Source of the DNA: Tannerella forsythia
GTDB taxonomy: Bacteria > Bacteroidota > Bacteroidia > Bacteroidales > Tannerellaceae
Reading direction: 5' to 3'
Length of the DNA: 64,000 nt
Assembly: GCF_003860135.1 (NCBI RefSeq)
Contig: NZ_RQYN01000005.1
Coordinates: 1-64,000, forward strand
The position numbers and the translations under genes were made by a program. Shown one piece after another: positions 1-64,000 of the stretch; positions within the stretch are counted from its first letter, which is position 1, and every line of letters begins with the position of its first letter. The notes under the pieces were generated by a model. That model made no database searches and was not told the origin of the DNA. It worked only from the letters and a program-made list of their open reading frames with translations.

Positions 1-1
1 G

Positions 2-355
2 AAGAAAGAAACGATCAATAAGGCGGTTAAGGAATTAGCCGCAGATGTACAGGAAGTTGACACGGATCACTCTACTTCTTATGTGGAATTGAAAGACTTT
101 GTACCTAGACACAACTCTCAGGTTATCCCCAAAGAGAAAGTAGGCGAGGTCTTGCCCTGGGTTCATATCGCCATCAGCAATGCCAAGAGACAGTTGATAA
201 ATACGTTCCATGACATCAAGCCCGAATTCCTGCAAAATTATCTCGATGAATTTTGTTATAAGTTTAATCGAAGATATGGGGGAGAAGCCCTCTTTGGAAG
301 ATTGCTCGTAGCTTGCGTAACCTATAGAAATGAGTTTAGGTATAAATACGGATAA
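2..355 (+). CDS. IS1595-family transposase, C-terminal part
   Basis: This is the end of an IS1595 (ISXO2-like) DDE transposase whose start lies outside the window; the frame is open from base 2. The tail reads VPRHNSQV, HIAISNAKRQL, then YLDEFCYKFNRRYGGEALFGRLL, which is the typical C-terminal signature of this family (about 300 residues when complete). The catalytic aspartates lie upstream and are not visible, so activity cannot be judged. It is followed by a long gene-free stretch with debris of other mobile DNA. Family assignment is by recognition of the conserved C-terminal pattern. Confidence 0.8.
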   Translation, partial: KKETINKAVKELAADVQEVDTDHSTSYVELKDFVPRHNSQVIPKEKVGEVLPWVHIAISNAKRQLINTFHDIKPEFLQNYLDEFCYKFNRRYGGEALFGRLLVACVTYRNEFRYKYG

Positions 356-429
356 TCATATAAAGGATTAATGGGTATGGATGAACCCTGACAATTTGTC
401 GGAAAGATAAGAAATTCTATACTCTGCTT

Positions 430-655
430 CACCGAAGTTTGAACGAAGACGTAACGAAGACGTAACGAAGACGTAACGAAGAGCAATCGAACTGACAAAA
501 TGACATTATGGCTTTCATCTCGTTATAAGCTACAACAGGCTTCACGACAATGTCCGAGATTTGTTCTTGTGTAAAGTTTATTTAGTTTACTCTGTATCGT
601 CAAAAATCAAGTAAAATAAAAGCTACTTTACACACTTTTTTAGGACAGTATCCCA
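430..655 (-). mobile_element. possible IS256-family end remnant
   Basis: Read on the minus strand from 655, the sequence begins GGGATACTGTCC, then an A-run and GTGTGTAAA, which resembles terminal inverted repeats of IS256-type elements. Further in, one frame encodes NFTQEQISDIVVKP without a start codon, similar in style to an IS256 transposase N-terminus. No further coding can be followed. This is a weak, pattern-based call; it could be unrelated AT-rich DNA. Confidence 0.3.
442..483. repeat. 11-bp tandem repeat
   Basis: The unit AACGAAGACGT occurs three times in a row (442-452, 453-463, 464-474), followed by a partial fourth unit. It lies in the gene-free region after the IS1595 transposase. 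No function is suggested by the sequence. Confidence 0.9.
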
Positions 656-725
656 CCGGAGATATATGTATGATATATACTCCTATTCCGTTTCTTCCAA
701 AAGAAAAGTTTGCTCAAAAAGAAAA

Positions 726-753
726 ACGTCTTAATCTTTTTTGATTAAGACGT
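726..753. terminator. hairpin with T loop
   Basis: An 11-bp perfect stem (ACGTCTTAATC pairing with GATTAAGACGT) encloses a loop of six T residues. It could be a weak terminator or the scar of a small mobile element. The rest of 356-1250 holds no convincing gene beyond the features listed here. Confidence 0.5.
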
Positions 754-1019
754 CTAACCTGTTTTACTGTTTTTCTTCAGGCGTCCTTTAGACTATCCGA
801 GAAACTTTCCGGCGGAAAGCGAGGCTTATGAACCTTGCTGTGCTATATCCTGCAAATCAAAAAGATGAGCTTTGTCAAAGAAAGAGGGGTTACGAATTAG
901 CCAAACATAACAAAAGGACTTTGATATAACTTGACTTATGTATGTCCTCCTATATCTCGGGTTCAAAAGTACTACATTTTTCAGAGACTGCAAATATTCT
1001 TAATATAAAATCATTTGGC

Positions 1020-1073
1020 TTTAGTGCAAGGTGCAAGTCTATCTATATATAGATGCTTGCACCTTGCACTAAA
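1020..1073. terminator. 18-bp perfect hairpin, terminator of a lost araC copy
   Basis: TTTAGTGCAAGGTGCAAG (1020-1037) is perfectly complementary to 1056-1073, and the loop contains a second palindrome, ATCTATA/TATAGAT. A diverged copy of this block and its flanks lies at 8680-8775, just beyond the end of the intact araC gene. I therefore read it as the 3' terminator region of a duplicated, now deleted, araC gene. Confidence 0.6.
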
Positions 1074-1254
1074 AATAGTCAACCTGTATTATTCCGATTT
1101 TAGTTGACTGCTGTTATTACAATCGCTGTTTAAAGTTGACTTCGGTTAATTGCTATTTCTCATTTAAGTTTACTTTATTTGTTTTATCCCTGTCTGTAGT
1201 TGCCTGAACACCCACAAACAAGAGCAAAGATATATTTCTTTAGGGATTATCTCC

Positions 1255-1450
1255 CTGTATTATCCTGAAAACACTTGATGATAGGCTGTTCCTCCCGCTC
1301 TGACATGTGTATCGATTCGTTCGACAGAGGAAAAGAAAAATAGTCTTTCATCTTTTGTCATAGAGCTGTTCTGTATAACAAATCCGGAAGGAAACAGAGT
1401 CCCCGGCCCTGCATCCGAAAAACTTCGCCGGTATCGTTTTTCCCTGCAAC
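1255..1450 (-). pseudogene. remnant of an AraC-family regulator gene
   Basis: This stretch matches the middle of the intact araC gene (about 9235-9430) base for base over most of its length: shared blocks include GACATGTGTA, ATCTTTTGTC, CAAATCCGGA and CCTGCATCCGAAA. It carries indels and no open frame. Both the HTH-coding end and the N-terminal end are missing; at about 1450 it is fused directly to an operator copy. Together with the duplicated 3' hairpin at 1020-1073 this shows that an araC plus promoter unit was duplicated and one copy was then gutted. Confidence 0.8.
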
Positions 1451-1452
1451 TT

Positions 1453-1518
1453 CCGTAAAAATGGTATAAGAATCCGTAATTTGTCTATTTACATGACGAA
1501 TGATTCGGGTTATATTTG
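1453..1518 (+). promoter_or_regulatory. AraC-type operator and -7 box of the hydrolase operon
   Basis: Two direct half-sites (C)CGTAA start with GTAA at 1455 and 1476, 21 bp or two helical turns apart, with ATGGTAT between them. The Bacteroidales -7 box TATATTTG lies at 1511-1518, 35 bp from the second half-site. The same half-site spacing and the same 35-bp offset recur at 9819-9882, and the half-site pair recurs at 9756-9780, which supports a shared activator, most simply the AraC protein encoded at 8780-9679. It would drive the operon starting at 1558. Confidence 0.75.
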
Positions 1519-1557
1519 TATCGTGAAATTATATAATTTAAAAAAGGAGATAAAAAG

Positions 1558-2031
1558 ATGAAAACACAGACGAGGCCAAATGCAAAAATGTTTATGATCT
1601 TTATTTGGGGAATCATGATGGGTCTGCAAACTCTTTACGCTCAGCAGAAACCGGAAGAATCCAAACTGGAAGAATCACTTATCGCTCTTTCGAAGATGAA
1701 ATGGAAATGGATGGCAGAAAAAAATGTCGCATCGCTGGATGATTTGTTTCATGCCAATGCGGTATTTGTACACATGGGAGGAACAATGAATAAAGAGCAG
1801 GAGATCGGTGTAATAAAATCCGGAAGGATAGAGTATAAACACGCCGAAATACAGGAAACGACTGTTCGTTTTGTGGATCAGACGGGCATTATATTGGATA
1901 AAATTAGACTTACCGCGATCGTCGGGGGAAAAGAAGTCGTCAATCCGTTTATGGTTACCGAAGTGTATGTATTCACAGATAACCGATGGAAATTAGCCTC
2001 TTTGTCGTTTACCAGATTGCTGGGAGATTAA
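1558..2031 (+). CDS. exported NTF2/SnoaL-like protein
   Basis: A 157-residue protein with an N-terminal hydrophobic segment (about residues 10-28, ending TLYAQ) that should act as a signal peptide. The mature part has the pattern of the nuclear transport factor 2 / DUF4440 fold: ALSKMKWKWMAEKNVASLDDLF, then HANAVFVHMGG, and a C-terminal VTEVYVFTDNRWKLAS strand pair. Members bind small hydrophobic ligands or act as isomerases or hydrolases. It is the first gene of the AraC-linked operon, 33 bp before the next gene. The substrate is unknown. Confidence 0.75.
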   Translation: MKTQTRPNAKMFMIFIWGIMMGLQTLYAQQKPEESKLEESLIALSKMKWKWMAEKNVASLDDLFHANAVFVHMGGTMNKEQEIGVIKSGRIEYKHAEIQETTVRFVDQTGIILDKIRLTAIVGGKEVVNPFMVTEVYVFTDNRWKLASLSFTRLLGD

Positions 2032-2064
2032 AAAAGTAAAAGTAAGATATAAAACAGGAATAAG

Positions 2065-3126
2065 ATGATAAGGAAAATTATTATGGGAACGGCGTGGATG
2101 ATGGTAAGCCTTGGCCTCTATGCTCAGAACAATGAAATGCTTACCGATAAAGACAAAATTATTGTGACCATTTCGGCATACGCCGCGCGTGGCGAACTTG
2201 CCGAACTGAAAGATGCCCTCAATCGTGGCCTTGATGTCGGACTTACCGTTAGCGAAGCACGTGAGATTCTTGTACATCTTTACGCTTACATCGGCTTTCC
2301 TCGCAGTCTCAATGGGCTGATGACCCTGATGAACGTACTCGAAGAACGGAAGACACAAGGGAAGAAAGATGTAGAAGGACGTGAAGCAAGTCCCATTGTC
2401 GATACTGGCGACACTTACGAACGTGGGCGAAAAACACTCGAAAAATTGTCGGGTGTACCTCAGCCCAAACCGGCTAAAGGGTATGGTGAGTTTGCTCCGC
2501 GTATCGATCGGTTTTTAAAAGAGCATCTTTTTGCCGATGTGTTCGACAGCGACGTGCTTGACTACAAGACCCGCGAACTGGTAACCCTATCTGCGCTGGC
2601 AGCTCTCAACGGAACGGAAGCTCAGCTAAAGGGACATTTGAAGTTAGGCAAAAATACCGGTTGGACAGACCGCCAACTTACTGAGATCATCGAGATGGCG
2701 TCCGCAATAAAAGGAATTGATCCGATTCACCCTAAAGGTGAACAAAAGTTGCCTGATACGCGGTTTACGGGCGATGCCTATCTCACACCGTTGCTGGCAC
2801 GCGATACAACCAACAATTTTGCCATGGGAAGCGTCTATTTCGAGCGAAATGCCCGAACGCATTGGCATACTCATCCTCGTGGACAGGTGCTTATCGTAAC
2901 CGCCGGAGAAGGATTATATCAAGAAGAAGGCAAGCCCGCACAACGTATCCGTAAAGGAGAAATCGTGAATATTCCTGCTCGCGTAAGACATTGGCACGGG
3001 GCGTCGGCACACAGCCCGATGACGCATATCGGCATCACCAATTATGTCGGCGAGAAAGGTGTGGACTGGTACGAAGCCGTAACAGATGAGCAGTTCGACA
3101 AAGCCAATTCCGAAGTAAAAAGGTAA
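2065..3126 (+). CDS. exported carboxymuconolactone decarboxylase-like protein with cupin domain
   Basis: 353 residues. A signal peptide is followed by a CMD-like domain (about 30-100; GELAELKDALNRGLDVGLTV, EILVHLYAYIGFPRSLN) and a second CMD-like domain (about 145-220; DYKTRELVTLSALAAL and KNTGWTDRQLTEIIE). The C-terminal cupin (about 250-335) has the metal-binding pattern HWHTHPRGQ and later RHWHGA. Such fusions occur in Bacteroidales, often beside reductases and hydrolases, and probably act on small cyclic or peroxidic compounds. It is cotranscribed with the hydrolases that follow. Confidence 0.8.
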   Translation: MIRKIIMGTAWMMVSLGLYAQNNEMLTDKDKIIVTISAYAARGELAELKDALNRGLDVGLTVSEAREILVHLYAYIGFPRSLNGLMTLMNVLEERKTQGKKDVEGREASPIVDTGDTYERGRKTLEKLSGVPQPKPAKGYGEFAPRIDRFLKEHLFADVFDSDVLDYKTRELVTLSALAALNGTEAQLKGHLKLGKNTGWTDRQLTEIIEMASAIKGIDPIHPKGEQKLPDTRFTGDAYLTPLLARDTTNNFAMGSVYFERNARTHWHTHPRGQVLIVTAGEGLYQEEGKPAQRIRKGEIVNIPARVRHWHGASAHSPMTHIGITNYVGEKGVDWYEAVTDEQFDKANSEVKR

Positions 3127-3149
3127 TCATCCTTATAATACAAAATAAC

Positions 3150-4235
3150 ATGAAATCGAAAATCATCATGACAATATTCGCCGGAGCGACGCTTATAAGC
3201 TGTACGAACAAGCATACAATCTCCGATGAGCATCATTTAGTAATTGAAAGGCAGGGGAGTTTTACCGTCGGCGGACAGCAGATCAAGCGCGAAGGTATTT
3301 ACGACGGAAAGACTTTTACCGGATTTTTTACACCGAACGAAGCCGGGCAAACCATGCACGTCGATCATGCTTACGTTGATTATCAAATACCGTCAAACGC
3401 TCGACGCCATTCTATTATTTATGTACACGGTTACGGAGGATCGGGAATGACTTGGACATCTACACCGGATGGACGCGAGGGATTTGCCACCCTCATGCTG
3501 CGCAAAGGATATCCGTCGTATGTGATGGATTTGCCGGGGCGTGGACGAGCCGGAAAAACTTCGGCCGAAACGACCGTTAAGCCTCAAGCCAATGAGCAGT
3601 TCTGGTTCGATATCTGGCGCATCGGCGAATGGCCGAATTATAATGAAGGGGTACAGTTTTCGATGGATTCTGCAGCTTTCTCTCAGTTCTTTCGTGCCAT
3701 GACACCCAATATCGGTACCGGAAATCCGGTAAACGATGTGACGACTATCGACCTGCTGGCCGAACGCATCGGGGCAAATATCCTTGTTACTCATTCTGCC
3801 GGTGGCCTTCCGGGCTGGTTGGCTGCGGTAAATAGCGATCAAATAAAAGCTGTTGTGGCATACGAACCCGGCGCATATCTGTTTCTGGAAGGTGAGGTTC
3901 CTGAACCAATCGAAGGGCTTACAGGTGGAACGAGAGGCGTTCCTGTTTCTGTAGACGACTTCAAAAAACTGGTAAAAAAGCCTATCGTTATCTACTTTGG
4001 CGACTATATTCCCGAAGAAGTAACCCATCAATTGGGAGGTGAGAATTGGCGAGTACGCTTGCAAATGGGACGCAAATTCGTGGAAGCTGTCAATCGCCAC
4101 GGCGGAAAGGCAACCTTGGTAGAATTGCCCAAAATAGGGATCAAAGGCAACACCCATTTCTTGATGAGCGACCTCAATAACAACGATCTTGTAGACCTGC
4201 TTGTCCGATGGTTCGAAGAAAATGGATTGAATTGA
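3150..4235 (+). CDS. lipoprotein alpha/beta hydrolase
   Basis: 361 residues starting with a lipobox (LISC, Cys about 18), so anchored to the cell envelope. The core is an alpha/beta hydrolase: oxyanion region YVHGYGGSGMTW near 90, nucleophile elbow THSAGG with Ser near 215, an acidic residue in VIYFGDYIPE, and a late His in GNTHFLMSD near 346. The long lid between strand and nucleophile (Trp-rich, about 150-190) suggests a hydrophobic ester substrate. It lies 23 bp after the cupin gene and 26 bp before the next hydrolase. Confidence 0.8.
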   Translation: MKSKIIMTIFAGATLISCTNKHTISDEHHLVIERQGSFTVGGQQIKREGIYDGKTFTGFFTPNEAGQTMHVDHAYVDYQIPSNARRHSIIYVHGYGGSGMTWTSTPDGREGFATLMLRKGYPSYVMDLPGRGRAGKTSAETTVKPQANEQFWFDIWRIGEWPNYNEGVQFSMDSAAFSQFFRAMTPNIGTGNPVNDVTTIDLLAERIGANILVTHSAGGLPGWLAAVNSDQIKAVVAYEPGAYLFLEGEVPEPIEGLTGGTRGVPVSVDDFKKLVKKPIVIYFGDYIPEEVTHQLGGENWRVRLQMGRKFVEAVNRHGGKATLVELPKIGIKGNTHFLMSDLNNNDLVDLLVRWFEENGLN

Positions 4236-4261
4236 AAGGAAATGCATTGTAAACTAAAAAA

Positions 4262-5284
4262 ATGAAATATATGAGACGATTAAAATGGATGATGTTAACG
4301 TTGATTCTTGTTTTGCCTCTAATGCTTATGGCATACAACAGAAAGGTCGAAAAAAAGGCGTCGGATTCAGGTGAGCGAAAGATGACAGCTTCTTTTACTT
4401 CTCGTTCGACGATTGGCGAGATTATCAACCATCCCGCGTTCAAGGGGTTTGGCCGGTTTCTGTTTCCGCTTCAGGGCGAGACTTACGACCGTGATATGCC
4501 GCTTTCGCAAGTCGGAAAGCTTTTGCCTTATCACGAAAATATTGTTCCCGATAGTGCTGCAACGCTTCTTAACCGGATGCTGCTGCGAGTCGAAGCGGGA
4601 GAACATTTGTTTTACGATATTTACACCGATACTCAGAAGCAAGCCGACTGTACAAAGAAGGAGACCGGAATATTCTTCTTTCGAGGGAAACCTGATGCTC
4701 CTTTTGCGGTAGTTTGTCCGGGAGGAGGTTTTTCCTACGTAGGCTCTATTCACGAAAGCTTGCCTCATGCCGACTATTTGAGCGGAAAAGGCTACAATGT
4801 TTTTGCCATTCAGTATCGTACCGGAGGAGCGCAAGTAGCCTGTGAAGATCTTGCCGCGGCTCTTTCGTTTATTTTTCGCCATGCACAAACATTAAAAATA
4901 AGTACGGATGGTTATTCTCTTTGGGGAGGATCAGCCGGAGCAAGAATGGCTGCTTATCTCGGCTCCTATGGGGCGGCAACTTACGGGGGCGACGATCTGC
5001 CTAGTCCGTCGGTAGTGGTGATGCAATACACAGGACATTCGGATTATACCCGCAATGATCCGCCAACTTTTGCCGTAATAGGAGAGAACGATGCTATAGC
5101 GAGTCCTGCCGTGATGAGAGAGCGTATGGATACCCTCAAAAACTTGGGTATTGATACCGAATTTCATCTTTATCCCGATCTCGGACATGGATTCGGAATG
5201 GGCTACGGCACCACCGCTCAAGGCTGGATAGACTTTGCATTAAGATTCTGGGAAAAACATTTACAACATCGATCAAATAAATAA
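4262..5284 (+). CDS. exported alpha/beta hydrolase (BD-FAE/esterase-lipase type)
   Basis: 340 residues with an N-terminal hydrophobic stretch (about 8-25), either a signal peptide or an anchor. The hydrolase core has the HGGG-like motif as PGGGFSYVG near 150, the nucleophile elbow GGSAGARM with Ser near 222, Asp in IGENDAIASP and His in DLGHGFGMG. This is the arrangement of acetyl-esterase or feruloyl-esterase-like enzymes of the DLH superfamily. Third of four hydrolase genes in the operon counted from its end; it almost abuts the next start (2-bp gap). Confidence 0.8.
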   Translation: MKYMRRLKWMMLTLILVLPLMLMAYNRKVEKKASDSGERKMTASFTSRSTIGEIINHPAFKGFGRFLFPLQGETYDRDMPLSQVGKLLPYHENIVPDSAATLLNRMLLRVEAGEHLFYDIYTDTQKQADCTKKETGIFFFRGKPDAPFAVVCPGGGFSYVGSIHESLPHADYLSGKGYNVFAIQYRTGGAQVACEDLAAALSFIFRHAQTLKISTDGYSLWGGSAGARMAAYLGSYGAATYGGDDLPSPSVVVMQYTGHSDYTRNDPPTFAVIGENDAIASPAVMRERMDTLKNLGIDTEFHLYPDLGHGFGMGYGTTAQGWIDFALRFWEKHLQHRSNK

Positions 5285-5286
5285 CT

Positions 5287-6345
5287 ATGAAAATCAATAA
5301 AATAATTCAAGTCATTATGATGATAACTACGGGTGCAACATTGTTCGCACAAAACGCTTCTGTAAATCCCTATGGATTGGTGTATCAAGGGGCAATTACT
5401 AAAAACGAAGAAGGAAGGGTGCATATTCATCCGGTCAGTTATAAGAACAAGCATGGGATAGATATATCGGCTAATCTCTATACCCCGGCTGGTTATGACG
5501 GAAATAAGCGATATCCTGCCATTGTGGTAGCTCATCCCAACGGAGGAGTAAAAGAGCAGGTTGCGGGACTTTATGCGCAACGATTAGCCGAACAGGGATT
5601 TCTTACCATTACTGCCGATGCGGCCTATCAGGGAGCAAGTGGAGGAACACCCCGCAATACGGACATACCGGCTAACCGGATAGAGGATATTTACGGCATG
5701 GCGGATTTTATTACTTCTTATCCCGGTGTTGATGTCGACCGCATCGGAATACTCGGTATTTGCGGAGGTGGAGGATATACGATTAAAGCCGTGCAGACCG
5801 ACAAACGTTTCCGGGCCGTGGCAACCATCAGCATGTTTAATTCGGGGCTGGTTCGGCGGAACGGATTTCAGGATTCGCAACTTGCTACGATCAACCGGCG
5901 ATTGCAACAAGCCTCCGATGCCAGAGCCAAACGAATCGCCACGGGACAAATAGAGTACACGGGAAGCAAGGCAACCAAGCTCACGAGCGAAGAATTGGCT
6001 AAAATCTCGACCGATTTATACCGTCAAGGGATGGAATACTATGGCGATACGCATGCTCATCCCAATTCCACTTTTCAATATACGACAGAAAGTCTGCTTT
6101 ATCTGATAAATTTCGATGCCAATACGCAGGTAGAGCTTATTACCCAGCCGTTGTTGATGATTTCGGGCGAAAAATCCGATACGCATTATATGACCGAAGC
6201 CGTCTTCAGGAATGCTACCGGTACGCAACAAAAAGAACTGTTTATCGTAAAAGGAGCAACGCATATCGAAACGTATTGGAAGCCGGAGTATGTGGCGCAG
6301 ATTGTAGAAAAATTATCGGATTTTTATGGAAAACATTTTAAGTAG
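5287..6345 (+). CDS. exported alpha/beta hydrolase with possible Cys nucleophile
   Basis: 352 residues with a signal peptide ending near FAQNA. The sequence has the dienelactone-hydrolase style: PAIVVAHPNGGVKEQ, then the nucleophile elbow GICGGGGYTIKA near 155-165, Asp region MISGEKSDTHY and His in KGATHIETYW. The elbow carries Cys where most serine hydrolases have Ser, as in dienelactone hydrolase itself; whether it is active as a hydrolase is inference. It resembles the YcjY-like group often found beside flavodoxin and CMD genes. Confidence 0.75.
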   Translation: MKINKIIQVIMMITTGATLFAQNASVNPYGLVYQGAITKNEEGRVHIHPVSYKNKHGIDISANLYTPAGYDGNKRYPAIVVAHPNGGVKEQVAGLYAQRLAEQGFLTITADAAYQGASGGTPRNTDIPANRIEDIYGMADFITSYPGVDVDRIGILGICGGGGYTIKAVQTDKRFRAVATISMFNSGLVRRNGFQDSQLATINRRLQQASDARAKRIATGQIEYTGSKATKLTSEELAKISTDLYRQGMEYYGDTHAHPNSTFQYTTESLLYLINFDANTQVELITQPLLMISGEKSDTHYMTEAVFRNATGTQQKELFIVKGATHIETYWKPEYVAQIVEKLSDFYGKHFK

Positions 6346-6367
6346 AACATTTTAACGCAAACGAAAC

Positions 6368-6907
6368 ATGAAACGAATCATTTGGGCTGCTTTGAGTATC
6401 GTTTTATTCGGCAGCAATGCTTACACGCAAGAGACACGTAAACAAGAAGCTTTGTTTAATAAGGCTTTGGTGGTTTATTTCTCCGCAACGGGAACTACGG
6501 CGGGAGTCGCTAAGAAGATCGCGCAAGTGTCCGGAGGAGAACTCTACGAGATCGTTCCTCAAACGCCTTATACGAGCGACGACCTAGATTGGCGAAACAA
6601 ACAGTCGCGCAGCTCGCTCGAAATGGGAAATCCGAAGTCTCGCCCGGCCATCAAAGGAAAAAAAGAGCATCTTTCGGATTATGACGTGATTTTTATCGGC
6701 TATCCGATCTGGTGGAATGTGGCGCCAACGATTGTCCGCACATTTATCGAAAGTCATCCTCTGAAAGGGAAAACGGTGATACCTTTTGCTACGTCGGGAA
6801 GTAGCGGCATAGAAAACAGTGTGGCTCAACTGAAAAAAGATTATCCCGAAATTCAGTGGCGGGACGGCCGATTGTTAAACGGTGCAACGGAACAGACGAT
6901 AAAATGA
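6368..6907 (+). CDS. flavodoxin with signal peptide
   Basis: 179 residues. After a signal peptide (MKRIIWAALSIVLFGSNAYTQ) comes the flavodoxin FMN-phosphate loop YFSATGTTAGVAKKIA, then YPIWWNVAPTIVRTF and FATSGSSGIENS, which form the isoalloxazine-binding loops. It belongs to the flavodoxin-like family of menaquinone-dependent or multidrug-associated electron carriers. A signal peptide on a flavodoxin implies work outside the cytoplasm, perhaps delivering electrons to an envelope partner, which is unusual for a cofactor loaded in the cytoplasm. It sits between two hydrolase genes of the same operon. Confidence 0.8.
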   Translation: MKRIIWAALSIVLFGSNAYTQETRKQEALFNKALVVYFSATGTTAGVAKKIAQVSGGELYEIVPQTPYTSDDLDWRNKQSRSSLEMGNPKSRPAIKGKKEHLSDYDVIFIGYPIWWNVAPTIVRTFIESHPLKGKTVIPFATSGSSGIENSVAQLKKDYPEIQWRDGRLLNGATEQTIK

Positions 6908-6924
6908 TATAATGATAGCAATCG

Positions 6925-8538
6925 ATGAAAAAAATTCTGATCACTTTCATTACTCTGATTAGTTTCGGGGTGCAAGCTCAGCAAACGTCGCCAATCGTTC
7001 GTACAGCTTCAGGCTTTGTGCGTGGAGCATCGGAAGACGGTATCGACTGCTACAAAGGCATTCCATACGCAGCGCCGCCGATTGGCGAATTTCGTTGGCG
7101 CCCGCCTCAGCCCGTAAAATCGTGGGATGGCATACGTGATGCAACCCAATATGGCCCAAGTTGTGCGCAAGCGGGATGGCCGCGAGGCTCGAGTGGTATT
7201 GCCGATGGTTCGTCTGAAGATTGTCTTTATTTAAACTTGTGGCTACCCTCGGGTACTAAACCGGGAGCAAGATTGCCTGTCATGGTCTGGATACACGGAG
7301 GAGGCTTCGTGGGAGGCAGTGGGGCAGGTTCTTTAGGCAGTCAATTCGCCAAGCAGGGGATTATTCTCATAACAATCAACTATCGACTGGGACGACTCGG
7401 GCATTTTGCTTTTCCCGCATTAAGTGAAGAGTATCCTGATGAGCCAAAAGGAAGTTATGCCTTTATGGATCAAATCGCGGCACTTGAATGGATACAGAAA
7501 AACATTGTGGCATTTGGAGGAAATCCCGATAACGTGACGATCTTCGGTCAATCTGCCGGTGGTGTGTCCGTTCATGCTCTTATGACTATTCCGGCAGCCA
7601 GAGGCCTTTTCCATAAAGCGATCAGTCAGTCGGGCGGGGGGCGCGACGGAGTACTTACCGGGCGCCCCATTCGTCAAGAAAAGGCAGATTCGATGTATCC
7701 TGTTTCGGCAGAAACAATAGGGATAAATTTTGCGCGTAAGTATGGAATTCAAGGTCTTGATGCTGCCGCTCTTGCCCGGCTGCGCGCGTTGAGTGTTGAG
7801 GAGATTGTGGATGGAGGACAGGAAATAGACGAACAGCAAGGTGTACGTACCTATTCCGGCCCTATTCTGGATGGAAAACTGGTTGTCGAAACAGCTGAAA
7901 GTGCATACAAGGCCCGGCGGTTTGAAAAGATACCGTTGATAATTGGATCAAACAGTGCGGAGATAGGAGGGGAATTTGTCAATTCCAGCAGTTCTAAAAA
8001 CGAGCTGTTTGCGCTTTTCGGAGAATTACAAAATGAAGCAATCGAAGCTTACGATCCCAAAGACGAAAGAGAATTTTCCGAAATAATAGCATTGTTTAAT
8101 ACTGATTGGGTGTGGGCTGAGCCTGCCCGATTTACCGCAAGGAATTTTATAGAAAGTGGAACGCCGGTTTATCTCTATCACTTTGGCTATGTATCTCCGG
8201 CTATGAAGGAGCGTATGAAATTTGGAGCTGGACATGGTGCGGAAATCGGTTATGTATTTTGCAGACCGATGAACAGAGAGGGTTCTCCTGTAGACTTAAA
8301 GAGTGAAGAAGTTGCCACGATTATGAATACGTATTGGGTTAACTTTGCTAAAACAGGAAATCCTAATGGAAACGGCCTTCCTCAATGGCCTGTTTACGAT
8401 ATTGAGAATGACACCATGCTCGACATACAGTTAGATGGGCGTTTTGTTAAAAAAACCGATCCAAGAAAAGCCAGATTGGATGTCATCGAGAAAGCTTTCA
8501 ATCATAGGGAACGGTTACAAACCCGCGGTGGCATTTAG
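6925..8538 (+). CDS. exported carboxylesterase, type B
   Basis: 537 residues, full length for a type B carboxylesterase. A signal peptide precedes YKGIPYAAPPIGEFRWRPPQ, EDCLYLNLWLP, MVWIHGGGFVGG (oxyanion hole) and the nucleophile elbow FGQSAGG with Ser near 209; the Glu of the triad lies in GSNSAEIGGEF and the His in GAGHGAEIGYVF. It hydrolyses ester bonds of xenobiotics or lipids in the periplasm. Last gene of the operon, with a terminator about 80 bp downstream. Confidence 0.9.
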   Translation: MKKILITFITLISFGVQAQQTSPIVRTASGFVRGASEDGIDCYKGIPYAAPPIGEFRWRPPQPVKSWDGIRDATQYGPSCAQAGWPRGSSGIADGSSEDCLYLNLWLPSGTKPGARLPVMVWIHGGGFVGGSGAGSLGSQFAKQGIILITINYRLGRLGHFAFPALSEEYPDEPKGSYAFMDQIAALEWIQKNIVAFGGNPDNVTIFGQSAGGVSVHALMTIPAARGLFHKAISQSGGGRDGVLTGRPIRQEKADSMYPVSAETIGINFARKYGIQGLDAAALARLRALSVEEIVDGGQEIDEQQGVRTYSGPILDGKLVVETAESAYKARRFEKIPLIIGSNSAEIGGEFVNSSSSKNELFALFGELQNEAIEAYDPKDEREFSEIIALFNTDWVWAEPARFTARNFIESGTPVYLYHFGYVSPAMKERMKFGAGHGAEIGYVFCRPMNREGSPVDLKSEEVATIMNTYWVNFAKTGNPNGNGLPQWPVYDIENDTMLDIQLDGRFVKKTDPRKARLDVIEKAFNHRERLQTRGGI

Positions 8539-8620
8539 AAGTGAATCTTCTGTGCGAAAAAGTACAGTGATGATGACTTGATGTCGGCAATAAACATTCT
8601 AAAACGCCTTTACATGCAAA

Positions 8621-8665
8621 AGAGGGTGTGTCTAAACGCGATGTTGGGGCACACCTCCTTTTTTT
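8621..8665 (+). terminator. terminator of the hydrolase operon
   Basis: A GC-rich stem (AGGGTGTGTC with GGCACACCT, one bulge) is followed by a run of T residues. It lies shortly after the carboxylesterase stop codon. Confidence 0.75.
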
Positions 8666-8679
8666 CTACCTGCTTTATC

Positions 8680-8775
8680 TTTCAGAAACAACAAACACTC
8701 TTGATATAAAAACATCGGGTTTTAGTACAAGACTATCTGTATGATGGAGGCTTACAATTTGCACTAAAAGAGGTC
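8680..8775. repeat. diverged copy of the 981-1085 block
   Basis: The order TTCAGA..., TATAAAA, TTTAGT(G/A)CAAG, a loop, TTGCACTAAAA and GTCAA is shared with 981-1085, at roughly 70 percent identity by eye. Here the stem has decayed. It forms the 3' flank of the araC gene and shows that an araC unit was duplicated around the hydrolase operon. Confidence 0.6.
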
Positions 8776-8779
8776 AAAG

Positions 8780-9679
8780 TCAATTCGCAATTCTGTAATC
8801 TGTTGGAGAAACGCCGACCATCTTCTTAAACATACGGCTGAAATGATGAGGATATTTAAATCCTAACTCGTATGCGATTTCATTGATCGATTTATAAGGA
8901 CTGTATAGCATTTCTTTTGCCTTATCTATAATCTTCAATTGGACATATTCCTGTGCGGTTTTTCCTGTTTCTTTCTTGATCAAATCACCGAAGTAATTAG
9001 CAGACAAATGTACTTGATCTGCAAAATATTGAACAGAAGGTAATCCTATTGTTTGGGGCTTTCCCGACTCGAAATAAAGGTTGAGTTCTTTCTCGAAGCG
9101 CAATAATATATCTTTGTTTACATTTTCACGGGTAATAAACTGGCGGTCGTAAAACCGGAGGCAGTGATTGAGAAAAACTTCAAGATTTGCAACAATAATC
9201 GATTTACTATGTTTGTCGATTGAGCGCTCTACTTCTTCCTTTATTTCCTGAAAACAATGAATAATCGTTTGCTTCTCTCGCTCAGACATGTGTAAAGATT
9301 CATTCGACTCATAAGAAAAGAATGAATAGTCTTTTATCTTTTGTCCAAGAGCAGTTCCTCGTAGCAAATCCGGATGAAAACAAAGCCCCCATCCCTGCAT
9401 CCGAAACACTTCTCCGGTGTCATCTTTTCCTGCCACCTGACCGGGGCCAATAAAGACAAGTGTTCCCTCTTGATAGTCATACTGATGGCGTCCGTAGATC
9501 AAATCCCCACAATGGACTTGTTTCAGAAAAACAAAATAAAAACCATATCTTTTGCGTACATGTTTGAATTCTTGGTTGATTTCCGAAAAATTAATCGAAC
9601 TGATTAACGGATGAAACGTTTCGATGCCCAAAAATGTATTATACTCATGGATTGTATCAAAGTTCAGAATTCTACTCAT
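8780..9679 (-). CDS. AraC-family transcriptional regulator
   Basis: 299 residues. The N-terminal 180 residues form the sensor part with a cupin-like pattern (HCGDLIYGRHQYDYQEGTLVFIGPGQV). The C-terminus carries the two AraC helix-turn-helix motifs: SVQYFADQVHLSANYFGDLIKKETG and INEIAYELGFKYPHHFSRMFKKMVGVSP. It is encoded opposite to the hydrolase operon, whose promoter carries the same 21-bp-spaced half-sites found in front of this gene, so it probably activates that operon in response to a small ligand and may control itself. A gutted copy of the gene survives at 1255-1450. Confidence 0.9.
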   Translation of the reverse strand: MSRILNFDTIHEYNTFLGIETFHPLISSINFSEINQEFKHVRKRYGFYFVFLKQVHCGDLIYGRHQYDYQEGTLVFIGPGQVAGKDDTGEVFRMQGWGLCFHPDLLRGTALGQKIKDYSFFSYESNESLHMSEREKQTIIHCFQEIKEEVERSIDKHSKSIIVANLEVFLNHCLRFYDRQFITRENVNKDILLRFEKELNLYFESGKPQTIGLPSVQYFADQVHLSANYFGDLIKKETGKTAQEYVQLKIIDKAKEMLYSPYKSINEIAYELGFKYPHHFSRMFKKMVGVSPTDYRIAN

Positions 9680-9706
9680 ATTACTTCTTGTTAGATTAAA
9701 TCAACA

Positions 9707-9714
9707 CAAAGATA
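9707..9714 (-). promoter_or_regulatory. -7 box of araC
   Basis: CAAAGATA on the plus strand reads TATCTTTG on the minus strand, the TAnnTTTG box, about 30 bp upstream of the araC start. Confidence 0.6.
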
Positions 9715-9752
9715 GCGATTTCGAATTAGATTTCGGAGAAAGAAGTCTTTTA

Positions 9753-9882
9753 TCAGTAATTATGGTATAAAAAACAGTAATATGTGAATCCCGTTAGAAA
9801 TCTCCGTCTTATCATTCCGTAAAAATGGTATGAAAATCAGTAATCTGTCTATCTCCAAAAAGAATTATTGAATGTATGTTTG
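9753..9882 (+). promoter_or_regulatory. two AraC-type operators and a second regulated promoter
   Basis: Two more operator copies lie here. One has GTAA half-sites at 9756 and 9777, the other at 9819 and 9840; each pair is 21 bp apart and the two pairs are 63 bp (six helical turns) apart. The second is followed by the -7 box TATGTTTG at 9875-9882, again 35 bp from the half-site, exactly as in front of the hydrolase operon. The promoter points right, into transposon DNA, so the gene it once drove appears to be displaced. Confidence 0.7.
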
Positions 9883-9883
9883 C
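9874..9883 (+). other. candidate CTnDOT-type attachment core
   Basis: GTATGTTTGC matches the GTAnnTTTGC core shared by CTnDOT insertion sites. Left of it is chromosomal regulatory DNA; right of it, within about 100 bp, the rteC gene starts. The core coincides with the -7 box of a promoter. The partner junction was not found in the window, so the call rests on motif and context only. Confidence 0.45.
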
Positions 9884-9975
9884 ATTGCAAAATTGTTTGA
9901 AGAGGCAAAATTTGTTTGATTGACGCTAATATTATAGTTTTTTTCCAATCCATTTGTTTGAATAATTCTCCTATA

Positions 9976-10827
9976 ATGAAAGAATACCTGTCCAAAAAAC
10001 TAAAAGAAGTTCACCAAGAATTGGAGGCCATCGACATGGAAAGCTGCGATAGCTCCGTAAAAGCTTTGGTTTCGATTATTGAATACTTGGAAGGATGCTT
10101 GCAAGAGATAAGAACCCGCTTTGTTTCCTTTGAATCTATGAGAGAGGAAGATGAAATTGTCTTTTTCAAAGAAATCAAGCCGGAGATTCTCGGATTTCTT
10201 CTTTACTTCAACAAAATACATACGATCGAGTTGAAATGCCCTAATGGGAGCAACGACACATTGGCGGCGTATTACCAGAGAGAGTTGGATGGGCTGACCT
10301 ATTTCTTTCAGCAAAACCTTGACTTCTATCAGTATTACCGCTCTAAGTCCAGCCATTTGGATAAGCATTACTTCATCAGACACAAGCGTTGCCATCAGCT
10401 GGGACTCGAAAGTGTGCATTATATCATGGACAATGAATTTGCAACAGGTTATGATTATAAGGTTGCAAAAATCATCTGCAATGAGATGTTACGTATCTTC
10501 CTTAATAGGAAAATGCATGCACTGGAAAAACAGACGGTTATTAATAAAAACAGGGCAACCTATCCTGTCAATGATTTGAAATGGACTGGGCCCAAGGTCG
10601 CTCTGGTCGAGTTGGGATATGCTTAGGATGCGAGCAAATACCTTAATCGGGGTAATGCCGATATCAAAGAGATTATGATGGGTTTGGAAACGGTCTTTAA
10701 TATTGATCTGGGCGAATATTACAGAACCTACGTATCCATTCGGGAGCGAAAAATTGACCGGACAAAATACCTGAATCTCATCACTGAAAGTCTTGTCAGA
10801 CGAATGGATGAAGATGATGAAAGATAG
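9976..10827 (+). pseudogene. rteC: rteC, interrupted by an in-frame TAG
   Basis: RteC is the winged-helix regulator that controls excision of CTnDOT-type elements by activating the xis2c-xis2d-exc promoter. The frame opens at ATG 9976 (MKEYLSKKLKEVHQELEAID) and runs to TAG at 10624-10626 after KVALVELGYA. The same frame then continues DASKYLNRGNADIKEIMMGL and EYYRTYVSIRERKIDR to TAG at 10825-10827, which is the normal family C-terminus. A single nonsense change thus removes about 66 C-terminal residues. rteA, rteB and tetQ, which usually precede it, are absent. Confidence 0.85.
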
Positions 10828-10854
10828 TTGAAGATCAACTTATTATTTTTCCTG

Positions 10855-10880
10855 AGAACTACCAAGTTGGTAGTTCTTTT
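10855..10880 (+). terminator. terminator after rteC
   Basis: AGAACTACCAA pairs perfectly with TTGGTAGTTCT across a very small loop and is followed by a T run. It ends the rteC transcript before the next promoter region. Confidence 0.85.
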
Positions 10881-11009
10881 TTGTTCGTTTCAGACCTGAC
10901 AGAAGCCCTCTGAAATCGTTGTTTTTTGACTCAAAAAAACTTTTACCAACTTGGCAGAGTATCGTTTTCAGGCTTCCGAACTTTGCACCGAATCAAGAAA
11001 ATTACAGCA

Positions 11010-11369
11010 ATGGAAGTCATCACTATAGACAGTCAAGCTTACAAAGAACTGGTTGCTAAAATAAACGCCATAGCCAAGTTTGTCATCGACCATCAGGACG
11101 GCGACAAGATGAACCCCGACGAAATGTGGGTGGACAGTTATGATGTTTGCACTTTTCTTAAAATCAGCGAACGCACTTTGCAACGTTTACGCAGTAAACG
11201 GCAGATTTCTTATTCCATTATCTCCGGTAAATCGTATTATACCATTGCCGAGATCAAACGGATGCTTGCCGAAAAGAGAATCCGCAGTACCGATGAATGT
11301 ATGAACGACCTTGTCAATAATCATAAGCTGCATGCTCAGCAAAGACGAAATATTAAGGCGGACAAATAA
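11010..11369 (+). CDS. HTH excisionase-like protein (Xis2c-like)
   Basis: About 119 residues from ATG 11010. The MerR/excisionase-type HTH (MWVDSYDVCTFLKISERTLQRLRSKRQISYSIISGKSYYTIAEIKRML, split over about 35-85) is the pattern of the HTH_17 proteins in CTnDOT-type elements, where the first gene after rteC is xis2c. These small basic proteins bind att DNA or promoters to direct excision. The gene overlaps the next start by 38 bp, implying translational coupling. A longer upstream extension is possible, but this ATG starts the conserved part. Confidence 0.75.
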   Translation: MEVITIDSQAYKELVAKINAIAKFVIDHQDGDKMNPDEMWVDSYDVCTFLKISERTLQRLRSKRQISYSIISGKSYYTIAEIKRMLAEKRIRSTDECMNDLVNNHKLHAQQRRNIKADK

Positions 11370-13380
11370 CGGACTGGACGTGTTCAGGCACTATATCCCG
11401 GTACAGTGGAGAACGGGGCGTAACTTTCTGAATCCGCTTTACGAAGACCGTAAAGCATCGTGCAACGTCTATTTTGACCGGCACAACGGCACTTACCGCA
11501 TCAAAGACTTCGGCAACGACGAATACAGCGGAGATTGTTTCTTTTTTGTCGGAAAACTCAAAGGTCTGGACTGTAACAACGGAACGGATTTCGTAGAAAT
11601 TCTAAAAACCATCAATCGGGACATGTCTTTGCATCTGGAGGCTGCCGGCTGCATGTCTTATAGACCATCAGCCATTCCTTTACCACAAAAGAATACGCCA
11701 TTGCATAGCGAGCCTCCTAAGAGCAAGCCTTATCACATCATCCAACAAAAGTTTTCACAGAAAGAACTGGATTTTTGGTTTCAGTCGGGCATCACTCCCG
11801 AAATACTGAAACAGTATAAAGTCATTTCACTAAAAGAGTTCCGAAGCGAAAACCGGGAAAGCAGACCGTTTGGTTACCTTTCGTCAGATAGTGAGCCGAT
11901 ATTTGGCTATATGGGCAAGCGATATATCAAAATCTATCGTCCTTTTTCGGAAGTCCGTTTCTTGTATGGAGGAATGATCGGCGAGGGCTATTGTTTCGGA
12001 TTGGAGCAACTTCCATCGAAAGGAGATACACTGTTCATCACAGGAGGAGAAAAAGATGTGATGACACTCGCAGCACATGGTTTTCACGCCATCTGTTTCA
12101 ATAGTGAAACCTCTACTATCTCGCCGGAAATCATTTATAAACTCACGTTTCGCTTCAAACATATCGTATTGCTCTATGATGTAGATAAAACCGGTAGAGA
12201 GGCAGCCTTGAGACATGAAAAGGCATTGGCGGAGTATGACGTCAAACGATTGATATTACCGCTCTCCGGAGATAAAAAAGACAAAGATGTTACGGACTAT
12301 TTTCACAAAGGGAACGGTCACAAAGAATTCCAAAAACTATTCATTGATCTTCTCGATAACCTGTATAATGAAACCATGACCATGCTCAAGTCATGTGAAA
12401 TCGATTTCAACAATCCTCCCGCTAAAGCAGAGGAGGTAATTTCTGCCGGAGATGTACCACTCAGGACACAAGGCAACATTCTTTGTATCACGGGAGGTGA
12501 AGGTACCGGGAAAAGCAACTATATTGCCTCTTTGATTGCCGGTTCCATTATCAAAGACGATCGTGTCATCGACACGCTTGGTGTCAATATCCGAAACAAT
12601 GCCGACAGCAAAGCCGTCCTACTATACGATACGGAGCAATCCGAGGTACAACTCTTCAAAAACGTATCCAACTTATTGAAGCGAGCCAAACTGAAAGAAA
12701 AACCAGAAGAATTACGTGCTTTCTCACTTACGGGAATGTCGCGTAAAGAACGTTTGCAAGCCATTGTTCAGAGCATGGACAAATACTATTACGAATACGA
12801 GGGTATCCGTTTGGTCGTTATCGACGGCATCGCCGACTTGGTACTGTCTGCCAACGATGAAGCGGAAAGCATTCGTATAGTAGATGAGTTATATCGATTG
12901 GCCGGGATTTACCGTACGTGTATCGTATGTGTTCTGCATTATGTACCTAACGGCCTGAAACTTCGGGGACATCTCGGTTCGGAGTTACAACGTAAAGCAG
13001 CAGCAATTTTGAGTATTGAACTTGATACCGATCCGTCGGTATCGGTTGTCAAGGCTTTGAAAGTAAGGGACGGAAGCCCGCTCGATGTTCCCTTGATGCA
13101 GTTTTCATGGAATAAGGAAATAGGCATGCACACCTATCTGGGAGAAAAGCCGAGAGAGGAGAAAGAGAAACGGAAAGAAAAGGAACTGGCGAATGTTGCC
13201 CGTGAGATATTCGGTATGCAAAAGCATCTGACTTATATTGATCTTTGCGACCGCATCCAGCAGACGATGGATGTCAAGGAGCGTACCGCTAAAAGTTACA
13301 TCAAATATATGAGGGAAAAAGAAATTATTATCAAAGATCCCTCGAACCAAAACTACTTTATCATAGGTCACATCATCTAA
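11332..13380 (+). CDS. Toprim and RepA-like helicase/ATPase protein
   Basis: About 682 residues from ATG 11332 (MLSKDEILRRTNNGLDVFRHY). The N-terminal part resembles the zinc-less primase/CHC2-like region (FLNPLYEDRKASCNVYFDRHNGTYRIKDFG), followed by a Toprim-like segment (TLFITGGEKDVMTLAAHGFHAICFNSE, then LLYDVDKTGRE) near 225-290. The C-terminal half is a RecA-like ATPase (AAA_25/RepA type): Walker A GGEGTGKSN near 390, Walker B LVVIDGIADLVL near 500. It probably acts in DNA processing or replication of the excised element. A winged-helix-like tail (ERTAKSYIKYMREKEIIIKD) ends the protein. Confidence 0.8.
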   Translation: MLSKDEILRRTNNGLDVFRHYIPVQWRTGRNFLNPLYEDRKASCNVYFDRHNGTYRIKDFGNDEYSGDCFFFVGKLKGLDCNNGTDFVEILKTINRDMSLHLEAAGCMSYRPSAIPLPQKNTPLHSEPPKSKPYHIIQQKFSQKELDFWFQSGITPEILKQYKVISLKEFRSENRESRPFGYLSSDSEPIFGYMGKRYIKIYRPFSEVRFLYGGMIGEGYCFGLEQLPSKGDTLFITGGEKDVMTLAAHGFHAICFNSETSTISPEIIYKLTFRFKHIVLLYDVDKTGREAALRHEKALAEYDVKRLILPLSGDKKDKDVTDYFHKGNGHKEFQKLFIDLLDNLYNETMTMLKSCEIDFNNPPAKAEEVISAGDVPLRTQGNILCITGGEGTGKSNYIASLIAGSIIKDDRVIDTLGVNIRNNADSKAVLLYDTEQSEVQLFKNVSNLLKRAKLKEKPEELRAFSLTGMSRKERLQAIVQSMDKYYYEYEGIRLVVIDGIADLVLSANDEAESIRIVDELYRLAGIYRTCIVCVLHYVPNGLKLRGHLGSELQRKAAAILSIELDTDPSVSVVKALKVRDGSPLDVPLMQFSWNKEIGMHTYLGEKPREEKEKRKEKELANVAREIFGMQKHLTYIDLCDRIQQTMDVKERTAKSYIKYMREKEIIIKDPSNQNYFIIGHII

Positions 13381-13394
13381 AAAAACATAAGGTT

Positions 13395-13706
13395 ATGTAT
13401 ATCGACAAGGAACATTTTGAAGCATGGATGGAACGCATTATGGCTCGCTTCAGCAGATTGGATAAGACCCTCGATAAAATGGGTAAACATCGAAATATGT
13501 TGGATGGAGAGTTGTTATTTGACAATCAGGACTTGTGCCAATTGCTTCACGTGAGTAAACGTACCTTGCAGCGTTATCGAAGTTCGGGGGAGTTGCCTTT
13601 TCATACACTTTATCAAAAGACTTTCTATAAGGAGAGCGACGTGCATGCGTTTATTCGTGAGAATTTTAATAAGAAACGGAATGGGAGAAGTGCCGAAACG
13701 TTGTGA
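13395..13706 (+). CDS. HTH excisionase-like protein (Xis2d-like)
   Basis: 103 residues. It has the same build as other small HTH_17 proteins of Bacteroidales mobile elements: helical N-terminus (WMERIMARFSRLDKTLDKMG), then LFDNQDLCQLLHVSKRTLQRYRSSG and LPFHTLYQKTFYKESDVHAF as the winged HTH. It follows the Toprim/ATPase gene by 14 bp, so all three genes form an operon. The nested element has its own pair of this kind at 25020-25605. Confidence 0.75.
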   Translation: MYIDKEHFEAWMERIMARFSRLDKTLDKMGKHRNMLDGELLFDNQDLCQLLHVSKRTLQRYRSSGELPFHTLYQKTFYKESDVHAFIRENFNKKRNGRSAETL

Positions 13707-13833
13707 TGAACCCAAGGAATTTGCATTCAGAATATTGTCAGAAGATTGTGTCTACTGATGATATTTGGGTTTTTCCGATAAAAACCTTTGGAGAATGAAA
13801 CAGTTTTATGAAACGTACAGGGATTATCCAAAA

Positions 13834-13852
13834 CTCTCACCACTGGTGAGAG
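13834..13852. repeat. perfect dyad between convergent genes
   Basis: CTCTCACCA and TGGTGAGAG form a 9-bp perfect inverted repeat around a single central base. It lies in the 176-bp gap between the HTH gene and the convergent bmhA fragment. It could be a protein-binding dyad or a T-poor terminator. Nothing else is seen in this gap. Confidence 0.6.
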
Positions 13853-13882
13853 AAATTCATACTTCTCCAAAATAACAGAATT

Positions 13883-15676
13883 TTAGAGTTTTATGCCTTT
13901 AGCAACCTCCTTCTTTTCCATTTTGGGCATACTGCCTCCCACCGATGAGATAACAAGCTTATCTCCCATGATTTCTTTCACACCCGCCAAAGTACTAGGT
14001 AACGAAACATCGGGTACTATGGATGTTTCGCGTTTTACTTGTAATTGATTAAGAGGCTTTAAAGAGACAGCCTTGTCGGCAGTTACCTCTTCTCCTTCCT
14101 GTTCTTCTATCGGTTTTAGTGAGAGCTGGATTTCACGGTCTAACCGCACCAGCTCCTCTTTCAGGGTTTTCAACTCAGGCTCTTTCCGCCATGAACCTTC
14201 CACCACCTCTTTGAGTACCGGAATATCTTTCTGCAACTTTTCGTTTTCCGCCTGATACCTGTCCCTCAGTTTGGGCATAGAGTCAAGGGCATTCAGGAAG
14301 TTCAACGATGCCGTCTTTGGATCGGAGGCTATAATCCCATGATTGTAGTTGTAGAGAATATCGCCTGCGCCTTTGATAAAGAAGCGGTTTTGAATCAGGT
14401 CGAAACCGTCTTTGACCGTTGTCTCGGATTTGACCAGCAGATCGAAACCGTAAAGCGTTCCGATTCTCTCATGTGCTCCGTGTGTGCGGGCGTTATCGGC
14501 AATTTCATTCAATTTTAAGCGGACTTCCTTCGGATTGCTCCCTTGCAGACCGTCCAGCAGTACCGGATTCAAACGGGTAATACCGTCCGGTTGATACTGT
14601 ACACGAGCGCTAAAGGCTTTCATATCTTGGGATATGCGGCTGATAAAACGGTTGTTCTTCTCCACATTCGTAAGAGCATCCTCCAATTTATAGCGTGAAG
14701 AGGATTTACCTCGCATAAATGCTTGCCTCTCCGATTCGAGGGAGGCAATCTTCTTTTCCAAGCGGGCTTTCTCTAACAGTTCCGTATTCCCCGAAAGTAT
14801 GGCCACATATTCACTGAAATTCATCCCGTTTTTTTCATCCATGCTTCCTTCGTCGATTGTACGGCTACCCAATGAATTGTTCTTCAGCTGACGGATAAAA
14901 AGCTGTTTGTTATGCAATAACCCAAATTTGTACGCATCCAATGATTTCTCCACAGCATAAATGATCACATCAACCTTATTGCCGGCATATTGCTTGGCGA
15001 TTTCATTGCCTTTGCGGATACCCCGGCCATCCCTTTGCTCCAAATCCGACGGTCGCCACGGAGCATCCAAATGGTGAATGGCAACGCAGCGTTTCTGTGC
15101 ATTCACACCCGTACCGAGCATTTCAGTAGAACCAAACAACACACGAATTTTCCCCTCGTTCATTTCCTTAATCATGGTCTTACGGGCTTTGTCCGTTTTG
15201 GCTTCCTGAATAAAACATATTTCGTGCGATGGGATGCCATAATCTTCCATCAGTTTCCGTTTAATCTCCGAGCAGGGATTCCATTCGCCGGGCTTGTATG
15301 TTCCCAAGTCCGAAAAGATAAACTGTGTTCCTTTATGAGCCTCGAACTTTTTGTAGTATTCCGATACCATTTTAGCCACATGAGAAGCCTTATTATCTAT
15401 ATGGTCGCCGTAACTGTCAGGGTCAATCATTCGCATATCGAGACTCATCTTCCGGGCGTAGTCGGTTGCGATCAACATTTTGGCCTTCTCCTCCTTTTCC
15501 GACAAAGGCTCACGTCCCAGTATCTCCCCATTTCCCGTCTTGGCAAATTCCACTAACTTTCTGATAAACTCCTGTTGGTCGGGAGTGGGCGGTATATGAT
15601 GCAGGATTTCATTCTTTGCCGGGCGGTCGATACCGATATCCTCGGCAGAGCGATAATCCGTTATCTCCGCATAAAA
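13883..15676 (-). pseudogene. bmhA-like methylase/helicase gene, 3' fragment
   Basis: This is the helicase C-terminal end of the large methylase-helicase protein whose start is at 28923-32834. The frame is open from the junction at 15676 ([19 protein letters not shown]). It carries SF2 helicase motifs: [17 protein letters not shown], the motif V/VI region [18 protein letters not shown] and [23 protein letters not shown], then a long coiled-coil tail. It lacks any start codon of its own at the right place (only a GTG at 15553), so it is a severed fragment. BmhA proteins have been suggested to protect transferred DNA from restriction. Confidence 0.85.
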
Positions 15677-15707
15677 TCCGATTTTAGAGAGTTAATGGAT
15701 TGATATA

Positions 15708-15813
15708 GAGTAGATAGTAATGTGTCTACTCGGCTAAGGGGAACGGATAAGAAACGAGCGAGGTGCTTCTTACTTCTTGATTTTGCAACTTTACAAATAT
15801 CCCTTACTTCTTG
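15708..15813. repeat. repeats at the left end of the nested element
   Basis: GAGTAGA (15708) and TCTACTC (15725) form an inverted pair, and CTTACTTCTTG occurs twice (15769-15779 and 15803-15813), 34 bp apart. AGTAGATAG recurs near the right end at about 28883. Their position next to the element boundary suggests recombinase or excisionase arm sites. Nothing coding is seen between 15677 and 15932. Confidence 0.5.
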
Positions 15814-15932
15814 CTCGCAAAGGTACTGATTATCCTATGAAAAACGACTGAAAACAAAGAAAATCATTGCTCTCGTCAAATAATCTCCTAAATATTTCGC
15901 TATTAAGCACTTGGTATTGTATTTTTGTACAT

Positions 15933-16262
15933 ATGAGCTTAGAACGAAGAACAAACACAGAGGAATTGTTCCTCAAAATTGCACGACTCATAGAAGAAAG
16001 TCGGGCACGAATCGCCACGTCAATCAACCTCACAGAGGTATATACCAAGTATCGTATTGGGCAATACACCTTTGAAGAGGAGTTGTGGGGCGAAGAAAGA
16101 GCTCAATACGGTAAGCAAGTACTACAATCCCTTTCTGCTAAATTAACTAAACATTTTGGCATAGGGTGGAGCTATTCAAACTTGCGACAAATCAGACAAT
16201 TTTATTTAGCCTATAGCAATTTGACAGCTACTGGTTGTCAAATTGAAGATACTACACATTAG
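15933..16262 (+). pseudogene. truncated DUF1016 (YhcG N-terminal) gene
   Basis: 109 residues from ATG 15933, with the -7 box TATTTTTG just upstream (15920-15927). The pattern NLTEVYTKYRIGQYTFEEE, RAQYGKQVLQSLSAKL, GWSYSNLRQIRQFYLAYS is the N-terminal domain of DUF1016 proteins, which normally continue to about 340 residues with a PD-(D/E)XK nuclease domain. Here it ends soon after, in unrelated codons. Only the N-terminal domain is left, so nuclease activity is lost; it may be residue from an earlier cargo gene. Confidence 0.7.
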
Positions 16263-16311
16263 TGTCCTAAAGCTTTTTCTTTGGGTATATGGCTGTATTA
16301 AGGAAGAAACG

Positions 16312-16319
16312 TATTTTTG
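16312..16319 (+). promoter_or_regulatory. -7 box of the S1-ATPase/helicase operon
   Basis: TATTTTTG fits TAnnTTTG and lies 20 bp upstream of the ATG at 16340, giving a very short leader. Confidence 0.6.
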
Positions 16320-16339
16320 TAATCTAACTTTTGTGACGA

Positions 16340-19300
16340 ATGAAAGATTATCGAGAAATAGTTGTTGGTGATATAATTCAAGTAAAAATCACATCAATAA
16401 ACGAAGGATTGGGTGTCTTCGCTAGAATGCCTAACGGGCATGATGGGCTAATTCGACTTGCGGATTTCGCTTGGTCTAATCAAATAAATATAATTAAGAG
16501 CTACTCTGTAGGGGATATCCTCGATGTAAAAGTTATCAAGGAGTTACCCGATGGAAAGTTAAATCTTAGCCGTAAAGAATTACTTCCTAACCCCAAAACT
16601 CTAACACCCGACACTATATTGCAGGGGGTTGTTAAGAAAGTGGAAAAGTTTGGATTGATAGTCAAGATTGGGGATTTCTCTGTACTTGTTTTAAGGAAAG
16701 AATTACCATCCCCCCTTTATTATTCAGAAGGGGATCCTCTTTTTGTTGTCATAAAAGAGTGTACATATAATCAGGAAAAACACAGATATGATATCCTCGC
16801 CAGCGTGTTGGCGTTGCATGAGTATTTTGCACAAGACTTCAAGAATGGGGCTATCATTAAATGCAATTTTATTGAGCGAAAGAAAACGGAAGACTACAAC
16901 ATCTATGCTATAATCTCCATTAATGATAGGATGTTGATAAATGTTCCTTATCAATGTTTCATAGAACCATACCAATCAGAGCTGTTAAACAATGAACTAC
17001 CCATGGGTTGTGAGTTAGAATTCATGTTAAACTACAAAGAGAAGACTCGAACAATATCTCTTGATATGCGTCCAATCAAAAAAGCTCGCATTATAGAAAA
17101 TGAAGCATGGCTATGGTCCCAGTTGCATGTTGGAGATATTGTCGAGGCGGAGGTTATTGACTTAAATGATAGGGAGGCACGTGTTGTTATTACAAATACA
17201 GAAGTCGAGTACATTTTGCCTCGCGAAGAACTTTCTCCCAATAAGGTCGTTAGAGCAGGTGATGAGGTTTTTATAGGAGAACACATTCATATAGCCTACT
17301 TGGGTAACGAAGATGGTAGATTGCATTTTAGTCGACGCTTTGTTGTGAAGGACAAGTATGATGAATCATTATACGACTTGCAGTTATCACAGTTGCTCCA
17401 AACAATGGGGCTGACCACGAACAAGTTTGCTGGTAAGTTGATAAAGATTAAGTCAGATTATTTTCTAAAAAATTTAATTACAACAGGGGAGCCAGATGAA
17501 AAAAACAACGGTAAATTACTGATTGATCCTGTAAATGGGAAAAATCTAATCGCAATAATAGATAATAAACTAAGGAATTTCTTTTCAGAAAGTTGTTATT
17601 ATGAAGTTGAACTAAATCTAGCTTCTAAAGAATACAGATTCAAGCAAGGTACTCCTTATATGTTTTGTGTAACCTCCAACAATATAAAAGAAGTTACAGA
17701 CCCCTACAAAGAATCTGTATCGCTTTCGTTTAAGCAGCATACAAGTCCAAACACAAACACTAGTGTGGCCAATTTATTGGAAGAAGTAGGCAAAAGTCTG
17801 TATTCGAGCAAGAAACGAATGTTTTTTGAACTTTTACAAAATGCTGATGATGCAGCTTCAACAAATGGTGTGAAAGTCAAGGTGCAAATAGCCGGGAAAT
17901 ACCTTGTCCTCACTCATGACGGATATTCCTTCAATAAGGATGACTTTGAATCAATAACATCAGCAGCAAAAAGTACAAAGAGGGCAAATGATAAAAAAAC
18001 AGGCTATAAGGGTATTGGCTTCAAGTCTGTTTTCACAAACTCTCACTCTGTGCTTATTAAAAGTTCTGGATATACATTCGCTTTTGACAAGGAATGTCCT
18101 ATTTACGATAGTTTTGAGGGTTTCTATCACCTTGTAAATGATATAATTGACGATAAGGCAAAGCAGGAGGAATTTAATCATAAATATGCCAAATTCAAAC
18201 GGGAGTTTAATGGAGTTAAGGATATACCTTGGCAACTCCTTCCTGTTTGGAAAGAGGGAGCTAAGCTAGAAATTGTTGATTCGATTTTTAACAAAAATGA
18301 AAATGTCGCTATTGCCCTTAAAATGGATGATGACACATTGGTAGACTATGGTAATGCGGTGAAAGAGGTATTTGAAGAACCCCGTTTCATGCTCTTCCTG
18401 CGTAAAACTAATCGTGTACAGCTAATACAGGGTAAAGAATGTCTTACTATTCAAAAGAACAGATCTGAAGATGGAAAATTCATTTCACTTGTAAATTCAT
18501 TCGACAAGAAAAACAGAGTCGAGGATTATAGTATCTTTAGGCTCGATAGCATACCTGTTAATGACCAAGAGTTTAAGAATGCGGGGATTGCCATACGTCG
18601 TGATGAGCGAATTAACAACCGAGGCGAATCGGAAAGCTATTTTGTGCGCACGGATTCAGAGGGGAATATAGTGGGAGAAGTAACAGGTATACCCGACCGT
18701 ATTGCATCTACTATTGATACTACTCTTTCTTTTGCGATTAAACGGGATGAATACGGACACATTCAGCCCTTGGGGAGTGACACTTTATCTCTTTATGCTT
18801 ATTTGCCGATGAATGAACATCGGTTTAAGTTTCCGTTTTTTATCAATGCAGACTTTATCCCCAAGTCTGATCGTGAAGGAATACAAAGTGATAACCCATG
18901 GAATCATTTTGTATTCTATACAATAGGAAATGCCATTGTTAGAATGGTTGCTTCCTATGCATCTTTTGATGAACCTGAATACTTGAATTTGTTGCCAACA
19001 AAATTTTTCCAATCTAGTAGTCATGACACTGCAGCATTAGTTGATGCATTCAATCGAGGATATGACACAGCTCTGAAGACTGAACGCTTTATCGTCAACG
19101 ATGTAAATGACATCGTATCTGCCTCTGAGATCATCTATGATGATTCTGGCCTATCTGAGATAATTGGAAATCCAGCATTCTATACTTTACTCAATACAAA
19201 TAAGCATCTGCCACACAGGTTATTAAAGTCTAATTGCCTTGCAAGAGCTTTGTTTCAGATTGACAAGTTTGATGTAGATTCTATATGTAAAATCTTGAGC

Positions 19301-21922
19301 TCTGATGTAGATTCATTGTCCCAATGGCTGATTACTTGTACAGACGATATAAGAAATGGCTTTTACCAATGGTTGGCATCTAATGAAGCAGCTCATTCAT
19401 TGGTTTATCGAATCCCCACTTTCCTTTTTGGCACAAATTGGAGGTCAATAAGCCAAATAAGTTTAGATAATAAGGAAATCATTTTGACAGACAAAATACT
19501 TCCAATGGTGGATGTATTATGTAAGTTAGGATTCTGCATATCTGAAAATCAGTTGAACGAACATCCGTTGAGCTCATTCTTAAATACCCAAGATGAAAAA
19601 GATATATTCAAAAAAATACAAGAATGTTCTATTTCAAACCTCTCATACAACGATAGACTTACTCTTTTTGAGAATTGTTTAGAGTTTGATGGTGTCGGGA
19701 AAGAGATGCTGAAGAAATGGGCAATCTTTAAAAATCAAAATGGAGATTACACTCCACTAGGACAGATGTCTGTAAACAATGAGAATTGTCCAATATGGCT
19801 CTATCCTTTTACATTGAATAAGAGTGAATACAATCAAATGCTGTCTGCATATTTGATTCCTTCCTCTGATGTGTATTCCTCTGTAGTTGAATTAAATATT
19901 GAAACTATCACCGAAAGTGTAGATTTGCTTGAGGTCTACATCCACTTTAGAGGAGAATGGAATAATTCATTTACCGAGACCCTTTTCCGTAAATCAAACA
20001 TTTCTAAGCAAAGTCTTTTAACAATTGTTGAACAATCAGACAATCGTACAAAAGCAAATTATGTGCATACCATTAAGGATATATCGCTTATTAGTAGTGA
20101 ACAGTATCCTGAGACTTCTTTTACATACAGATTGATAAAACTGGCGGCACAAGATGATTCAACGATTACTTATGTTCGATCAATCATTACTATTGATGAA
20201 AAAAAATTATCTGACTATACTCTTAAAGATGAGTTCACTTTAGAGATTAATGACAAAAGAGTTGGATTTTCTTTGTCCCAACTTCTCCCATCACTTTCGT
20301 CCACATCTGCTTTAAGTAGTATAGTCTCAAATTTCACGTCAATTCATCGTTGTGATGAGATTTTTGCTCAGACAGAAGTGTCCCCAAAATATGTTTATGA
20401 TCAATTGAACAAATTATTAAAGGAGTCAAGTTCCTTAATTTCAGAAGATCAGTTCTGCTTTCTGATGGTATATCATAAGAGCTTGGGGTATTCGATTTTT
20501 GCCAATAGCCTTAGACCTCATATCCGTGTTAATGACGAGTCGCTATTCGTTAGAATCCTTGATAATTGTTTCCGGCGAGGGCTAGGAGAAATTTTAGGCT
20601 CATTTGTCAGAGATGGAGGAGTACTTTATCCTTTCCCGAATTTAATTGGTTCCTACTTTGATAGTGAAGAATATACATTAAATTCAGAACGTACACCGAA
20701 TAAGATCCTAACCTGGGCTAATTCGAACGAAAAAAAGCAATTTCTAATTCAAATCGGGCTTCATGACAATCAAAGCAAGGAAATTATTCGTAGAAAATCC
20801 TTTAAGGATAAGAAATTCGAAAGTATATGGGGAATTACAAATCCTAGTATAATCAACTCTTTTATGAATTGGGTAGCGGCTTCCTTCTATCTTCCTATTC
20901 AAGATGAAAACCAAGTTAAGGTTTTGTATACATTGTTCAAGTCCCTCAATATTGCAAGACAATACAATGAGATCGATTTCTTAGAAGCTAAGGAGTGGAC
21001 GAATAGTTTATATTTGGATTGGAAGAAAGGAACTGATCTTAAAATATCCATTATTGAAGGAGCACTTCCGTATAGGGGTGTGTATAACAATACTTATCTG
21101 TTTAAGGATTATTTTGGCGAATATATATATATAGCCACATCAAAGACAATTTATATCTCCTCAAATAGGGAACCCGCTGTTATTCTTGCAGATCTGTATT
21201 CTAATTCATCCCGATTGAATTGCCCTTTTACTAAGAATGATTGGGACAAAATTTTCTTGGTTTCTGCAGATGTTGTAATGCAAAAAGATATGCGTATAGC
21301 AGAGTTGGAACGCGAGCTTGAACAAGCAAGGAATGTTTCATCACGAGAATATCTAGGAGATGAAGAGTGTTATGGCAATGTTTTGGAAAGAGGCAGTGTT
21401 GATAAGGAGAGGCGTATAGAACTTAACGTCGAAGCTCGTATAGCAGCTAAGGAATTTCTTGACGCATTGTCAGATTTTGACTGTTCTCAATGGGATCCAT
21501 CTGAAGGAAATGGTCTAATAAAAGATGCTATAAAATATAAGAATGAGTTTATTACTGTTGTTGTCACCAGTTCTATAGGGAGGAAGCTATACCTCCATCC
21601 AAGATTGTTTGCTGAACTCATGACAAACAAAAACAATCGTCTTCTAAATTATGGATACGATCGAAAGATCCATCCCATCAATTTCGATGAAACCTTCAAA
21701 GACAACAAAGATGTTAATCTAATCTTTGATGCTGACATTGTCACACCCGAGGAATTTGCACACCTTGCAAATAGATATATGCATTCAAAGAGAACATGTT
21801 TTGTAATCGAAAACATTAGGTACTCTGCTTCTGAGCAAATAAAAGGTTTTGGATTGGATGAAAAGAAAGAAGACGCCGAGGTCTATAACAATCTGAGCTT
21901 TGATGATATATTTGATTTTTAG
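16340..21922 (+). CDS. 1860-residue protein with S1 domains and sacsin-like GHKL ATPase
   Basis: The N-terminal 340 residues carry at least three S1/OB-type RNA-binding modules: GDIIQVKITSINEGLGVFARM to GKLNLSRKEL (about 9-83), ILQGVVKKVEKFGLIVKIG (about 95-150) and GDIVEAEVIDLNDREARVVI to GRLHFSRR (about 262-335). An HSP90-like ATPase of the sacsin/NO VEIN type follows: FFELLQNADDAA near 496, LTHDGYSFNKDD near 525, GYKGIGFKSVF near 554. The remaining 1200 residues are mostly helical, with a coiled coil near 1650 (MRIAELERELEQ) and an unassigned C-terminal domain. It is 6 bp from the helicase-PIN gene, so the two form an operon. I infer an RNA-sensing defence role; the family is not one I can name. 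Confidence 0.8.
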   Translation: MKDYREIVVGDIIQVKITSINEGLGVFARMPNGHDGLIRLADFAWSNQINIIKSYSVGDILDVKVIKELPDGKLNLSRKELLPNPKTLTPDTILQGVVKKVEKFGLIVKIGDFSVLVLRKELPSPLYYSEGDPLFVVIKECTYNQEKHRYDILASVLALHEYFAQDFKNGAIIKCNFIERKKTEDYNIYAIISINDRMLINVPYQCFIEPYQSELLNNELPMGCELEFMLNYKEKTRTISLDMRPIKKARIIENEAWLWSQLHVGDIVEAEVIDLNDREARVVITNTEVEYILPREELSPNKVVRAGDEVFIGEHIHIAYLGNEDGRLHFSRRFVVKDKYDESLYDLQLSQLLQTMGLTTNKFAGKLIKIKSDYFLKNLITTGEPDEKNNGKLLIDPVNGKNLIAIIDNKLRNFFSESCYYEVELNLASKEYRFKQGTPYMFCVTSNNIKEVTDPYKESVSLSFKQHTSPNTNTSVANLLEEVGKSLYSSKKRMFFELLQNADDAASTNGVKVKVQIAGKYLVLTHDGYSFNKDDFESITSAAKSTKRANDKKTGYKGIGFKSVFTNSHSVLIKSSGYTFAFDKECPIYDSFEGFYHLVNDIIDDKAKQEEFNHKYAKFKREFNGVKDIPWQLLPVWKEGAKLEIVDSIFNKNENVAIALKMDDDTLVDYGNAVKEVFEEPRFMLFLRKTNRVQLIQGKECLTIQKNRSEDGKFISLVNSFDKKNRVEDYSIFRLDSIPVNDQEFKNAGIAIRRDERINNRGESESYFVRTDSEGNIVGEVTGIPDRIASTIDTTLSFAIKRDEYGHIQPLGSDTLSLYAYLPMNEHRFKFPFFINADFIPKSDREGIQSDNPWNHFVFYTIGNAIVRMVASYASFDEPEYLNLLPTKFFQSSSHDTAALVDAFNRGYDTALKTERFIVNDVNDIVSASEIIYDDSGLSEIIGNPAFYTLLNTNKHLPHRLLKSNCLARALFQIDKFDVDSICKILSSDVDSLSQWLITCTDDIRNGFYQWLASNEAAHSLVYRIPTFLFGTNWRSISQISLDNKEIILTDKILPMVDVLCKLGFCISENQLNEHPLSSFLNTQDEKDIFKKIQECSISNLSYNDRLTLFENCLEFDGVGKEMLKKWAIFKNQNGDYTPLGQMSVNNENCPIWLYPFTLNKSEYNQMLSAYLIPSSDVYSSVVELNIETITESVDLLEVYIHFRGEWNNSFTETLFRKSNISKQSLLTIVEQSDNRTKANYVHTIKDISLISSEQYPETSFTYRLIKLAAQDDSTITYVRSIITIDEKKLSDYTLKDEFTLEINDKRVGFSLSQLLPSLSSTSALSSIVSNFTSIHRCDEIFAQTEVSPKYVYDQLNKLLKESSSLISEDQFCFLMVYHKSLGYSIFANSLRPHIRVNDESLFVRILDNCFRRGLGEILGSFVRDGGVLYPFPNLIGSYFDSEEYTLNSERTPNKILTWANSNEKKQFLIQIGLHDNQSKEIIRRKSFKDKKFESIWGITNPSIINSFMNWVAASFYLPIQDENQVKVLYTLFKSLNIARQYNEIDFLEAKEWTNSLYLDWKKGTDLKISIIEGALPYRGVYNNTYLFKDYFGEYIYIATSKTIYISSNREPAVILADLYSNSSRLNCPFTKNDWDKIFLVSADVVMQKDMRIAELERELEQARNVSSREYLGDEECYGNVLERGSVDKERRIELNVEARIAAKEFLDALSDFDCSQWDPSEGNGLIKDAIKYKNEFITVVVTSSIGRKLYLHPRLFAELMTNKNNRLLNYGYDRKIHPINFDETFKDNKDVNLIFDADIVTPEEFAHLANRYMHSKRTCFVIENIRYSASEQIKGFGLDEKKEDAEVYNNLSFDDIFDF

Positions 21923-21928
21923 TCTATT

Positions 21929-24217
21929 ATGTACTACTCAAGAGATCAGCATAAGCGGTTCTTAGATAAAGAACTTGCTGCGATAAGTGAAACATATCTT
22001 GATTTGCTAAACTCAAAGGCTATTGCCTTATTAGCTAGCAATGAAGTGTATGTCGCACAGTTCGTTAAACTTGATTTCAAAAAGGATGAAAGCATAGATC
22101 CTGAGCGAAATATCTTGGGGGCTGCACAATTGATGCTTCGCTTTAAGAAAGATAAAGGTATTCCTCGCAAAAACGAGTATTTTACAGCCGTCATTTTAGA
22201 GACAGATATGTGTTTGCCCAAAAATTGGGGGGAAATTACTTGGGGAAAACTGAGGTCACATCAAGTAGAATTTTCCGAGGTTCATTGTGTCTGGCAGGGT
22301 AAATCCGATGAAAATGGCTACTTGCTTTGTGGATTTTCTGGAATATCACATGAAATGTCTCAATATCTTCTTGAGAACAACCTTGAAGGCTGCGTAGTAG
22401 TCTTAGGACCTCAAGAACCTCCCATGGAGTATTATCAAAACCTTATTAGTATTGTCACAAATAATTTCCCAATATTACCTGCTGCAGAAATATTGGATTT
22501 TGAAAGACAACAGTTTATATGGAATCCTGAAGAGATAAACTCTAATAAGGAACAAGTAGAAAGAATTTTAAGCTCCTTATCCACACACGATGAATTGGTA
22601 TTTCAAGGACCTCCTGGAACAGGGAAAACCCATTTGATGGCAGAACTTATTGCTCATTTAATAGCAAATAATAAAAGTGTGTTGGTTACAGCTATGACCA
22701 ACCGTGCCTTAATTGAACTTGCAGAAAAGGAAAGTCTGAAGGATTTTCTTGCTCAGAAAAGAATTAAGAAAACCAATGTTTCTGCCGATGAAATGATTTC
22801 CTGTAAGAATCTATGCCCCGTTGAAAGCAAGCGAATCACATGCATGCCTGGCAATGTTACGTTATCAACCTTCTACAATTCTAGTGGATGGGCAAAACAA
22901 TGTTACGAAGAACGTCCATTCGATTATGTTATAATGGATGAAGCTAGTCAGGCATTATTCGGTATGATTGCAGCATGTAAAAATTTAGGGAAGAAAATCA
23001 TCTGGATAGGCGACCAAAATCAAATGCAGCCAATAGCCTTACTTAGTGAGGAAACGATTACAAGAAACGACTATGGGATGCTTGTAAATGGATTTCAAAC
23101 TTTGTGTGATAACTTTAAGTTGAAGTCATATATCCTTACAGAGACCCATCGACTCTTACCCAATGCAGCGGCATTGACTAGTTTGTTTTATCATACAGAA
23201 ATAAAGTCTGTTGCTAAATTTGAATATCTATTCGGAGATAGCGATCTAAAATTTGCACCAGAGAATGGCGGTTGCTCCCTGCTCTTTAAAAACATGCCTG
23301 TCGGCGAAAAAGCAGACCAAGACTGCTGTCAGTATGTCGTAGATGTAATATTCGATATTCTAAAAAGAAATAATCGGCTTAAAATTGCTGTCCTCTCCAA
23401 ATTCAGGGCAACGGTACGTATGCTCCAAAATTGTTTTATCAGCAAACTGGGGGCTTTGGAAAATATTTTAGTAGATACTGTAGAGAGAGTTCAAGGTATG
23501 ACTTGTGATGTGTGCCTATATTACATACCGAATACAATGATGGGCATGTCTCTAGCAAGACCATTATTTAATGTAGCAACAAGTCGAGCAAAACAACTCA
23601 CAATAATAGTGTCAGATCCGTCTATAATGACTTGTGTCTGTGATAAAACAGTGCATGCCTATTTAGAGAAGGTTGTAAAGAAAGATTTTAAATCACTCAT
23701 AGAACCTGAAAGGTTTGGGCTATCAGAATCGAAGGCGATAAGAAATGTGGGTATAAATCTTGTTCCTAAAGGGAAGATAGACATTTCAAAATTTGAACGA
23801 CCTAAAAAAGAGATATCAAAAACTAGAAAAAATTATTACGTTATAGACACGAATGTCTTTATTAATTATCCAGACATATTGGATAAGATTGATAAAAAGT
23901 ATTCGATAATTCTCTCTGCAAAAGTAACTGACGAACTTGATAAAATGAAGATCCGTCTGGACGATCAAGGCAAGAAAAATGCAGAAAAGGCATTACGCCT
24001 TCTAAATAATGCTCGTGATATAATCTATGAATTTGCAGACACTTCGTTATTGCCAGAAGATTTTGACAAACGATCTCCAGATAATATGATTATCTCAGTG
24101 GCATTGAAGTATAAATCGGAAAACCCAATAATGCTTACTTCTGACAATGGATTGCAACTAAAATCTAAGATCTTGGGAATATCAACAATAAGTCTAAGAG
24201 ATTTCTTAAAAAGGTGA
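21929..24217 (+). CDS. UPF1-like SF1 helicase fused to a PIN nuclease
   Basis: 762 residues. Residues 1-200 are unassigned. The helicase has Walker A GPPGTGKT (about 227), motif Ia TAMTNRALIEL, the UPF1-type Walker B MDEASQA (about 335), motif III WIGDQNQMQP, ETHRLLP, VERVQGMTCDV (about 520) and motif VI NVATSRAKQL (about 549). After a linker of about 80 residues comes a PIN domain (about 636-762): VIDTNVFINYP, VTDELDKMK, SPDNMIISVAL and LTSDNGLQLK supply the acidic residues expected for a metal-dependent ribonuclease. This joins RNA translocase and RNase in one chain, partnered with the S1-ATPase protein. It is convergent with mobA (26-bp gap). Confidence 0.85.
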   Translation: MYYSRDQHKRFLDKELAAISETYLDLLNSKAIALLASNEVYVAQFVKLDFKKDESIDPERNILGAAQLMLRFKKDKGIPRKNEYFTAVILETDMCLPKNWGEITWGKLRSHQVEFSEVHCVWQGKSDENGYLLCGFSGISHEMSQYLLENNLEGCVVVLGPQEPPMEYYQNLISIVTNNFPILPAAEILDFERQQFIWNPEEINSNKEQVERILSSLSTHDELVFQGPPGTGKTHLMAELIAHLIANNKSVLVTAMTNRALIELAEKESLKDFLAQKRIKKTNVSADEMISCKNLCPVESKRITCMPGNVTLSTFYNSSGWAKQCYEERPFDYVIMDEASQALFGMIAACKNLGKKIIWIGDQNQMQPIALLSEETITRNDYGMLVNGFQTLCDNFKLKSYILTETHRLLPNAAALTSLFYHTEIKSVAKFEYLFGDSDLKFAPENGGCSLLFKNMPVGEKADQDCCQYVVDVIFDILKRNNRLKIAVLSKFRATVRMLQNCFISKLGALENILVDTVERVQGMTCDVCLYYIPNTMMGMSLARPLFNVATSRAKQLTIIVSDPSIMTCVCDKTVHAYLEKVVKKDFKSLIEPERFGLSESKAIRNVGINLVPKGKIDISKFERPKKEISKTRKNYYVIDTNVFINYPDILDKIDKKYSIILSAKVTDELDKMKIRLDDQGKKNAEKALRLLNNARDIIYEFADTSLLPEDFDKRSPDNMIISVALKYKSENPIMLTSDNGLQLKSKILGISTISLRDFLKR

Positions 24218-24243
24218 TATCATAGACCTTATTCTTCTGCCTT

Positions 24244-24675
24244 CTATTTTTTCCTCCTACGCTCAAATTCCATTGTCAGCTGTATCGCTTGTACTTGTAA
24301 TCTGATGATAGCTGCGGAGTATCTTTCGAGCTGGTGTATCATTCTTTGGGCTGTTTTAACCGAGTGGTAGCTATTGAGCGTCTTGACGGCTTCGTTGTAA
24401 CTCACCCCGATGACTCTCAATTTAGTGAGGATGTTGCTCAGCTCTCTTAGGTACGGCTCTGAGGACTTATCCTCTGTGATGACCTTAAAGGATTCGTTCA
24501 ATAGCCGTCCTCTGACATAGTCGCTCTTGGTCTTTGCTCCCGACTTTCGGTATAGCTCGATGAGCTTTTGCTGGTCTTCGGGCTTGGGTATTCTGATGTG
24601 CCATCTGTCCCATCGTGGGCAGGTGGCACATCTGCCGTCTGGCTGGTCTGTTTTCTTTCTTTTCATTGGTTTCAT
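24244..24675 (-). CDS. MobA-like mobilization accessory protein of the nested element
   Basis: 143 residues, ribbon-helix-helix type relaxosome protein: HIRIPKPEDQQKLIELYRKSGAKTKSDYVRGRLLNE, then a helical part with VIGVSYNEAVKTLNS. This is the layout of CTn MobA proteins (compare 49987-50424), which bind oriT and recruit the MobB relaxase. The relaxase gene that normally follows is absent; the cargo helicase ends 26 bp away instead. The protein would thus need a relaxase from a host element. The CxxC in CATCPRWDRWH near the start is a small peculiarity. Confidence 0.8.
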   Translation of the reverse strand: MKPMKRKKTDQPDGRCATCPRWDRWHIRIPKPEDQQKLIELYRKSGAKTKSDYVRGRLLNESFKVITEDKSSEPYLRELSNILTKLRVIGVSYNEAVKTLNSYHSVKTAQRMIHQLERYSAAIIRLQVQAIQLTMEFERRRKK

Positions 24676-24708
24676 TGTTTCTTAATCACGACTTTGGAGT
24701 GATTGATA

Positions 24709-24780
24709 CCCCTTTTAGGGCAAGGGTCTTTGTGCGACAAATGGCAATTTGTGGTACAAAGACACACCTTGCTATGCACA
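24709..24780. other. candidate oriT of the nested element
   Basis: After CCCCTTTTAGGG comes a long inverted repeat: GCAAGG (24720-24725) and GTCTTTGT on one arm, ACAAAGAC, a 3-base bulge ACA, and CCTTGC (24767-24772) on the other, followed by TAT. An inner stem ACAAAT/ATTTGT lies in the loop. The same design with different bases lies upstream of the other mobA (50521-50585), so pairing is kept while sequence changes. The position directly upstream of mobA fits a transfer origin. Confidence 0.6.
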
Positions 24781-24879
24781 AAAAAAGGATAGGTTCAATG
24801 TCTGATGGCTCAGCATTCAGTAGGGCTGTTAATTCTTGAGCTTCGAGCTTGCTCGATAACTCCAAGACTAAGTTCAAAG

Positions 24880-25019
24880 GTTATTTCAGAGGTCGTTAGA
24901 TGACTTCAAAGCTAAGGTTAGACCTTGTTCGCTGAGTTCCTCTGGAAGTTGGTCTAAATAGACTAACTGACCAATTGACCAACTGACCTAAGTCTAGGCT
25001 GACTTGAGTCGGTCTCAAC
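24880..25019. repeat. ACTGACCA/ATTGACCA repeat cluster
   Basis: Short direct units ACTGACC, ATTGACC and ACTGACC follow one another (about 24966-24988), next to inverted pieces GGTCTAAATAGAC and GAGTCGGTCT. No gene is seen between mobA and the HTH gene at 25020. The cluster may hold binding sites for the relaxosome or for the excisionase-like proteins. Confidence 0.5.
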
Positions 25020-25328
25020 CTACTTTCTGACTGTTAGAATGGGGTTATAATGCCTTTCGAGCATCGCTTGGATGTCGCTCTGTTTGTAGAGTATCTTACC
25101 TCCTATCTTGTAATAGGCTAATGTGCCGTTGCTACGGTACTCTTGGAGCGTTCGTGTGCTGAGTTTGAGTAGCTCGCAGATCTCCTCGCCAGTGAGGAAG
25201 ACCTCACCGCCTAACATCGGGCGAGCCGAGGCACAATAACGCTCCAACTTGGCTAATATACCCTCCATCATCTGCGTAAATAGCTTCATTTGAGGGTTTT
25301 CACTTGTAATGATTTCATTCTCTGCCAT
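25020..25328 (-). CDS. HTH excisionase-like protein
   Basis: 102 residues; the C-terminal winged HTH reads FLTGEEICELLKLSTRTLQEYRSNGTLAYYKIGGKILYKQSDIQAML, the HTH_17/excisionase pattern. It is the second of a pair with the gene at 25336-25605 (7-bp gap), the same arrangement as the backbone pair at 11010 and 13395. It probably directs excision of the nested element with its own recombinases. Confidence 0.8.
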   Translation of the reverse strand: MAENEIITSENPQMKLFTQMMEGILAKLERYCASARPMLGGEVFLTGEEICELLKLSTRTLQEYRSNGTLAYYKIGGKILYKQSDIQAMLERHYNPILTVRK

Positions 25329-25335
25329 AGTGCGT

Positions 25336-25605
25336 TCATTCAGTTTGTGCGTTCAATACTTCCGTGATGTCACTCTCTTTGTAGTAGCACTTATGTCCGA
25401 CCATTGAGAAGGGAATTTTGCCCGTATCTCTGAGTGTTTGCAAGGTACGCTTGCTGATGCTGAGCCTACGGCAGACGGCTTCGTTGTCGAGCCACGCTTC
25501 TGTTTCGGGGGGATTGCCGATGATCAGCTCCGTGCGGTGGATGAAGTCGGCAAAGGAGGAGCGGAGCTGCTCCCACGCTTTGCCCTCTACGATGATAATT
25601 TTCAT
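25336..25605 (-). CDS. HTH excisionase-like protein
   Basis: 89 residues from the ATG at 25605 (MKIIIVEGKAWEQLRSSFAD); in-frame sequence farther upstream lacks similarity to the family. The HTH reads AWLDNEAVCRRLSISKRTLQTLRDTGKIPFSMVGHKCYYKESDI. It resembles the Xis2c-like protein at 11010-11369 in build. It is the first gene of the small control operon of the nested element. Confidence 0.8.
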   Translation of the reverse strand: MKIIIVEGKAWEQLRSSFADFIHRTELIIGNPPETEAWLDNEAVCRRLSISKRTLQTLRDTGKIPFSMVGHKCYYKESDITEVLNAQTE

Positions 25606-25923
25606 TGCTTCGGTTGGTTTTAATTTGCGTTTCTGTATGGTGGCAAGTCGGAGCAAATGCGCTCGCTTGCCTTTTCTTTTGGAGGCAAAATTAGGGCTAA
25701 GAGTGCAACGCTCAAGGGATTGGTGAGGGACAAGGAAAACGAGGGAAAAGGCAGGCAAAGGAGCAGGCTAAGAAAGGGCTTACTTGCGGTAATGAGATGA
25801 GGAGTCGGCTCGTTCCTATGGTCGGAAATGAGGTAATTGAGCCTATTAAGGCTAGCCTTATAAAAGAGCAAACAGATTATGCTCTGTTTTTAAGCCTTGC
25901 TTGCGTCCAAAGAGCCTGAGTAT

Positions 25924-26048
25924 GTCGTATTCGTTCGGGCTTTTCTCCGCGAAGGGTGGTCTTGCCGAGCAAGGTGGGAGGGAAGGAATACGACCGCTAT
26001 GATACAAAAAGTCCTGCGGTGGAGATTCTTCCCTCCTCCGCAGGACTT
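25924..26048. terminator. two strong inverted repeats between recombinase and HTH genes
   Basis: GTCGTATTC (25924-25932) pairs with GAATACGAC (25986-25994), and AAGTCCTGCGG-T-GGAG (26009-26024) pairs with CTCC-T-CCGCAGGACTT (26033-26048), 15 of 16 positions. They lie in the roughly 500-bp gap after the recombinase gene, which holds no gene. The second is strong enough to be a transcription terminator for the recombinase operon, though it lacks a T run. Confidence 0.55.
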
Positions 26049-26103
26049 GACCTTGCTGGGCAAACGGACCGCCCTTGTATCTTTGCCCGAAATGAAGACG
26101 ACC

Positions 26104-27393
26104 TTAGGCGGTGGACGGCTCGGCTTCGCTGGCTGTGGCTCGCTTGCGTGGTGGGCAAACCCTCAGAGCCTTGCGAAGCATCTGCGTCTGCTCGCTCCCC
26201 ATCAGTGGGAGCATCTCCTTGGCGATTTTCTGCTTGCTTACCTTGGCATATAGCTCTGTGGTGCTGATAAAGCGATGTCCTAACATCTTACTCACCGTTT
26301 CAATCGGCAAGCCGTTCTCCAAACAGATGGTTGTGGCAAAGGTATGCCGTGCGGTGTGCGAACTCGCCTCTGTATGGGGAGAGCATCCAGCCTTGATGAG
26401 TAGTTCACGGATTTTGCGATTGAAGTGGCTGTTTACGGGAAACTCTCGGAAGTATAGCCCCTCTGAGCGTCCTTGCCCTACAAAGGCGAGAATCTCCTCG
26501 GCAATGGGTAGCAATGGTACGATACAACAATTCTGCGTCTTGGTGCGGTAGAGCGAGATGTATCTGCGTCCATCGCTGAGGGTATAAACGTCCTCCATCC
26601 GCAATTTCTTGAGGTCAGAGAAAGCCAAGCCAGTGAAACAGCCCAAGAGGAATATTAGTCTGATATGATTATCCACAGAGCGATGCGGACGATAAGCCAA
26701 TAGCTTTTGCAGTTCGTCACCGCTGAGCGAGTTGCGTTCGTAAGCAGGAGTGTCTATGTCGATGAGGTCAAAAGGATCTTCTCTCACGACTCCCTCCATC
26801 AAAGCTCTGCGAATTACTTGGTGCAGGTGTCTGAGGCGGTTGGCAACAGAGCTTACCTTATTCCCTAAATCTCGGAGCATATAGAGCCGATAATCCTCTA
26901 TCAGCCCCTTGTTCACTTCGTAAGGCATACATCCGCTTCGCCCCCTCGAAGCCAAAAAGCGAGCAAAGCTCTTGTAACTATCCCGAAAGGCTTTTATGGT
27001 GGCTTTACTGAGAGATTTACCCTCATAAGCCCTCTTAGCCTCGCAGACCGTTTGATATAGCTCTAAGATGGATTGCTGGGGCTTTTCCTTGCGAAGAAAT
27101 TGCTCCTTGAGGTACTCGGCTGTGATGTATTGCTCCTCTCTAAGAATGCGTTCATAGAGTGCATTCAGTCCTTGCTCTACGGCATTCAGTGCGTTGTTGA
27201 TGCCTTGAGCCGTGAGGGAGCTTGCTTTTACTCTTGCTCTCTGTGCGTTCCAATCTTCGGGGGCTGTTTGTTGCTTGGTAGAGAACGAAGCAGTCTTGCC
27301 ATTACAGGAAATGCGACAACGGATAAGACATAGCCCCTGCTCATTCGCCTTGCTACGATCGATAAAGAATAAAACTGAGAATGTACTTTTCAT
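26104..27393 (-). CDS. tyrosine recombinase, second of a tandem pair
   Basis: 429 residues. N-terminal Arm-DNA-binding region (MKSTFSVLFFIDRSKANEQGLCLIRCRISCNGKTASFSTKQ), SAM-like core domain, then the catalytic part: FTGLAFSDLKKL, where the first catalytic Arg of classical enzymes is replaced, as in IntDOT-type recombinases; HTARHTFATT (His-x-x-Arg) near 345; LGHRFISTTELYAKV with the Tyr nucleophile near 390. It follows the other recombinase by 10 bp. Its counterpart in the right-hand element is 62054-63256. Confidence 0.9.
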   Translation of the reverse strand: MKSTFSVLFFIDRSKANEQGLCLIRCRISCNGKTASFSTKQQTAPEDWNAQRARVKASSLTAQGINNALNAVEQGLNALYERILREEQYITAEYLKEQFLRKEKPQQSILELYQTVCEAKRAYEGKSLSKATIKAFRDSYKSFARFLASRGRSGCMPYEVNKGLIEDYRLYMLRDLGNKVSSVANRLRHLHQVIRRALMEGVVREDPFDLIDIDTPAYERNSLSGDELQKLLAYRPHRSVDNHIRLIFLLGCFTGLAFSDLKKLRMEDVYTLSDGRRYISLYRTKTQNCCIVPLLPIAEEILAFVGQGRSEGLYFREFPVNSHFNRKIRELLIKAGCSPHTEASSHTARHTFATTICLENGLPIETVSKMLGHRFISTTELYAKVSKQKIAKEMLPLMGSEQTQMLRKALRVCPPRKRATASEAEPSTA

Positions 27394-27403
27394 TGTCTTG
27401 CTT

Positions 27404-28657
27404 TTAGTTGGTTAAACGATAGTGAGCAATCTCGGGGAGGATACGCTCTACATCCCGAAACACACGTTCGGGCGAAGTCTCGGCATAGACTTGCGTAGTC
27501 TTGATTTGACTATGCCCCAGCATCTTCGACACGCTCTCGATAGATACCCCTTCGGAGAGGGTCATCTGAGAGGCAAAGGTGTGGCGAGCCATATGGAAGG
27601 TGAGGCATTTATTGATTTTGCAGAGCTTCGCCATCTTCTTCAGATGAATATTGACCGTATCACAGCCAGGAATGGGCAGAAGATAGCCCTTGGGCGGTTC
27701 GTGGCGAAAGGCTCGGGTGTGAATGCCTCGGTACAGCTCAATGATGGCAGCAGCCTCGGGCAAGAGGGGGATGTGGCACACATTGCCAGTCTTGATGCGA
27801 GGCTTGCGTATCCAAGTCATACCGCCCTCCTCGATAAGATGTTCAGCCGTAAGGTGGTAAATATCCGTGTACGATAAGCCTGTATAGCAAGCAAAGACAA
27901 ACATGTCCCTTGACACTAGCTCATAATCTCCCAATTGCGTTTCATCTAAGGCGATAATACGCAAGAGCTCCTCCTTGGTAATGTAGCGTGGCGAACCGAC
28001 ATCCCAGCGGATAGAATAGCCCAAGAAGGGATAAGTGTCGATGATATGCCGTTTGTATAGGTCTTTCAGTAGCGAAGCCAGCATAGAGAGGTAGCCAGCC
28101 GTGGTATTGAGTTTGAAAGCTTTCTCTCTGGAGAGATAAACCTCAAAGTCTTCAACCAAAGCTCTACAAACTTTCTGAACAGGCAAGTCGCCTACTCGAT
28201 AGTGGTGTTTGATAAAAGCCTCGAAATGCTTGCGAAATAGCAAGATGCACTTATACCTGCGTTCACTGCGGTCTATGCCCACACGCTCTCGAAAGCGTGC
28301 CAAATAGCCTTCCAAATGATAGAGCAAGCCTTGGCTATCGCTGTTTAAGCCAAAGAGCGTGTTTTTAACCTCCTCAGCTGTTACTATTTCCCCTTTTCTG
28401 CTCTGCAAGTGTTCAAAGGCACGATGTACAGCGAGTTGTAAGCGGTCGAGTTCTGCGTTTACGGATACAGCTTCGGCACTCTTGCCCACGAGTCTGCTCT
28501 TACGGCTATCCCATAGCTGAGGAGAGCAAGCAATTTTACAACTGAACTGCACCATTGTTCGCCCCACACTGAGGCGAGCCATAATGGGGCTTTTACCTTC
28601 CTTACTCTGTGTGCCTCGCTTGAGGTAAAAGAGTAGCTTCAATGTCTTTTCTTTCAT
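27404..28657 (-). CDS. tyrosine recombinase, first of a tandem pair
   Basis: 417 residues of the same superfamily: arm-binding domain (KLLFYLKRGTQSKEGKSPIMARLSVGRTMVQFSCKI), core-binding domain, and catalytic motifs CYTGLSYTDIYHL, FHMARHTFASQ near 360 and LGHSQIKTTQVYAET near 385. It is a close relative of 60771-62000. Two adjacent recombinases are typical for one class of Bacteroidales integrative elements. The gene lies at the right end of the nested element, transcribed inward, with -7 box TAACTTTG at 28673-28680 (minus strand). Confidence 0.9.
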   Translation of the reverse strand: MKEKTLKLLFYLKRGTQSKEGKSPIMARLSVGRTMVQFSCKIACSPQLWDSRKSRLVGKSAEAVSVNAELDRLQLAVHRAFEHLQSRKGEIVTAEEVKNTLFGLNSDSQGLLYHLEGYLARFRERVGIDRSERRYKCILLFRKHFEAFIKHHYRVGDLPVQKVCRALVEDFEVYLSREKAFKLNTTAGYLSMLASLLKDLYKRHIIDTYPFLGYSIRWDVGSPRYITKEELLRIIALDETQLGDYELVSRDMFVFACYTGLSYTDIYHLTAEHLIEEGGMTWIRKPRIKTGNVCHIPLLPEAAAIIELYRGIHTRAFRHEPPKGYLLPIPGCDTVNIHLKKMAKLCKINKCLTFHMARHTFASQMTLSEGVSIESVSKMLGHSQIKTTQVYAETSPERVFRDVERILPEIAHYRLTN

Positions 28658-28672
28658 TGTCGTTTTTGTTTA

Positions 28673-28800
28673 CAAAGTTAGACCTCTAAGGGATAGTTGT
28701 CGCTATGCAAAACATTGAAAACAAGAGAGAAAACACCATTTTAGTTACCACATTTTGCTTACCTCTTCCGAAGCCCCTAAAAGGGAACGATTTGGTAACT
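28673..28800. promoter_or_regulatory. recombinase promoter and candidate arm sites
   Basis: CAAAGTTA at 28673-28680 is a minus-strand TAnnTTTG box for the recombinase operon. Beyond it GTTACCA (28744-28750) and TGGTAAC (28793-28799) form an inverted pair in the context (T/C)AGTTACCAnA. The same motif pair lies ahead of the related recombinase at 60530-60620. The stretch 28658-28922 carries no gene I can support. Confidence 0.5.
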
Positions 28801-28922
28801 GAACTCGCTCTTTCAACCGCTCTTTTTTGCCTTTTTTCGTGGTGCAAGCCAATGCACCAAACCGAAAGAAGCTCTGTTAATCAAGTAGATAGACTTTTCT
28901 CGCTTCCCCTTACTCCTAACTC

Positions 28923-31900
28923 CTATATTTCGGCATAGAATGCCGCCAGCTCAGGGACTTTAATGAAATAGCGGAAGCGTTCTTTCTGTACAATTTCATT
29001 CGTTACCGAAAACTCGTAATCAATCGATTTCTTGGCGAAAATAGCCGCCCACGCATCGAATGTGGTAATGCCTTGCCGCTCCAGTTCGTTCGGACGAAGG
29101 TATTTGAATAAAAGATACAGTTCCGTAAGACTGTTGGAAATGGTGGTTCCCGAAAGGAATGTCGCACCCAAATCTTTACCTGTCCTGTCCTGAATCGTCC
29201 GCAGAGCAAAAAGCATATTGAGGGCGCGCTGTGAACCTTCGGCATTTCCCAATCCCGCGACACGGTCATGTCTGGTCGTAAAAGTCAGGTTTTTGAAACG
29301 ATGCGATTCATCAACGTAAAGATGGTCGATACCCATCAGGCGAAAATCGACCGTGTCATCTTTCCGGTTCTCAATCTGAAAAGCAATACGCTCCAACTTG
29401 GCTTCGAGGTTTTGTTGTCTTTTAATAAGTCCCTTTTCCATTGCACGAGATATTTCCTTACCTTCCCTCCGAAGGAGTTCCAGATTCTCTTCCACACTAT
29501 CGAGTTCCGCTTGCAGTATCTGCCGCTGTATCTCGGGCGATTGAGGGATCATGCCGAACTGTTCGTGTGTTAGGATAATGGCATCCCAATTATTATTTTT
29601 CATCTCATGGAAGATTTTTATCCGCTTGGCCGGAGTAAAATCTTCTTTGCCGGGATACAGCACTTTGGCATTGGGATAAGCCGTACAGTAGGTTTGAGCA
29701 ATCTCGTGAACATTGGCTTTCAAGGCAATAATAACAGGCTTATTGACTAGTCCTAACCGTTTTTTCTCGTATGAGCTTACGCACATGATTAGCGTTTTTC
29801 CTCCGCCAACTTCGTGATCGATAATCCCTCCGCCGTTGAGGATATCCATCCATATGGCATCTTTTTGACTCTTATATAGATCGGGAATACCTAATCCCTT
29901 CAAGTCCAGATCGGGAAAAGTCTGATGCGAACCGTCATAATCAGGACGTACAAAACAGTTGAATGTGCGGTTATACTTCTCTGCCAACCGTTCTTTGAAC
30001 TCCTCGGATTGTTCATTCAACCAGTCGGTAAAGCCGTTTCGTATTTCATCAATCTTTGAGTTGGCAAGTTGAATAGATTCAGCGTCTCGTATCTTCACCT
30101 CTCTCAATTCTCCGTCAATGTATTTATTGACCTTCTTTGTAATGTCCGGCGATGTGTTGTGCAAGGCATGTTTCATCAGGGCAATGCCGTCGAACGTTCG
30201 ACTTTGGGTCTTTACCGCAAATTGATCCCATATCTTTACGTTTTTACTGTTTGTAGTAAGGGTATATTCGTCCCGGCTTGGGGCATAGTGTATCGAAACG
30301 TCCGTGTCGAACAGGTATGAAGCATATTTACTGTAAATTCCTGTCGGAATCCATCGTTCGCCGAAATTAAAATCCAGCTCATCGAAAAGAATTGGCCGGG
30401 GAATCGCTTCTCGTAAAGCCGAAAGAGACTCTTTGGCCGCTTTATGGTCAGCATGGTTCTCCAGAAAACGTTCCACCTGTTCGGCTTTGGAAATGACATT
30501 GCCACTGATGAATTTATCCTTGATTTCATAAGCCGCGAGCATGGGATTGAAGTAAACCGTGCCTTTTAGTTCATCTAATAGCTCTTCGGATGTCCTTCCC
30601 GTGAGTTCCGCCATATACTCAAGGTTCACGGTTGCATATTTGTTGAGAGAAGCAGTCAGGGCTTCTCTGGCATTACGGGCATGAGTTATCTCGTTCGGAT
30701 TGAATGCGACCGGCTGGCGAAATATATCGGCTTTGATTGCTTTTCCGTCGATATAGCGTTCGAGCGAGAGGATTTCCGTTCCTCCCGCGTCCATCTTGAT
30801 CAAGCTGAGATTTTTGGGGTCGTTGATGTTTCCAAAACGACAGATAAAATCGTCGTAAAGCCTGTTTAGCATCTCGCGGAGAGCGGGACTAGCCTCTAAT
30901 CGCGTTGCTTCGTTACTATACAGGTGATGATAAGTGTCCCGTATCTCGATATAAAGTGATGCTTTTGCCTGTTGTGTAGTCGTCAGTTGGAGTGGATGGA
31001 ACATCGGCTGCAATCCGTTCATATCCCGCAAATAGCCGATACGGTTGTTTTCATCTGTTATTAATGAACCTTCACGGTAATGAGATGGCATTTCTTCAGT
31101 TCGGTAATAAGGTATGGGAGTAGCTTGTTTTTTCTGTTCACTCTTTAATACAGTTTTATATGCCATCTCTTCTCTCCAATCCATAAATGGGATTTCGGGT
31201 TGTTGGGCTTTTGGTTTAAGTTGTTTGTTTTTTCTTTTAGGCTTTTTGACTTGGCTACGTTCCTCTTGTGAGAAACCGAAGAGGTCGTAAAGCGTAATGA
31301 CTGGTGTTTGCGAAACAGAGCCAGCTTTCGCCTCCACATTCGGCTCATTGTTTACAGAGAATCCTTTGTCAAAAAGAGAGCGTTGATGTATTTCTCCGGT
31401 AGTCTGTTTCGGTACAATTGTCTCCATTTCTTTTGGGGAGTAGTCTTCGGGCAATGGCGGACGTTCCAAAAAAAGTTTTTGGTCCGATTCGTTTATAAAT
31501 TCACTAAAAGACTCTATATCCTCTTGCGTGGGTTGATAACGTTCACTCGAAGAACGTAATTGCTGTTCGTTTGATAGCCGGATCTCTTCCAACTCCTCGT
31601 CGGAAAAAACGTCTTCAAGTCCCAAAGGATTTTCTTCCCAATCCAGCTGTGCGGCACTTTTTATTTCTTCTTGATGAGTATAGATATGATAATGCCGCAA
31701 ATCCAGATGCCGGGCAAAGTCTTCTTTCAGCATTTGTCCCAAATCCCGGGCAATACCGTCTATCCCTCCTTCGTGCGTAAAGACAATGGCCGGTTTACCG
31801 TAAGGATCGGTATCTACTTTTGAATGGGTTTGTACCACCCGTGAAAAGTCGCGAAACAGATTGTTGATCGAAATACCGTTCGACAGTTTCCGGCTTTCGA

Positions 31901-32834
31901 TAAAATCCTGTTCTCTTGGGCTTAGAGATGTATTCTCACTTTTTCGTTGCAGGATAATCAGGTCGCTCCCGACATCCGTCCCGGCATAGTCTGAAAAAAG
32001 ATTGTTCGGCAGACGGATAGCGGAAACGAGGTTGCAACCGGTCATCAGGTATTCCCGTACCGGCTTGTTCTGTTCCGAATTAAGAATGCCTTGGCTTGTA
32101 ATAAAAGCGATGATTCCGCCCTCCCTCGCCGTTTGAACGCTCTTGGTAAAAAAGTAATTGTGAATAGCCTGTGTCGATTGCTTGACTGCAGGATGCTTGT
32201 GATTCGAGAATTGCGGGTCGAAGACGGCTACATCTCCGAAAGGAATATTGGAAGCGATGACGTCAAAATATCCGGAGTAACGGTTCTCGATTTTTTGATA
32301 GCCTTCTATTCTGATATACTCATCGGGATAGAGATGAGATAAGATTTTACCGGTTAGCAAATCTTTTTCAAATGCCATATACCGGGATTCGAGAGTCTCT
32401 TCCTTAAAAGCCTCTATAAACGCTCCTGTCCCTGCACTCGGCTCCAAGAAACACATCGGCTCAATCCCGCTTTCTTTCAGTGTTTTTGCCAAGATCTCAA
32501 CAACAGGCTTAGGCGTATAGAAGGCGGTGAGTACAGAGTTTTTTAACGAACCGATATGTTGTTTATACGCTTCCGGTGCGGAGGAGTGTTCACGAAGTAC
32601 CTGATGAAGTTCCGCTACTAAAGGGAAAAGCTCAGCCTCGGATTTAGACCAATGCCGGATGTCCTCAGGCTTATCAACAGGATTCAGGATGTCCTTGAGC
32701 CCCCCAAAGCCCGAATAGAGGGATAGCACGCTGCGCTCTTCGGGCGTAGCTTCCCGTCGTTCTTTGTCGAGCATCAACGCCAGCCGGATGGCGTCGATAT
32801 TCTGTCGCAGATGAATACGCTTATTGTAGCCCAT
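28923..32834 (-). pseudogene. bmhA-like methylase/helicase gene, 5' part
   Basis: 1303 residues of a protein normally about 1900 long. Residues about 110-300 form an N6-adenine methyltransferase: FLEPSAGTGAFIEAF (SAM site) and ASNIPFGDVAVFD (the NPPF-like motif IV). From about 950 an SF2 helicase begins: YKSQKDAIWMDILNGGGIIDHEVGGGKTLI (Walker A variant GGGKT), LMGIDHLYVDESHRFK (DESH) and FLSGTTISNSLTELY. The frame ends at TAG 28923 right after FYAEI, where the nested element enters; the rest is at 13883-15676. The truncated product keeps the methylase but only the first helicase lobe. It overlaps the DUF1896 gene by 14 bp. Confidence 0.85.
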
Positions 32835-33267
32835 CTTCTAACAGCAATTGAATGATGCCGACAAGCTCTGTATAGAGGATTGAATACTCAGGGGTATCGG
32901 CGTAATGATCGTTCAGGTGGTATTTGGCAAATACTGCCTGACATTCGGGTAACAATACTCTCGCTTTCTCTTCCGCTTCACCGGGAGAAACTTCGTCGTA
33001 AAACTCATTCCAAAGGATTTCAACAAGCATATTGTATGGGGAGAAGTGCAGCCCTTTGAAAAGGATTTCGTTTGCTATTTCAGCAGCCTGAATGTGGTCT
33101 AAGCCCGCTTTTATGGCTTGGCTGTACGCTTCGGCGGCCATGTCTCCCCGTGCGGCAATGAAAGATAGGTCATTGGCCTTGTCGGGGTGGGCATCTCGCA
33201 AATAAGAAAGGAGGTTCAAACGGAAGTAAGACATTTCCGCCGGATCTAAATGGGGATTGTATTTCAT
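32821..33267 (-). CDS. DUF1896 protein
   Basis: 148 residues. It matches the DUF1896 family of Bacteroidales mobile elements: MSYFRLNLLSYLRDAHPDKANDLSFIAARGDMAAEAYSQAIKAG, helix-rich, cytosolic, no known function. It always sits directly upstream of bmhA-like genes, here with a 14-bp overlap, so the two are translated together. The leader upstream (33268-33425) has unusual inverted repeats. Confidence 0.8.
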   Translation of the reverse strand: MKYNPHLDPAEMSYFRLNLLSYLRDAHPDKANDLSFIAARGDMAAEAYSQAIKAGLDHIQAAEIANEILFKGLHFSPYNMLVEILWNEFYDEVSPGEAEEKARVLLPECQAVFAKYHLNDHYADTPEYSILYTELVGIIQLLLEDGLQ

Positions 33268-33425
33268 ACGGATGATTTTTTAGTGGTAAAATGTTCAAAT
33301 TGGGATAAGTAAAAGGCACCGGGGTATCCCTCCCCAGTGCCGCCACTAAAAAATTCAACAGTACCCCGACTTAACAATCGCTCATTAAACCTGTGGTGCG
33401 TATGAACTTCTTAGTGGCAAAGGTA
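33268..33425 (-). promoter_or_regulatory. promoter and structured leader of the DUF1896-bmhA operon
   Basis: A -7 box TACCTTTG (minus strand, 33418-33425) starts a leader of about 140 bases. CCACTAAAAAAT next to the start codon (33275-33286) is complementary over 12 bases to ATTTTTTAGTGG farther upstream (33343-33354). Between them lies a second hairpin, GGCAC-C-GGGG with CCCC-A-GTGCC (33315-33341). If the long pair forms in RNA it would hide the region just ahead of the start codon. Confidence 0.5.
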
Positions 33426-33431
33426 GCGCTT

Positions 33432-35534
33432 TTATTTGCGTTTCCTGTTGAAACCTGTTTTTGGCGGAAATTCAAAAATGGTTTTATAGTCCGCGTCAAA
33501 GGCTATTATCGCATCAAAAGGCTTATTCTCTTTGTTCTTAAACCCTTTGATAAGTGGGGTCTTCCCTTTGAGCAGCAATTCTTTCAGTTGTCCGTCGGTC
33601 AGGTCTTTGCCCGATTTGTTCCGGAATACGGTAAGCCCGCATGCTTCGTTATTGCATTTGGCCACTTTCGGGAACAAAACGACCCGGCCGTTTTTACACT
33701 TCGGACAGGGATATGCTTCCCGTGCATGGCCGCTTTCAATCCGACTTTCCAACAGTTCGGAGGTAATTTGTGAGGCATATACCTCAATCCCCTTGTGAAA
33801 TGTATCGGCATCCATTTCGCCTGCCGCTATTTTATTCAAGGCTCTTTCCCACTCTCCTGTCATGCTGACGTCGGCAATCTTTTTATCCCGTACGGCAAGG
33901 TAAACCGTTAATCCTTTGTTTGTCGGAACAAGGGACTTCTTTTCCCGGCGAATGTATTCGCGAGATAAAAGTGTTTCGATAATTCCCGCGCGGGTAGCAG
34001 GCGTTCCGATACCCAACTCTTTGAGGGCTTCCCGTTCGGCTTCGTCCGTTAATTCTTTTCCGCAGGTCTCCATGGCCGAAAGAAGGCTGCTTTCCGTGTG
34101 TACAGGGCGAGGTCTGGTTTGCTTCTCCAAGAGGTCCCTATCGTTCACAGGAAGTCTTTCACCGGGAGATAAATCCGGAAGTGTTGAAACAGCGTCATCC
34201 TCTCTTTTTTCATCCTGTGCATTCAACACGCCTCGCCAACCGGGGATAAGAACAACACTCCCTTTTACCGAAAAAGGCACACCTGCAATCTCCAACGAAA
34301 CGGCAGTAGTTTCTTGGGTACATTTCCCCGAAAAGGCTTCCAGCACACGGGCGACAATCATATCGTACAACGTTTTCTGCTCGGAAGATAAATCTTGAGG
34401 CATATTCTCTGTAATAATCAGAGCGTGGTGATCGGTTACCTTCTTATCATTTACCGAACGCCTGTTGAGCTTCGTACCCGATGATAGCGCTTGGGCATAA
34501 CTTCCGAATAACGGATCAGCCGATAATTGAGCAATAAGGGTGGGTATATCCGCAAACACATCTTCGGAGATATACCGGCTCCCTGTTCTCGGATAGGAAA
34601 TGAATTTGGCTTCGTAAAGCGATTGGGCGATTGATAGGGTTTTGTCGGCCGAGAAACCGTGCCGGCTATTCGCTTCTTTTTGCAAGGTAGTCAGGTCGTA
34701 AAGCAATGGCGGTTCCTGACTTACTTGCTTCTTTTCAACGTGGGATACGCTGACATATTCTGCGGAGCGAATACGCACTAAGATTTTGTCGGCGTCTTGC
34801 CGGCTGTCGTACCGGTCGGTAGAGATTGCCGGGAACGATATCGATTCTTTTGCCGTATGGAGCTTTATCTGAAAATAGGTTTGTGGTTTGAACTCCTTGT
34901 TTTCGAGGTAGCGGCTGCATATCATCGCCAAGGTAGGCGTTTGCACCCGTCCCAATGACCAGACGCCGCTTCCGGCACTGATGGAAAGGGCTTGCGAAGC
35001 ATTGATGCCGACAAGCCAGTCGGCTTGGCTGCGTGCTTTGGCCGAGAGATAGAGGTTATCGTACTGCTTTCCCGGACGCAGGTTGTTCAATCCGTTTCGG
35101 ATCGCCTGCTCCGTGAGGCTGCTTATCCAAAGACGGTCAAAAGGCTTATCGCTGTCAAGATACGCGTACAGGTATCTAAATATCAATTCACCTTCCCGGC
35201 CGGCATCGGTCGCTACCACGATGCGTTCGCACTTGTGGAACAGTTCTCCGATGATTTTAAGTTGTTTCAATACGCCCGGATCGGGTTTGTACTCCTTGCC
35301 GTCTTTGATTTGGCGGGGGATCAACTTAAATGTAGCCGGAAGTATCGGCAGGTTCTCCGCCTGAAACCCCGTGATGCCGTAGTCGGCAGGCATGGCCAAC
35401 CCGACAAGATGTCCGAAAGCCCATGTAACGGCATAGCCGCCTCCCTCCAGATAACCCTCTTTGCGGTTATCTGCACCGACGATAGCCGCTATATCGCGGG
35501 CTACGCTCGGTTTTTCTGCTATAATCAATTTCAT
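33432..35534 (-). CDS. topB: DNA topoisomerase III (type IA)
   Basis: 700 residues from ATG 35534 (MKLIIAEKPSVARDIAAIVGA). Toprim domain with TDAGREGELIF near 105, then the type IA core with the active Tyr in ISYPRTGSRYIS near 310, and a C-terminal zinc-ribbon region (CPKCKNGRVVLFPKVAKC). In CTnDOT the corresponding gene is exc, required for excision; related genes are standard in Bacteroidales conjugative elements. Here the gene is complete, 30 bp downstream of the broken DUF3945 gene. The start was chosen because MKLIIAEKPS is the universal N-terminus. Confidence 0.92.
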   Translation of the reverse strand: MKLIIAEKPSVARDIAAIVGADNRKEGYLEGGGYAVTWAFGHLVGLAMPADYGITGFQAENLPILPATFKLIPRQIKDGKEYKPDPGVLKQLKIIGELFHKCERIVVATDAGREGELIFRYLYAYLDSDKPFDRLWISSLTEQAIRNGLNNLRPGKQYDNLYLSAKARSQADWLVGINASQALSISAGSGVWSLGRVQTPTLAMICSRYLENKEFKPQTYFQIKLHTAKESISFPAISTDRYDSRQDADKILVRIRSAEYVSVSHVEKKQVSQEPPLLYDLTTLQKEANSRHGFSADKTLSIAQSLYEAKFISYPRTGSRYISEDVFADIPTLIAQLSADPLFGSYAQALSSGTKLNRRSVNDKKVTDHHALIITENMPQDLSSEQKTLYDMIVARVLEAFSGKCTQETTAVSLEIAGVPFSVKGSVVLIPGWRGVLNAQDEKREDDAVSTLPDLSPGERLPVNDRDLLEKQTRPRPVHTESSLLSAMETCGKELTDEAEREALKELGIGTPATRAGIIETLLSREYIRREKKSLVPTNKGLTVYLAVRDKKIADVSMTGEWERALNKIAAGEMDADTFHKGIEVYASQITSELLESRIESGHAREAYPCPKCKNGRVVLFPKVAKCNNEACGLTVFRNKSGKDLTDGQLKELLLKGKTPLIKGFKNKENKPFDAIIAFDADYKTIFEFPPKTGFNRKRK

Positions 35535-35563
35535 ATACTGTTGGATCTTTTTTAGTGGTTGAA

Positions 35564-37070
35564 TCAAATTCTTTGTCCGGAGGATTTTTTCACAGGCTTT
35601 TTAAAGCCTTGTTGCTGTTTTTGACGGGTATCTTGCGCTTCCGTTGGCCGTTGTTGACCTTGCTTCAGAGGTTCTTTGGCATATTTCGTCGCTTCGTTGG
35701 TTTTTCCGTGACTATTGACGGCAACCTGCGTTTTGCTCTCTTCGGCAGGCTTCACGTGAGCACCTTGTTTTCTCGCCCTGTCGGGATTCCATTTGAAGAA
35801 ATCGAGTTTCCCTTTCTCAGGATTAACTTTTACATAGGCGTTAAAAGGTTCGCCTTTTCCATCTTTAACCATACCTTGCACATAGGTTGTTTTCCCTTCC
35901 CGGAGCGCATTCTGTTGCTTCTCGTTCAAATCGACGCCTAAAAGGTTTTGGGGGATGCGGACTTTGGTGGGTTCCACGGATGATAGACGTTTTTCCTTGT
36001 TGCTTTGTTGATACCTGTTCCGGTTCAACCCGTCGTAAGTAAAATCATACCCGCCTTTGGCCGCGTTGAATTGTACATAAGCATCGAATTTCTTGGGATG
36101 ATCCGTTCCGATCGTATTTCTGGACGTCATTCCTTCAACCAGCACTTTTTTACCTTCTTTGAGTGCCTGTTGCTGTTCGGGAGTGAGTTCAGTGCCTTTC
36201 AGGTTTTGGGAAACAGTTAGTCTGTCTGCCGGAACGGCTTCCAGACGGTTCGTCAGTTTATCGATGGATATCAATGAAGGAACTTTTTCGCCGGGGATGT
36301 TCGGCTCTAATTCTACCACTCTACCGCCATTGCCTGTTGTCAACAGGTTTTCTTTGACGTCATCCGGAAGGATAATGCCTTGAAACGGTTTGTCCAAATC
36401 GACTTGGTGCTGGTAAGGATGTGGCACGAATTTCAGGCTTCCGTCCGGCTGCTCTTCCAACGACAAACGGGCTTTCATCGGACACTCCACGCCGTCGATA
36501 TTCGGAGTAATATCCAGCAAATGAGGGGATTTATATCCGTGACTCATCGCATTGAGTTCGTCTTTAATGGCTTCCGGCTTGATGCCGTATTTTTGGTATT
36601 CGCTTTCAGGAATACGATTGGTGTCGAATTGCCGGAAATCGGTTTTCGGTTCGTCAGTTTTGGGTGCGTGAGGGGGGCATTTCTTCTGTTTGAGGGCTAA
36701 TAATTTCGTTTTGCTTGGGTGCCGATTAAGACTCTCCCTTTGTTTGATTCAGGAAGTTCTTCGGATTGATGCGGAATTTCTCCAATTCTTTTTCGGTTAG
36801 CGTCAGTACCTTGTCCAACATCTCGACCGTAACGGCATAAAAACCGATATGCGACGGATTCTTGAACTGGTTGAAGAAGTTTCTGAAAAAGTTCTCAATC
36901 GGATCGGCGTGCCGGTCAATGATAAGAAAGTCATTGGGCTTTGCCTTCAGGGGGTCAATGGCATCGATCTTTCCTTTTTTGTCGATACCCTTCACTACTT
37001 GGAGTTTGTTGCCTTCTCCCTCTTCTCGCATCAGAAGAACGCGGTCTTTCGGATTTAATTTTTCGTCCAT
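35564..37070 (-). pseudogene. DUF3945 protein gene, broken in the middle
   Basis: The N-terminal part (MDEKLNPKDRVLLMREEGEG, 37070 to stop 36726, 114 residues) and the C-terminal part (from ATG 36547, 327 residues) belong to one DUF3945 protein. Between them the first frame meets TAA at 36728-36726 and would otherwise read SAPKQNEIISPQTEEMPP up to a six-G run (36672-36677), after which the other frame takes over with HAPKTDEPKTDFRQFDTN. The C-terminal part keeps the repeated DUF3945 units (GVDLNEKQQNALREGKTTYVQGM). Both pieces might be made separately. Confidence 0.75.
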
Positions 37071-37086
37071 AATTACACTCTTTTTT

Positions 37087-37112
37087 GTTACGCATCACTA
37101 TTAATGCGTAAC
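37087..37112. repeat. GTTACGCAT inverted repeat
   Basis: GTTACGCAT and ATGCGTAAC (9 bp) flank an 8-base loop just upstream of the DUF3945 start. It may be an operator, or the edge between backbone and the following island. The rest of 37113-37330 shows nothing I can name. Confidence 0.5.
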
Positions 37113-37336
37113 GAAAGTAGTGGGTAATAGCAGGATTACAGTCGATTTTTCGGCAGGAGGAAGAGTGTGGCGTTGATTAGGTAGGGAGTGGCGTAAGACT
37201 AGGTGTTGTAGCATCATTTCTAATAAGTTTGTTTCTCTGAATGATAAGTGACTACATTTGAAATATCTACAGAATATCTAAGAATGAGGAGAATAATGTT
37301 TATAATAAAAATATCAGCTTACTGAGCAAAAAACGC

Positions 37337-37344
37337 TATCTTTG
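37337..37344 (+). promoter_or_regulatory. -7 box of the DUF4007 operon
   Basis: TATCTTTG fits TAnnTTTG and lies 28 bp before the ATG at 37373. The six genes that follow are closely spaced or overlapping, so this is probably the promoter of the whole island. Confidence 0.65.
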
Positions 37345-37372
37345 TAAATTAAATATATCTATATAATAAAAC

Positions 37373-38248
37373 ATGAGGTTTTCAGGACATGAAACGTTCA
37401 TCTGCAAGCAATTCTGGCTCAAAAAGGGCTATGATTTCTTAGTCATTGGTAATAAATTTGGCGATGACAATGCAGTTGTGGAGTTAGGCGTTGGTAAAAA
37501 TATGGTATCGGCTATTGGCTTTTGGATGAAAGCTTTTGGATTATGTAGTGATAAATGGGAATTATCAGAAATGGCTCATTATATCTTTGGAGGTGAAGGT
37601 AAAGATAAATACTTAGAAGATATTGGGACAATTTGGTTGCTTCACTATCTATTAGTGAAAGAAAATTATGCATCTATTTATAGCTTATTTTTTAACGGTT
37701 TCAGAAGAGGCCGTATAGAGTTTACATCTGAACAATTGCACAAATACATAGAATCTATTGCAAGAGAAGATAGTTCATATAATGTGAATACTATTACAGC
37801 AGATATTATGGTGCTACAACGAATGTACCAGAAAACAGACAAGGCAGAGATTCGTGTAGAATTAGAAGATATGTATTCAAGCATTTTCAACGACTTACAA
37901 CTGATGTCAAAATTACGAGTTGAAAGGTATGGAGAAAAAGGATTGGTTGATTTGTTTCGAATATCGAATGAAGATAATTATAATTTACCCGCAGAGATAG
38001 TTTTATTCTCAATACTTGATAATTATCCTGATATGAAAACGATTAGTTTCAAGGAGCTAGAAGTTGGCAATAATTCACCCGGAATCATTTTTGCTCTGAA
38101 TAAAGAAGGATTACACTCTATAATAGAGCGAATTACAGAGAAATATAACAACATAGTGTTTTCGAGTAGCGCAGGTGTTCAAGTATTACAATTTAAATCA
38201 ACCATTGACAAATGGGAGATACTCAATGATTATTATGCCGGAAATTAA
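37373..38248 (+). CDS. DUF4007 protein
   Basis: 291 residues beginning MRFSGHETFICKQFWLKKGYDFL, the hallmark start of DUF4007 (SGHETF). No catalytic motif is evident. In other bacteria such genes lie beside DndC-like PAPS-reductase genes and ATPases, which is also the case here. The C-terminus (VFSSSAGVQVLQFK) may be a small winged-helix-like domain. Its stop overlaps the start of the ATPase gene, so the two are translationally coupled. Confidence 0.8.
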   Translation: MRFSGHETFICKQFWLKKGYDFLVIGNKFGDDNAVVELGVGKNMVSAIGFWMKAFGLCSDKWELSEMAHYIFGGEGKDKYLEDIGTIWLLHYLLVKENYASIYSLFFNGFRRGRIEFTSEQLHKYIESIAREDSSYNVNTITADIMVLQRMYQKTDKAEIRVELEDMYSSIFNDLQLMSKLRVERYGEKGLVDLFRISNEDNYNLPAEIVLFSILDNYPDMKTISFKELEVGNNSPGIIFALNKEGLHSIIERITEKYNNIVFSSSAGVQVLQFKSTIDKWEILNDYYAGN

Positions 38249-41200
38249 ATATCACTATTCACCCTCAATAAATATTGTTCGAGATTTAAATAAAAATCTC
38301 GAATATATTTCTACACCTAATGCAAAACAGGTTTATTCCCAGATAGCTAATAATTATAAGAGCGGAATACATTCATTCAATATCGTGGGTTCTTATGGTA
38401 CGGGTAAATCCTCTTTTCTATTGGCTTTAGAGCATCATTTGAATGGGGAGAAAGAGTATTTCTGTCCGTTGAATGGAAGTTTTGAAGGCGTAAAAGGATT
38501 TGAGTTTTTACCTATTATAGGAGAGTCAGATTCCTTGTTAAATTATTTTGCGACGGAGTTTGGGTTAAAAAATAAAGACTACAGTACACGTGATATATTG
38601 GAAAAGATAGAATCAAGCTATGCTGAAATTAGTAAAACAGGTAAAGGTTGGTTTATTGCTATTGATGAATTTGGGAAATTCCTTGAATATGCTGCAAATA
38701 ATAATCCTGAGAAAGAGTTGTACTTCATTCAGCAATTGGCAGAATTAGCTAATGATGATTCTAAAAATATCCTTTTTGTAACAACGCTTCATCAGGGATA
38801 TAACGATTATGCAATAGGACTATCTAAAACTCAACGTAATGAGTGGGATAAGGTTCGAGGACGATTAAAAGAAATAACTTTTAATGAACCTGTTGAGCAA
38901 CTGTTGTTATTGGCCGCCGAACGGATTTCCTCAAAAGAAGGTAAGGTCAAAAAACTTAAAACATTTGACCGACTTTTTGATAGTATAGAAAAATCAAAGA
39001 CATTTCCTCTGAATGATTATTTCAATCAGTCAATAGCCGAAAAGCTGCTTCCTTTCGATATTTTGTCAGCCTCTATTTTAACCTTAGCTTTGCAGCGATA
39101 TGGGCAAAATGAACGCTCTTTGTTTCAGTTTATTGATTCGAATGATTATCTGGGTTTAGAAGATTTCGAGACAAAAGCCAATCCATATTATAACATTAGT
39201 TGTGTCTATGATTATTTGATGTACAACTACTATTCGATTCTGACAACAAAGCACAATCAGAATTATAGTCAATGGGCAACTATTCGCAGTTCAATTGAGC
39301 GACTTGAAGGAGAATTAGCTGATTATGTAAATGAAGGAACAAAACTGCTAAAGACAATTGGGTTGTTAAATATATTTGCACCTTATAGCAGCGTTATTGA
39401 TAAAGATTTTTTATCTGATTATTCAAAGACTGAGTCTTGGCTTTGATAATGCAGAAGAAGTCATAGATAAACTTTCTCAATTTAAGATAATCAGTTTCAC
39501 AAAATACGATAAACGTTATAAATTGCTTGGTGGAACAGATTTAGACATTGATCAGGCTATTGCAGATGCAGAGATTGACGAGATTGTTGATGTCGTGCCG
39601 TACTTGAATAAATACTTCGATTTTCCATACACCCAAGCAAAAGAGCATTTTTATAGAACAGGCTGTCCACGTTTCTTTCAGTTCAAGATATCAGAAAAGC
39701 CTTATATTGAAATTATTGAGGAAGCCGATGGAATTATAAATCTCGTATTTCCCGAAAACTCAATAGAAAGCGAGTCCATTCAAAAATCGTTGGATTCAAA
39801 TGAACCTATTTTATATTGTCTATACAACAATATTAGAGATATTCGGAATACATTAGTCGAATTGGAACGCATACAGTATGTGAAACGACAATATCCGAAT
39901 GACAAGGTCGCTCAACGGGAAATAGATAAAATGATTCTTCGTTACAAAAAGACTCTTAATGAGCTTATATCCGAGGGGCTTTATGACGATTCTAAAACGA
40001 CTTGGTTATTTAACGGTGCTATTCTTCATATTCAGAGCCATAGACAACTAAATAGACAATTATCTGTCATATGCGATTGGGCTTATCCGGCAACGCCTAT
40101 ATTTCGAAATGAAATGGTTAATAAGGGTAAGCTTTCCGGGGCTATGCAACCTGCGCGTAAAAATTTGATTAAAGCACTTGTGTCCAATTTTGATAAACCC
40201 AATTTAGGATTTCCTGATGATAAATTTCCTCCTGAAAAAACAATATACCTGTCCCTGCTAAAAAGTACTGGTATTCATCATAATGGATATGCATTAACAA
40301 AACCTACAGATGAAAGTTTTAATGTTTTGTGGGAGGAATGTATCAGGTTCTTAGATGATGCCAAAGCAATAAAGATGAGTGTACGTATTTTAGTCGAACG
40401 TCTTCAAAAGAGACCACTAAAATTAAAGCAAGGATTTATAGATTTTTGGTTGCCAGTCTTCCTTTTTATTTGTCGTGATGATTATGCCCTCTTTGATGAA
40501 AACGGCTATATACCAAGCATAGATGACGAAACTCTTGTTTTAGTGAGCCGTCAACCCGATTCATTTGAGATAAAGTCATTTGACATCTCAGGTATAAAAT
40601 TGGATTTATTTAATTCTTATAGGTCTTTTCTTAATATCGAAGAAACGGATATAGTTTCCAATGACAGCCTAATTGAGTTGATAAAACCGTTTCTGGTTTT
40701 TTATGCACAACTACCTGAATATGGAAAAAAGACAAAGCGCATATCTAAACAGGCAATTATATTGCGAGATGCTATCGCTTTATCTAAGGAGCCAGAAAAA
40801 ACATTCTTTGAAGATTTTCCTAAAGCAATGGGGATTTCTCTGGAAAAGATTGCAAAAAATCCAAAGCTTGTAAAAGACTATATAGATAATCTACAAATCT
40901 TAGTAAGAGAGATACGAACCGCTTACGAAGAATTGATAAATAGGATTGAAAGTTTTATTCAATTAGAATTTATCGGAAAAGAAGTCCCATTCGTCGAATA
41001 TAAAGAAGCATTAAAGCAAAGGTTCAAAAAATTAAAGAAACATTTACTTCTGCCTAAACAGAAAGTTTTCTATCAACGTTTAATGTCTGAATTGGATGTT
41101 CGTAATGCATGGATTAGTTCAATTTGTCAGGTATTAATAGGTAAATCACTTGATACTATTTCGGATGAAGAAGAAAAAGTTCTATATGAAAACTTCCGAT

Positions 41201-41454
41201 ATATGATTAATGAGTTGGATAATCTTTGTAACTTAGCAAAGTCCGATGTAAATCTTGATACCGAAGAAGTTTTCAAATTAGAAATTACATCATTCATTAA
41301 GGGTTTGCAGAAGCATACTATACGTTATCCCAAAGGGAAGACAAAAAAAATAAAAGAATTAGAAGCCGACATTAAAAGTAGATTAAGTAATGATAAAAAT
41401 ACTAATATAGCTTTGTTGTTGGATTTATTACAGAACGAAATTGATGGTAAGTAA
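38226..41454 (+). pseudogene. large P-loop ATPase, one-base frameshift
   Basis: About 1075 residues if the frame is repaired. The N-terminal part has Walker A IVGSYGTGKSSF near 52-63 and Walker B WFIAIDEFGKF near 142, followed by LFVTTLHQGY (sensor-like). The C-terminal 660 residues are helical and unassigned. The first frame ends at TGA 39444-39446; the second is already open across the gap and reads RLSLGFDNAEEVIDKLSQ. Removing one A from the AAA at 39426-39428 joins them as DYSRLSLGFDN. This may be a real mutation, phase variation or a sequencing error. It could be the motor of the system, comparable to BrxC/PglY- or Dnd-type ATPases, but I cannot assign it. Confidence 0.75.
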
Positions 41455-42562
41455 CAATAAAAAAGTCAGACATGTTCTCGGAATATCAGGAGGGAAAGAT
41501 AGTGCTGCATTGGCAATATATCTTAACAAGAAATATCCAGACCTGAATATTGAGTACTACTTCTGTGATACAGGAAAGGAATTGCGAGAAACGCTTGATT
41601 TAGTAAATAGGATAGAGAATTATTTAGGAAAAGAAATAAAACGCTTAAGCGCAACCAATAATCCTCATTTTGAGCCTTTTGATTATTTTCTTAAGTCATT
41701 AGGAAATTATCTCCCCTCTGTTCAATCTCGCTGGTGTACCTTAAAGTTGAAATTAGAGCCATTTGAGAAATTTATAGGCGACGATTTGGCGATTTCTTAT
41801 GTGGGTATTCGCGGTGACGAAGATAGAGAAGGTTATATATCCACTAAGCCGAACATTCAATCTATATTTCCTTTTCGCAAGAATATTTGGAGCATAGAGA
41901 TATTATCTAACTTCTTCAAAAATGAGAATATTGAACTTCATTTAGATCTATATCAAAGCATTGCAGATAAACAAATTTATGCGAGAGCCAAAGATATATT
42001 GGAGATGCCTAGAGACAATAAATTTACATTGTCAAAGAAATTAAATGCTTTATTGGATATCGACCCCAGTATTTTTAACAGAGTGATATTTGCGTTTTTG
42101 AAAGATAAAAATTATCCGATTTCATACTTGGATGATTTTACTTTACTTGACCATGAAGATAACTTGAATCGTGAAGATATTTTTAGATTATTACGAAATA
42201 GCGGAGTTGGAGTTCCTGCATATTATGAGAAAGTCTCATTTACAGTAGATGGGCAAAAAGGTGAATATGCTCGAAGTCGTTCAGGTTGCTATTTCTGTTT
42301 TTTCCAACAGCGTATAGAATGGATTTGGCTATATGAACAACATCCTGATTTATTCAAAAAAGCAATGGAATATGAAAAAGATGGGTATACATGGATTCAA
42401 GGTGAATGCCTTGAAGACCTTATTAAACCTGAACGTATCCGTCAAATTAAATTGGATACGATTAAGCGTGGTGAGAAAACTGACACTGCACGAAAATCAC
42501 CCTATTTGATGGATATATTGATTGATGCGGAAAATATAGTTTGTGCAAATTGTTTCATATAG
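41444..42562 (+). CDS. PAPS-reductase-family protein (DndC-like)
   Basis: 372 residues from ATG 41444, overlapping the ATPase stop. PP-loop ATP pyrophosphatase motif GISGGKDSAALAIYL near 12-25, YYFCDTGKELRETL, then SRWCTLKLKLEPF near 100, SRSGCYFCFFQQRIEW near 280 and CANCF at the end. The conserved cysteines are those that bind an iron-sulphur cluster in DndC-type enzymes, which activate sulphur transfer to the DNA backbone. A sulphur-modification or nucleotide-modification role is therefore likely; no desulphurase (DndA/IscS) is encoded beside it, so the host one would be used. Confidence 0.85.
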   Translation: MVSNNKKVRHVLGISGGKDSAALAIYLNKKYPDLNIEYYFCDTGKELRETLDLVNRIENYLGKEIKRLSATNNPHFEPFDYFLKSLGNYLPSVQSRWCTLKLKLEPFEKFIGDDLAISYVGIRGDEDREGYISTKPNIQSIFPFRKNIWSIEILSNFFKNENIELHLDLYQSIADKQIYARAKDILEMPRDNKFTLSKKLNALLDIDPSIFNRVIFAFLKDKNYPISYLDDFTLLDHEDNLNREDIFRLLRNSGVGVPAYYEKVSFTVDGQKGEYARSRSGCYFCFFQQRIEWIWLYEQHPDLFKKAMEYEKDGYTWIQGECLEDLIKPERIRQIKLDTIKRGEKTDTARKSPYLMDILIDAENIVCANCFI

Positions 42563-42578
42563 CATTAAATATAGACAT

Positions 42579-44831
42579 ATGGCAGAGGAAGAAAAAAACA
42601 TAAAAGAAGTTGGTTTTACGGTTGATGCTGGATTGATTCAACGCCTTGGCTACGAGTTAGTAGGCCGAGCCGAAACTGCCGTCTCTGAACTTATTAAAAA
42701 TGCTTATGATGCCGATGCGACAGTTGTAGATGTTGATTTTATTGATTCATACCAAAAAGGAGGAACCTTAGTTATTTCCGATAATGGTATTGGGATGACC
42801 GAAGATCAGTTGATTAATGGTTTTATGAGGATTTCTTCAGCTGATAAGATACATAATCCCATATCCGAAAGATTTAAGCGGACAAAAGCAGGAAGAAAAG
42901 GAATTGGACGTTTTGCGACACAACGACTTGGAGAACAATTGACGATTATTACGCAAACTAAAAATGCAGAAAGAGCGCTGAAAATTGTCATTAAGTGGAA
43001 TGAATATACTATTGACAAAGAACTTGGCTCAATAACCTTTCCCATTGAAGAAGTTGATAAAGAAAAAGAAGAAGGTACAATCTTAATAATGAATGGACTT
43101 CGAGATGGATGGACAGTTGCTGCAATAAAGCGTGTGTACAGATATGTACTTGATTTATTCCAGCCGAATTATCTCTCAGATAGAAGTAAAAGACATAATT
43201 CTGCAATTCAAAATGAGGCATCATTTAAAGTCAATTTTTCCCAAGAAGTCAATGGACAAAAAGAATTTATCCTAAATGAGCAAATATCTATCTTTGATAA
43301 AGCATTAGCTGTTTTTGAGGGTCATATAAATGCACAGCACAAGGGAACTGTACATGTTAAAAGTGAAGGACTTCATATTGATGACATAATAGAAATTGAA
43401 TATGATAAAAAAAATGAAGATGGAGATAAAGTAATTAACAGATACTATTCTCATTTACAGGATGTTTATTTCAAAATACATTATTTCATTTATCAAAGAC
43501 CTCAATACTATCGTGGAGGTATAACAAAATTAGATTTAACAAGTATCCAAGAGTTATCTAATACAGCAAGTGGGGTTAGATTATATAGAAATGGATTTAG
43601 AGTATTACCATATGGTGAACTTACCGATGACTGGATAGGTGTTGACAGGAGATGGGGGCAACAATCTGGGTTTGTTAACGTTCCCCTTGCAAATAAAAAT
43701 ATGTTTGGTTTTGTTGAGATAACAGATCCTAAAGGTGATATATTCGAAGAAACAGCCAGTCGAGAAGGGCTCATTGAAAATGAAGCATTTAAACAGCTTT
43801 CTGATTTTATGTATAAGTCGTTATTTGCAGCAAGATTAAGAATTAGCGAAGGAGTCACTTTGTTTAAGGAACAAGAAGGTGAGGCTGATGATGATTTTAC
43901 TCAAGAATCAGAAGAAAAAGAACAATCTACTGAGGAAAAATTAAAAGAATTAGATGATTTAGTAGATAGTATAGATGATGATAACCAAGGTGATGAAAAT
44001 GACTCTGACAATCAATCAACAGAAAGGAAAGAAGAAAGACGAAAGAAAGAAAAGGCGAAACGAAAAAAATTAGTAGCATCTATTCGAAAAGAGATTGAAG
44101 AGGCGAGTATGCTTCGCGTATTGGCAGGTATGGGACTTATAATTGGTGAATTCTCACATGAGATAAAGCAATTTCAGCCTTCTATTTACGGGTATATAAG
44201 TCAATTAAAAGAGGAAAATTTAACAGAGAATGGCATAGTTCTATTAAATGGAATTACTCATAATTTAAATAATTTGATAGCCTATACAGCCTATTTTAAT
44301 GCTACGGTTTCTCAAAATATTAATAGAGAAACTGAGCCTATCGATGTGCTGGCTATACTAGACTCATTTCAACAAACAATAGCAAATGATTTATCAAAAA
44401 ATAAAATTACATTTGATGTTGACATTTGGGATTATGATGTTATTACAGTTCCAATGCATAAATCCGAATGGAGTTCTATATTATTTAACTTATATACAAA
44501 TGCCAAGAAAGCAATAAACAGGGCTCAACGAGCAAATGGGAAGATATTCGTTGAGGTAGGTATCGAAAATGACAATGCATTTTTGAATTTCTATGATAAT
44601 GGAGATGGAATTCCTATCGAAAATCGTTCAAGGGTATTTAACGCTTTCTTTACGACATCTACTCCTGCTGGATTTGATGCTCCAAGCAATGACCGATTAG
44701 TGGGATCTGGACTTGGGCTGAAAATAGTAAAAGATATAATCACATCTTATAAAGGAAAAATATTAATTGCTGAACCGACAAAAGGTTTTGCAACCTGTAT
44801 AAAAATAGAAATCCCTATTCTAAAACAATAA
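42579..44831 (+). CDS. protein with two GHKL ATPase modules and histidine-kinase H-box
   Basis: 750 residues from ATG 42579. The N-terminal module is HSP90/MORC-like: SELIKNAYDADA near 40, ISDNGIGMTEDQL near 65, GRKGIGRFATQRL near 105. A charged acidic linker (about 435-500) follows. Then comes an H-box-like helix GEFSHEIKQFQPSIYGY (His near 526) and a second, kinase-type ATPase: LFNLYTNAKKAI, FYDNGDGIP, GSGLGLKIVKDI (about 634-735). It has no membrane segment, so it is cytosolic. It is followed 5 bp later by a receiver-domain protein, so the two may form a phosphorelay. Confidence 0.85.
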   Translation: MAEEEKNIKEVGFTVDAGLIQRLGYELVGRAETAVSELIKNAYDADATVVDVDFIDSYQKGGTLVISDNGIGMTEDQLINGFMRISSADKIHNPISERFKRTKAGRKGIGRFATQRLGEQLTIITQTKNAERALKIVIKWNEYTIDKELGSITFPIEEVDKEKEEGTILIMNGLRDGWTVAAIKRVYRYVLDLFQPNYLSDRSKRHNSAIQNEASFKVNFSQEVNGQKEFILNEQISIFDKALAVFEGHINAQHKGTVHVKSEGLHIDDIIEIEYDKKNEDGDKVINRYYSHLQDVYFKIHYFIYQRPQYYRGGITKLDLTSIQELSNTASGVRLYRNGFRVLPYGELTDDWIGVDRRWGQQSGFVNVPLANKNMFGFVEITDPKGDIFEETASREGLIENEAFKQLSDFMYKSLFAARLRISEGVTLFKEQEGEADDDFTQESEEKEQSTEEKLKELDDLVDSIDDDNQGDENDSDNQSTERKEERRKKEKAKRKKLVASIRKEIEEASMLRVLAGMGLIIGEFSHEIKQFQPSIYGYISQLKEENLTENGIVLLNGITHNLNNLIAYTAYFNATVSQNINRETEPIDVLAILDSFQQTIANDLSKNKITFDVDIWDYDVITVPMHKSEWSSILFNLYTNAKKAINRAQRANGKIFVEVGIENDNAFLNFYDNGDGIPIENRSRVFNAFFTTSTPAGFDAPSNDRLVGSGLGLKIVKDIITSYKGKILIAEPTKGFATCIKIEIPILKQ

Positions 44832-44836
44832 ATATT

Positions 44837-45967
44837 ATGGCAATAAATTATTTATATATTGATGATGATAGTACCGACAGAGCAAATGGTACTGTTCAGG
44901 GCTTAAAAAAAGAGGGACGCATTGAGGTTTTTTTAAGTCAGCCCGAGAGTACTTGGGAGCAGCAAATTCAATTTATCGAAGATAGGCAAAAAGAAGATAA
45001 ATTAGATGGATTAATCATTGATTTGCGTTTGGATGATTATGCAAATACTAAAGATGGAAAAAAAGCAAACTATAGAGGGACTTCATTAGCTCAAGAGATT
45101 AGAACTCGTCAAAAGGAAAAAAGCATAAAAGAATTTCCTATAATTCTTTTTTCGGCGAATGATAAAATAACACAATCTTTAGAAAATTCAGGAAGAAATT
45201 TGTTCGATGTTTTTATTGAAAAAGAAAGTATTACAGGTCCTAATATATATATAGAGGAGTATATTCCTAAATTAATTGCCTTGGCAGAAGGCTATCGTAG
45301 TATTAACCTATCTGCTGAAAATCTATCAAAGGTATTGAGTATTGATATTAGTGTTGTGGACGAGCGATTTGTTTCAGAATTGAATAATTTAGCAAATAAT
45401 CCGTCTCACGTTATTGCTAATTTTCTAATTAATGAATTGCTTTTGAAACAAGGCTTATTAATAGACGAGCGGACATTGGCCGCAAGATTAGGCATTGATA
45501 TTGAACAATCTAGCGAGGATTGGGAACAAGTTTTGTCATCATTAAATGAAGCACTTTATAAAGGTGTATTTTATCAGGGGTGGGAACGTTGGTGGATGCC
45601 TATAATTGAAATTTGGTGGAATAAAACTATTCATGCTGAAACTTATCTTCGTGCAACCTCTGCGTCTGATAGGGTTGAGTATATCAAAAAAGAATTGAAA
45701 TTAACAAAAATTTATCCCTCAGAAAAGATGCCAAAATCAGATAGTGATGAATTTTGGACAGTCTGTAAAGGTAATAATCGCCCATTAGATCCTGTTGATG
45801 GTTTAATGATCGATAGGCAAGAGAATTTATATCCATGGCAGGATCCAGATTATGTTTCAGTTGAAGCAGCTTTACATCGAACAAATATAAATATTTGGAA
45901 GAAAGTCGCAAAACTGGAAGAAGAGCGTTTGAAAGAATTACAGGCACAATATCGAAGAGAGAGATAA
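44837..45967 (+). CDS. receiver-domain protein, probable phosphorelay partner
   Basis: 376 residues. The first 130 resemble a response-regulator receiver: YIDDDSTDR (acidic pocket), LIIDLRLDD with Asp62 as phosphoacceptor, ILFSAND with Ser106 and EKES with Lys129. A long insertion lies between the acidic pocket and the phosphoacceptor. The C-terminal 240 residues carry no DNA-binding domain I recognise; they include a Trp-rich stretch (GWERWWMPIIEIWWN). Thus the output is likely protein-protein, within the same system. It is spaced 5 bp from the kinase-like gene and 3 bp from the next gene. Confidence 0.75.
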   Translation: MAINYLYIDDDSTDRANGTVQGLKKEGRIEVFLSQPESTWEQQIQFIEDRQKEDKLDGLIIDLRLDDYANTKDGKKANYRGTSLAQEIRTRQKEKSIKEFPIILFSANDKITQSLENSGRNLFDVFIEKESITGPNIYIEEYIPKLIALAEGYRSINLSAENLSKVLSIDISVVDERFVSELNNLANNPSHVIANFLINELLLKQGLLIDERTLAARLGIDIEQSSEDWEQVLSSLNEALYKGVFYQGWERWWMPIIEIWWNKTIHAETYLRATSASDRVEYIKKELKLTKIYPSEKMPKSDSDEFWTVCKGNNRPLDPVDGLMIDRQENLYPWQDPDYVSVEAALHRTNINIWKKVAKLEEERLKELQAQYRRER

Positions 45968-45970
45968 ATT

Positions 45971-46678
45971 ATGAGTAAAGGCAGTGTAAGTACTGATTTG
46001 AATTTCCTTGCGACTATTTTGCGTCAAGAAAAATTTTGTATAGATACAAGTCCACTTTCAAAGGTCGCAGGTGAATTAAATAAATCTAAGGATTGGTCAT
46101 ATAATTTACAAAAACTTAAATTTAGAATAGATGATATACCTCGAAATACAGTTCCAAGCGAAGTAAAATTATTAGAGGCTATTCTTAGTGTACAAATAGG
46201 TGAAATAGATCATACTGAAGAACAAGTACAAAACACAGTATTTGGAGATTATAATTTTTCAATTGAAATTTCAGGGCAAGTTAATGGGAAAAAAGTAATT
46301 TCTCATTGGCATTTAGATTTTGATAATAACTCTGTAAATGAATACATTCATCCTGAATTTCATTTAACTTATGGCGGCAATCCGATGAAGAATATTGACC
46401 TCGGAGACGTTTTGCTACTGCCATCACCGAGAATATCTCATCCGCCAATGGATGCTGTATTAGGTATAGACTTTATCATAAGGAACTTTTTCAAAAAAGA
46501 CAAATGTACCAAGTTATTAAGTAATTCCCAGTATCGAACGGCAATTCAAAATTCTCAAAGAAGACTATGGCGTCCTTATATGTTAGCAGTTGCGAGTCAT
46601 TGGTGCAAATTTAGTTGTTGCAATTATAATGCTGATATGTCATTGAGTAAAAGATATTTTCCCACATTAGATAATTGA
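45971..46678 (+). CDS. unknown protein, last gene of the DUF4007 island
   Basis: 235 residues, not recognised. The N-terminal half is helical (TDLNFLATILRQEKFCID); the middle has a His- and Asp-rich stretch (VISHWHLDFDNNSVNEYIHPEFHLTYGGNP) that could be a metal site. The C-terminus has CKFSCCNYN. It starts 3 bp after the receiver gene, so it belongs to the operon, and ends at a bidirectional terminator. It could be an effector, but nothing in the sequence proves it. Confidence 0.6.
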   Translation: MSKGSVSTDLNFLATILRQEKFCIDTSPLSKVAGELNKSKDWSYNLQKLKFRIDDIPRNTVPSEVKLLEAILSVQIGEIDHTEEQVQNTVFGDYNFSIEISGQVNGKKVISHWHLDFDNNSVNEYIHPEFHLTYGGNPMKNIDLGDVLLLPSPRISHPPMDAVLGIDFIIRNFFKKDKCTKLLSNSQYRTAIQNSQRRLWRPYMLAVASHWCKFSCCNYNADMSLSKRYFPTLDN

Positions 46679-46685
46679 ACGAACA

Positions 46686-46725
46686 AAAATAGTTAGAGTC
46701 TTAAAATCGCGGCTTTAACTATTTT
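46686..46725. terminator. bidirectional terminator
   Basis: AAAATAGTTA pairs with TAACTATTTT; both strands end in T-rich stretches. It separates the island operon from the convergent mobC gene and overlaps the mobC stop codon. Confidence 0.75.
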
Positions 46726-48736
46726 ATCCTTCCTTTTTCGGTAGAAGATGGCAAAGATCCGGATCATTCTTTATCCGTTCTAACTCGTCAGTAACGATTT
46801 GTTTCGTTTCCTCCTTGATGCAGTTGTAGTTAAGTTGTATCTGCTCTTTCATGCGGTCTGTCCCGTTCTCATCCGTAAAATCAGTGATGACAGGAATAGG
46901 TTGATAAGCCTTTGTTTCGGCTGTGACTTTTGCGTTATCCACTACAATCTCACAGTGGAAAATTTTCTGCTCAATACGCTCATCAAAGTTGTCGGCCACT
47001 GCTCCGACAAACATTCCTTGTGTAAGGTTGGATATTTTCGATGCCGGTATCAGGCTGTCCATTTGTGTAGAGATGGAAGTCGTTTTATCGCTTCGGGTAA
47101 TACTCATGCTCTGCCGTTTTTGAAGCACTTTTCCGAAACGTTCCGATAATGTTTTTGCCGTTTCACTGACCACTTGACCAGAGAAGATATTGCCGACTGT
47201 ATTTTCAATAACCTTACTCTCTTTATCTCCATAATCGCGTCGCAACTGACTGAAATCCTGAAAGCCCAATATTACGGCCACTTTGTTGCTTCGGGCGGTA
47301 GCAATCAGATTATCCAGTCCCTTGAAGAAGATGGTCGGCAACTCATCGATGATGACCGAACTTTTCAATCGCCCCTTTTTATTGATGAGTTTTACAATCC
47401 GGCTATTGTACAGGCCCAATGCCGCCGAGTAAATATTCTGACGGTCGGGGTTGTTGCCGACAACTAAAATCTTCGGGTCTTCCGGATTGTTGATGTCAAG
47501 GGTAAATTCGTCTCCGCTCATTACCCAATATAACTGGGGCGAAATCATTCGGGAGAGCGGGATTTTTGCACTGGCAATCTGCCCCATCAATTGGTCTGCG
47601 GCACCACCTAACCAAGCATCCATAAAAGGGCTCAAGTAGTTCTCCAGCTCAGGGTAAGAAGTAAGAATGGGGAAAATGTCTTCATACCTCTTGTTCAGAA
47701 ACTCAATGGCATGCGGGAAAGTACAGTACTTGCCATCCTGATAAATGCGCAAAAACCAGATAATAGCCGCAAAAAGGATAATCGGGCTCTCCACGAAGAA
47801 ATCGCCCTGCTTCTGTACCCAGTTCTTGTTCAGGTTCAGCATAATAGTGAAACTTGATTCGTAAGCATCGCTAATGTCCTCCATAAACGAAGGGTTGATG
47901 GGATTGCAACGGTGAGAACGGGCCGGATCATCGAAGTTTATCACATAAAAAGTTGGAACTTTTTTGTATCCTGCCTGATGATTCAGTAAATGATTGTAGG
48001 CAATCATGGAAAGATCGGGAAACTTAAAGTCATACACGTACATCGAAAAGCCTCTCTCAATTTGTTGTTTGATGTACTGATTCACTACGGCATACGACTT
48101 TCCGCTGCCCGGAGTACCTAACACGATACTTGCCCGAAACGGATTTACCACGTTTATCCAGCCACTCCATTGCTTTTTTCTGTACCAGAACTTGGTCGGC
48201 AAGTTTATGGAGTACTCATTTTGCAACAACCGCGTTTCCTGCATAAAACTCTCGTTTTCGGTATTGAAAACATCGTCCATCAGGCTGTTTTTGAGTAGCC
48301 GGCTCATCCACAGTCCACCTACCAACAGAAAAAGATAGCCTGATGCCGTTGTCAAGATGTAAAATCCGGCAGTTGTTGCTACCGGCAAAGGTAAATCAAG
48401 CATCCACCAGTTCATAAAGAAAAGGATAAATCCGATGGTCATAAATACATAGATTTTCGACCATGTAACTTTTTCCTCCTTCACCCCCTTTGTCCCTAAG
48501 CAGGAAAGGGCAAGGAAGACAACGGCAAACAGCTTTGTATAAAGAATGTTGTCGAACAGTCCTGCTGTACGGTTGAAGTTTAGCAAGATTTTATCCACGA
48601 CGGCGATGCCGATATTCCATTCCTTCAGGGCGTAATAGCAGAACCAATAGATGTTTATCACCACGAACAAAATGCTTATCGCTCGCATAAATTCCATCAC
48701 TTTGGCAAGTCCTCTCAAATCGTCTTCTTGTTGCAT
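46724..48736 (-). CDS. mobC: MobC/TraG-type coupling protein
   Basis: 670 residues. N-terminal membrane segments include the YWFCY motif (INIYWFCYYAL) followed by three more hydrophobic helices to about 160. The ATPase has Walker A VLGTPGSGKSYAV near 205 and Walker B-like SSVIIDELPTIF near 440. It is the type IV coupling protein that brings the relaxase-DNA complex to the mating channel. It is full length and the last gene of the mobA-mobB-mobC operon. Confidence 0.92.
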   Translation of the reverse strand: MQQEDDLRGLAKVMEFMRAISILFVVINIYWFCYYALKEWNIGIAVVDKILLNFNRTAGLFDNILYTKLFAVVFLALSCLGTKGVKEEKVTWSKIYVFMTIGFILFFMNWWMLDLPLPVATTAGFYILTTASGYLFLLVGGLWMSRLLKNSLMDDVFNTENESFMQETRLLQNEYSINLPTKFWYRKKQWSGWINVVNPFRASIVLGTPGSGKSYAVVNQYIKQQIERGFSMYVYDFKFPDLSMIAYNHLLNHQAGYKKVPTFYVINFDDPARSHRCNPINPSFMEDISDAYESSFTIMLNLNKNWVQKQGDFFVESPIILFAAIIWFLRIYQDGKYCTFPHAIEFLNKRYEDIFPILTSYPELENYLSPFMDAWLGGAADQLMGQIASAKIPLSRMISPQLYWVMSGDEFTLDINNPEDPKILVVGNNPDRQNIYSAALGLYNSRIVKLINKKGRLKSSVIIDELPTIFFKGLDNLIATARSNKVAVILGFQDFSQLRRDYGDKESKVIENTVGNIFSGQVVSETAKTLSERFGKVLQKRQSMSITRSDKTTSISTQMDSLIPASKISNLTQGMFVGAVADNFDERIEQKIFHCEIVVDNAKVTAETKAYQPIPVITDFTDENGTDRMKEQIQLNYNCIKEETKQIVTDELERIKNDPDLCHLLPKKEG

Positions 48737-48778
48737 TTTCTTAAAAAATTAAATTGTTAATAAATCAATGAGTGTTTC

Positions 48779-50002
48779 TCACACCTGCCTCCCATACCTT
48801 CGTTTTTTCTTTTTCTTACGGTATGGGAAAGGCTGGTCTTCTTTGTGGTGGTACTCCGGCTCAGGGGAAAGCATGGAAAACAATCCGCCTGCTCCCCATT
48901 CGGACGTGTGGTAAATATCCGAAAGCCGGATAGGGCTGACCGTATTCTCCGCTTGTTCCTGCTTACCACCGTATAACTCGTTGAAGACATTGGCGGAATA
49001 CTCCTTGCCCAATCGGGAGCCATTCAATACGGTACGGGTCGTATGATCAATAAAAGTTGCACCATAGATACGCCCCTCGTCATTCCGTCGAAACAACACA
49101 TCCATTCCCTGTTGACGTAGTTCCGCTCGAAACTCGCCCTCATTCCGACAACTCCGCTTGACTTCCGATACCGCTTGGAGCGTATGCAACTTCAACCGTT
49201 GCTTTTTGATGCGTCCGGCAGATGTTACCATCCGTTTTTCCAATCCGTCATATCCGACAGATTTACCGAATAGGGAAGACTTTATCGGATTGCCAACCTT
49301 GTTTCCTTCGCGGTCCAATGCCGAATAGAGCAGTCCCCGGTAAGGCTTTCCTTTTACTTCGCCTTTAAGTTCTTCCAGATGGATGTTGTACAGAGAAAGA
49401 AGCGCCTTGTATTCGCCCATCGACTGAAAGTGGTACATGGCGGCCAACGGTTTGATGACCGATGCCATCTGCTTTTTCAGATTCCCCTGCGAAACATCGA
49501 CCGGTGTTAATTCCCATTGCTCGGAATGCTTTTGTCCTTCCGCCGGATGAAGATGGTATTTGCGCTCCAACTGTTCCGTAATCTGCTTACTTCGCTCATG
49601 TTCGCGGTAATCGTTAATCTTCTTTCCGTTACTGTCTACCCGGAGCGAAACGATGTGGATGTGTTCCCGCCCGATATCCTCGTGTTTGAAAATCAGATAC
49701 GGTTGATTCCCATATCCGAGCCGTTGCATATACTCGTGTCCGATGTCCGTGAGTTGGTCGTCCGACAGACGGTCGTCGGGATGCGGATTGATGGAAACAT
49801 GAAAGACCGGTTTCTCGGTACGGAAGTGTGCCGGAACAAACCGCATAAAATCGTTCATACATTCCGAAACGCTGAACGCTCCGTCGGCAGGTTCAAAGAC
49901 CAGACGCGAGCCGAGCACTTTGCCTAATCCCTCGTCCACCTTTTCCTGATTGTAAGCCAGTGCCCCGTACAGGTTGCTGCCGATATTTATTTTTGCGACC
50001 AT
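48779..50002 (-). CDS. mobB: MobB relaxase
   Basis: 407 residues, MOB(P)-type relaxase/mobilization nuclease domain (PF03432). The metal-binding HUH motif is EHIHIVSLRVDSNG near 117, preceded by FHVSINPHPDDRLSD near 70. The N-terminus (MVAKINIGSNLYGALAYNQEKV) is typical and holds the Tyr nucleophile candidates. It nicks oriT and leads the strand into the recipient. It overlaps mobA by 16 bp. The C-terminus is very basic (KKKKKRRYGR). It could also serve the nested element, which has mobA but no relaxase. Confidence 0.9.
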   Translation of the reverse strand: MVAKINIGSNLYGALAYNQEKVDEGLGKVLGSRLVFEPADGAFSVSECMNDFMRFVPAHFRTEKPVFHVSINPHPDDRLSDDQLTDIGHEYMQRLGYGNQPYLIFKHEDIGREHIHIVSLRVDSNGKKINDYREHERSKQITEQLERKYHLHPAEGQKHSEQWELTPVDVSQGNLKKQMASVIKPLAAMYHFQSMGEYKALLSLYNIHLEELKGEVKGKPYRGLLYSALDREGNKVGNPIKSSLFGKSVGYDGLEKRMVTSAGRIKKQRLKLHTLQAVSEVKRSCRNEGEFRAELRQQGMDVLFRRNDEGRIYGATFIDHTTRTVLNGSRLGKEYSANVFNELYGGKQEQAENTVSPIRLSDIYHTSEWGAGGLFSMLSPEPEYHHKEDQPFPYRKKKKKRRYGRQV

Positions 50003-50424
50003 TGCTCCTTACACGCTTCCGATAAGGCCAAGACCTTCCGGCCGATCTCTACCAAATCGACCGTCGCTTTCTCCAATTTATAGAGCAAGGCCAACGCTTT
50101 CTTCTCCGAAAAATGGCTGTGCAACTCCTTTACCACTTGGTTGTAATTCACTCCGACGGAGCGAAACTGCGCATAAAAAGAGGAGAGTTTGGTCGCATAT
50201 TCCATAATGGCACGGTCGTGTTTGATGACCCGGAACTCTTCCCCGAAGACACGCGCGGCTATAAAACGCGCTTTCGATTGCACTCCCGACTCCTCAAACA
50301 GTGTGAGGAAACGGGCATGTTCTTCGGCCGTAAAATTGACCGAGTAGCGGAAACGTGCCGGGTCGATCTTGGGATTTCTTCCGCCTTTGCCCCGTTTCGG
50401 AGGCTTACTTTTCTCTTCATTCAT
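49987..50424 (-). CDS. mobA: MobA relaxosome accessory protein
   Basis: 145 residues. A ribbon-helix-helix N-terminus (FRYSVNFTAEEHARFLTLFEESGVQSKARFIAARVFGE) and a helical C-terminus (FRSVGVNYNQVVKELHSHFSEKKA) match CTn MobA. It is first in the mob operon, preceded by the leader motif CCACTAAAAA 9 bases before the ATG and by an oriT-like hairpin. The protein at 24244 is a distant homologue. Confidence 0.88.
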   Translation of the reverse strand: MNEEKSKPPKRGKGGRNPKIDPARFRYSVNFTAEEHARFLTLFEESGVQSKARFIAARVFGEEFRVIKHDRAIMEYATKLSSFYAQFRSVGVNYNQVVKELHSHFSEKKALALLYKLEKATVDLVEIGRKVLALSEACKEQWSQK

Positions 50425-50520
50425 ACATTGGCCTTTTTAGTGGATAGACTGTCGTAAACGCATCCGTAATCCCCGGAAAATCTTCTTTACAAGCAACCGA
50501 CTTCGGAGGATATGCCTGTC

Positions 50521-50585
50521 CCCTTTCGGGGCAAGCGTTTTTTGCAGCAGAACTTGTTTCGTGCAGCAAAAAACACAGCTTGCTA
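50521..50585. other. candidate oriT of the main element
   Basis: After CCCCTTTCGGGG comes GCAAGC-GTTTTTTGC (50531-50545), a loop, GCAAAAAAC (50566-50574), the bulge ACA and GCTTGC (50578-50583), then TAT. Arms and bulge are laid out as in 24709-24780, with compensating base changes. It lies about 100 bp upstream of mobA. The rest of 50425-50879 holds no gene. Confidence 0.6.
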
Positions 50586-50686
50586 TTTGCTTCTCCGGCG
50601 CAAATAAATCTGTTCTCTGACCGGAACAGAGGTAAAGAAAAGGGGGCGTAAAAACAGTCCCGGATACGTTCGAATCTTTCATGGCG

Positions 50687-50694
50687 CAAAGTTA
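50687..50694 (-). promoter_or_regulatory. -7 box of the mob operon
   Basis: CAAAGTTA on plus reads TAACTTTG on minus, fitting TAnnTTTG, about 260 bp upstream of mobA; the oriT-like hairpin would then lie in the transcribed leader. Confidence 0.5.
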
Positions 50695-50879
50695 CGGAGC
50701 AAAGCACTCTGCTCTCATATAGCAGGATATGCCTCTTGGTGCCGAATCGGAGCCACTTGCTTCCATCTACGAAAAAAGGGACCATTCAAAGCAAAAGGCC
50801 GGTGCGGGAGACAAAACTTCAAGTTTGCGTGTAACCCCTCCTGACGGAAAACCCGTGTTAGGTGTTGGTGTTAAATTAT

Positions 50880-51218
50880 TTATTCGTTTTTTTCTTGTCC
50901 ATTCCAACGATATATTTTAACTCTGCCATCAGTTGAAACTTCAAAAGTTCTTTTGTCATCACTTAAAACTTTTTTTAGAAGCCATCCCGCATCTTTACCT
51001 GCTTGTTCTACGTCTTTTGACTTTTCATAAAGAGCAATCATCGGAGTACCTTGCCAATAATAATTATCTCCACCAAGTAAATCACGGGCTGCAAACCATT
51101 CGTCTTTTCTGTTTTTACACCAACTATACACAGCTCCTTGCAAAAAATCTAAAATTCTTTGTTTTTGTCCATCTGTTATTCCGTGAACATCTCTAATTTT
51201 CGAATCATCTGTTAGCAT
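50880..51218 (-). CDS. small partner protein of the HEPN gene
   Basis: 112 residues, not recognised. It begins MLTDDSKIRDVHGITDGQKQRILDFLQGAVYSWCKNRKDEWF and may form a small winged-helix-like fold with C-terminal strands (TFEVSTDGRVKIYRWNG). Its start overlaps the end of the HEPN gene by 14 bp, so it is translated after it. The position suggests an antitoxin or co-effector; nothing in the sequence decides which. Confidence 0.65.
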   Translation of the reverse strand: MLTDDSKIRDVHGITDGQKQRILDFLQGAVYSWCKNRKDEWFAARDLLGGDNYYWQGTPMIALYEKSKDVEQAGKDAGWLLKKVLSDDKRTFEVSTDGRVKIYRWNGQEKNE

Positions 51219-51885
51219 ATTCTTTTCCTTTAATTTTTAGTAGCATATCTCTAACTATTTGGTCTACACTTTTGAAATAAGGGAAACAATCGTCTTTTGC
51301 AATTTCAACTTGAAAAATACCCTGAGCAAAAGGTAAATTTTCTATTGGAATTTCCACGTCTTTACTATTGTCAAAACATAATTTTAGAAAATCTTCAAGA
51401 CCATTTTCCAAGTCTTTTGTTGAAACTTGTTTCCCTTTTACCGACTTTCCACTAAAAATGGCTTTGTTTGCGTGTGAATACGGATTTCTGTATTTATTTT
51501 TAAAATTTCTCAATTCTTGTTTTTGCTGTTTCGAAATCAATCCTTGCGAACAGGCTGCATTTATAGATGCCTCTAATTGTAAATTATCATATTTGTTTAT
51601 TCCATCAATAAAGGCATCTTTAATTTCCACATCATCTGCTTTATTTTCGATAGAATACTTCACCCCTAAGCAAAATTTAAGGGATTTTTCTAAAAAATAA
51701 TTTGTCAGTGTTATTGTTGATTGATATAATCCACAAATAAAACATTTGCAAATCTCATCACGAATGGGGTCTAATGCAGGATAACCATATTCAATAGTAA
51801 ATATTTCTTTAATAATCTCATAATTATTTCCAATTTGAGAATTTAAACTGTCAATGAAACTTTTCAATCTGTTATTGTTATCCAT
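51205..51885 (-). CDS. HEPN-like protein, candidate RNase toxin
   Basis: 226 residues, largely helical. It carries the HEPN signature R-N-x3-H in NKYRNPYSHANKA (Arg133, Asn134, His138), the catalytic motif of HEPN ribonucleases. The family is otherwise not recognised. It has a -7 box TATATTTG on the minus strand at 51942-51949. With the overlapping small gene it could be a toxin-antitoxin or abortive-infection pair. It sits between mobA and the tra remnant, where traA-traM are expected. Confidence 0.7.
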   Translation of the reverse strand: MDNNNRLKSFIDSLNSQIGNNYEIIKEIFTIEYGYPALDPIRDEICKCFICGLYQSTITLTNYFLEKSLKFCLGVKYSIENKADDVEIKDAFIDGINKYDNLQLEASINAACSQGLISKQQKQELRNFKNKYRNPYSHANKAIFSGKSVKGKQVSTKDLENGLEDFLKLCFDNSKDVEIPIENLPFAQGIFQVEIAKDDCFPYFKSVDQIVRDMLLKIKGKEYANR

Positions 51886-51941
51886 TTTTTGCTTGTTTTT
51901 TGCACTTCGTTACACTTGCACCTAACGCCTTATTTACGCAA

Positions 51942-51949
51942 CAAATATA
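51942..51949 (-). promoter_or_regulatory. -7 box of the HEPN pair
   Basis: CAAATATA on plus reads TATATTTG on minus, about 57 bp upstream of the HEPN start. Confidence 0.6.
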
Positions 51950-52366
51950 CAACATTCGTATATATTACAATATTCGTAATCATTTTTTATTTTTAATGTG
52001 AATTTCGATGTAAGAAAAGGGCCAAAAAGTTGGAACATAATGGAAAACCATCCGTAAACCTCTATCAAGAACTTATGGATCGCTCAAAATTGATGCCTGC
52101 TTAGGTCGAACTCACCTTAATTTATTTTTTTTATCAGACAAAGCCACCAATAAAAAAGCATGTATAAAATATTATAAATCCAAAGATTTACATAAGCAAT
52201 AAAAAAACAAAATTGCTCATAGATAAAGATTTAAAAATGAATCAATTTGCTTTTTTATGAATAAAAGCCAATTGTATGCATGAATACAAAGGACTTAAAA
52301 ATCGAATCATAAAAACAGAGCAAAAAAATAATCACCCGATATCTTGCTTATTTTTGCAATAATTAC

Positions 52367-52374
52367 TAACTTTG
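52367..52374 (+). promoter_or_regulatory. -7 box of the gene at 52426
   Basis: TAACTTTG fits TAnnTTTG, 52 bp before the ATG at 52426. The stretch 51950-52366 is AT-rich and shows no gene or repeat I can support. Confidence 0.6.
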
Positions 52375-52425
52375 CTCTCAAATACATGATAAGCTATTAA
52401 TTATTTAACATAAAACGTAAAAAAT

Positions 52426-53109
52426 ATGACACCTGAAAATCCAACCCCCAAGAAGCGCCGTTCGGCTTACGTTTCCAACGAAAAAGCCCTGCTTAACTAC
52501 GATGCCATCTTTACCAACGTATCCACGCAACCCGTCATACAAAACGAACTTGCGGAGTACGGATACGATGACGCAAAAATAGCCGAAGGCAAAACCCTTG
52601 CCGATGCCGCACGCAAAGCCTACAACGACAACCTGCGTGAAAACGCCGAAGTTACCGTTGCCCGTAAAAACTTCGACCAGCAGGCCGAACAGTTTCTTGC
52701 AGCCTATGCCGCACACCGCAAGGCAGCCAAAGTATGTTTCCGGCGCGACCCTGCCGTTATCAAGCAGCTCGGCATCGTAGGGCGTGATCCCGATGCCTTC
52801 GCCCCGCGCCTCGAAGAAGCCGAAAACTTCTACCGCATCATCGCCCTCACTCCTGCAATAGCTACCCCTCTTGCACAGTTCAAAATAACGCCCGAAACCA
52901 TCACCCAAGCCCAACAACAAGCCGCCCTGGTGAGACAAGCCCGAGCCGATTACCTGCGCGAAAAAGGCGAAAGCCAAGACGCCACCAAGCAAAAAGACGC
53001 CGCCTTCCGCGCCATCGAAACGTGGCTGTCCGACTTCTTTGCCGTAGCCCGCATCGCTCTCGAAGACAATCCGCAACTACTCGAAGCCCTCACTAAAATT
53101 GTCCGCTAA
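52426..53109 (+). CDS. unknown Bacteroidales protein, 227 residues
   Basis: A cytosolic, helical, Ala-rich protein (MTPENPTPKKRRSAYVSNEKALLNY; later SQDATKQKDAAFRAIETWLSDFFAVARIALEDNPQLLEAL). I do not recognise a named family, but similar helical proteins of this length are common in Bacteroidales. Base composition is richer in G+C than the AT-rich flanks, suggesting separate ancestry. It is followed directly by the 21-bp minisatellite. Confidence 0.7.
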   Translation: MTPENPTPKKRRSAYVSNEKALLNYDAIFTNVSTQPVIQNELAEYGYDDAKIAEGKTLADAARKAYNDNLRENAEVTVARKNFDQQAEQFLAAYAAHRKAAKVCFRRDPAVIKQLGIVGRDPDAFAPRLEEAENFYRIIALTPAIATPLAQFKITPETITQAQQQAALVRQARADYLREKGESQDATKQKDAAFRAIETWLSDFFAVARIALEDNPQLLEALTKIVR

Positions 53110-53202
53110 TAGCACACCGAATAAATAAAAATAACAAACCTCAACGCTCCAACTGCTAACGCATGCGGAGCGTTCGTATTTACGTCGCAGAGACTTTTCC
53201 CT

Positions 53203-53545
53203 CTCCTGCAAAAAGCATCCTACCCCCTGTCAAAAACACCTCACTCCCTGCAAAAAATCACCCGCCCCCTGCAAAAACACATCCACCCCACACAAAAAAC
53301 ATTTCACTCCCTGCAAAAAATCATTCACCCCTTGTAAGAAACATTCAACCCCATATAAAAAAACACCCGCTCCCTGTTAAAATCATCCGCCCCCTGCAAA
53401 AACACATCCACCCCACGCAAAAAACGTTTCACTCCCTGCAAAAAATCATTCACCCCTTGTAAGAAACATCCGACCCCATATAAAAAAAACACCCGCTCCC
53501 TGTTAAAATCATCCGCCCCCATACCCAAAGACATTCACTCCCGCA
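53203..53545. repeat. 21-bp minisatellite with phased A-tracts
   Basis: About sixteen units of 20-22 bp of the type CyCCCTGCAAAAAACATTCA follow one another. Units 4-9 and 10-15 form a nearly identical higher-order repeat of about 125 bp. Each unit has one A-run of 4-8 bases, so A-tracts recur every two helical turns. Length changes between units break any reading frame. Confidence 0.85.
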
Positions 53546-53666
53546 ACAAGTACAGTTAGAGAGAGAACATTTATTCGCCCAATCCGTATATCAGGCACGG
53601 TAGGATGTCATTTTCCTATCCCTCGCTCTGTCATGCAAGGCATCATTAAAAATCAAATCAATTCGT

Positions 53667-54599
53667 ATGAAATCAATTCTTTGGGTATGCGCTCTTATCG
53701 GGTGCATCACAACGGCGCAAGCACAGCAAGCCGACACGCTCTCTTCTCCTTCCAAAGGAGATTATTTTGAAGGGCTGACACGCCCGCTCACCTTTAACCG
53801 CATGATACCGCCGTATGCGCTGGAGGTTACGTTCTCCAAAACCGTGCATATCATCTTCCCGGCAGCGATTCGCTACGTAGATTTGGGTTCCGCCGATTTG
53901 TTGGCCGCCAAAGCCGACGGAGCGGAAAACGTACTGCGGGTGAAGGCCGCACTTCATTTCTTCCGTGAGAGTAATCTGGCGGTGATTACCGAAGACGGAG
54001 CCTATTACACGTTCAACGTGAAGTATGCCGACGAACCGGTCAAGTTAAGCATAGAGATGGCCGACTTTATCCGCGACGGCGAAGCGGTGAACCGCCCGAA
54101 CAATGCGATGGATATTTACCTGAAGGAGTTAGGGCGCGAGTCGCCCCTGCTCGTCAGGTTGATTATGCAATCCATCCATCAAAACAACAGGCGTGAGATA
54201 AAACATATCGGGAGTAAACGCTTCGGCATCCAATTTACGTTGAAAGGAATTTACACGCACAACGGATTGCTCTATTTCCATACGCAACTGAAAAACGCCT
54301 CCCACGTACCGTTTGACATGGATTACATCACGTTCAAAATCATCGATAAAAAGATAGCCAAGCGCACTGCTATTCAGGAACAGGTCATTGCCCCGCTCAG
54401 AGCGTATAACCATCTGATGTGTGCCGGAGGAAAGAAAACGGAGCGAACCGTTTTTACACTGCCGAAGTTTACCATTCCCGACGATAAGCATCTTGTGGTC
54501 GAGTTGCACGAAAAAGACGGTGGACGCCATCAGTCGTTCACCGTAGAGAATGCCGATCTTGTGAGAGCCCGTGTAATCAGTGAACTAAAAGTGAAGTAA
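53667..54599 (+). CDS. traN: conjugative transposon protein TraN
   Basis: 310 residues with a signal peptide (MKSILWVCALIGCITTAQAQQ). It matches the TraN family of Bacteroidales elements: LEVTFSKTVHIIFPAAIRYVDLGS, then the beta-rich central part and VIAPLRAYNHLMCAGGKKTERTVFTLPKF. TraN is an envelope component of the mating channel, comparable to VirB9-like proteins. The gene is intact, but traA-traM that should precede it are not in the window; the minisatellite lies directly upstream. Confidence 0.88.
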   Translation: MKSILWVCALIGCITTAQAQQADTLSSPSKGDYFEGLTRPLTFNRMIPPYALEVTFSKTVHIIFPAAIRYVDLGSADLLAAKADGAENVLRVKAALHFFRESNLAVITEDGAYYTFNVKYADEPVKLSIEMADFIRDGEAVNRPNNAMDIYLKELGRESPLLVRLIMQSIHQNNRREIKHIGSKRFGIQFTLKGIYTHNGLLYFHTQLKNASHVPFDMDYITFKIIDKKIAKRTAIQEQVIAPLRAYNHLMCAGGKKTERTVFTLPKFTIPDDKHLVVELHEKDGGRHQSFTVENADLVRARVISELKVK

Positions 54600-54603
54600 A
54601 TCT

Positions 54604-55188
54604 ATGAAACAGCTGGTATTTATGTTCTCGGTCCTGTGGACGTTGTTTTCCACGAATCAGGCTTACGCCCAACGCTGCCTGCCCGGTATGCAAGGCATAC
54701 GGATAACGGGAAGCATGGTAGACGGCATGCACCGTCCGGATAGCAGGAATAAGTTGGGATATTCTTTCGGACTGTCGATGACCACATACTCTAAAGGCGG
54801 CCATCAGTGGGTCTTTGGCGCAGAGTACCTGAACAAGTATTATCCGTACAGAGCGAATCGAATCCCCGTCAGCCAGTTCACGGGAGAGGGCGGTTACTTC
54901 CTGAATTTTCTTTCTACGCCCGGTAAGACATTGCTGTTTTCGCTCGGAGCATCCGCTCTTGCCGGATACGAAACAAGCAATTGGGGCGAAAAGACGCTTT
55001 TCGACGGGGCTACTCTTCGAAACAAAGACGGCTTTGTCTATGGCGGAGCACTCACCCTCGAAATGGAGACATATTTGTCCGACCGTATCGTGCTGCTTCT
55101 GACTGCCCGCGAACGGGTGCTGTGGAGTACATCCACCGGACGGCTTCATGCGCAATTCGGAGCAGGACTGAAATGGATGATACACTAA
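54604..55188 (+). CDS. traO: conjugal transfer protein TraO
   Basis: 194 residues with a signal peptide ending AYAQ and a beta-barrel-like mature part (GYSFGLSMTTYSKGGHQWVFGAEYLNKYY, LTARERVLWSTSTGR). This is the TraO family of CTnDOT-like elements, thought to be an outer-membrane component. It follows traN by 4 bp, so the two are one operon. Confidence 0.88.
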   Translation: MKQLVFMFSVLWTLFSTNQAYAQRCLPGMQGIRITGSMVDGMHRPDSRNKLGYSFGLSMTTYSKGGHQWVFGAEYLNKYYPYRANRIPVSQFTGEGGYFLNFLSTPGKTLLFSLGASALAGYETSNWGEKTLFDGATLRNKDGFVYGGALTLEMETYLSDRIVLLLTARERVLWSTSTGRLHAQFGAGLKWMIH

Positions 55189-55207
55189 AAAGAGAAAGGA
55201 GGATACA

Positions 55208-55723
55208 ATGAAACGAAATATATTAAACGCAATTTGGGTGACGGGGCTGCTTGCCTTCGCCGTGTTTTGCCTGTCTGCTTGTAATCACGAGTTGGATATT
55301 CAGCAAGCGTACCCGTTCACCGTCGAAACGATGCCGGTGCAGAAGAACATCGTCAAGGGACAGACGGTAGAAATCCGATGCCGCTTAGTAAAAGAGGGCA
55401 ATTATCAATATACAAAGTACTTTATTCGCTATTTTCAACCCGACGGAAAAGGAGAACTGAGGTTGGGGAACGGCACTTTGCTTTTGCCCAACGAACGCTA
55501 TCCGCTCACCAAAGAAAAGTTCAGGCTGTATTACACTTCTCGAACTACCGACCAACAGGTCATCGACGTGTACATCGAGGATAGCTTCGGTCAGGTGGTG
55601 CAGAAAACATTCGGCTGGAAGAATGACAATGCGGATGAAAAAGAGCACCGCGTGCAGGAAAAGGTAAGGCTTCTGACACGACGTATAGCCAGACCGCTGT
55701 ATGCAGTATGGTACGGATACTAA
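55208..55723 (+). CDS. traQ: TraQ (DUF3872) lipoprotein
   Basis: 171 residues with a lipobox LSAC near 22-25. It matches DUF3872/TraQ: DIQQAYPFTVETMPVQKNIVKGQTVEIRC, NYQYTKYFIRYFQPDGKGEL and a C-terminal helical tail. traP, the CHC2-type primase normally between traO and traQ, is missing. It ends the tra remnant, followed by a terminator. Confidence 0.85.
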   Translation: MKRNILNAIWVTGLLAFAVFCLSACNHELDIQQAYPFTVETMPVQKNIVKGQTVEIRCRLVKEGNYQYTKYFIRYFQPDGKGELRLGNGTLLLPNERYPLTKEKFRLYYTSRTTDQQVIDVYIEDSFGQVVQKTFGWKNDNADEKEHRVQEKVRLLTRRIARPLYAVWYGY

Positions 55724-55728
55724 AATAA

Positions 55729-55749
55729 AACGCCTGGGATTCGGGCGTT
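55729..55749 (+). terminator. terminator of the tra remnant
   Basis: AACGCC and GGCGTT form a stem around TGGGATTCG, followed by a T run, right after the traQ stop. Confidence 0.8.
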
Positions 55750-55832
55750 TTTTTATGTTCAACTTTTTAGGACGCAGTTCACACGACCTTGCGAGAAAGC
55801 TTTTTCGCACTGTAAACGATATGCAACCCTAC

Positions 55833-57053
55833 TCAATTAATTTTCCAGTAGCCCGTTTTCTTACTGCCCATGCGGGATACGATACCTCGCTCTTTAAGCC
55901 GGCTAATATGATTCTCGATGGTGCGGACAGGCTTTGAGAGTTTTTGAGCCATTTCAAAAACTCTAATATATTGGTTCTCTCTGATTAATGAGACAATCGC
56001 TTGCTCAACCTCATTTAATCCACCTTTTATTCCACCTCTTAAACCACCATTGTTTTTCTCTTCGCTTTCAACATATCGAACCATCGCATTTCCGATAATA
56101 TCAAGCATAAAGTCGATAAATGGACGACAATCGGGCATACCGCTGTTGGATTGCGATTGTTGCAGGGCTTGGTAATACTTTTCTTGGTTGTAGTAAATCA
56201 TTGTCTCTACGGGAAGCCACTCAAAAAGCTCGTTCCATTTCGAGAGAACAAGCGTTTGCCAAAGCCGTCCTATTCTGCCGTTTCCGTCACGGAACGGATG
56301 AATATGCTCTATCATAAAGTGCATGGCCGAACTCTTTATAAGAGCGTGCGTATCGGTTGTTTTTCCCCACTCCAATAGTTCGGCAACCCGTGCAGGCACT
56401 TCTTCAAAATTTGCCCCTAAATGCAACACCTTTCCCTTGCTATCGACAACGGCAACGCCAACACTACGGAATTGCCCTGACTCTTGAATGAGATTCTCGG
56501 TGATAGCCCTGTGTGCTTTCAGAAGGTCATCAACGCTATATGGATCTAAATCGGGTATTTGCCCGTATGCCGAAAAAGCGTTTTTCACCTCTTGAATATC
56601 GTGCAGAGGAGCAAACACGACCTTGTCGTTAATCACATCAAACACCTGCTGAACAGTGAGCCTGTTGCCCTCGATAGCCGTTGTAGAACCGACCGTAAGA
56701 ATGCGGTTTGTTCTTTTCAGGTGCAATACGTCTTTCGACTGCTCCTCCGAAATCTTTACACGTTCCAACAGAGCATAAATCTTACCGATTTGCTCGTGCC
56801 ATAAGGGATTATATGTAAAGAAAGTGTCCATTCGGTTTGTAGCCCTCTTGATTTTCGGATTATTTCGTATATATTTTTTTGCTTCGTGCAAAGTTAAAAC
56901 TTTTTCCGGGAATATGCTTATTTGCTCTATGTAAACATGGGTCTGTAATTGTGATAGCCTTTTCAAATTTAGCGCTTCTCCTAATTGAATTACTGTTGAA
57001 CAAATAGAATGAATTTCATTTCTTTTCGGCTTTTTGTTACTTTTTCTCCCCAT
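55833..57053 (-). CDS. class II Fic-domain protein
   Basis: 406 residues. Fic motif HPFRDGNGRIGR near 252-263, with the catalytic His and the nucleotide-binding GNGR. The N-terminal inhibitory helix motif TAIEGN (about 125-130) is the (S/T)xxxE(G/N) form that makes this a class II Fic, autoinhibited until the helix moves. A C-terminal winged helix (YIRVFEMAQKLSKPVRTIENHISRLKERGIV) could bind DNA or partners. It would AMPylate a protein target. It overlaps a 54-residue gene upstream by 17 bp. Confidence 0.88.
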   Translation of the reverse strand: MGRKSNKKPKRNEIHSICSTVIQLGEALNLKRLSQLQTHVYIEQISIFPEKVLTLHEAKKYIRNNPKIKRATNRMDTFFTYNPLWHEQIGKIYALLERVKISEEQSKDVLHLKRTNRILTVGSTTAIEGNRLTVQQVFDVINDKVVFAPLHDIQEVKNAFSAYGQIPDLDPYSVDDLLKAHRAITENLIQESGQFRSVGVAVVDSKGKVLHLGANFEEVPARVAELLEWGKTTDTHALIKSSAMHFMIEHIHPFRDGNGRIGRLWQTLVLSKWNELFEWLPVETMIYYNQEKYYQALQQSQSNSGMPDCRPFIDFMLDIIGNAMVRYVESEEKNNGGLRGGIKGGLNEVEQAIVSLIRENQYIRVFEMAQKLSKPVRTIENHISRLKERGIVSRMGSKKTGYWKIN

Positions 57054-57201
57054 TCATTAGGTAAGTCATGGAAAAAGATACTTCGTAAACAACATATTTG
57101 TCGCAACTGTATCCCTCCATTTGGATAATCTGATTTACTTCTACTACCTGCTCGGCTCTGTCAATCTGCTTGTTTGCACCTAATAAAAATACCTTGCTCA
57201 T
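57037..57201 (-). CDS. small protein coupled to Fic
   Basis: 54 residues (MSKVFLLGANKQIDRAEQVV to SMTYLMNGEKK). Its last codons overlap the Fic start, so translation is coupled. The sequence is not recognised and has no Fic-antitoxin motif (SxxxEG), which would be unneeded because the Fic protein carries its own. It may be a regulator or a conserved transposon gene. Confidence 0.5.
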   Translation of the reverse strand: MSKVFLLGANKQIDRAEQVVEVNQIIQMEGYSCDKYVVYEVSFSMTYLMNGEKK

Positions 57202-57220
57202 GATTTTGAATTTTAGGAAG

Positions 57221-57466
57221 TTATAGAAATGTCAGTAAGGCGAGAAGAACGAGAATAACGGTGAGCAACCCCACCAGTAAGGAGATAATACCCCGAAGAA
57301 TGGGAATTAGCAGATACCAAGCAGCCAACACCCAGAGAAAGCCTGTACCCCAAACGAAGTACCCCAAAACCACAAGAGCGATTTTCCCTGCTGATTTTAT
57401 GCTAATTGGAAGGTAGGCTGTCGTTCGATGTTTCCTGTTTTTTTCGATGCTTCTCCTAACCTCTGA
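57221..57466 (-). CDS. possible small membrane protein without clear start
   Basis: An open frame ends at TAA 57221 and encodes two hydrophobic helices: IALVVLGYFVWGTGFLWVLA and LRGIISLLVGLLTVILVLLALLTFL. The basic N-terminal part (SEVRRSIEKNRKHR) has no ATG; a run of nine A at 57468-57476 may hide a frameshift. Small membrane proteins of this kind occur in tra regions of Bacteroidales elements. It may be a decayed gene. Confidence 0.4.
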   Translation of the reverse strand, partial: SEVRRSIEKNRKHRTTAYLPISIKSAGKIALVVLGYFVWGTGFLWVLAAWYLLIPILRGIISLLVGLLTVILVLLALLTFL

Positions 57467-57883
57467 CTTTTTTTTTATGCCCTATCGGAGCCGGTAAGGA
57501 GTGTCGAGTTTCAGGTGCAATGAGAAAGTAGTGTTCAGCCGTCGTCCGGTTTTTGACGAATAAATACGCTCGCCCGAAGCATAAGGGAAAGAGGAAGATT
57601 TTTCGTTCAAACCGTAAGGCTTGAACTTGCGACGGCGTTAAGAACACGAAAATACTTTCGCAACTGAACCCGACACGTCTTACCGCTTTCCGGATGCTTT
57701 GTCTTAGAGAGGAAGAGATTATATTCGAGGGAAGCAGAGAAAAAAGGATATAGGATATCAGGACTATCGGATTTTGAATAAATAATCGTCTTCTTCGTTT
57801 CTAAGAATAGACTTTACAGCATGTTATAAACGAAATGAAGAATTGAAAAAACGATTTTTCATGGTTTTTGCTTACAAATACAG

Positions 57884-58121
57884 TATCTTTGTAGGAGAAA
57901 TATAGAAGTATATGTATTGCGGGAATATTTTTCTGCAATTCATGATATATAACATAACGTTCGCTGAACGTCTCGTTACGGAAACTGGTAATTTTCAAAT
58001 GGAAGAGACCGATGCGCAATGTTCATGCTATACGCAAGTATGGCGTGGGCTTGCCTGTCTTCTTCCAAGGGCATACCAGTGCCTCGTAACGAAGCAGCGT
58101 GAGTTCCACGCTTTCTTTTTT
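57884..58121 (+). promoter_or_regulatory. promoter and long leader with attenuator-like hairpin
   Basis: TATCTTTG (57884-57891) is a -7 box. A leader of about 270 bases follows, with AGCGTG/CACGCT (58096-58112) and TTCTTTTTT, which looks like a terminator, 50 bp before the reductase gene. A 72-codon frame (57912-58130) spans the leader. This could be a transcription-attenuation leader. The stretch 57467-57880 holds nothing I can support. Confidence 0.4.
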
Positions 58122-58170
58122 GGAGGTTAGCGAATGTTCTTTGACTGGAAAAATGGCAATAAATTGAGAC

Positions 58171-58698
58171 ATGAAAAAGATTAAACTGTACATCGCTGTT
58201 TCTTCGGATGGATATATCGCACCTCCCGACGGAGACTTGAGTTGGCTTGTCAATCACCCGATACCATCGAAGGAAGAACATCAAGATTTCTTAAACTCCG
58301 TGGATACCGTTCTTTTAGATGGTAATATGTACAGTAATCTTGTTTGTATGGATATTCTATGGCCATACAAAGGCAAAGAGGTATATGTCGTTTCTTCTCA
58401 TCCGGTCTTAGCAAAGTATGACGTAAAATTCATCACGGAAAAGGTTTCGGAGACGATTGCTGACCTCAAAAGAGCGGAAGGGAAGGACATTTGGCTTGCC
58501 GGAGGCGCCGACCTCATTTCCTTATTACGTGACAATGGCTTGATTGACGAAATGATAATCATTTACACGCCTGAAGTCTTTGAAAAGGGGATTGCTTTAT
58601 TCTCAGGGATTCCTGAAAAGTCCGGTTGGGTACAAATAGAAAACAAGGAATTTGATAGTAGTATGATTCGAAAGATATATCGATGTTTAGGAGGGTAA
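58171..58698 (+). CDS. RibD C-terminal/dihydrofolate reductase-like protein
   Basis: 175 residues of the RibD_C/DHFR-like fold: KLYIAVSSDGYIAPPDGDLSWL at the start, TVLLDGNMYSNL, then the nucleotide-binding DIWLAGGADLISLLRDNGLIDEMIIIYTPEVF. Such stand-alone reductases use NADPH; the substrate is unknown. It is a complete gene, possibly a carried resistance or metabolic function, behind a long structured leader. Confidence 0.85.
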   Translation: MKKIKLYIAVSSDGYIAPPDGDLSWLVNHPIPSKEEHQDFLNSVDTVLLDGNMYSNLVCMDILWPYKGKEVYVVSSHPVLAKYDVKFITEKVSETIADLKRAEGKDIWLAGGADLISLLRDNGLIDEMIIIYTPEVFEKGIALFSGIPEKSGWVQIENKEFDSSMIRKIYRCLGG

Positions 58699-58765
58699 GT
58701 TGGCAAAGCAGAGAAGAAACCTACTCCTTTGAAGAAGCAGGCTTCTCTATTTTTATAGAATTTGG

Positions 58766-59284
58766 CTAAGTACCTTTTTTCTGGTAGCATTTACTTCCAT
58801 CCGGCGAGATATAAAAATCGAATGTTTCTTCGACGGTTGTACCCGAAATATCGAGCGAGTACTTGCAACGGATAATCACGACAAGCACGTCTGCCGGATT
58901 CTGGCTGTCATACTCTCGTAAGTTGTCGGGTGGCAAAGTTCTAAGCGAATCAATCCGAGCGTTCATTCGCTCAATGTCTTCCGCATACTTGTCGTATTCG
59001 CTTTTCAGCTTGGTGGCGGTCTGCAAATCTTCGGTTAGTTTCTTCGCGAGTTCAATACGTTTGATGACAACCTCCTTATCCTTTCTAAAATCGTTTGTCA
59101 GATAAGCAATACTGTCGGCAACCGTGACTATGCCTTATTCCGACATTTCCAATACCTTAAAGTCAATGCCGGATTGACCTTTCAATACGTAATCACGAAT
59201 GGCTTTCTCGTACTTGCTGTTCATATTGAACTCACTGCAAGCAACGAAGAGAACCGCAATCAAAAAATAAATTGTCTTTTTCAT
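58766..59284 (-). pseudogene. lipoprotein gene with in-frame stop
   Basis: The frame opens at ATG 59284 with a lipoprotein signal (MKKTIYFLIAVLFVACSEF, lipobox VACS) and meets TAA at 59137-59135 after KVLEMSE. It then continues in the same frame (GIVTVADSIAYLTNDFRKDKEVV) to the stop at 58766, with a coiled-coil part and a C-terminal beta part. A single base change would restore it. The family is not recognised. Confidence 0.8.
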
Positions 59285-59310
59285 AACTGAATTGTTTGTG
59301 AATATTCTAC

Positions 59311-59730
59311 TTAATTTAGTTTTATATCAGCAAATCTTGACGATAAGTTATATACCACCCAAACCTCTTTTTCTTTTTGGGGCTTTGTACAGATATATTC
59401 GGTCAAAGCCTTCATGACCCATTCCCTAAAAGCTCTTGCTTCAAAGGAGGCCGTCCGGTAACTTATGAATATGAGAGCTTCCAAATTATAGAGCTTCATT
59501 TCAGATTCGCGGCCATTATACTTATATTTATGTATACAGCTCACTTCGTCTTCACACAATAACCCGGATTTGAATATACTCCGAAGCTGATTGCCGATGC
59601 TACTTACATAAACATTAAACAGACTCGCAATCTCATGCTTAGTCATCCATAAAGTGCAATTTACAAGTTTTGCTTCAACAACAAATTGATTTTCGCCGTT
59701 TTCTCGGATTTTGATATAACCTCGATTCAT
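59311..59730 (-). CDS. RhuM-like protein
   Basis: 139 residues. The pattern TLWMTKHEIASLFNVYVSSIGNQLRSIFKSGLL followed by MKLYNLEALIFISYRTASFEARAFREWVMKALTEYI is that of RhuM/virulence-type proteins: an HTH-like start and a conserved FRxW segment. They are usually linked to mobile elements, with unknown biochemical role. A shorter relative lies at 63263-63625 beside the other recombinases. Confidence 0.7.
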   Translation of the reverse strand: MNRGYIKIRENGENQFVVEAKLVNCTLWMTKHEIASLFNVYVSSIGNQLRSIFKSGLLCEDEVSCIHKYKYNGRESEMKLYNLEALIFISYRTASFEARAFREWVMKALTEYICTKPQKEKEVWVVYNLSSRFADIKLN

Positions 59731-59750
59731 AACACAACATAGTTAATCGG

Positions 59751-60269
59751 TTATTCCTCCTCTTGCTTTGCTGTGAAACCGATTCGCCGGCGAGGTTTGT
59801 TTTCTTGCTCTTTTTGTGATGCAAGTTCGGTGAGTGCTTGGTAGATGTCACTAAACTGCATATTCGTTTCAATCATAAACTCCTCCAGTTTGCGATTCAA
59901 TTCGGCGTAGCCTAAGGCGTATTGACGCAGTACCACGAACGCCCGCATAATAGAGATATTCACCTCGATAGCTTTGGGACTTCTTAATACAGAAGAGAGC
60001 ATTGCCACCCCTTGTTCGGTAAATGCAAATGGAAGGGCTGGACTGAATTTCAGGTTCTGAGGCAGGTTGTCACATATTGTGATAAGCTCTTGCCATTCAC
60101 TTTTCGTGAGTTCAAACATAAAATCCGGCGGAAAACGCTTTATATTACGTTTCACGGCTTGTTTCAACGCACGTGTTTCGACCTCATAGAGCTCGGCAAG
60201 ATTATAATCAAGCATTACTCGTTGCTCCCGAATCTCGAAAATCTTGTTTTGAATGAGTTGTAATTCCAT
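59751..60269 (-). CDS. ORF6N-domain protein
   Basis: 172 residues. The ORF6N domain (about 5-90) reads IQNKIFEIREQRVMLDYNLAELYEVETRALKQAVKRNIKRFPPDFMFEL, followed by FAFTEQGVAMLSSVLRSPKAIEVNISIMRAFVVLR. These DNA-binding proteins resemble phage antirepressors and are common beside Bacteroidales recombinases. It is 20 bp upstream of the RhuM-like gene on the same strand. Confidence 0.88.
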   Translation of the reverse strand: MELQLIQNKIFEIREQRVMLDYNLAELYEVETRALKQAVKRNIKRFPPDFMFELTKSEWQELITICDNLPQNLKFSPALPFAFTEQGVAMLSSVLRSPKAIEVNISIMRAFVVLRQYALGYAELNRKLEEFMIETNMQFSDIYQALTELASQKEQENKPRRRIGFTAKQEEE

Positions 60270-60281
60270 AGTTCGATGAAT

Positions 60282-60498
60282 TTATGGGTTGATGGCTAAT
60301 TTTTCATCAAGGCTTTTAATCTTAGCTGCAAAAAGATTCATGTCATCACTGATTTTAGAGTCTGTGATACGTGCATAAATCTGAGTTGTCCGGATGTTCG
60401 TATGGCCTAACATCTTACTGACACTTTCAATGGACACTCCCTTTGATAGAGTGAGAGTCGCAAAAGTGTGCCGGGCGCAATGGTAAATACAAGCCTAA
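60282..60498 (-). pseudogene. tyrosine recombinase stump, C-terminal end
   Basis: The frame reads [39 protein letters not shown] and ends at LAINP, the catalytic C-terminus of a tyrosine recombinase with HxxR, GH and Tyr. All upstream domains are missing; at about 60498 unrelated sequence begins, leading to the next recombinase pair on the other strand. It is the stump of an older integrase cut by a later rearrangement. Confidence 0.85.
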
Positions 60499-60529
60499 GC
60501 AGGCATAAGAGGAACATAGGTATAAATAA

Positions 60530-60620
60530 GGTAACTGGTTGTGAATTAGCTGTTTTTCTATATTCTGCAACAGATAGGGATAGGCAAAATAGTATGGGAT
60601 ATTGAGACCTTTCAGTTACC
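60530..60620. promoter_or_regulatory. candidate recombinase arm sites
   Basis: GGTAACTG (60530-60537) and CAGTTACC (60613-60620) form an inverted pair; the second lies in TTCAGTTACCAAACCG. The motif is shared with 28744-28799 upstream of the homologous recombinase of the nested element. No gene is seen between 60499 and 60770. Confidence 0.5.
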
Positions 60621-60770
60621 AAACCGTTATCCTGTTGTTTCCCGAACAAGCTGAGGTAACGATTATTGGAAGATTTTTTCTCATCTCGTTTCTTTCTGTC
60701 TGTTTATCAATATTTTGCGTATCAGAGAACGCTTTAGCAACGGGTAATTTTGCCCATAAAATTAAAGCGT

Positions 60771-62000
60771 ATGAGGATAGAAAAGTTCAAGGTGTTGCTC
60801 TACCTGAAAAAGAGCAGACCCGACAAGTCGGGCAAAGCCCCCATCATGGGACGCATTACCGTCAATCGTTCGATGGTGCAGTTCAGTTGCAAAATCTCCT
60901 GTACTCCTGACTTATGGAATCCTCGTGAGAGTCGGTTGAACGGTAAAAGCAATGAAGCCGTGGAGGTGAATGCCAAATTGGACAAGCTGCTACTCTCCAT
61001 CCATGCGGCATTCGACACCTTGGAGGAACGTAAGGTCGATTTTGACGCCGAAGCTGTCAAGGACCTGTTTCAAGGAAGTCTCGGAACGCAGATGACTCTA
61101 TTGGGAATGACGGACATTGTCTGCGAGGAATTGAGGAAACGCATCGGGATAGACCGTGCAAAGGGAACTTACCCAGCCTATATCTATACCCGTAGAACTT
61201 TGGCAGAGTTCATCGAAAAGGAGTTTTGCACCAAAGACATCGCTTTCGGTCAGATGACGGAGCAGTTCATTCACGATTATCAGAGTTTCATCTTGGACGA
61301 TAAAGGACTTGCCATAGATACCTGCCGACACTATCTGGCTATCGTCAAGAAGGTATGCCGTAAAGCCTACAAGGAAGGTTATGCCGACAAATGTTTCTTC
61401 GCACACTTCAGTCTCCCCAAGCAAGAGGAGAAGACACCGAAAGCCCTAAGCCGGGAATCCTTTGAGAAAATCCGTGACTTGGAAATTCCTGAACATCGTG
61501 CTTCCCATATCTTGGCAAGGGATCTCTTCCTTTTCGCCTGCTATACAGGGACAGCCTACGCCGATGCTGTTTCCGTTACACGGGATAACCTATTCACGGA
61601 TGATAATGGCTGTCTATGGTTAAAATACCGCCGCAAGAAAAACGAGCTTCGCGCCTGTGTCAAGCTGCTGCCCGAAGCCATCGAATTGATAGAGAAATAC
61701 AACGACGATACCCGTCCGACTCTTTTTCCGATGCTATACCATCCCAACCTTCGCCGTCTGATGAAAAGCCTTGCGGTTCTTGCCGACATCAAGGAAGACC
61801 TGACCTACCATGCCGGCAGGCATTCCTTCGCTTCGTTGATTACTCTGGAAGCCGGAGTACCCATAGAGACCATCTGCAAGATGCTGGGACACTCCAACCT
61901 GCAAACTACTCAGATATATGCGAAGGTAACTCCCAAGAAACTCTTCGAAGATATGGACAAATACATCGAAGCGACAAAAGACCTCAAACTCGTATTATAA
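60771..62000 (+). CDS. tyrosine recombinase, first of the right-hand pair
   Basis: 409 residues from ATG 60771. Arm-binding domain (FKVLLYLKKSRPDKSGKAPIMGRITVNRSMVQFSCKI), core domain, and catalytic motifs CYTGTAYADAVSV, YHAGRHSFASL and LGHSNLQTTQIYAKV. It is the counterpart of 27404-28657 and is followed by a second recombinase 53 bp on. With 62054-63256 it marks the integration module of a separate element that continues to the right. Confidence 0.9.
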   Translation: MRIEKFKVLLYLKKSRPDKSGKAPIMGRITVNRSMVQFSCKISCTPDLWNPRESRLNGKSNEAVEVNAKLDKLLLSIHAAFDTLEERKVDFDAEAVKDLFQGSLGTQMTLLGMTDIVCEELRKRIGIDRAKGTYPAYIYTRRTLAEFIEKEFCTKDIAFGQMTEQFIHDYQSFILDDKGLAIDTCRHYLAIVKKVCRKAYKEGYADKCFFAHFSLPKQEEKTPKALSRESFEKIRDLEIPEHRASHILARDLFLFACYTGTAYADAVSVTRDNLFTDDNGCLWLKYRRKKNELRACVKLLPEAIELIEKYNDDTRPTLFPMLYHPNLRRLMKSLAVLADIKEDLTYHAGRHSFASLITLEAGVPIETICKMLGHSNLQTTQIYAKVTPKKLFEDMDKYIEATKDLKLVL

Positions 62001-62053
62001 AAACACAGACATATTGAAAGCAGAGTGAAAACAAAAAAAACAATGAAATAACC

Positions 62054-63256
62054 ATGCGCAGTACATTCTCTTTACTACTCTATATCAATCGCAACAAAGT
62101 TCGTGCAGACGGTACAACTTCCGTCCTTTGCCGAATCTCCATTGACGGGAAAAGCACGACGATAACCACCGGTATCTCCTGCAAACCCCAACAATGGAAC
62201 GCCAAAAATGCAGAGGCCTCAGATACACGGACAAACAACCGTCTGAAGAAATTCCGCAGTAATGCGGAACGGCTTTATGAGGATCTGCTCAAGAAATACG
62301 GCGTTGTCAGTGCCGAACTGTTGAAAAACGAAATCGCAGGACATGTCGTAGTCCCCCTTCATTTACTCCGGATGGGAGAAAGAGAAAGAGAACGCCTTGC
62401 GATAAGAGCCAAAGAAATAGGCTCAAACTCCACATACAGGAGTTCAAGATATTACCAAAGTTATATTCGCGAGTTTTTGGAGTCAAAAGGCATGAGCGAC
62501 ATTGCTTTCTCAGACATCACCGAGGAGTTCGGACGGGAATACAAGGTTTATCTGAAACGATACAAAAACTTCGGAGCATCGCAGACCAACCATTGCCTTT
62601 GTTGGCTGAACCGATTAGTTTACCTTGCCGTTGACCATGAGATTATTAGAGCCAATCCATTGGAAGAAGTCGAATATGAGAAGAAGCCACCTGCCAAGCG
62701 TATGCATATCAGCAAAGCGGAGTTGAAACAACTGCTGGAACTGAAACTCCCCGACAATGACCCTTTGAAAGAACTGGCTCGACGGACTTTTATCTTCTCC
62801 TGTTTTACGGGGCTTGCCTATGTCGATACACAATTGCTTTATCCGCACCACATAGGGAAAACTGCCGAAGGAAGACGTTATATACGGATTAACCGCAGGA
62901 AGACAAAGGTAGAGTCATTTATCCCCCTGCATCCGATAGCGGAGCAGATTATCAATCTGTACAACACGACCGATGACACACAACCCGTCTTCCCTCTGCC
63001 AAGCAGGGATATGATGTGGTTTGAAATACACGAACTGGGCGTCATCATCGGGCGCAAGGAGAATCTGTCCTACCATCAAGCCCGGCACAGCTTCGGCTCG
63101 TTTTTGATTTCCGAGGGGATTTGTACGGAGAGCATTGCTAAGATGATGGGGCACGCCTCCATCACCAGCACGCAGACTTATGCGAAGATTTCTGAGAAGA
63201 AAATCTCAGAAGATATGGACAGGCTGATAGAAAGACGAAAGAACAACGAATATTGA
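62054..63256 (+). CDS. tyrosine recombinase, second of the right-hand pair
   Basis: 400 residues: MRSTFSLLLYINRNKVRADGTTSVLCRISIDGK (arm-binding), core domain about 110-210, catalytic FTGLAYVDTQLL, YHQARHSFGSF and MGHASITSTQTYAKI. It is homologous to 26104-27393 and stands in the same order in its pair. It is intact. Confidence 0.9.
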   Translation: MRSTFSLLLYINRNKVRADGTTSVLCRISIDGKSTTITTGISCKPQQWNAKNAEASDTRTNNRLKKFRSNAERLYEDLLKKYGVVSAELLKNEIAGHVVVPLHLLRMGERERERLAIRAKEIGSNSTYRSSRYYQSYIREFLESKGMSDIAFSDITEEFGREYKVYLKRYKNFGASQTNHCLCWLNRLVYLAVDHEIIRANPLEEVEYEKKPPAKRMHISKAELKQLLELKLPDNDPLKELARRTFIFSCFTGLAYVDTQLLYPHHIGKTAEGRRYIRINRRKTKVESFIPLHPIAEQIINLYNTTDDTQPVFPLPSRDMMWFEIHELGVIIGRKENLSYHQARHSFGSFLISEGICTESIAKMMGHASITSTQTYAKISEKKISEDMDRLIERRKNNEY

Positions 63257-63262
63257 AACACG

Positions 63263-63625
63263 ATGAAAAGAGAAATCATAACCATCAGGGAGAATGGAGA
63301 AATACATATCCCGACAACTCCCGTATGGATGTCGGCTTGTGAGATAGCCAATCTGCTCGGGGCATTCTCTGGCAAGGTGAACGCACAAATCAAAGCGATA
63401 TTCAAAGAGGGGCTTTTGATGGAGACGGAAGCGATGAAGACAATCCGCTCAGAACGGGGATTTATTGATTTGTACAGTATTGAAATGATAGCAATGCTGT
63501 CGTTTCGTATTGCCACGCCACAGGCAAAGACTTTGCGCAGGTGGATAATCGGCAGGTTTTCTAAGAAGAAAGTTTCCTCCTCACCCATAATCGTCTGCTA
63601 TACCGTCGGCAGACAACATAATTAA
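63263..63625 (+). CDS. short RhuM-like protein
   Basis: 120 residues; IRENGEIHIPTTPVWMSACEIANLLGAFSGKVNAQIKAIFKEGLL and IEMIAMLSFRIATPQAKTLRRWI parallel the RhuM-like protein at 59311 (IRENGEN at the start, FREW near the end). It starts 6 bp after the recombinase stop, so it is cotranscribed and may regulate integration. The biochemical role is unknown. Confidence 0.7.
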   Translation: MKREIITIRENGEIHIPTTPVWMSACEIANLLGAFSGKVNAQIKAIFKEGLLMETEAMKTIRSERGFIDLYSIEMIAMLSFRIATPQAKTLRRWIIGRFSKKKVSSSPIIVCYTVGRQHN

Positions 63626-63627
63626 GG

Positions 63628-63669
63628 AAAAGCAGGCAGTGAGAGGATAATTTCCCACTGTCTGCTTTT
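63628..63669 (+). terminator. terminator of the recombinase operon
   Basis: AAAAGCAGGCAGTG pairs with CACTGTCTGCTTTT (one G-T pair) and continues into T residues, right after the RhuM-like stop. Confidence 0.85.
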
Positions 63670-63750
63670 TACTTACTGTACATTCCGTTGTGTCTTGATT
63701 TTGGCGTATGATGAGCCAATGAAGAAAAGTGGTCGAAGAAGCCAACAAAT

Positions 63751-63807
63751 CTTACGTAAGAATCAGAAAAAACTTACGTCACTTTTCTGGAATCTTACGT
63801 CACTTTT
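63751..63807. repeat. CTTACGT repeats near an element end
   Basis: CTTACGTAAG (a palindrome, 63751-63760) is followed by two direct copies of CTTACGTCACTTTT (63773-63786 and 63794-63807), 21 bp apart. Direct repeats of this spacing downstream of recombinase genes fit arm-type or excisionase sites. No gene is supported in 63670-64000. Confidence 0.6.
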
Positions 63808-63909
63808 TTTTGAGAGTTGCTTTGTCGTGGTCAAAACAAATCGACAATATGACCAAAATCAAGACAACAGAGGCAAACAGTTAAACCCTAACAGAAATAG
63901 ATTAATAAA

Positions 63910-63941
63910 CAGGCAGTAAGACGCATTTATCTCACTGCCTG
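63910..63941. terminator. hairpin terminator
   Basis: CAGGCAGTAAG pairs with CTCACTGCCTG (one mismatch), followed by T-rich sequence. It resembles the stem at 63628-63669. Confidence 0.55.
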
Positions 63942-64000
63942 CCTTAGTGTTTTTGGTAAATGATCATCCTTGTGCCAGTGCCGTCCAGAAGCGGTCTTCT

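Follow-up and report, generated by a model that had tools for sequence, protein, structure and literature searches.

Tiamat is listed as a single-gene system, and its ATPase, TmtA, is the described protein with which the first of the two gene products considered here is best compared. Other described systems share parts or logic with the pair as a whole. Mokosh employs a UPF1-type helicase and is recognised either as MkoA (at least ~1100 aa) together with MkoB (type I) or as MkoC with a PLD domain (type II), while CoCoNuT types II and III (PMC11090510) bring together a UPF1-like helicase, CnuH, an Hsp70-like ATPase and an NxD-group McrB-type GTPase with a coiled coil. In the GHKL Shedu protein VcSduA, the GHKL ATPase is proposed to gate or control a nuclease (PMC12137116). 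Finally, in eukaryotic nonsense-mediated decay (NMD), UPF1 is associated with the PIN protein SMG6, and NMD has been proposed to be connected with PIN toxins of bacteria (PMC5031192).

The window analysed here, a 64,000-nucleotide stretch of Tannerella forsythia DNA (contig NZ_RQYN01000005.1, positions 1 to 64,000), carries two adjacent genes, A and B, which probably constitute an undescribed two-part, RNA-attacking defence system. No named system with this pair was found in PADLOC, NCBIfam or the open-access literature, in agreement with the original prediction made for this DNA; the comparison then drawn with Mokosh and NO VEIN-type systems is better replaced by one with TmtA (Tiamat) for A and with CoCoNuTs in logic. 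Below, loci other than the window are designated by L numbers.

The two genes and their domains

The two reading frames lie where they were originally predicted (Table 1), 6 bp apart, and the domain content proposed for each is borne out. In A, Pfam recognises at least three S1 domains, followed by an HSP90-like ATPase part in which SACS is matched at residues 488-595 (40.5 bits, cut-off 32.8) and P_loop_sacsin of NCBIfam scores 75.7 bits; HATPase_c stays under its Pfam cut-off (16.4 vs 26.4), and the Bergerat-fold motifs characteristic of GHKL/sacsin ATPases are intact (N box ELLQNADDA, G box GYKGIGF). Structure prediction, suggested earlier as a check, yielded for the C-terminal part of A an AlphaFold2 model (pLDDT 73) which VIA-align places closest to restriction-endonuclease-like folds (best Z 7.8). 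Since the alignment reveals no ExK motif in this PD-(D/E)XK-like domain, it is presumably inactive.

B joins helicase domains of the UPF1 type (AAA_11/AAA_12) to a PIN_4 domain (residues 637-756, 70 bits), all by Pfam. Every checked SF1 motif is intact (GPPGTGKT, DEAS, GDxxQ, VQGMT and NVATSR, covering motifs I, II, III, V and VI of the UPF1/DNA2 clade), and all four acidic positions of the PIN domain are likewise preserved (VIDTN, ELDK, PDN, SDN). That one promoter drives both genes is unproven: upstream of A a lone Bacteroides-like -7 box (TATTTTTG) is present at 16312 without a -33 partner, and the + strand of the window contains 36 boxes of this kind.

Table 1. Coordinates of the A-B locus and its carrier within the window
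Feature	Position	Strand	Basis and remarks
Gene A	16340..21922	+	ORF, 1860 aa; S1 array, sacsin/GHKL ATPase, long middle region, PD-(D/E)XK-like C-terminal domain
S1 RNA-binding domains of A	16364..17269	+	Residues ~9-79, 90-144, 263-310; PF00575 above cut-off
GHKL/sacsin ATPase domain of A	17741..18604	+	Residues 468-755; iterative family HMM and motifs
PD-(D/E)XK-like C-terminal domain of A (predicted)	21395..21712	+	Residues ~1686-1791; AlphaFold2 model, VIA-align, alignment
Gene B	21929..24217	+	ORF, 762 aa; UPF1-like SF1 helicase fused to PIN_4; Pfam and motifs
Exchangeable PIN module of B	23789..24214	+	Linker GKIDISKFERPKKE and PIN
Insert carrying A-B	15660..28942		~13.3 kb, ends approximate; imperfect end repeat TATYTCSGCATARAAT
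N6-methylase/helicase gene split by insert	N part 28923-32834, C part 13883-15690	- (both)	
Truncated DUF1016_N (YhcG-type) fragment, relic	15867..16262	+	77 bp upstream of A; PF17761, 70.9 bits, profile positions 2-81 of 137
MobC-like mobilisation accessory protein (MobC_2)	24244..24675	-	PF19514, 153 bits
Two tandem tyrosine recombinases of insert	26104..28657	-	PF00589, 63 and 68 bits

Relation to described systems

The GHKL part of A matches TmtA (PADLOC PDLC03972) at 1e-92 with 310 bits, residues 468-964 corresponding to positions 18-429 of the 1302 in the profile; a further PADLOC profile, PDLC03970, scores 269 bits and aligns best at 792-1198. In L033, the A partner matches TmtA over nearly its full length (1124 bits, covering 1-1138 of 1302). 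Such profile matches would group A with the broad TmtA (Tiamat) family of PADLOC. The window protein nevertheless differs from Tiamat, since its TmtA match is confined to residues 468-964 and it possesses in addition an S1 array and a helicase partner. The A-B pairing, present at 16 loci besides the window, departs from the single-gene arrangement listed for Tiamat.

B is weakly Mokosh-like, matching MkoA at 1e-32 through its UPF1-type helicase. However, only the helicase part of MkoA or MkoC aligns with it, B carries a PIN domain, its partner is a GHKL giant, and PADLOC and Pfam detect neither a kinase nor a PLD domain in the two proteins; the pair corresponds to neither Mokosh type. Likewise, by comparison with CoCoNuT types II and III, A-B has an HSP90-like instead of an Hsp70-like ATPase and lacks the McrB GTPase: A matches no McrB GTPase family, B yields a weak P-loop match to McrB in NCBIfam (14.8 bits against a cut-off of 637), and no such GTPase stands among the other genes of the insert. 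VcSduA differs in that a single polypeptide carries the ATPase together with a PD-(D/E)xK nuclease domain, and a helicase is absent.

The likeness to NMD lies in the coupling of a UPF1-family helicase to a PIN endoribonuclease, although here the setting is bacterial, the helicase and PIN are fused in one protein and the partner is HSP90-like. This UPF1-SMG6 resemblance, together with the resemblance of the partner to a chaperone, would suit a housekeeping role in RNA surveillance, an NMD-like quality control instead of defence. Yet such a role is hardly credible for a pair that occurs in 1 of 41 genomes of the genus and in 2 of 395 in a phylum sample at E<=1e-40, is located on a mobile insert and adjoins BREX or restriction-modification (RM) genes.

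A conserved pair with exchangeable ends

A search with B alone collected 19 B-family genes, 17 of which (the window and 16 other loci) have an A-like gene directly 5', the gap in the paired loci ranging from -65 to +9 bp. A-B is thus a real module, a conserved pair, and its spread encompasses many Bacteroidota families and one Kiritimatiellota. A GTDB scan with a degenerate helicase motif returned mostly unrelated SF1 helicases, the useful loci being only L046 and L047. Single-protein scans of IMG/VR detected no relative carried by phage and an alignment scan one weak helicase fragment; no plasmid match spans 80% of A or B.

The N-terminus of A is variable, being S1, cold-shock or OB-like. S1 domains are found in the window and in L031; matches below the Pfam cut-off indicate cold-shock in L047 and S1 in L144. 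In the L146 set an OB-fold is predicted, with best matches to the RNA-binding domains of Rho and Lin28 at a middling Z of 6.3, and in L033 and L037 the module is almost absent. The S1 and cold-shock N-termini are lineage-specific.

The C-terminal tip of B is also exchanged. Among the 19 homologues it is PIN in seven and HEPN in one (L047, where HEPN_Swt1 with Rx4H occupies the PIN position), the remaining 11 having neither and stopping right behind the helicase. The PIN module of B shares 62-78% identity with full-length PIN modules on divergent helicases, the helicase cores only 29-42%; a shortened copy in L031 shares 52% and keeps three of the four acidic residues. The PIN module tree and the helicase tree disagree, and on these comparisons the module has moved between divergent helicases. 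A hidden PIN next door in the PIN-less loci was considered and rejected, the small genes that follow B in L033 and L032 matching nothing in Pfam and the gene in L145 having been read by eye only.

As far as sequence can indicate, the RNA theme is strengthened by the interchangeable putative RNA-binding N-termini and by the replacement of PIN by a HEPN RNase, whereas the case for RNA cleavage is weakened by the 11 relatives that have no fused nuclease; cleavage by B therefore cannot be the core step everywhere. One could accordingly envisage a core of TmtA-type ATPase and UPF1-like translocase that blocks phage with no cleavage of its own, either by stripping or remodelling the nucleic acid of the phage or by calling in host nucleases, with PIN or HEPN as optional additions. 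The B homologues that finish after the helicase would fit, as would the nearly full-length TmtA of L033, a solo TmtA in L044 (1678 bits) and the several gains or losses required by the PIN labels on the helicase tree. But the tip, where present, is PIN or HEPN with its residues intact, and the high identity among full-length PIN modules suggests its importance there, such that a core of this type appears possible, though rather unlikely.

Defence neighbourhood

In several relatives the pair has defence genes as neighbours. In L147 pglZ and brxL adjoin A, with a 4 bp overlap into A (BREX), and in L146 a Type I HsdR gene lies 36 bp upstream. RM neighbours are of Type IIG in L036, L148 and L151, of type II in L031 and of type III in L046; DruE-like (Druantia-like) helicases occur in L036 and L148, and YhcG and Argonaute genes stand directly upstream of A in L129. 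Argonaute as a second partner was rejected: the pAgo-like match beside B in L047 was a Schlafen-AlbA and HATPase protein, and the Argonaute link therefore rests on one locus. This recurrent linkage to defence genes, combined with mobile DNA, is the context of an anti-phage system, and by that context a defence function is well supported. The co-occurrence and defence-island link, on which the original prediction had been made to depend, survived this check. The recurrence of the two genes next to established anti-viral genes in distantly related bacteria makes it probable that they form a two-part defence system not described so far.

Since these neighbours are mostly DNA-restriction genes, A and B might instead recognise phage DNA or replication intermediates, the nuclease cutting DNA as in Hachiman or Gabija. 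Single-stranded DNA is also a substrate of UPF1-like helicases, among which Dna2 is an example of a DNA-acting member; PIN folds, too, can have DNA as their substrate, and the C-terminus of A has a predicted DNA-nuclease-like fold. That fold is, however, without ExK, and S1 or cold-shock N-terminal modules and PIN or HEPN tips are typical of RNA systems; we regard DNA as an improbable target.

The mobile insert

The pair is carried by an insert that interrupts an N6-methylase/helicase gene. The interrupted reading frame rejoins at FYAEI, and the gene is uninterrupted across the joint in 194 plasmid records; an exact target-site duplication was not found, just an imperfect 16 bp end repeat. Besides A and B the insert holds genes for MobC, two HTH proteins and two tyrosine recombinases, as well as the N-terminal DUF1016 fragment upstream of A, and the earlier description of the pair as the only intact cargo holds for this inner insert. 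The claim that the element is mobilizable is only indirectly true. The insert encodes MobC_2, but no relaxase gene was seen within it, the relaxase (48779-50002) belonging to the outer element. A cargo-exchange search encountered the recombinase module in no other genome of a 247-genome sample of the order; there is one partial match (73%) in a Prevotella record.

An integrative carrier, and the fact that PIN and HEPN are classical toxin folds, could evoke an abortive toxin-antitoxin-like locus in which B is a general RNase toxin restrained by A and serves chiefly to stabilise the mobile element. The toxin domain is nonetheless missing in most B homologues, A and B are far larger than toxin-antitoxin pairs and adjacency to defence genes is repeated, all of which renders this very improbable.

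A possible mechanism

On balance, and with modest conviction, we favour a mobile two-protein anti-phage system, most likely RNA-acting, with A as sensor and switch and B remodelling and cutting RNA. What the sequences show directly are the domains of both proteins with their intact active-site motifs, the conserved proximity of the genes, the defence genes beside them, horizontal mobility and a modular, exchangeable RNase tip; that RNA is the target, that A signals to B, what triggers the system and what becomes of the cell are what we infer. The N-terminal OB-fold modules of A (S1 in the window) would bind RNA, and the sacsin-type GHKL ATPase with the long middle region would work as a clamp powered by ATP, recruiting or licensing B. 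The UPF1-type helicase would then load onto the captured RNA, which would be cut by the exchangeable tip of B (PIN in the window, HEPN in L047). The RNA cut might be transcripts of the phage or, in an abortive response, RNA of the host. Because the pair adjoins DNA-restriction genes in many loci, it may constitute a second line upon failure of DNA restriction. The originally predicted anti-phage sequence of RNA sensing and cleavage is upheld in its defence context, whereas sensing and cleavage keep their conditional form, PIN being present in 7 of the 19 homologues.

More tentatively, and with evident reservations, the pair could be pictured as an immune complex by which bacteria survey RNA. 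An HSP90-like clamp, fitted with exchangeable OB-fold RNA readers, would license the UPF1-type helicase, whose RNase tip (PIN or HEPN) can be swapped. Such a complex would be the prokaryotic equivalent of UPF1-SMG6, added on to BREX and restriction systems.

Implications

If the favoured reading is true, the Tiamat-type ATPases of PADLOC would include a branch working with a helicase-nuclease partner, and a defence family for which no mechanistic account was found would acquire a testable mechanism. The exchange of both the RNase tip and the RNA-binding front end would then amount to a modular RNA-targeting immune platform recurring beside DNA restriction, and the pairing of UPF1 with PIN would bear on the proposal that nonsense-mediated decay arose from bacterial conflict systems.

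Conservation of the gene pair

Both ORFs, A (S1 array, sacsin-type GHKL ATPase) and B (UPF1-like helicase with a PIN domain), were found on checking to lie exactly where the original prediction had placed them, and the conserved pair across genomes for which it proposed to search is borne out. When B was used as the sole query and the upstream side then inspected, an A-like gene lay immediately 5' of the B-family gene, at a gap of -65 to +9 bp, in 17 out of 19 cases, a count which leaves out locus L035 with its truncated B. As for the two exceptions, no A match was seen in the 652 bp of contig, all that exists on that side, upstream of B in L145, and in L149 three related genes (300-361 aa) immediately precede the helicase and take the place of A. 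The hosts comprise members of many Bacteroidota families, a Chitinophaga MAG and a Kiritimatiellota MAG. In L147 A is broken into two ORFs, while in L031 A and B, each with a stop inside the matched stretch, look decayed. L042, the second B copy of the window's own genome (G000:C206), has lost the GHKL part of A; a DEAD-helicase fragment reading like Cas3 is found there. Separately, L038, L039 and L041 carry a different conserved run of a UPF1-like helicase, a PIN protein of 754-926 aa (in L038 also with OST-HTH), a gene of ~210-228 aa and one of 536-544 aa.

Location of the features discussed
Feature	Sequence	Position	Strand
Gene A (1860 aa)	window	16340-21922	+
Gene B (762 aa)	window	21929-24217	+
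Insert carrying A-B	window	about 15660-28942	
Interrupted gene, N part stops	window	28923	
Interrupted gene, C part restarts	window	~15690	
SspB, SspC, SspD	window	37373-45967	
SspC, overlapping ORFs	window	38175-39446; 39376-41454	
Helicase-HEPN_Swt1 fusion and next two genes	L047	9476-15323	
Prokaryotic Argonaute	L129	1059-3137	
Three genes in the place of A	L149	259-3281	

Variable and constant modules

In the window, Pfam recognises three S1 stretches and the sacsin-type GHKL domain in A, together with AAA_11/AAA_12 and PIN_4 in B, whose nearest solved structures by sequence include SMUBP-2, SEN1, DNA2 and UPF1; a motif check found the N and G boxes of A, and the helicase motifs and four PIN acidic residues of B, to be intact. 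Motif II is not uniform in the B family: some members, B of the window among them, have DEAS, others have EEAS. The front of A differs between loci: S1 occurs in the window and in L031 (there on the ORF immediately preceding a stop), cold-shock and S1 matches below the Pfam cut-off occur in L047 and L144, respectively, the front domain of the L146 set is modelled as an OB-fold (pLDDT 78; best matches the Rho and Lin28 RNA-binding domains, Z ~6), and L033 and L037 are nearly without a front module. The end of A is alike in all (RSAxxGxLYL-like), its predicted fold being PD-(D/E)XK-like with the ExK motif absent.

The tip of B is likewise variable, being PIN in the window, L031, L034, L042, L046, L129 and L144, HEPN_Swt1 with Rx4H in L047, and missing altogether in 11 loci. 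After the fusion in L047 come a Schlafen-AlbA/HATPase gene and one for a reverse transcriptase. Between the B proteins of the window and L042, identity is 32% in the helicase but 78% in PIN, the shift being located at the linker GKIDxxKFExxKKE. The helicase tree groups L042 with L034 (99/98) and with HEPN-bearing L047 (100/100), whereas the PIN tree groups the window with L042 (98/100). This disagreement, together with the identity shift, indicates that the PIN module has moved between helicases, or at least that the two parts have different histories.

Mobile element and defence context

The pair resides in an insert of ~13.3 kb, flanked by the imperfect repeat TATYTCSGCATARAAT, which interrupts an N6-methylase/helicase-type gene. 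The N part ends with ...PELAAFYAEI and a stop, and the C part picks up again on the other side of the insert, so that the two frames rejoin at FYAEI. Of 195 matching plasmid records, 194 contain 80% or more of the joined stretch at a single location. The insert contains a truncated DUF1016 fragment, A, B, MobC, two HTH genes and two tyrosine recombinases; no relaxase was seen among its genes, relaxase and coupling protein being located in the outer element. In a set of 41 genomes from the genus, B is confined to this one. The outer element also carries phosphorothioation-type SspB, SspC and SspD, with SspC split, probably by a frameshift; the Ssp genes are followed by one for a GHKL ATPase and one that is response-regulator-like.

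It is mainly the repeated linkage to defence genes that leads us to regard A-B as a defence system. The associated genes include BREX pglZ and brxL (L147, brxL overlapping A by 4 bp), Type IIG restriction-modification genes (L036, L148, L151), DruE-like helicases (L036, L148), an HsdR-like gene 36 bp upstream (L146), upstream HsdR-like and LmuB-like genes, YhcG and pAgo (L129/L154), a type II RM pair (L031) and a type III restriction-like gene (L046). In L129 the Argonaute lies 26 bp upstream of A and is preceded by an intact YhcG nuclease; in the window, too, A has a YhcG fragment, from the N-terminal part, on its upstream side. Searches of PADLOC, NCBIfam and open-access literature turned up no named system that has the A-B pair. 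A belongs to PADLOC's broad set for the Tiamat ATPase TmtA, in which the A partner of L033 and solo L044/L045 are strong matches, whereas A of the window is a partial match only; alignment of Mokosh with B is confined to the helicase part.

Proposed mode of action

The interchangeable RNA-binding fronts, GHKL clamp, UPF1-type motor and RNase tip point to a system that would capture RNA and then cleave it. For a Shedu-like protein, nuclease control by a GHKL domain has been proposed (PMC12137116). That most B proteins are PIN-less means that cleavage in cis by B is not universal in the family.
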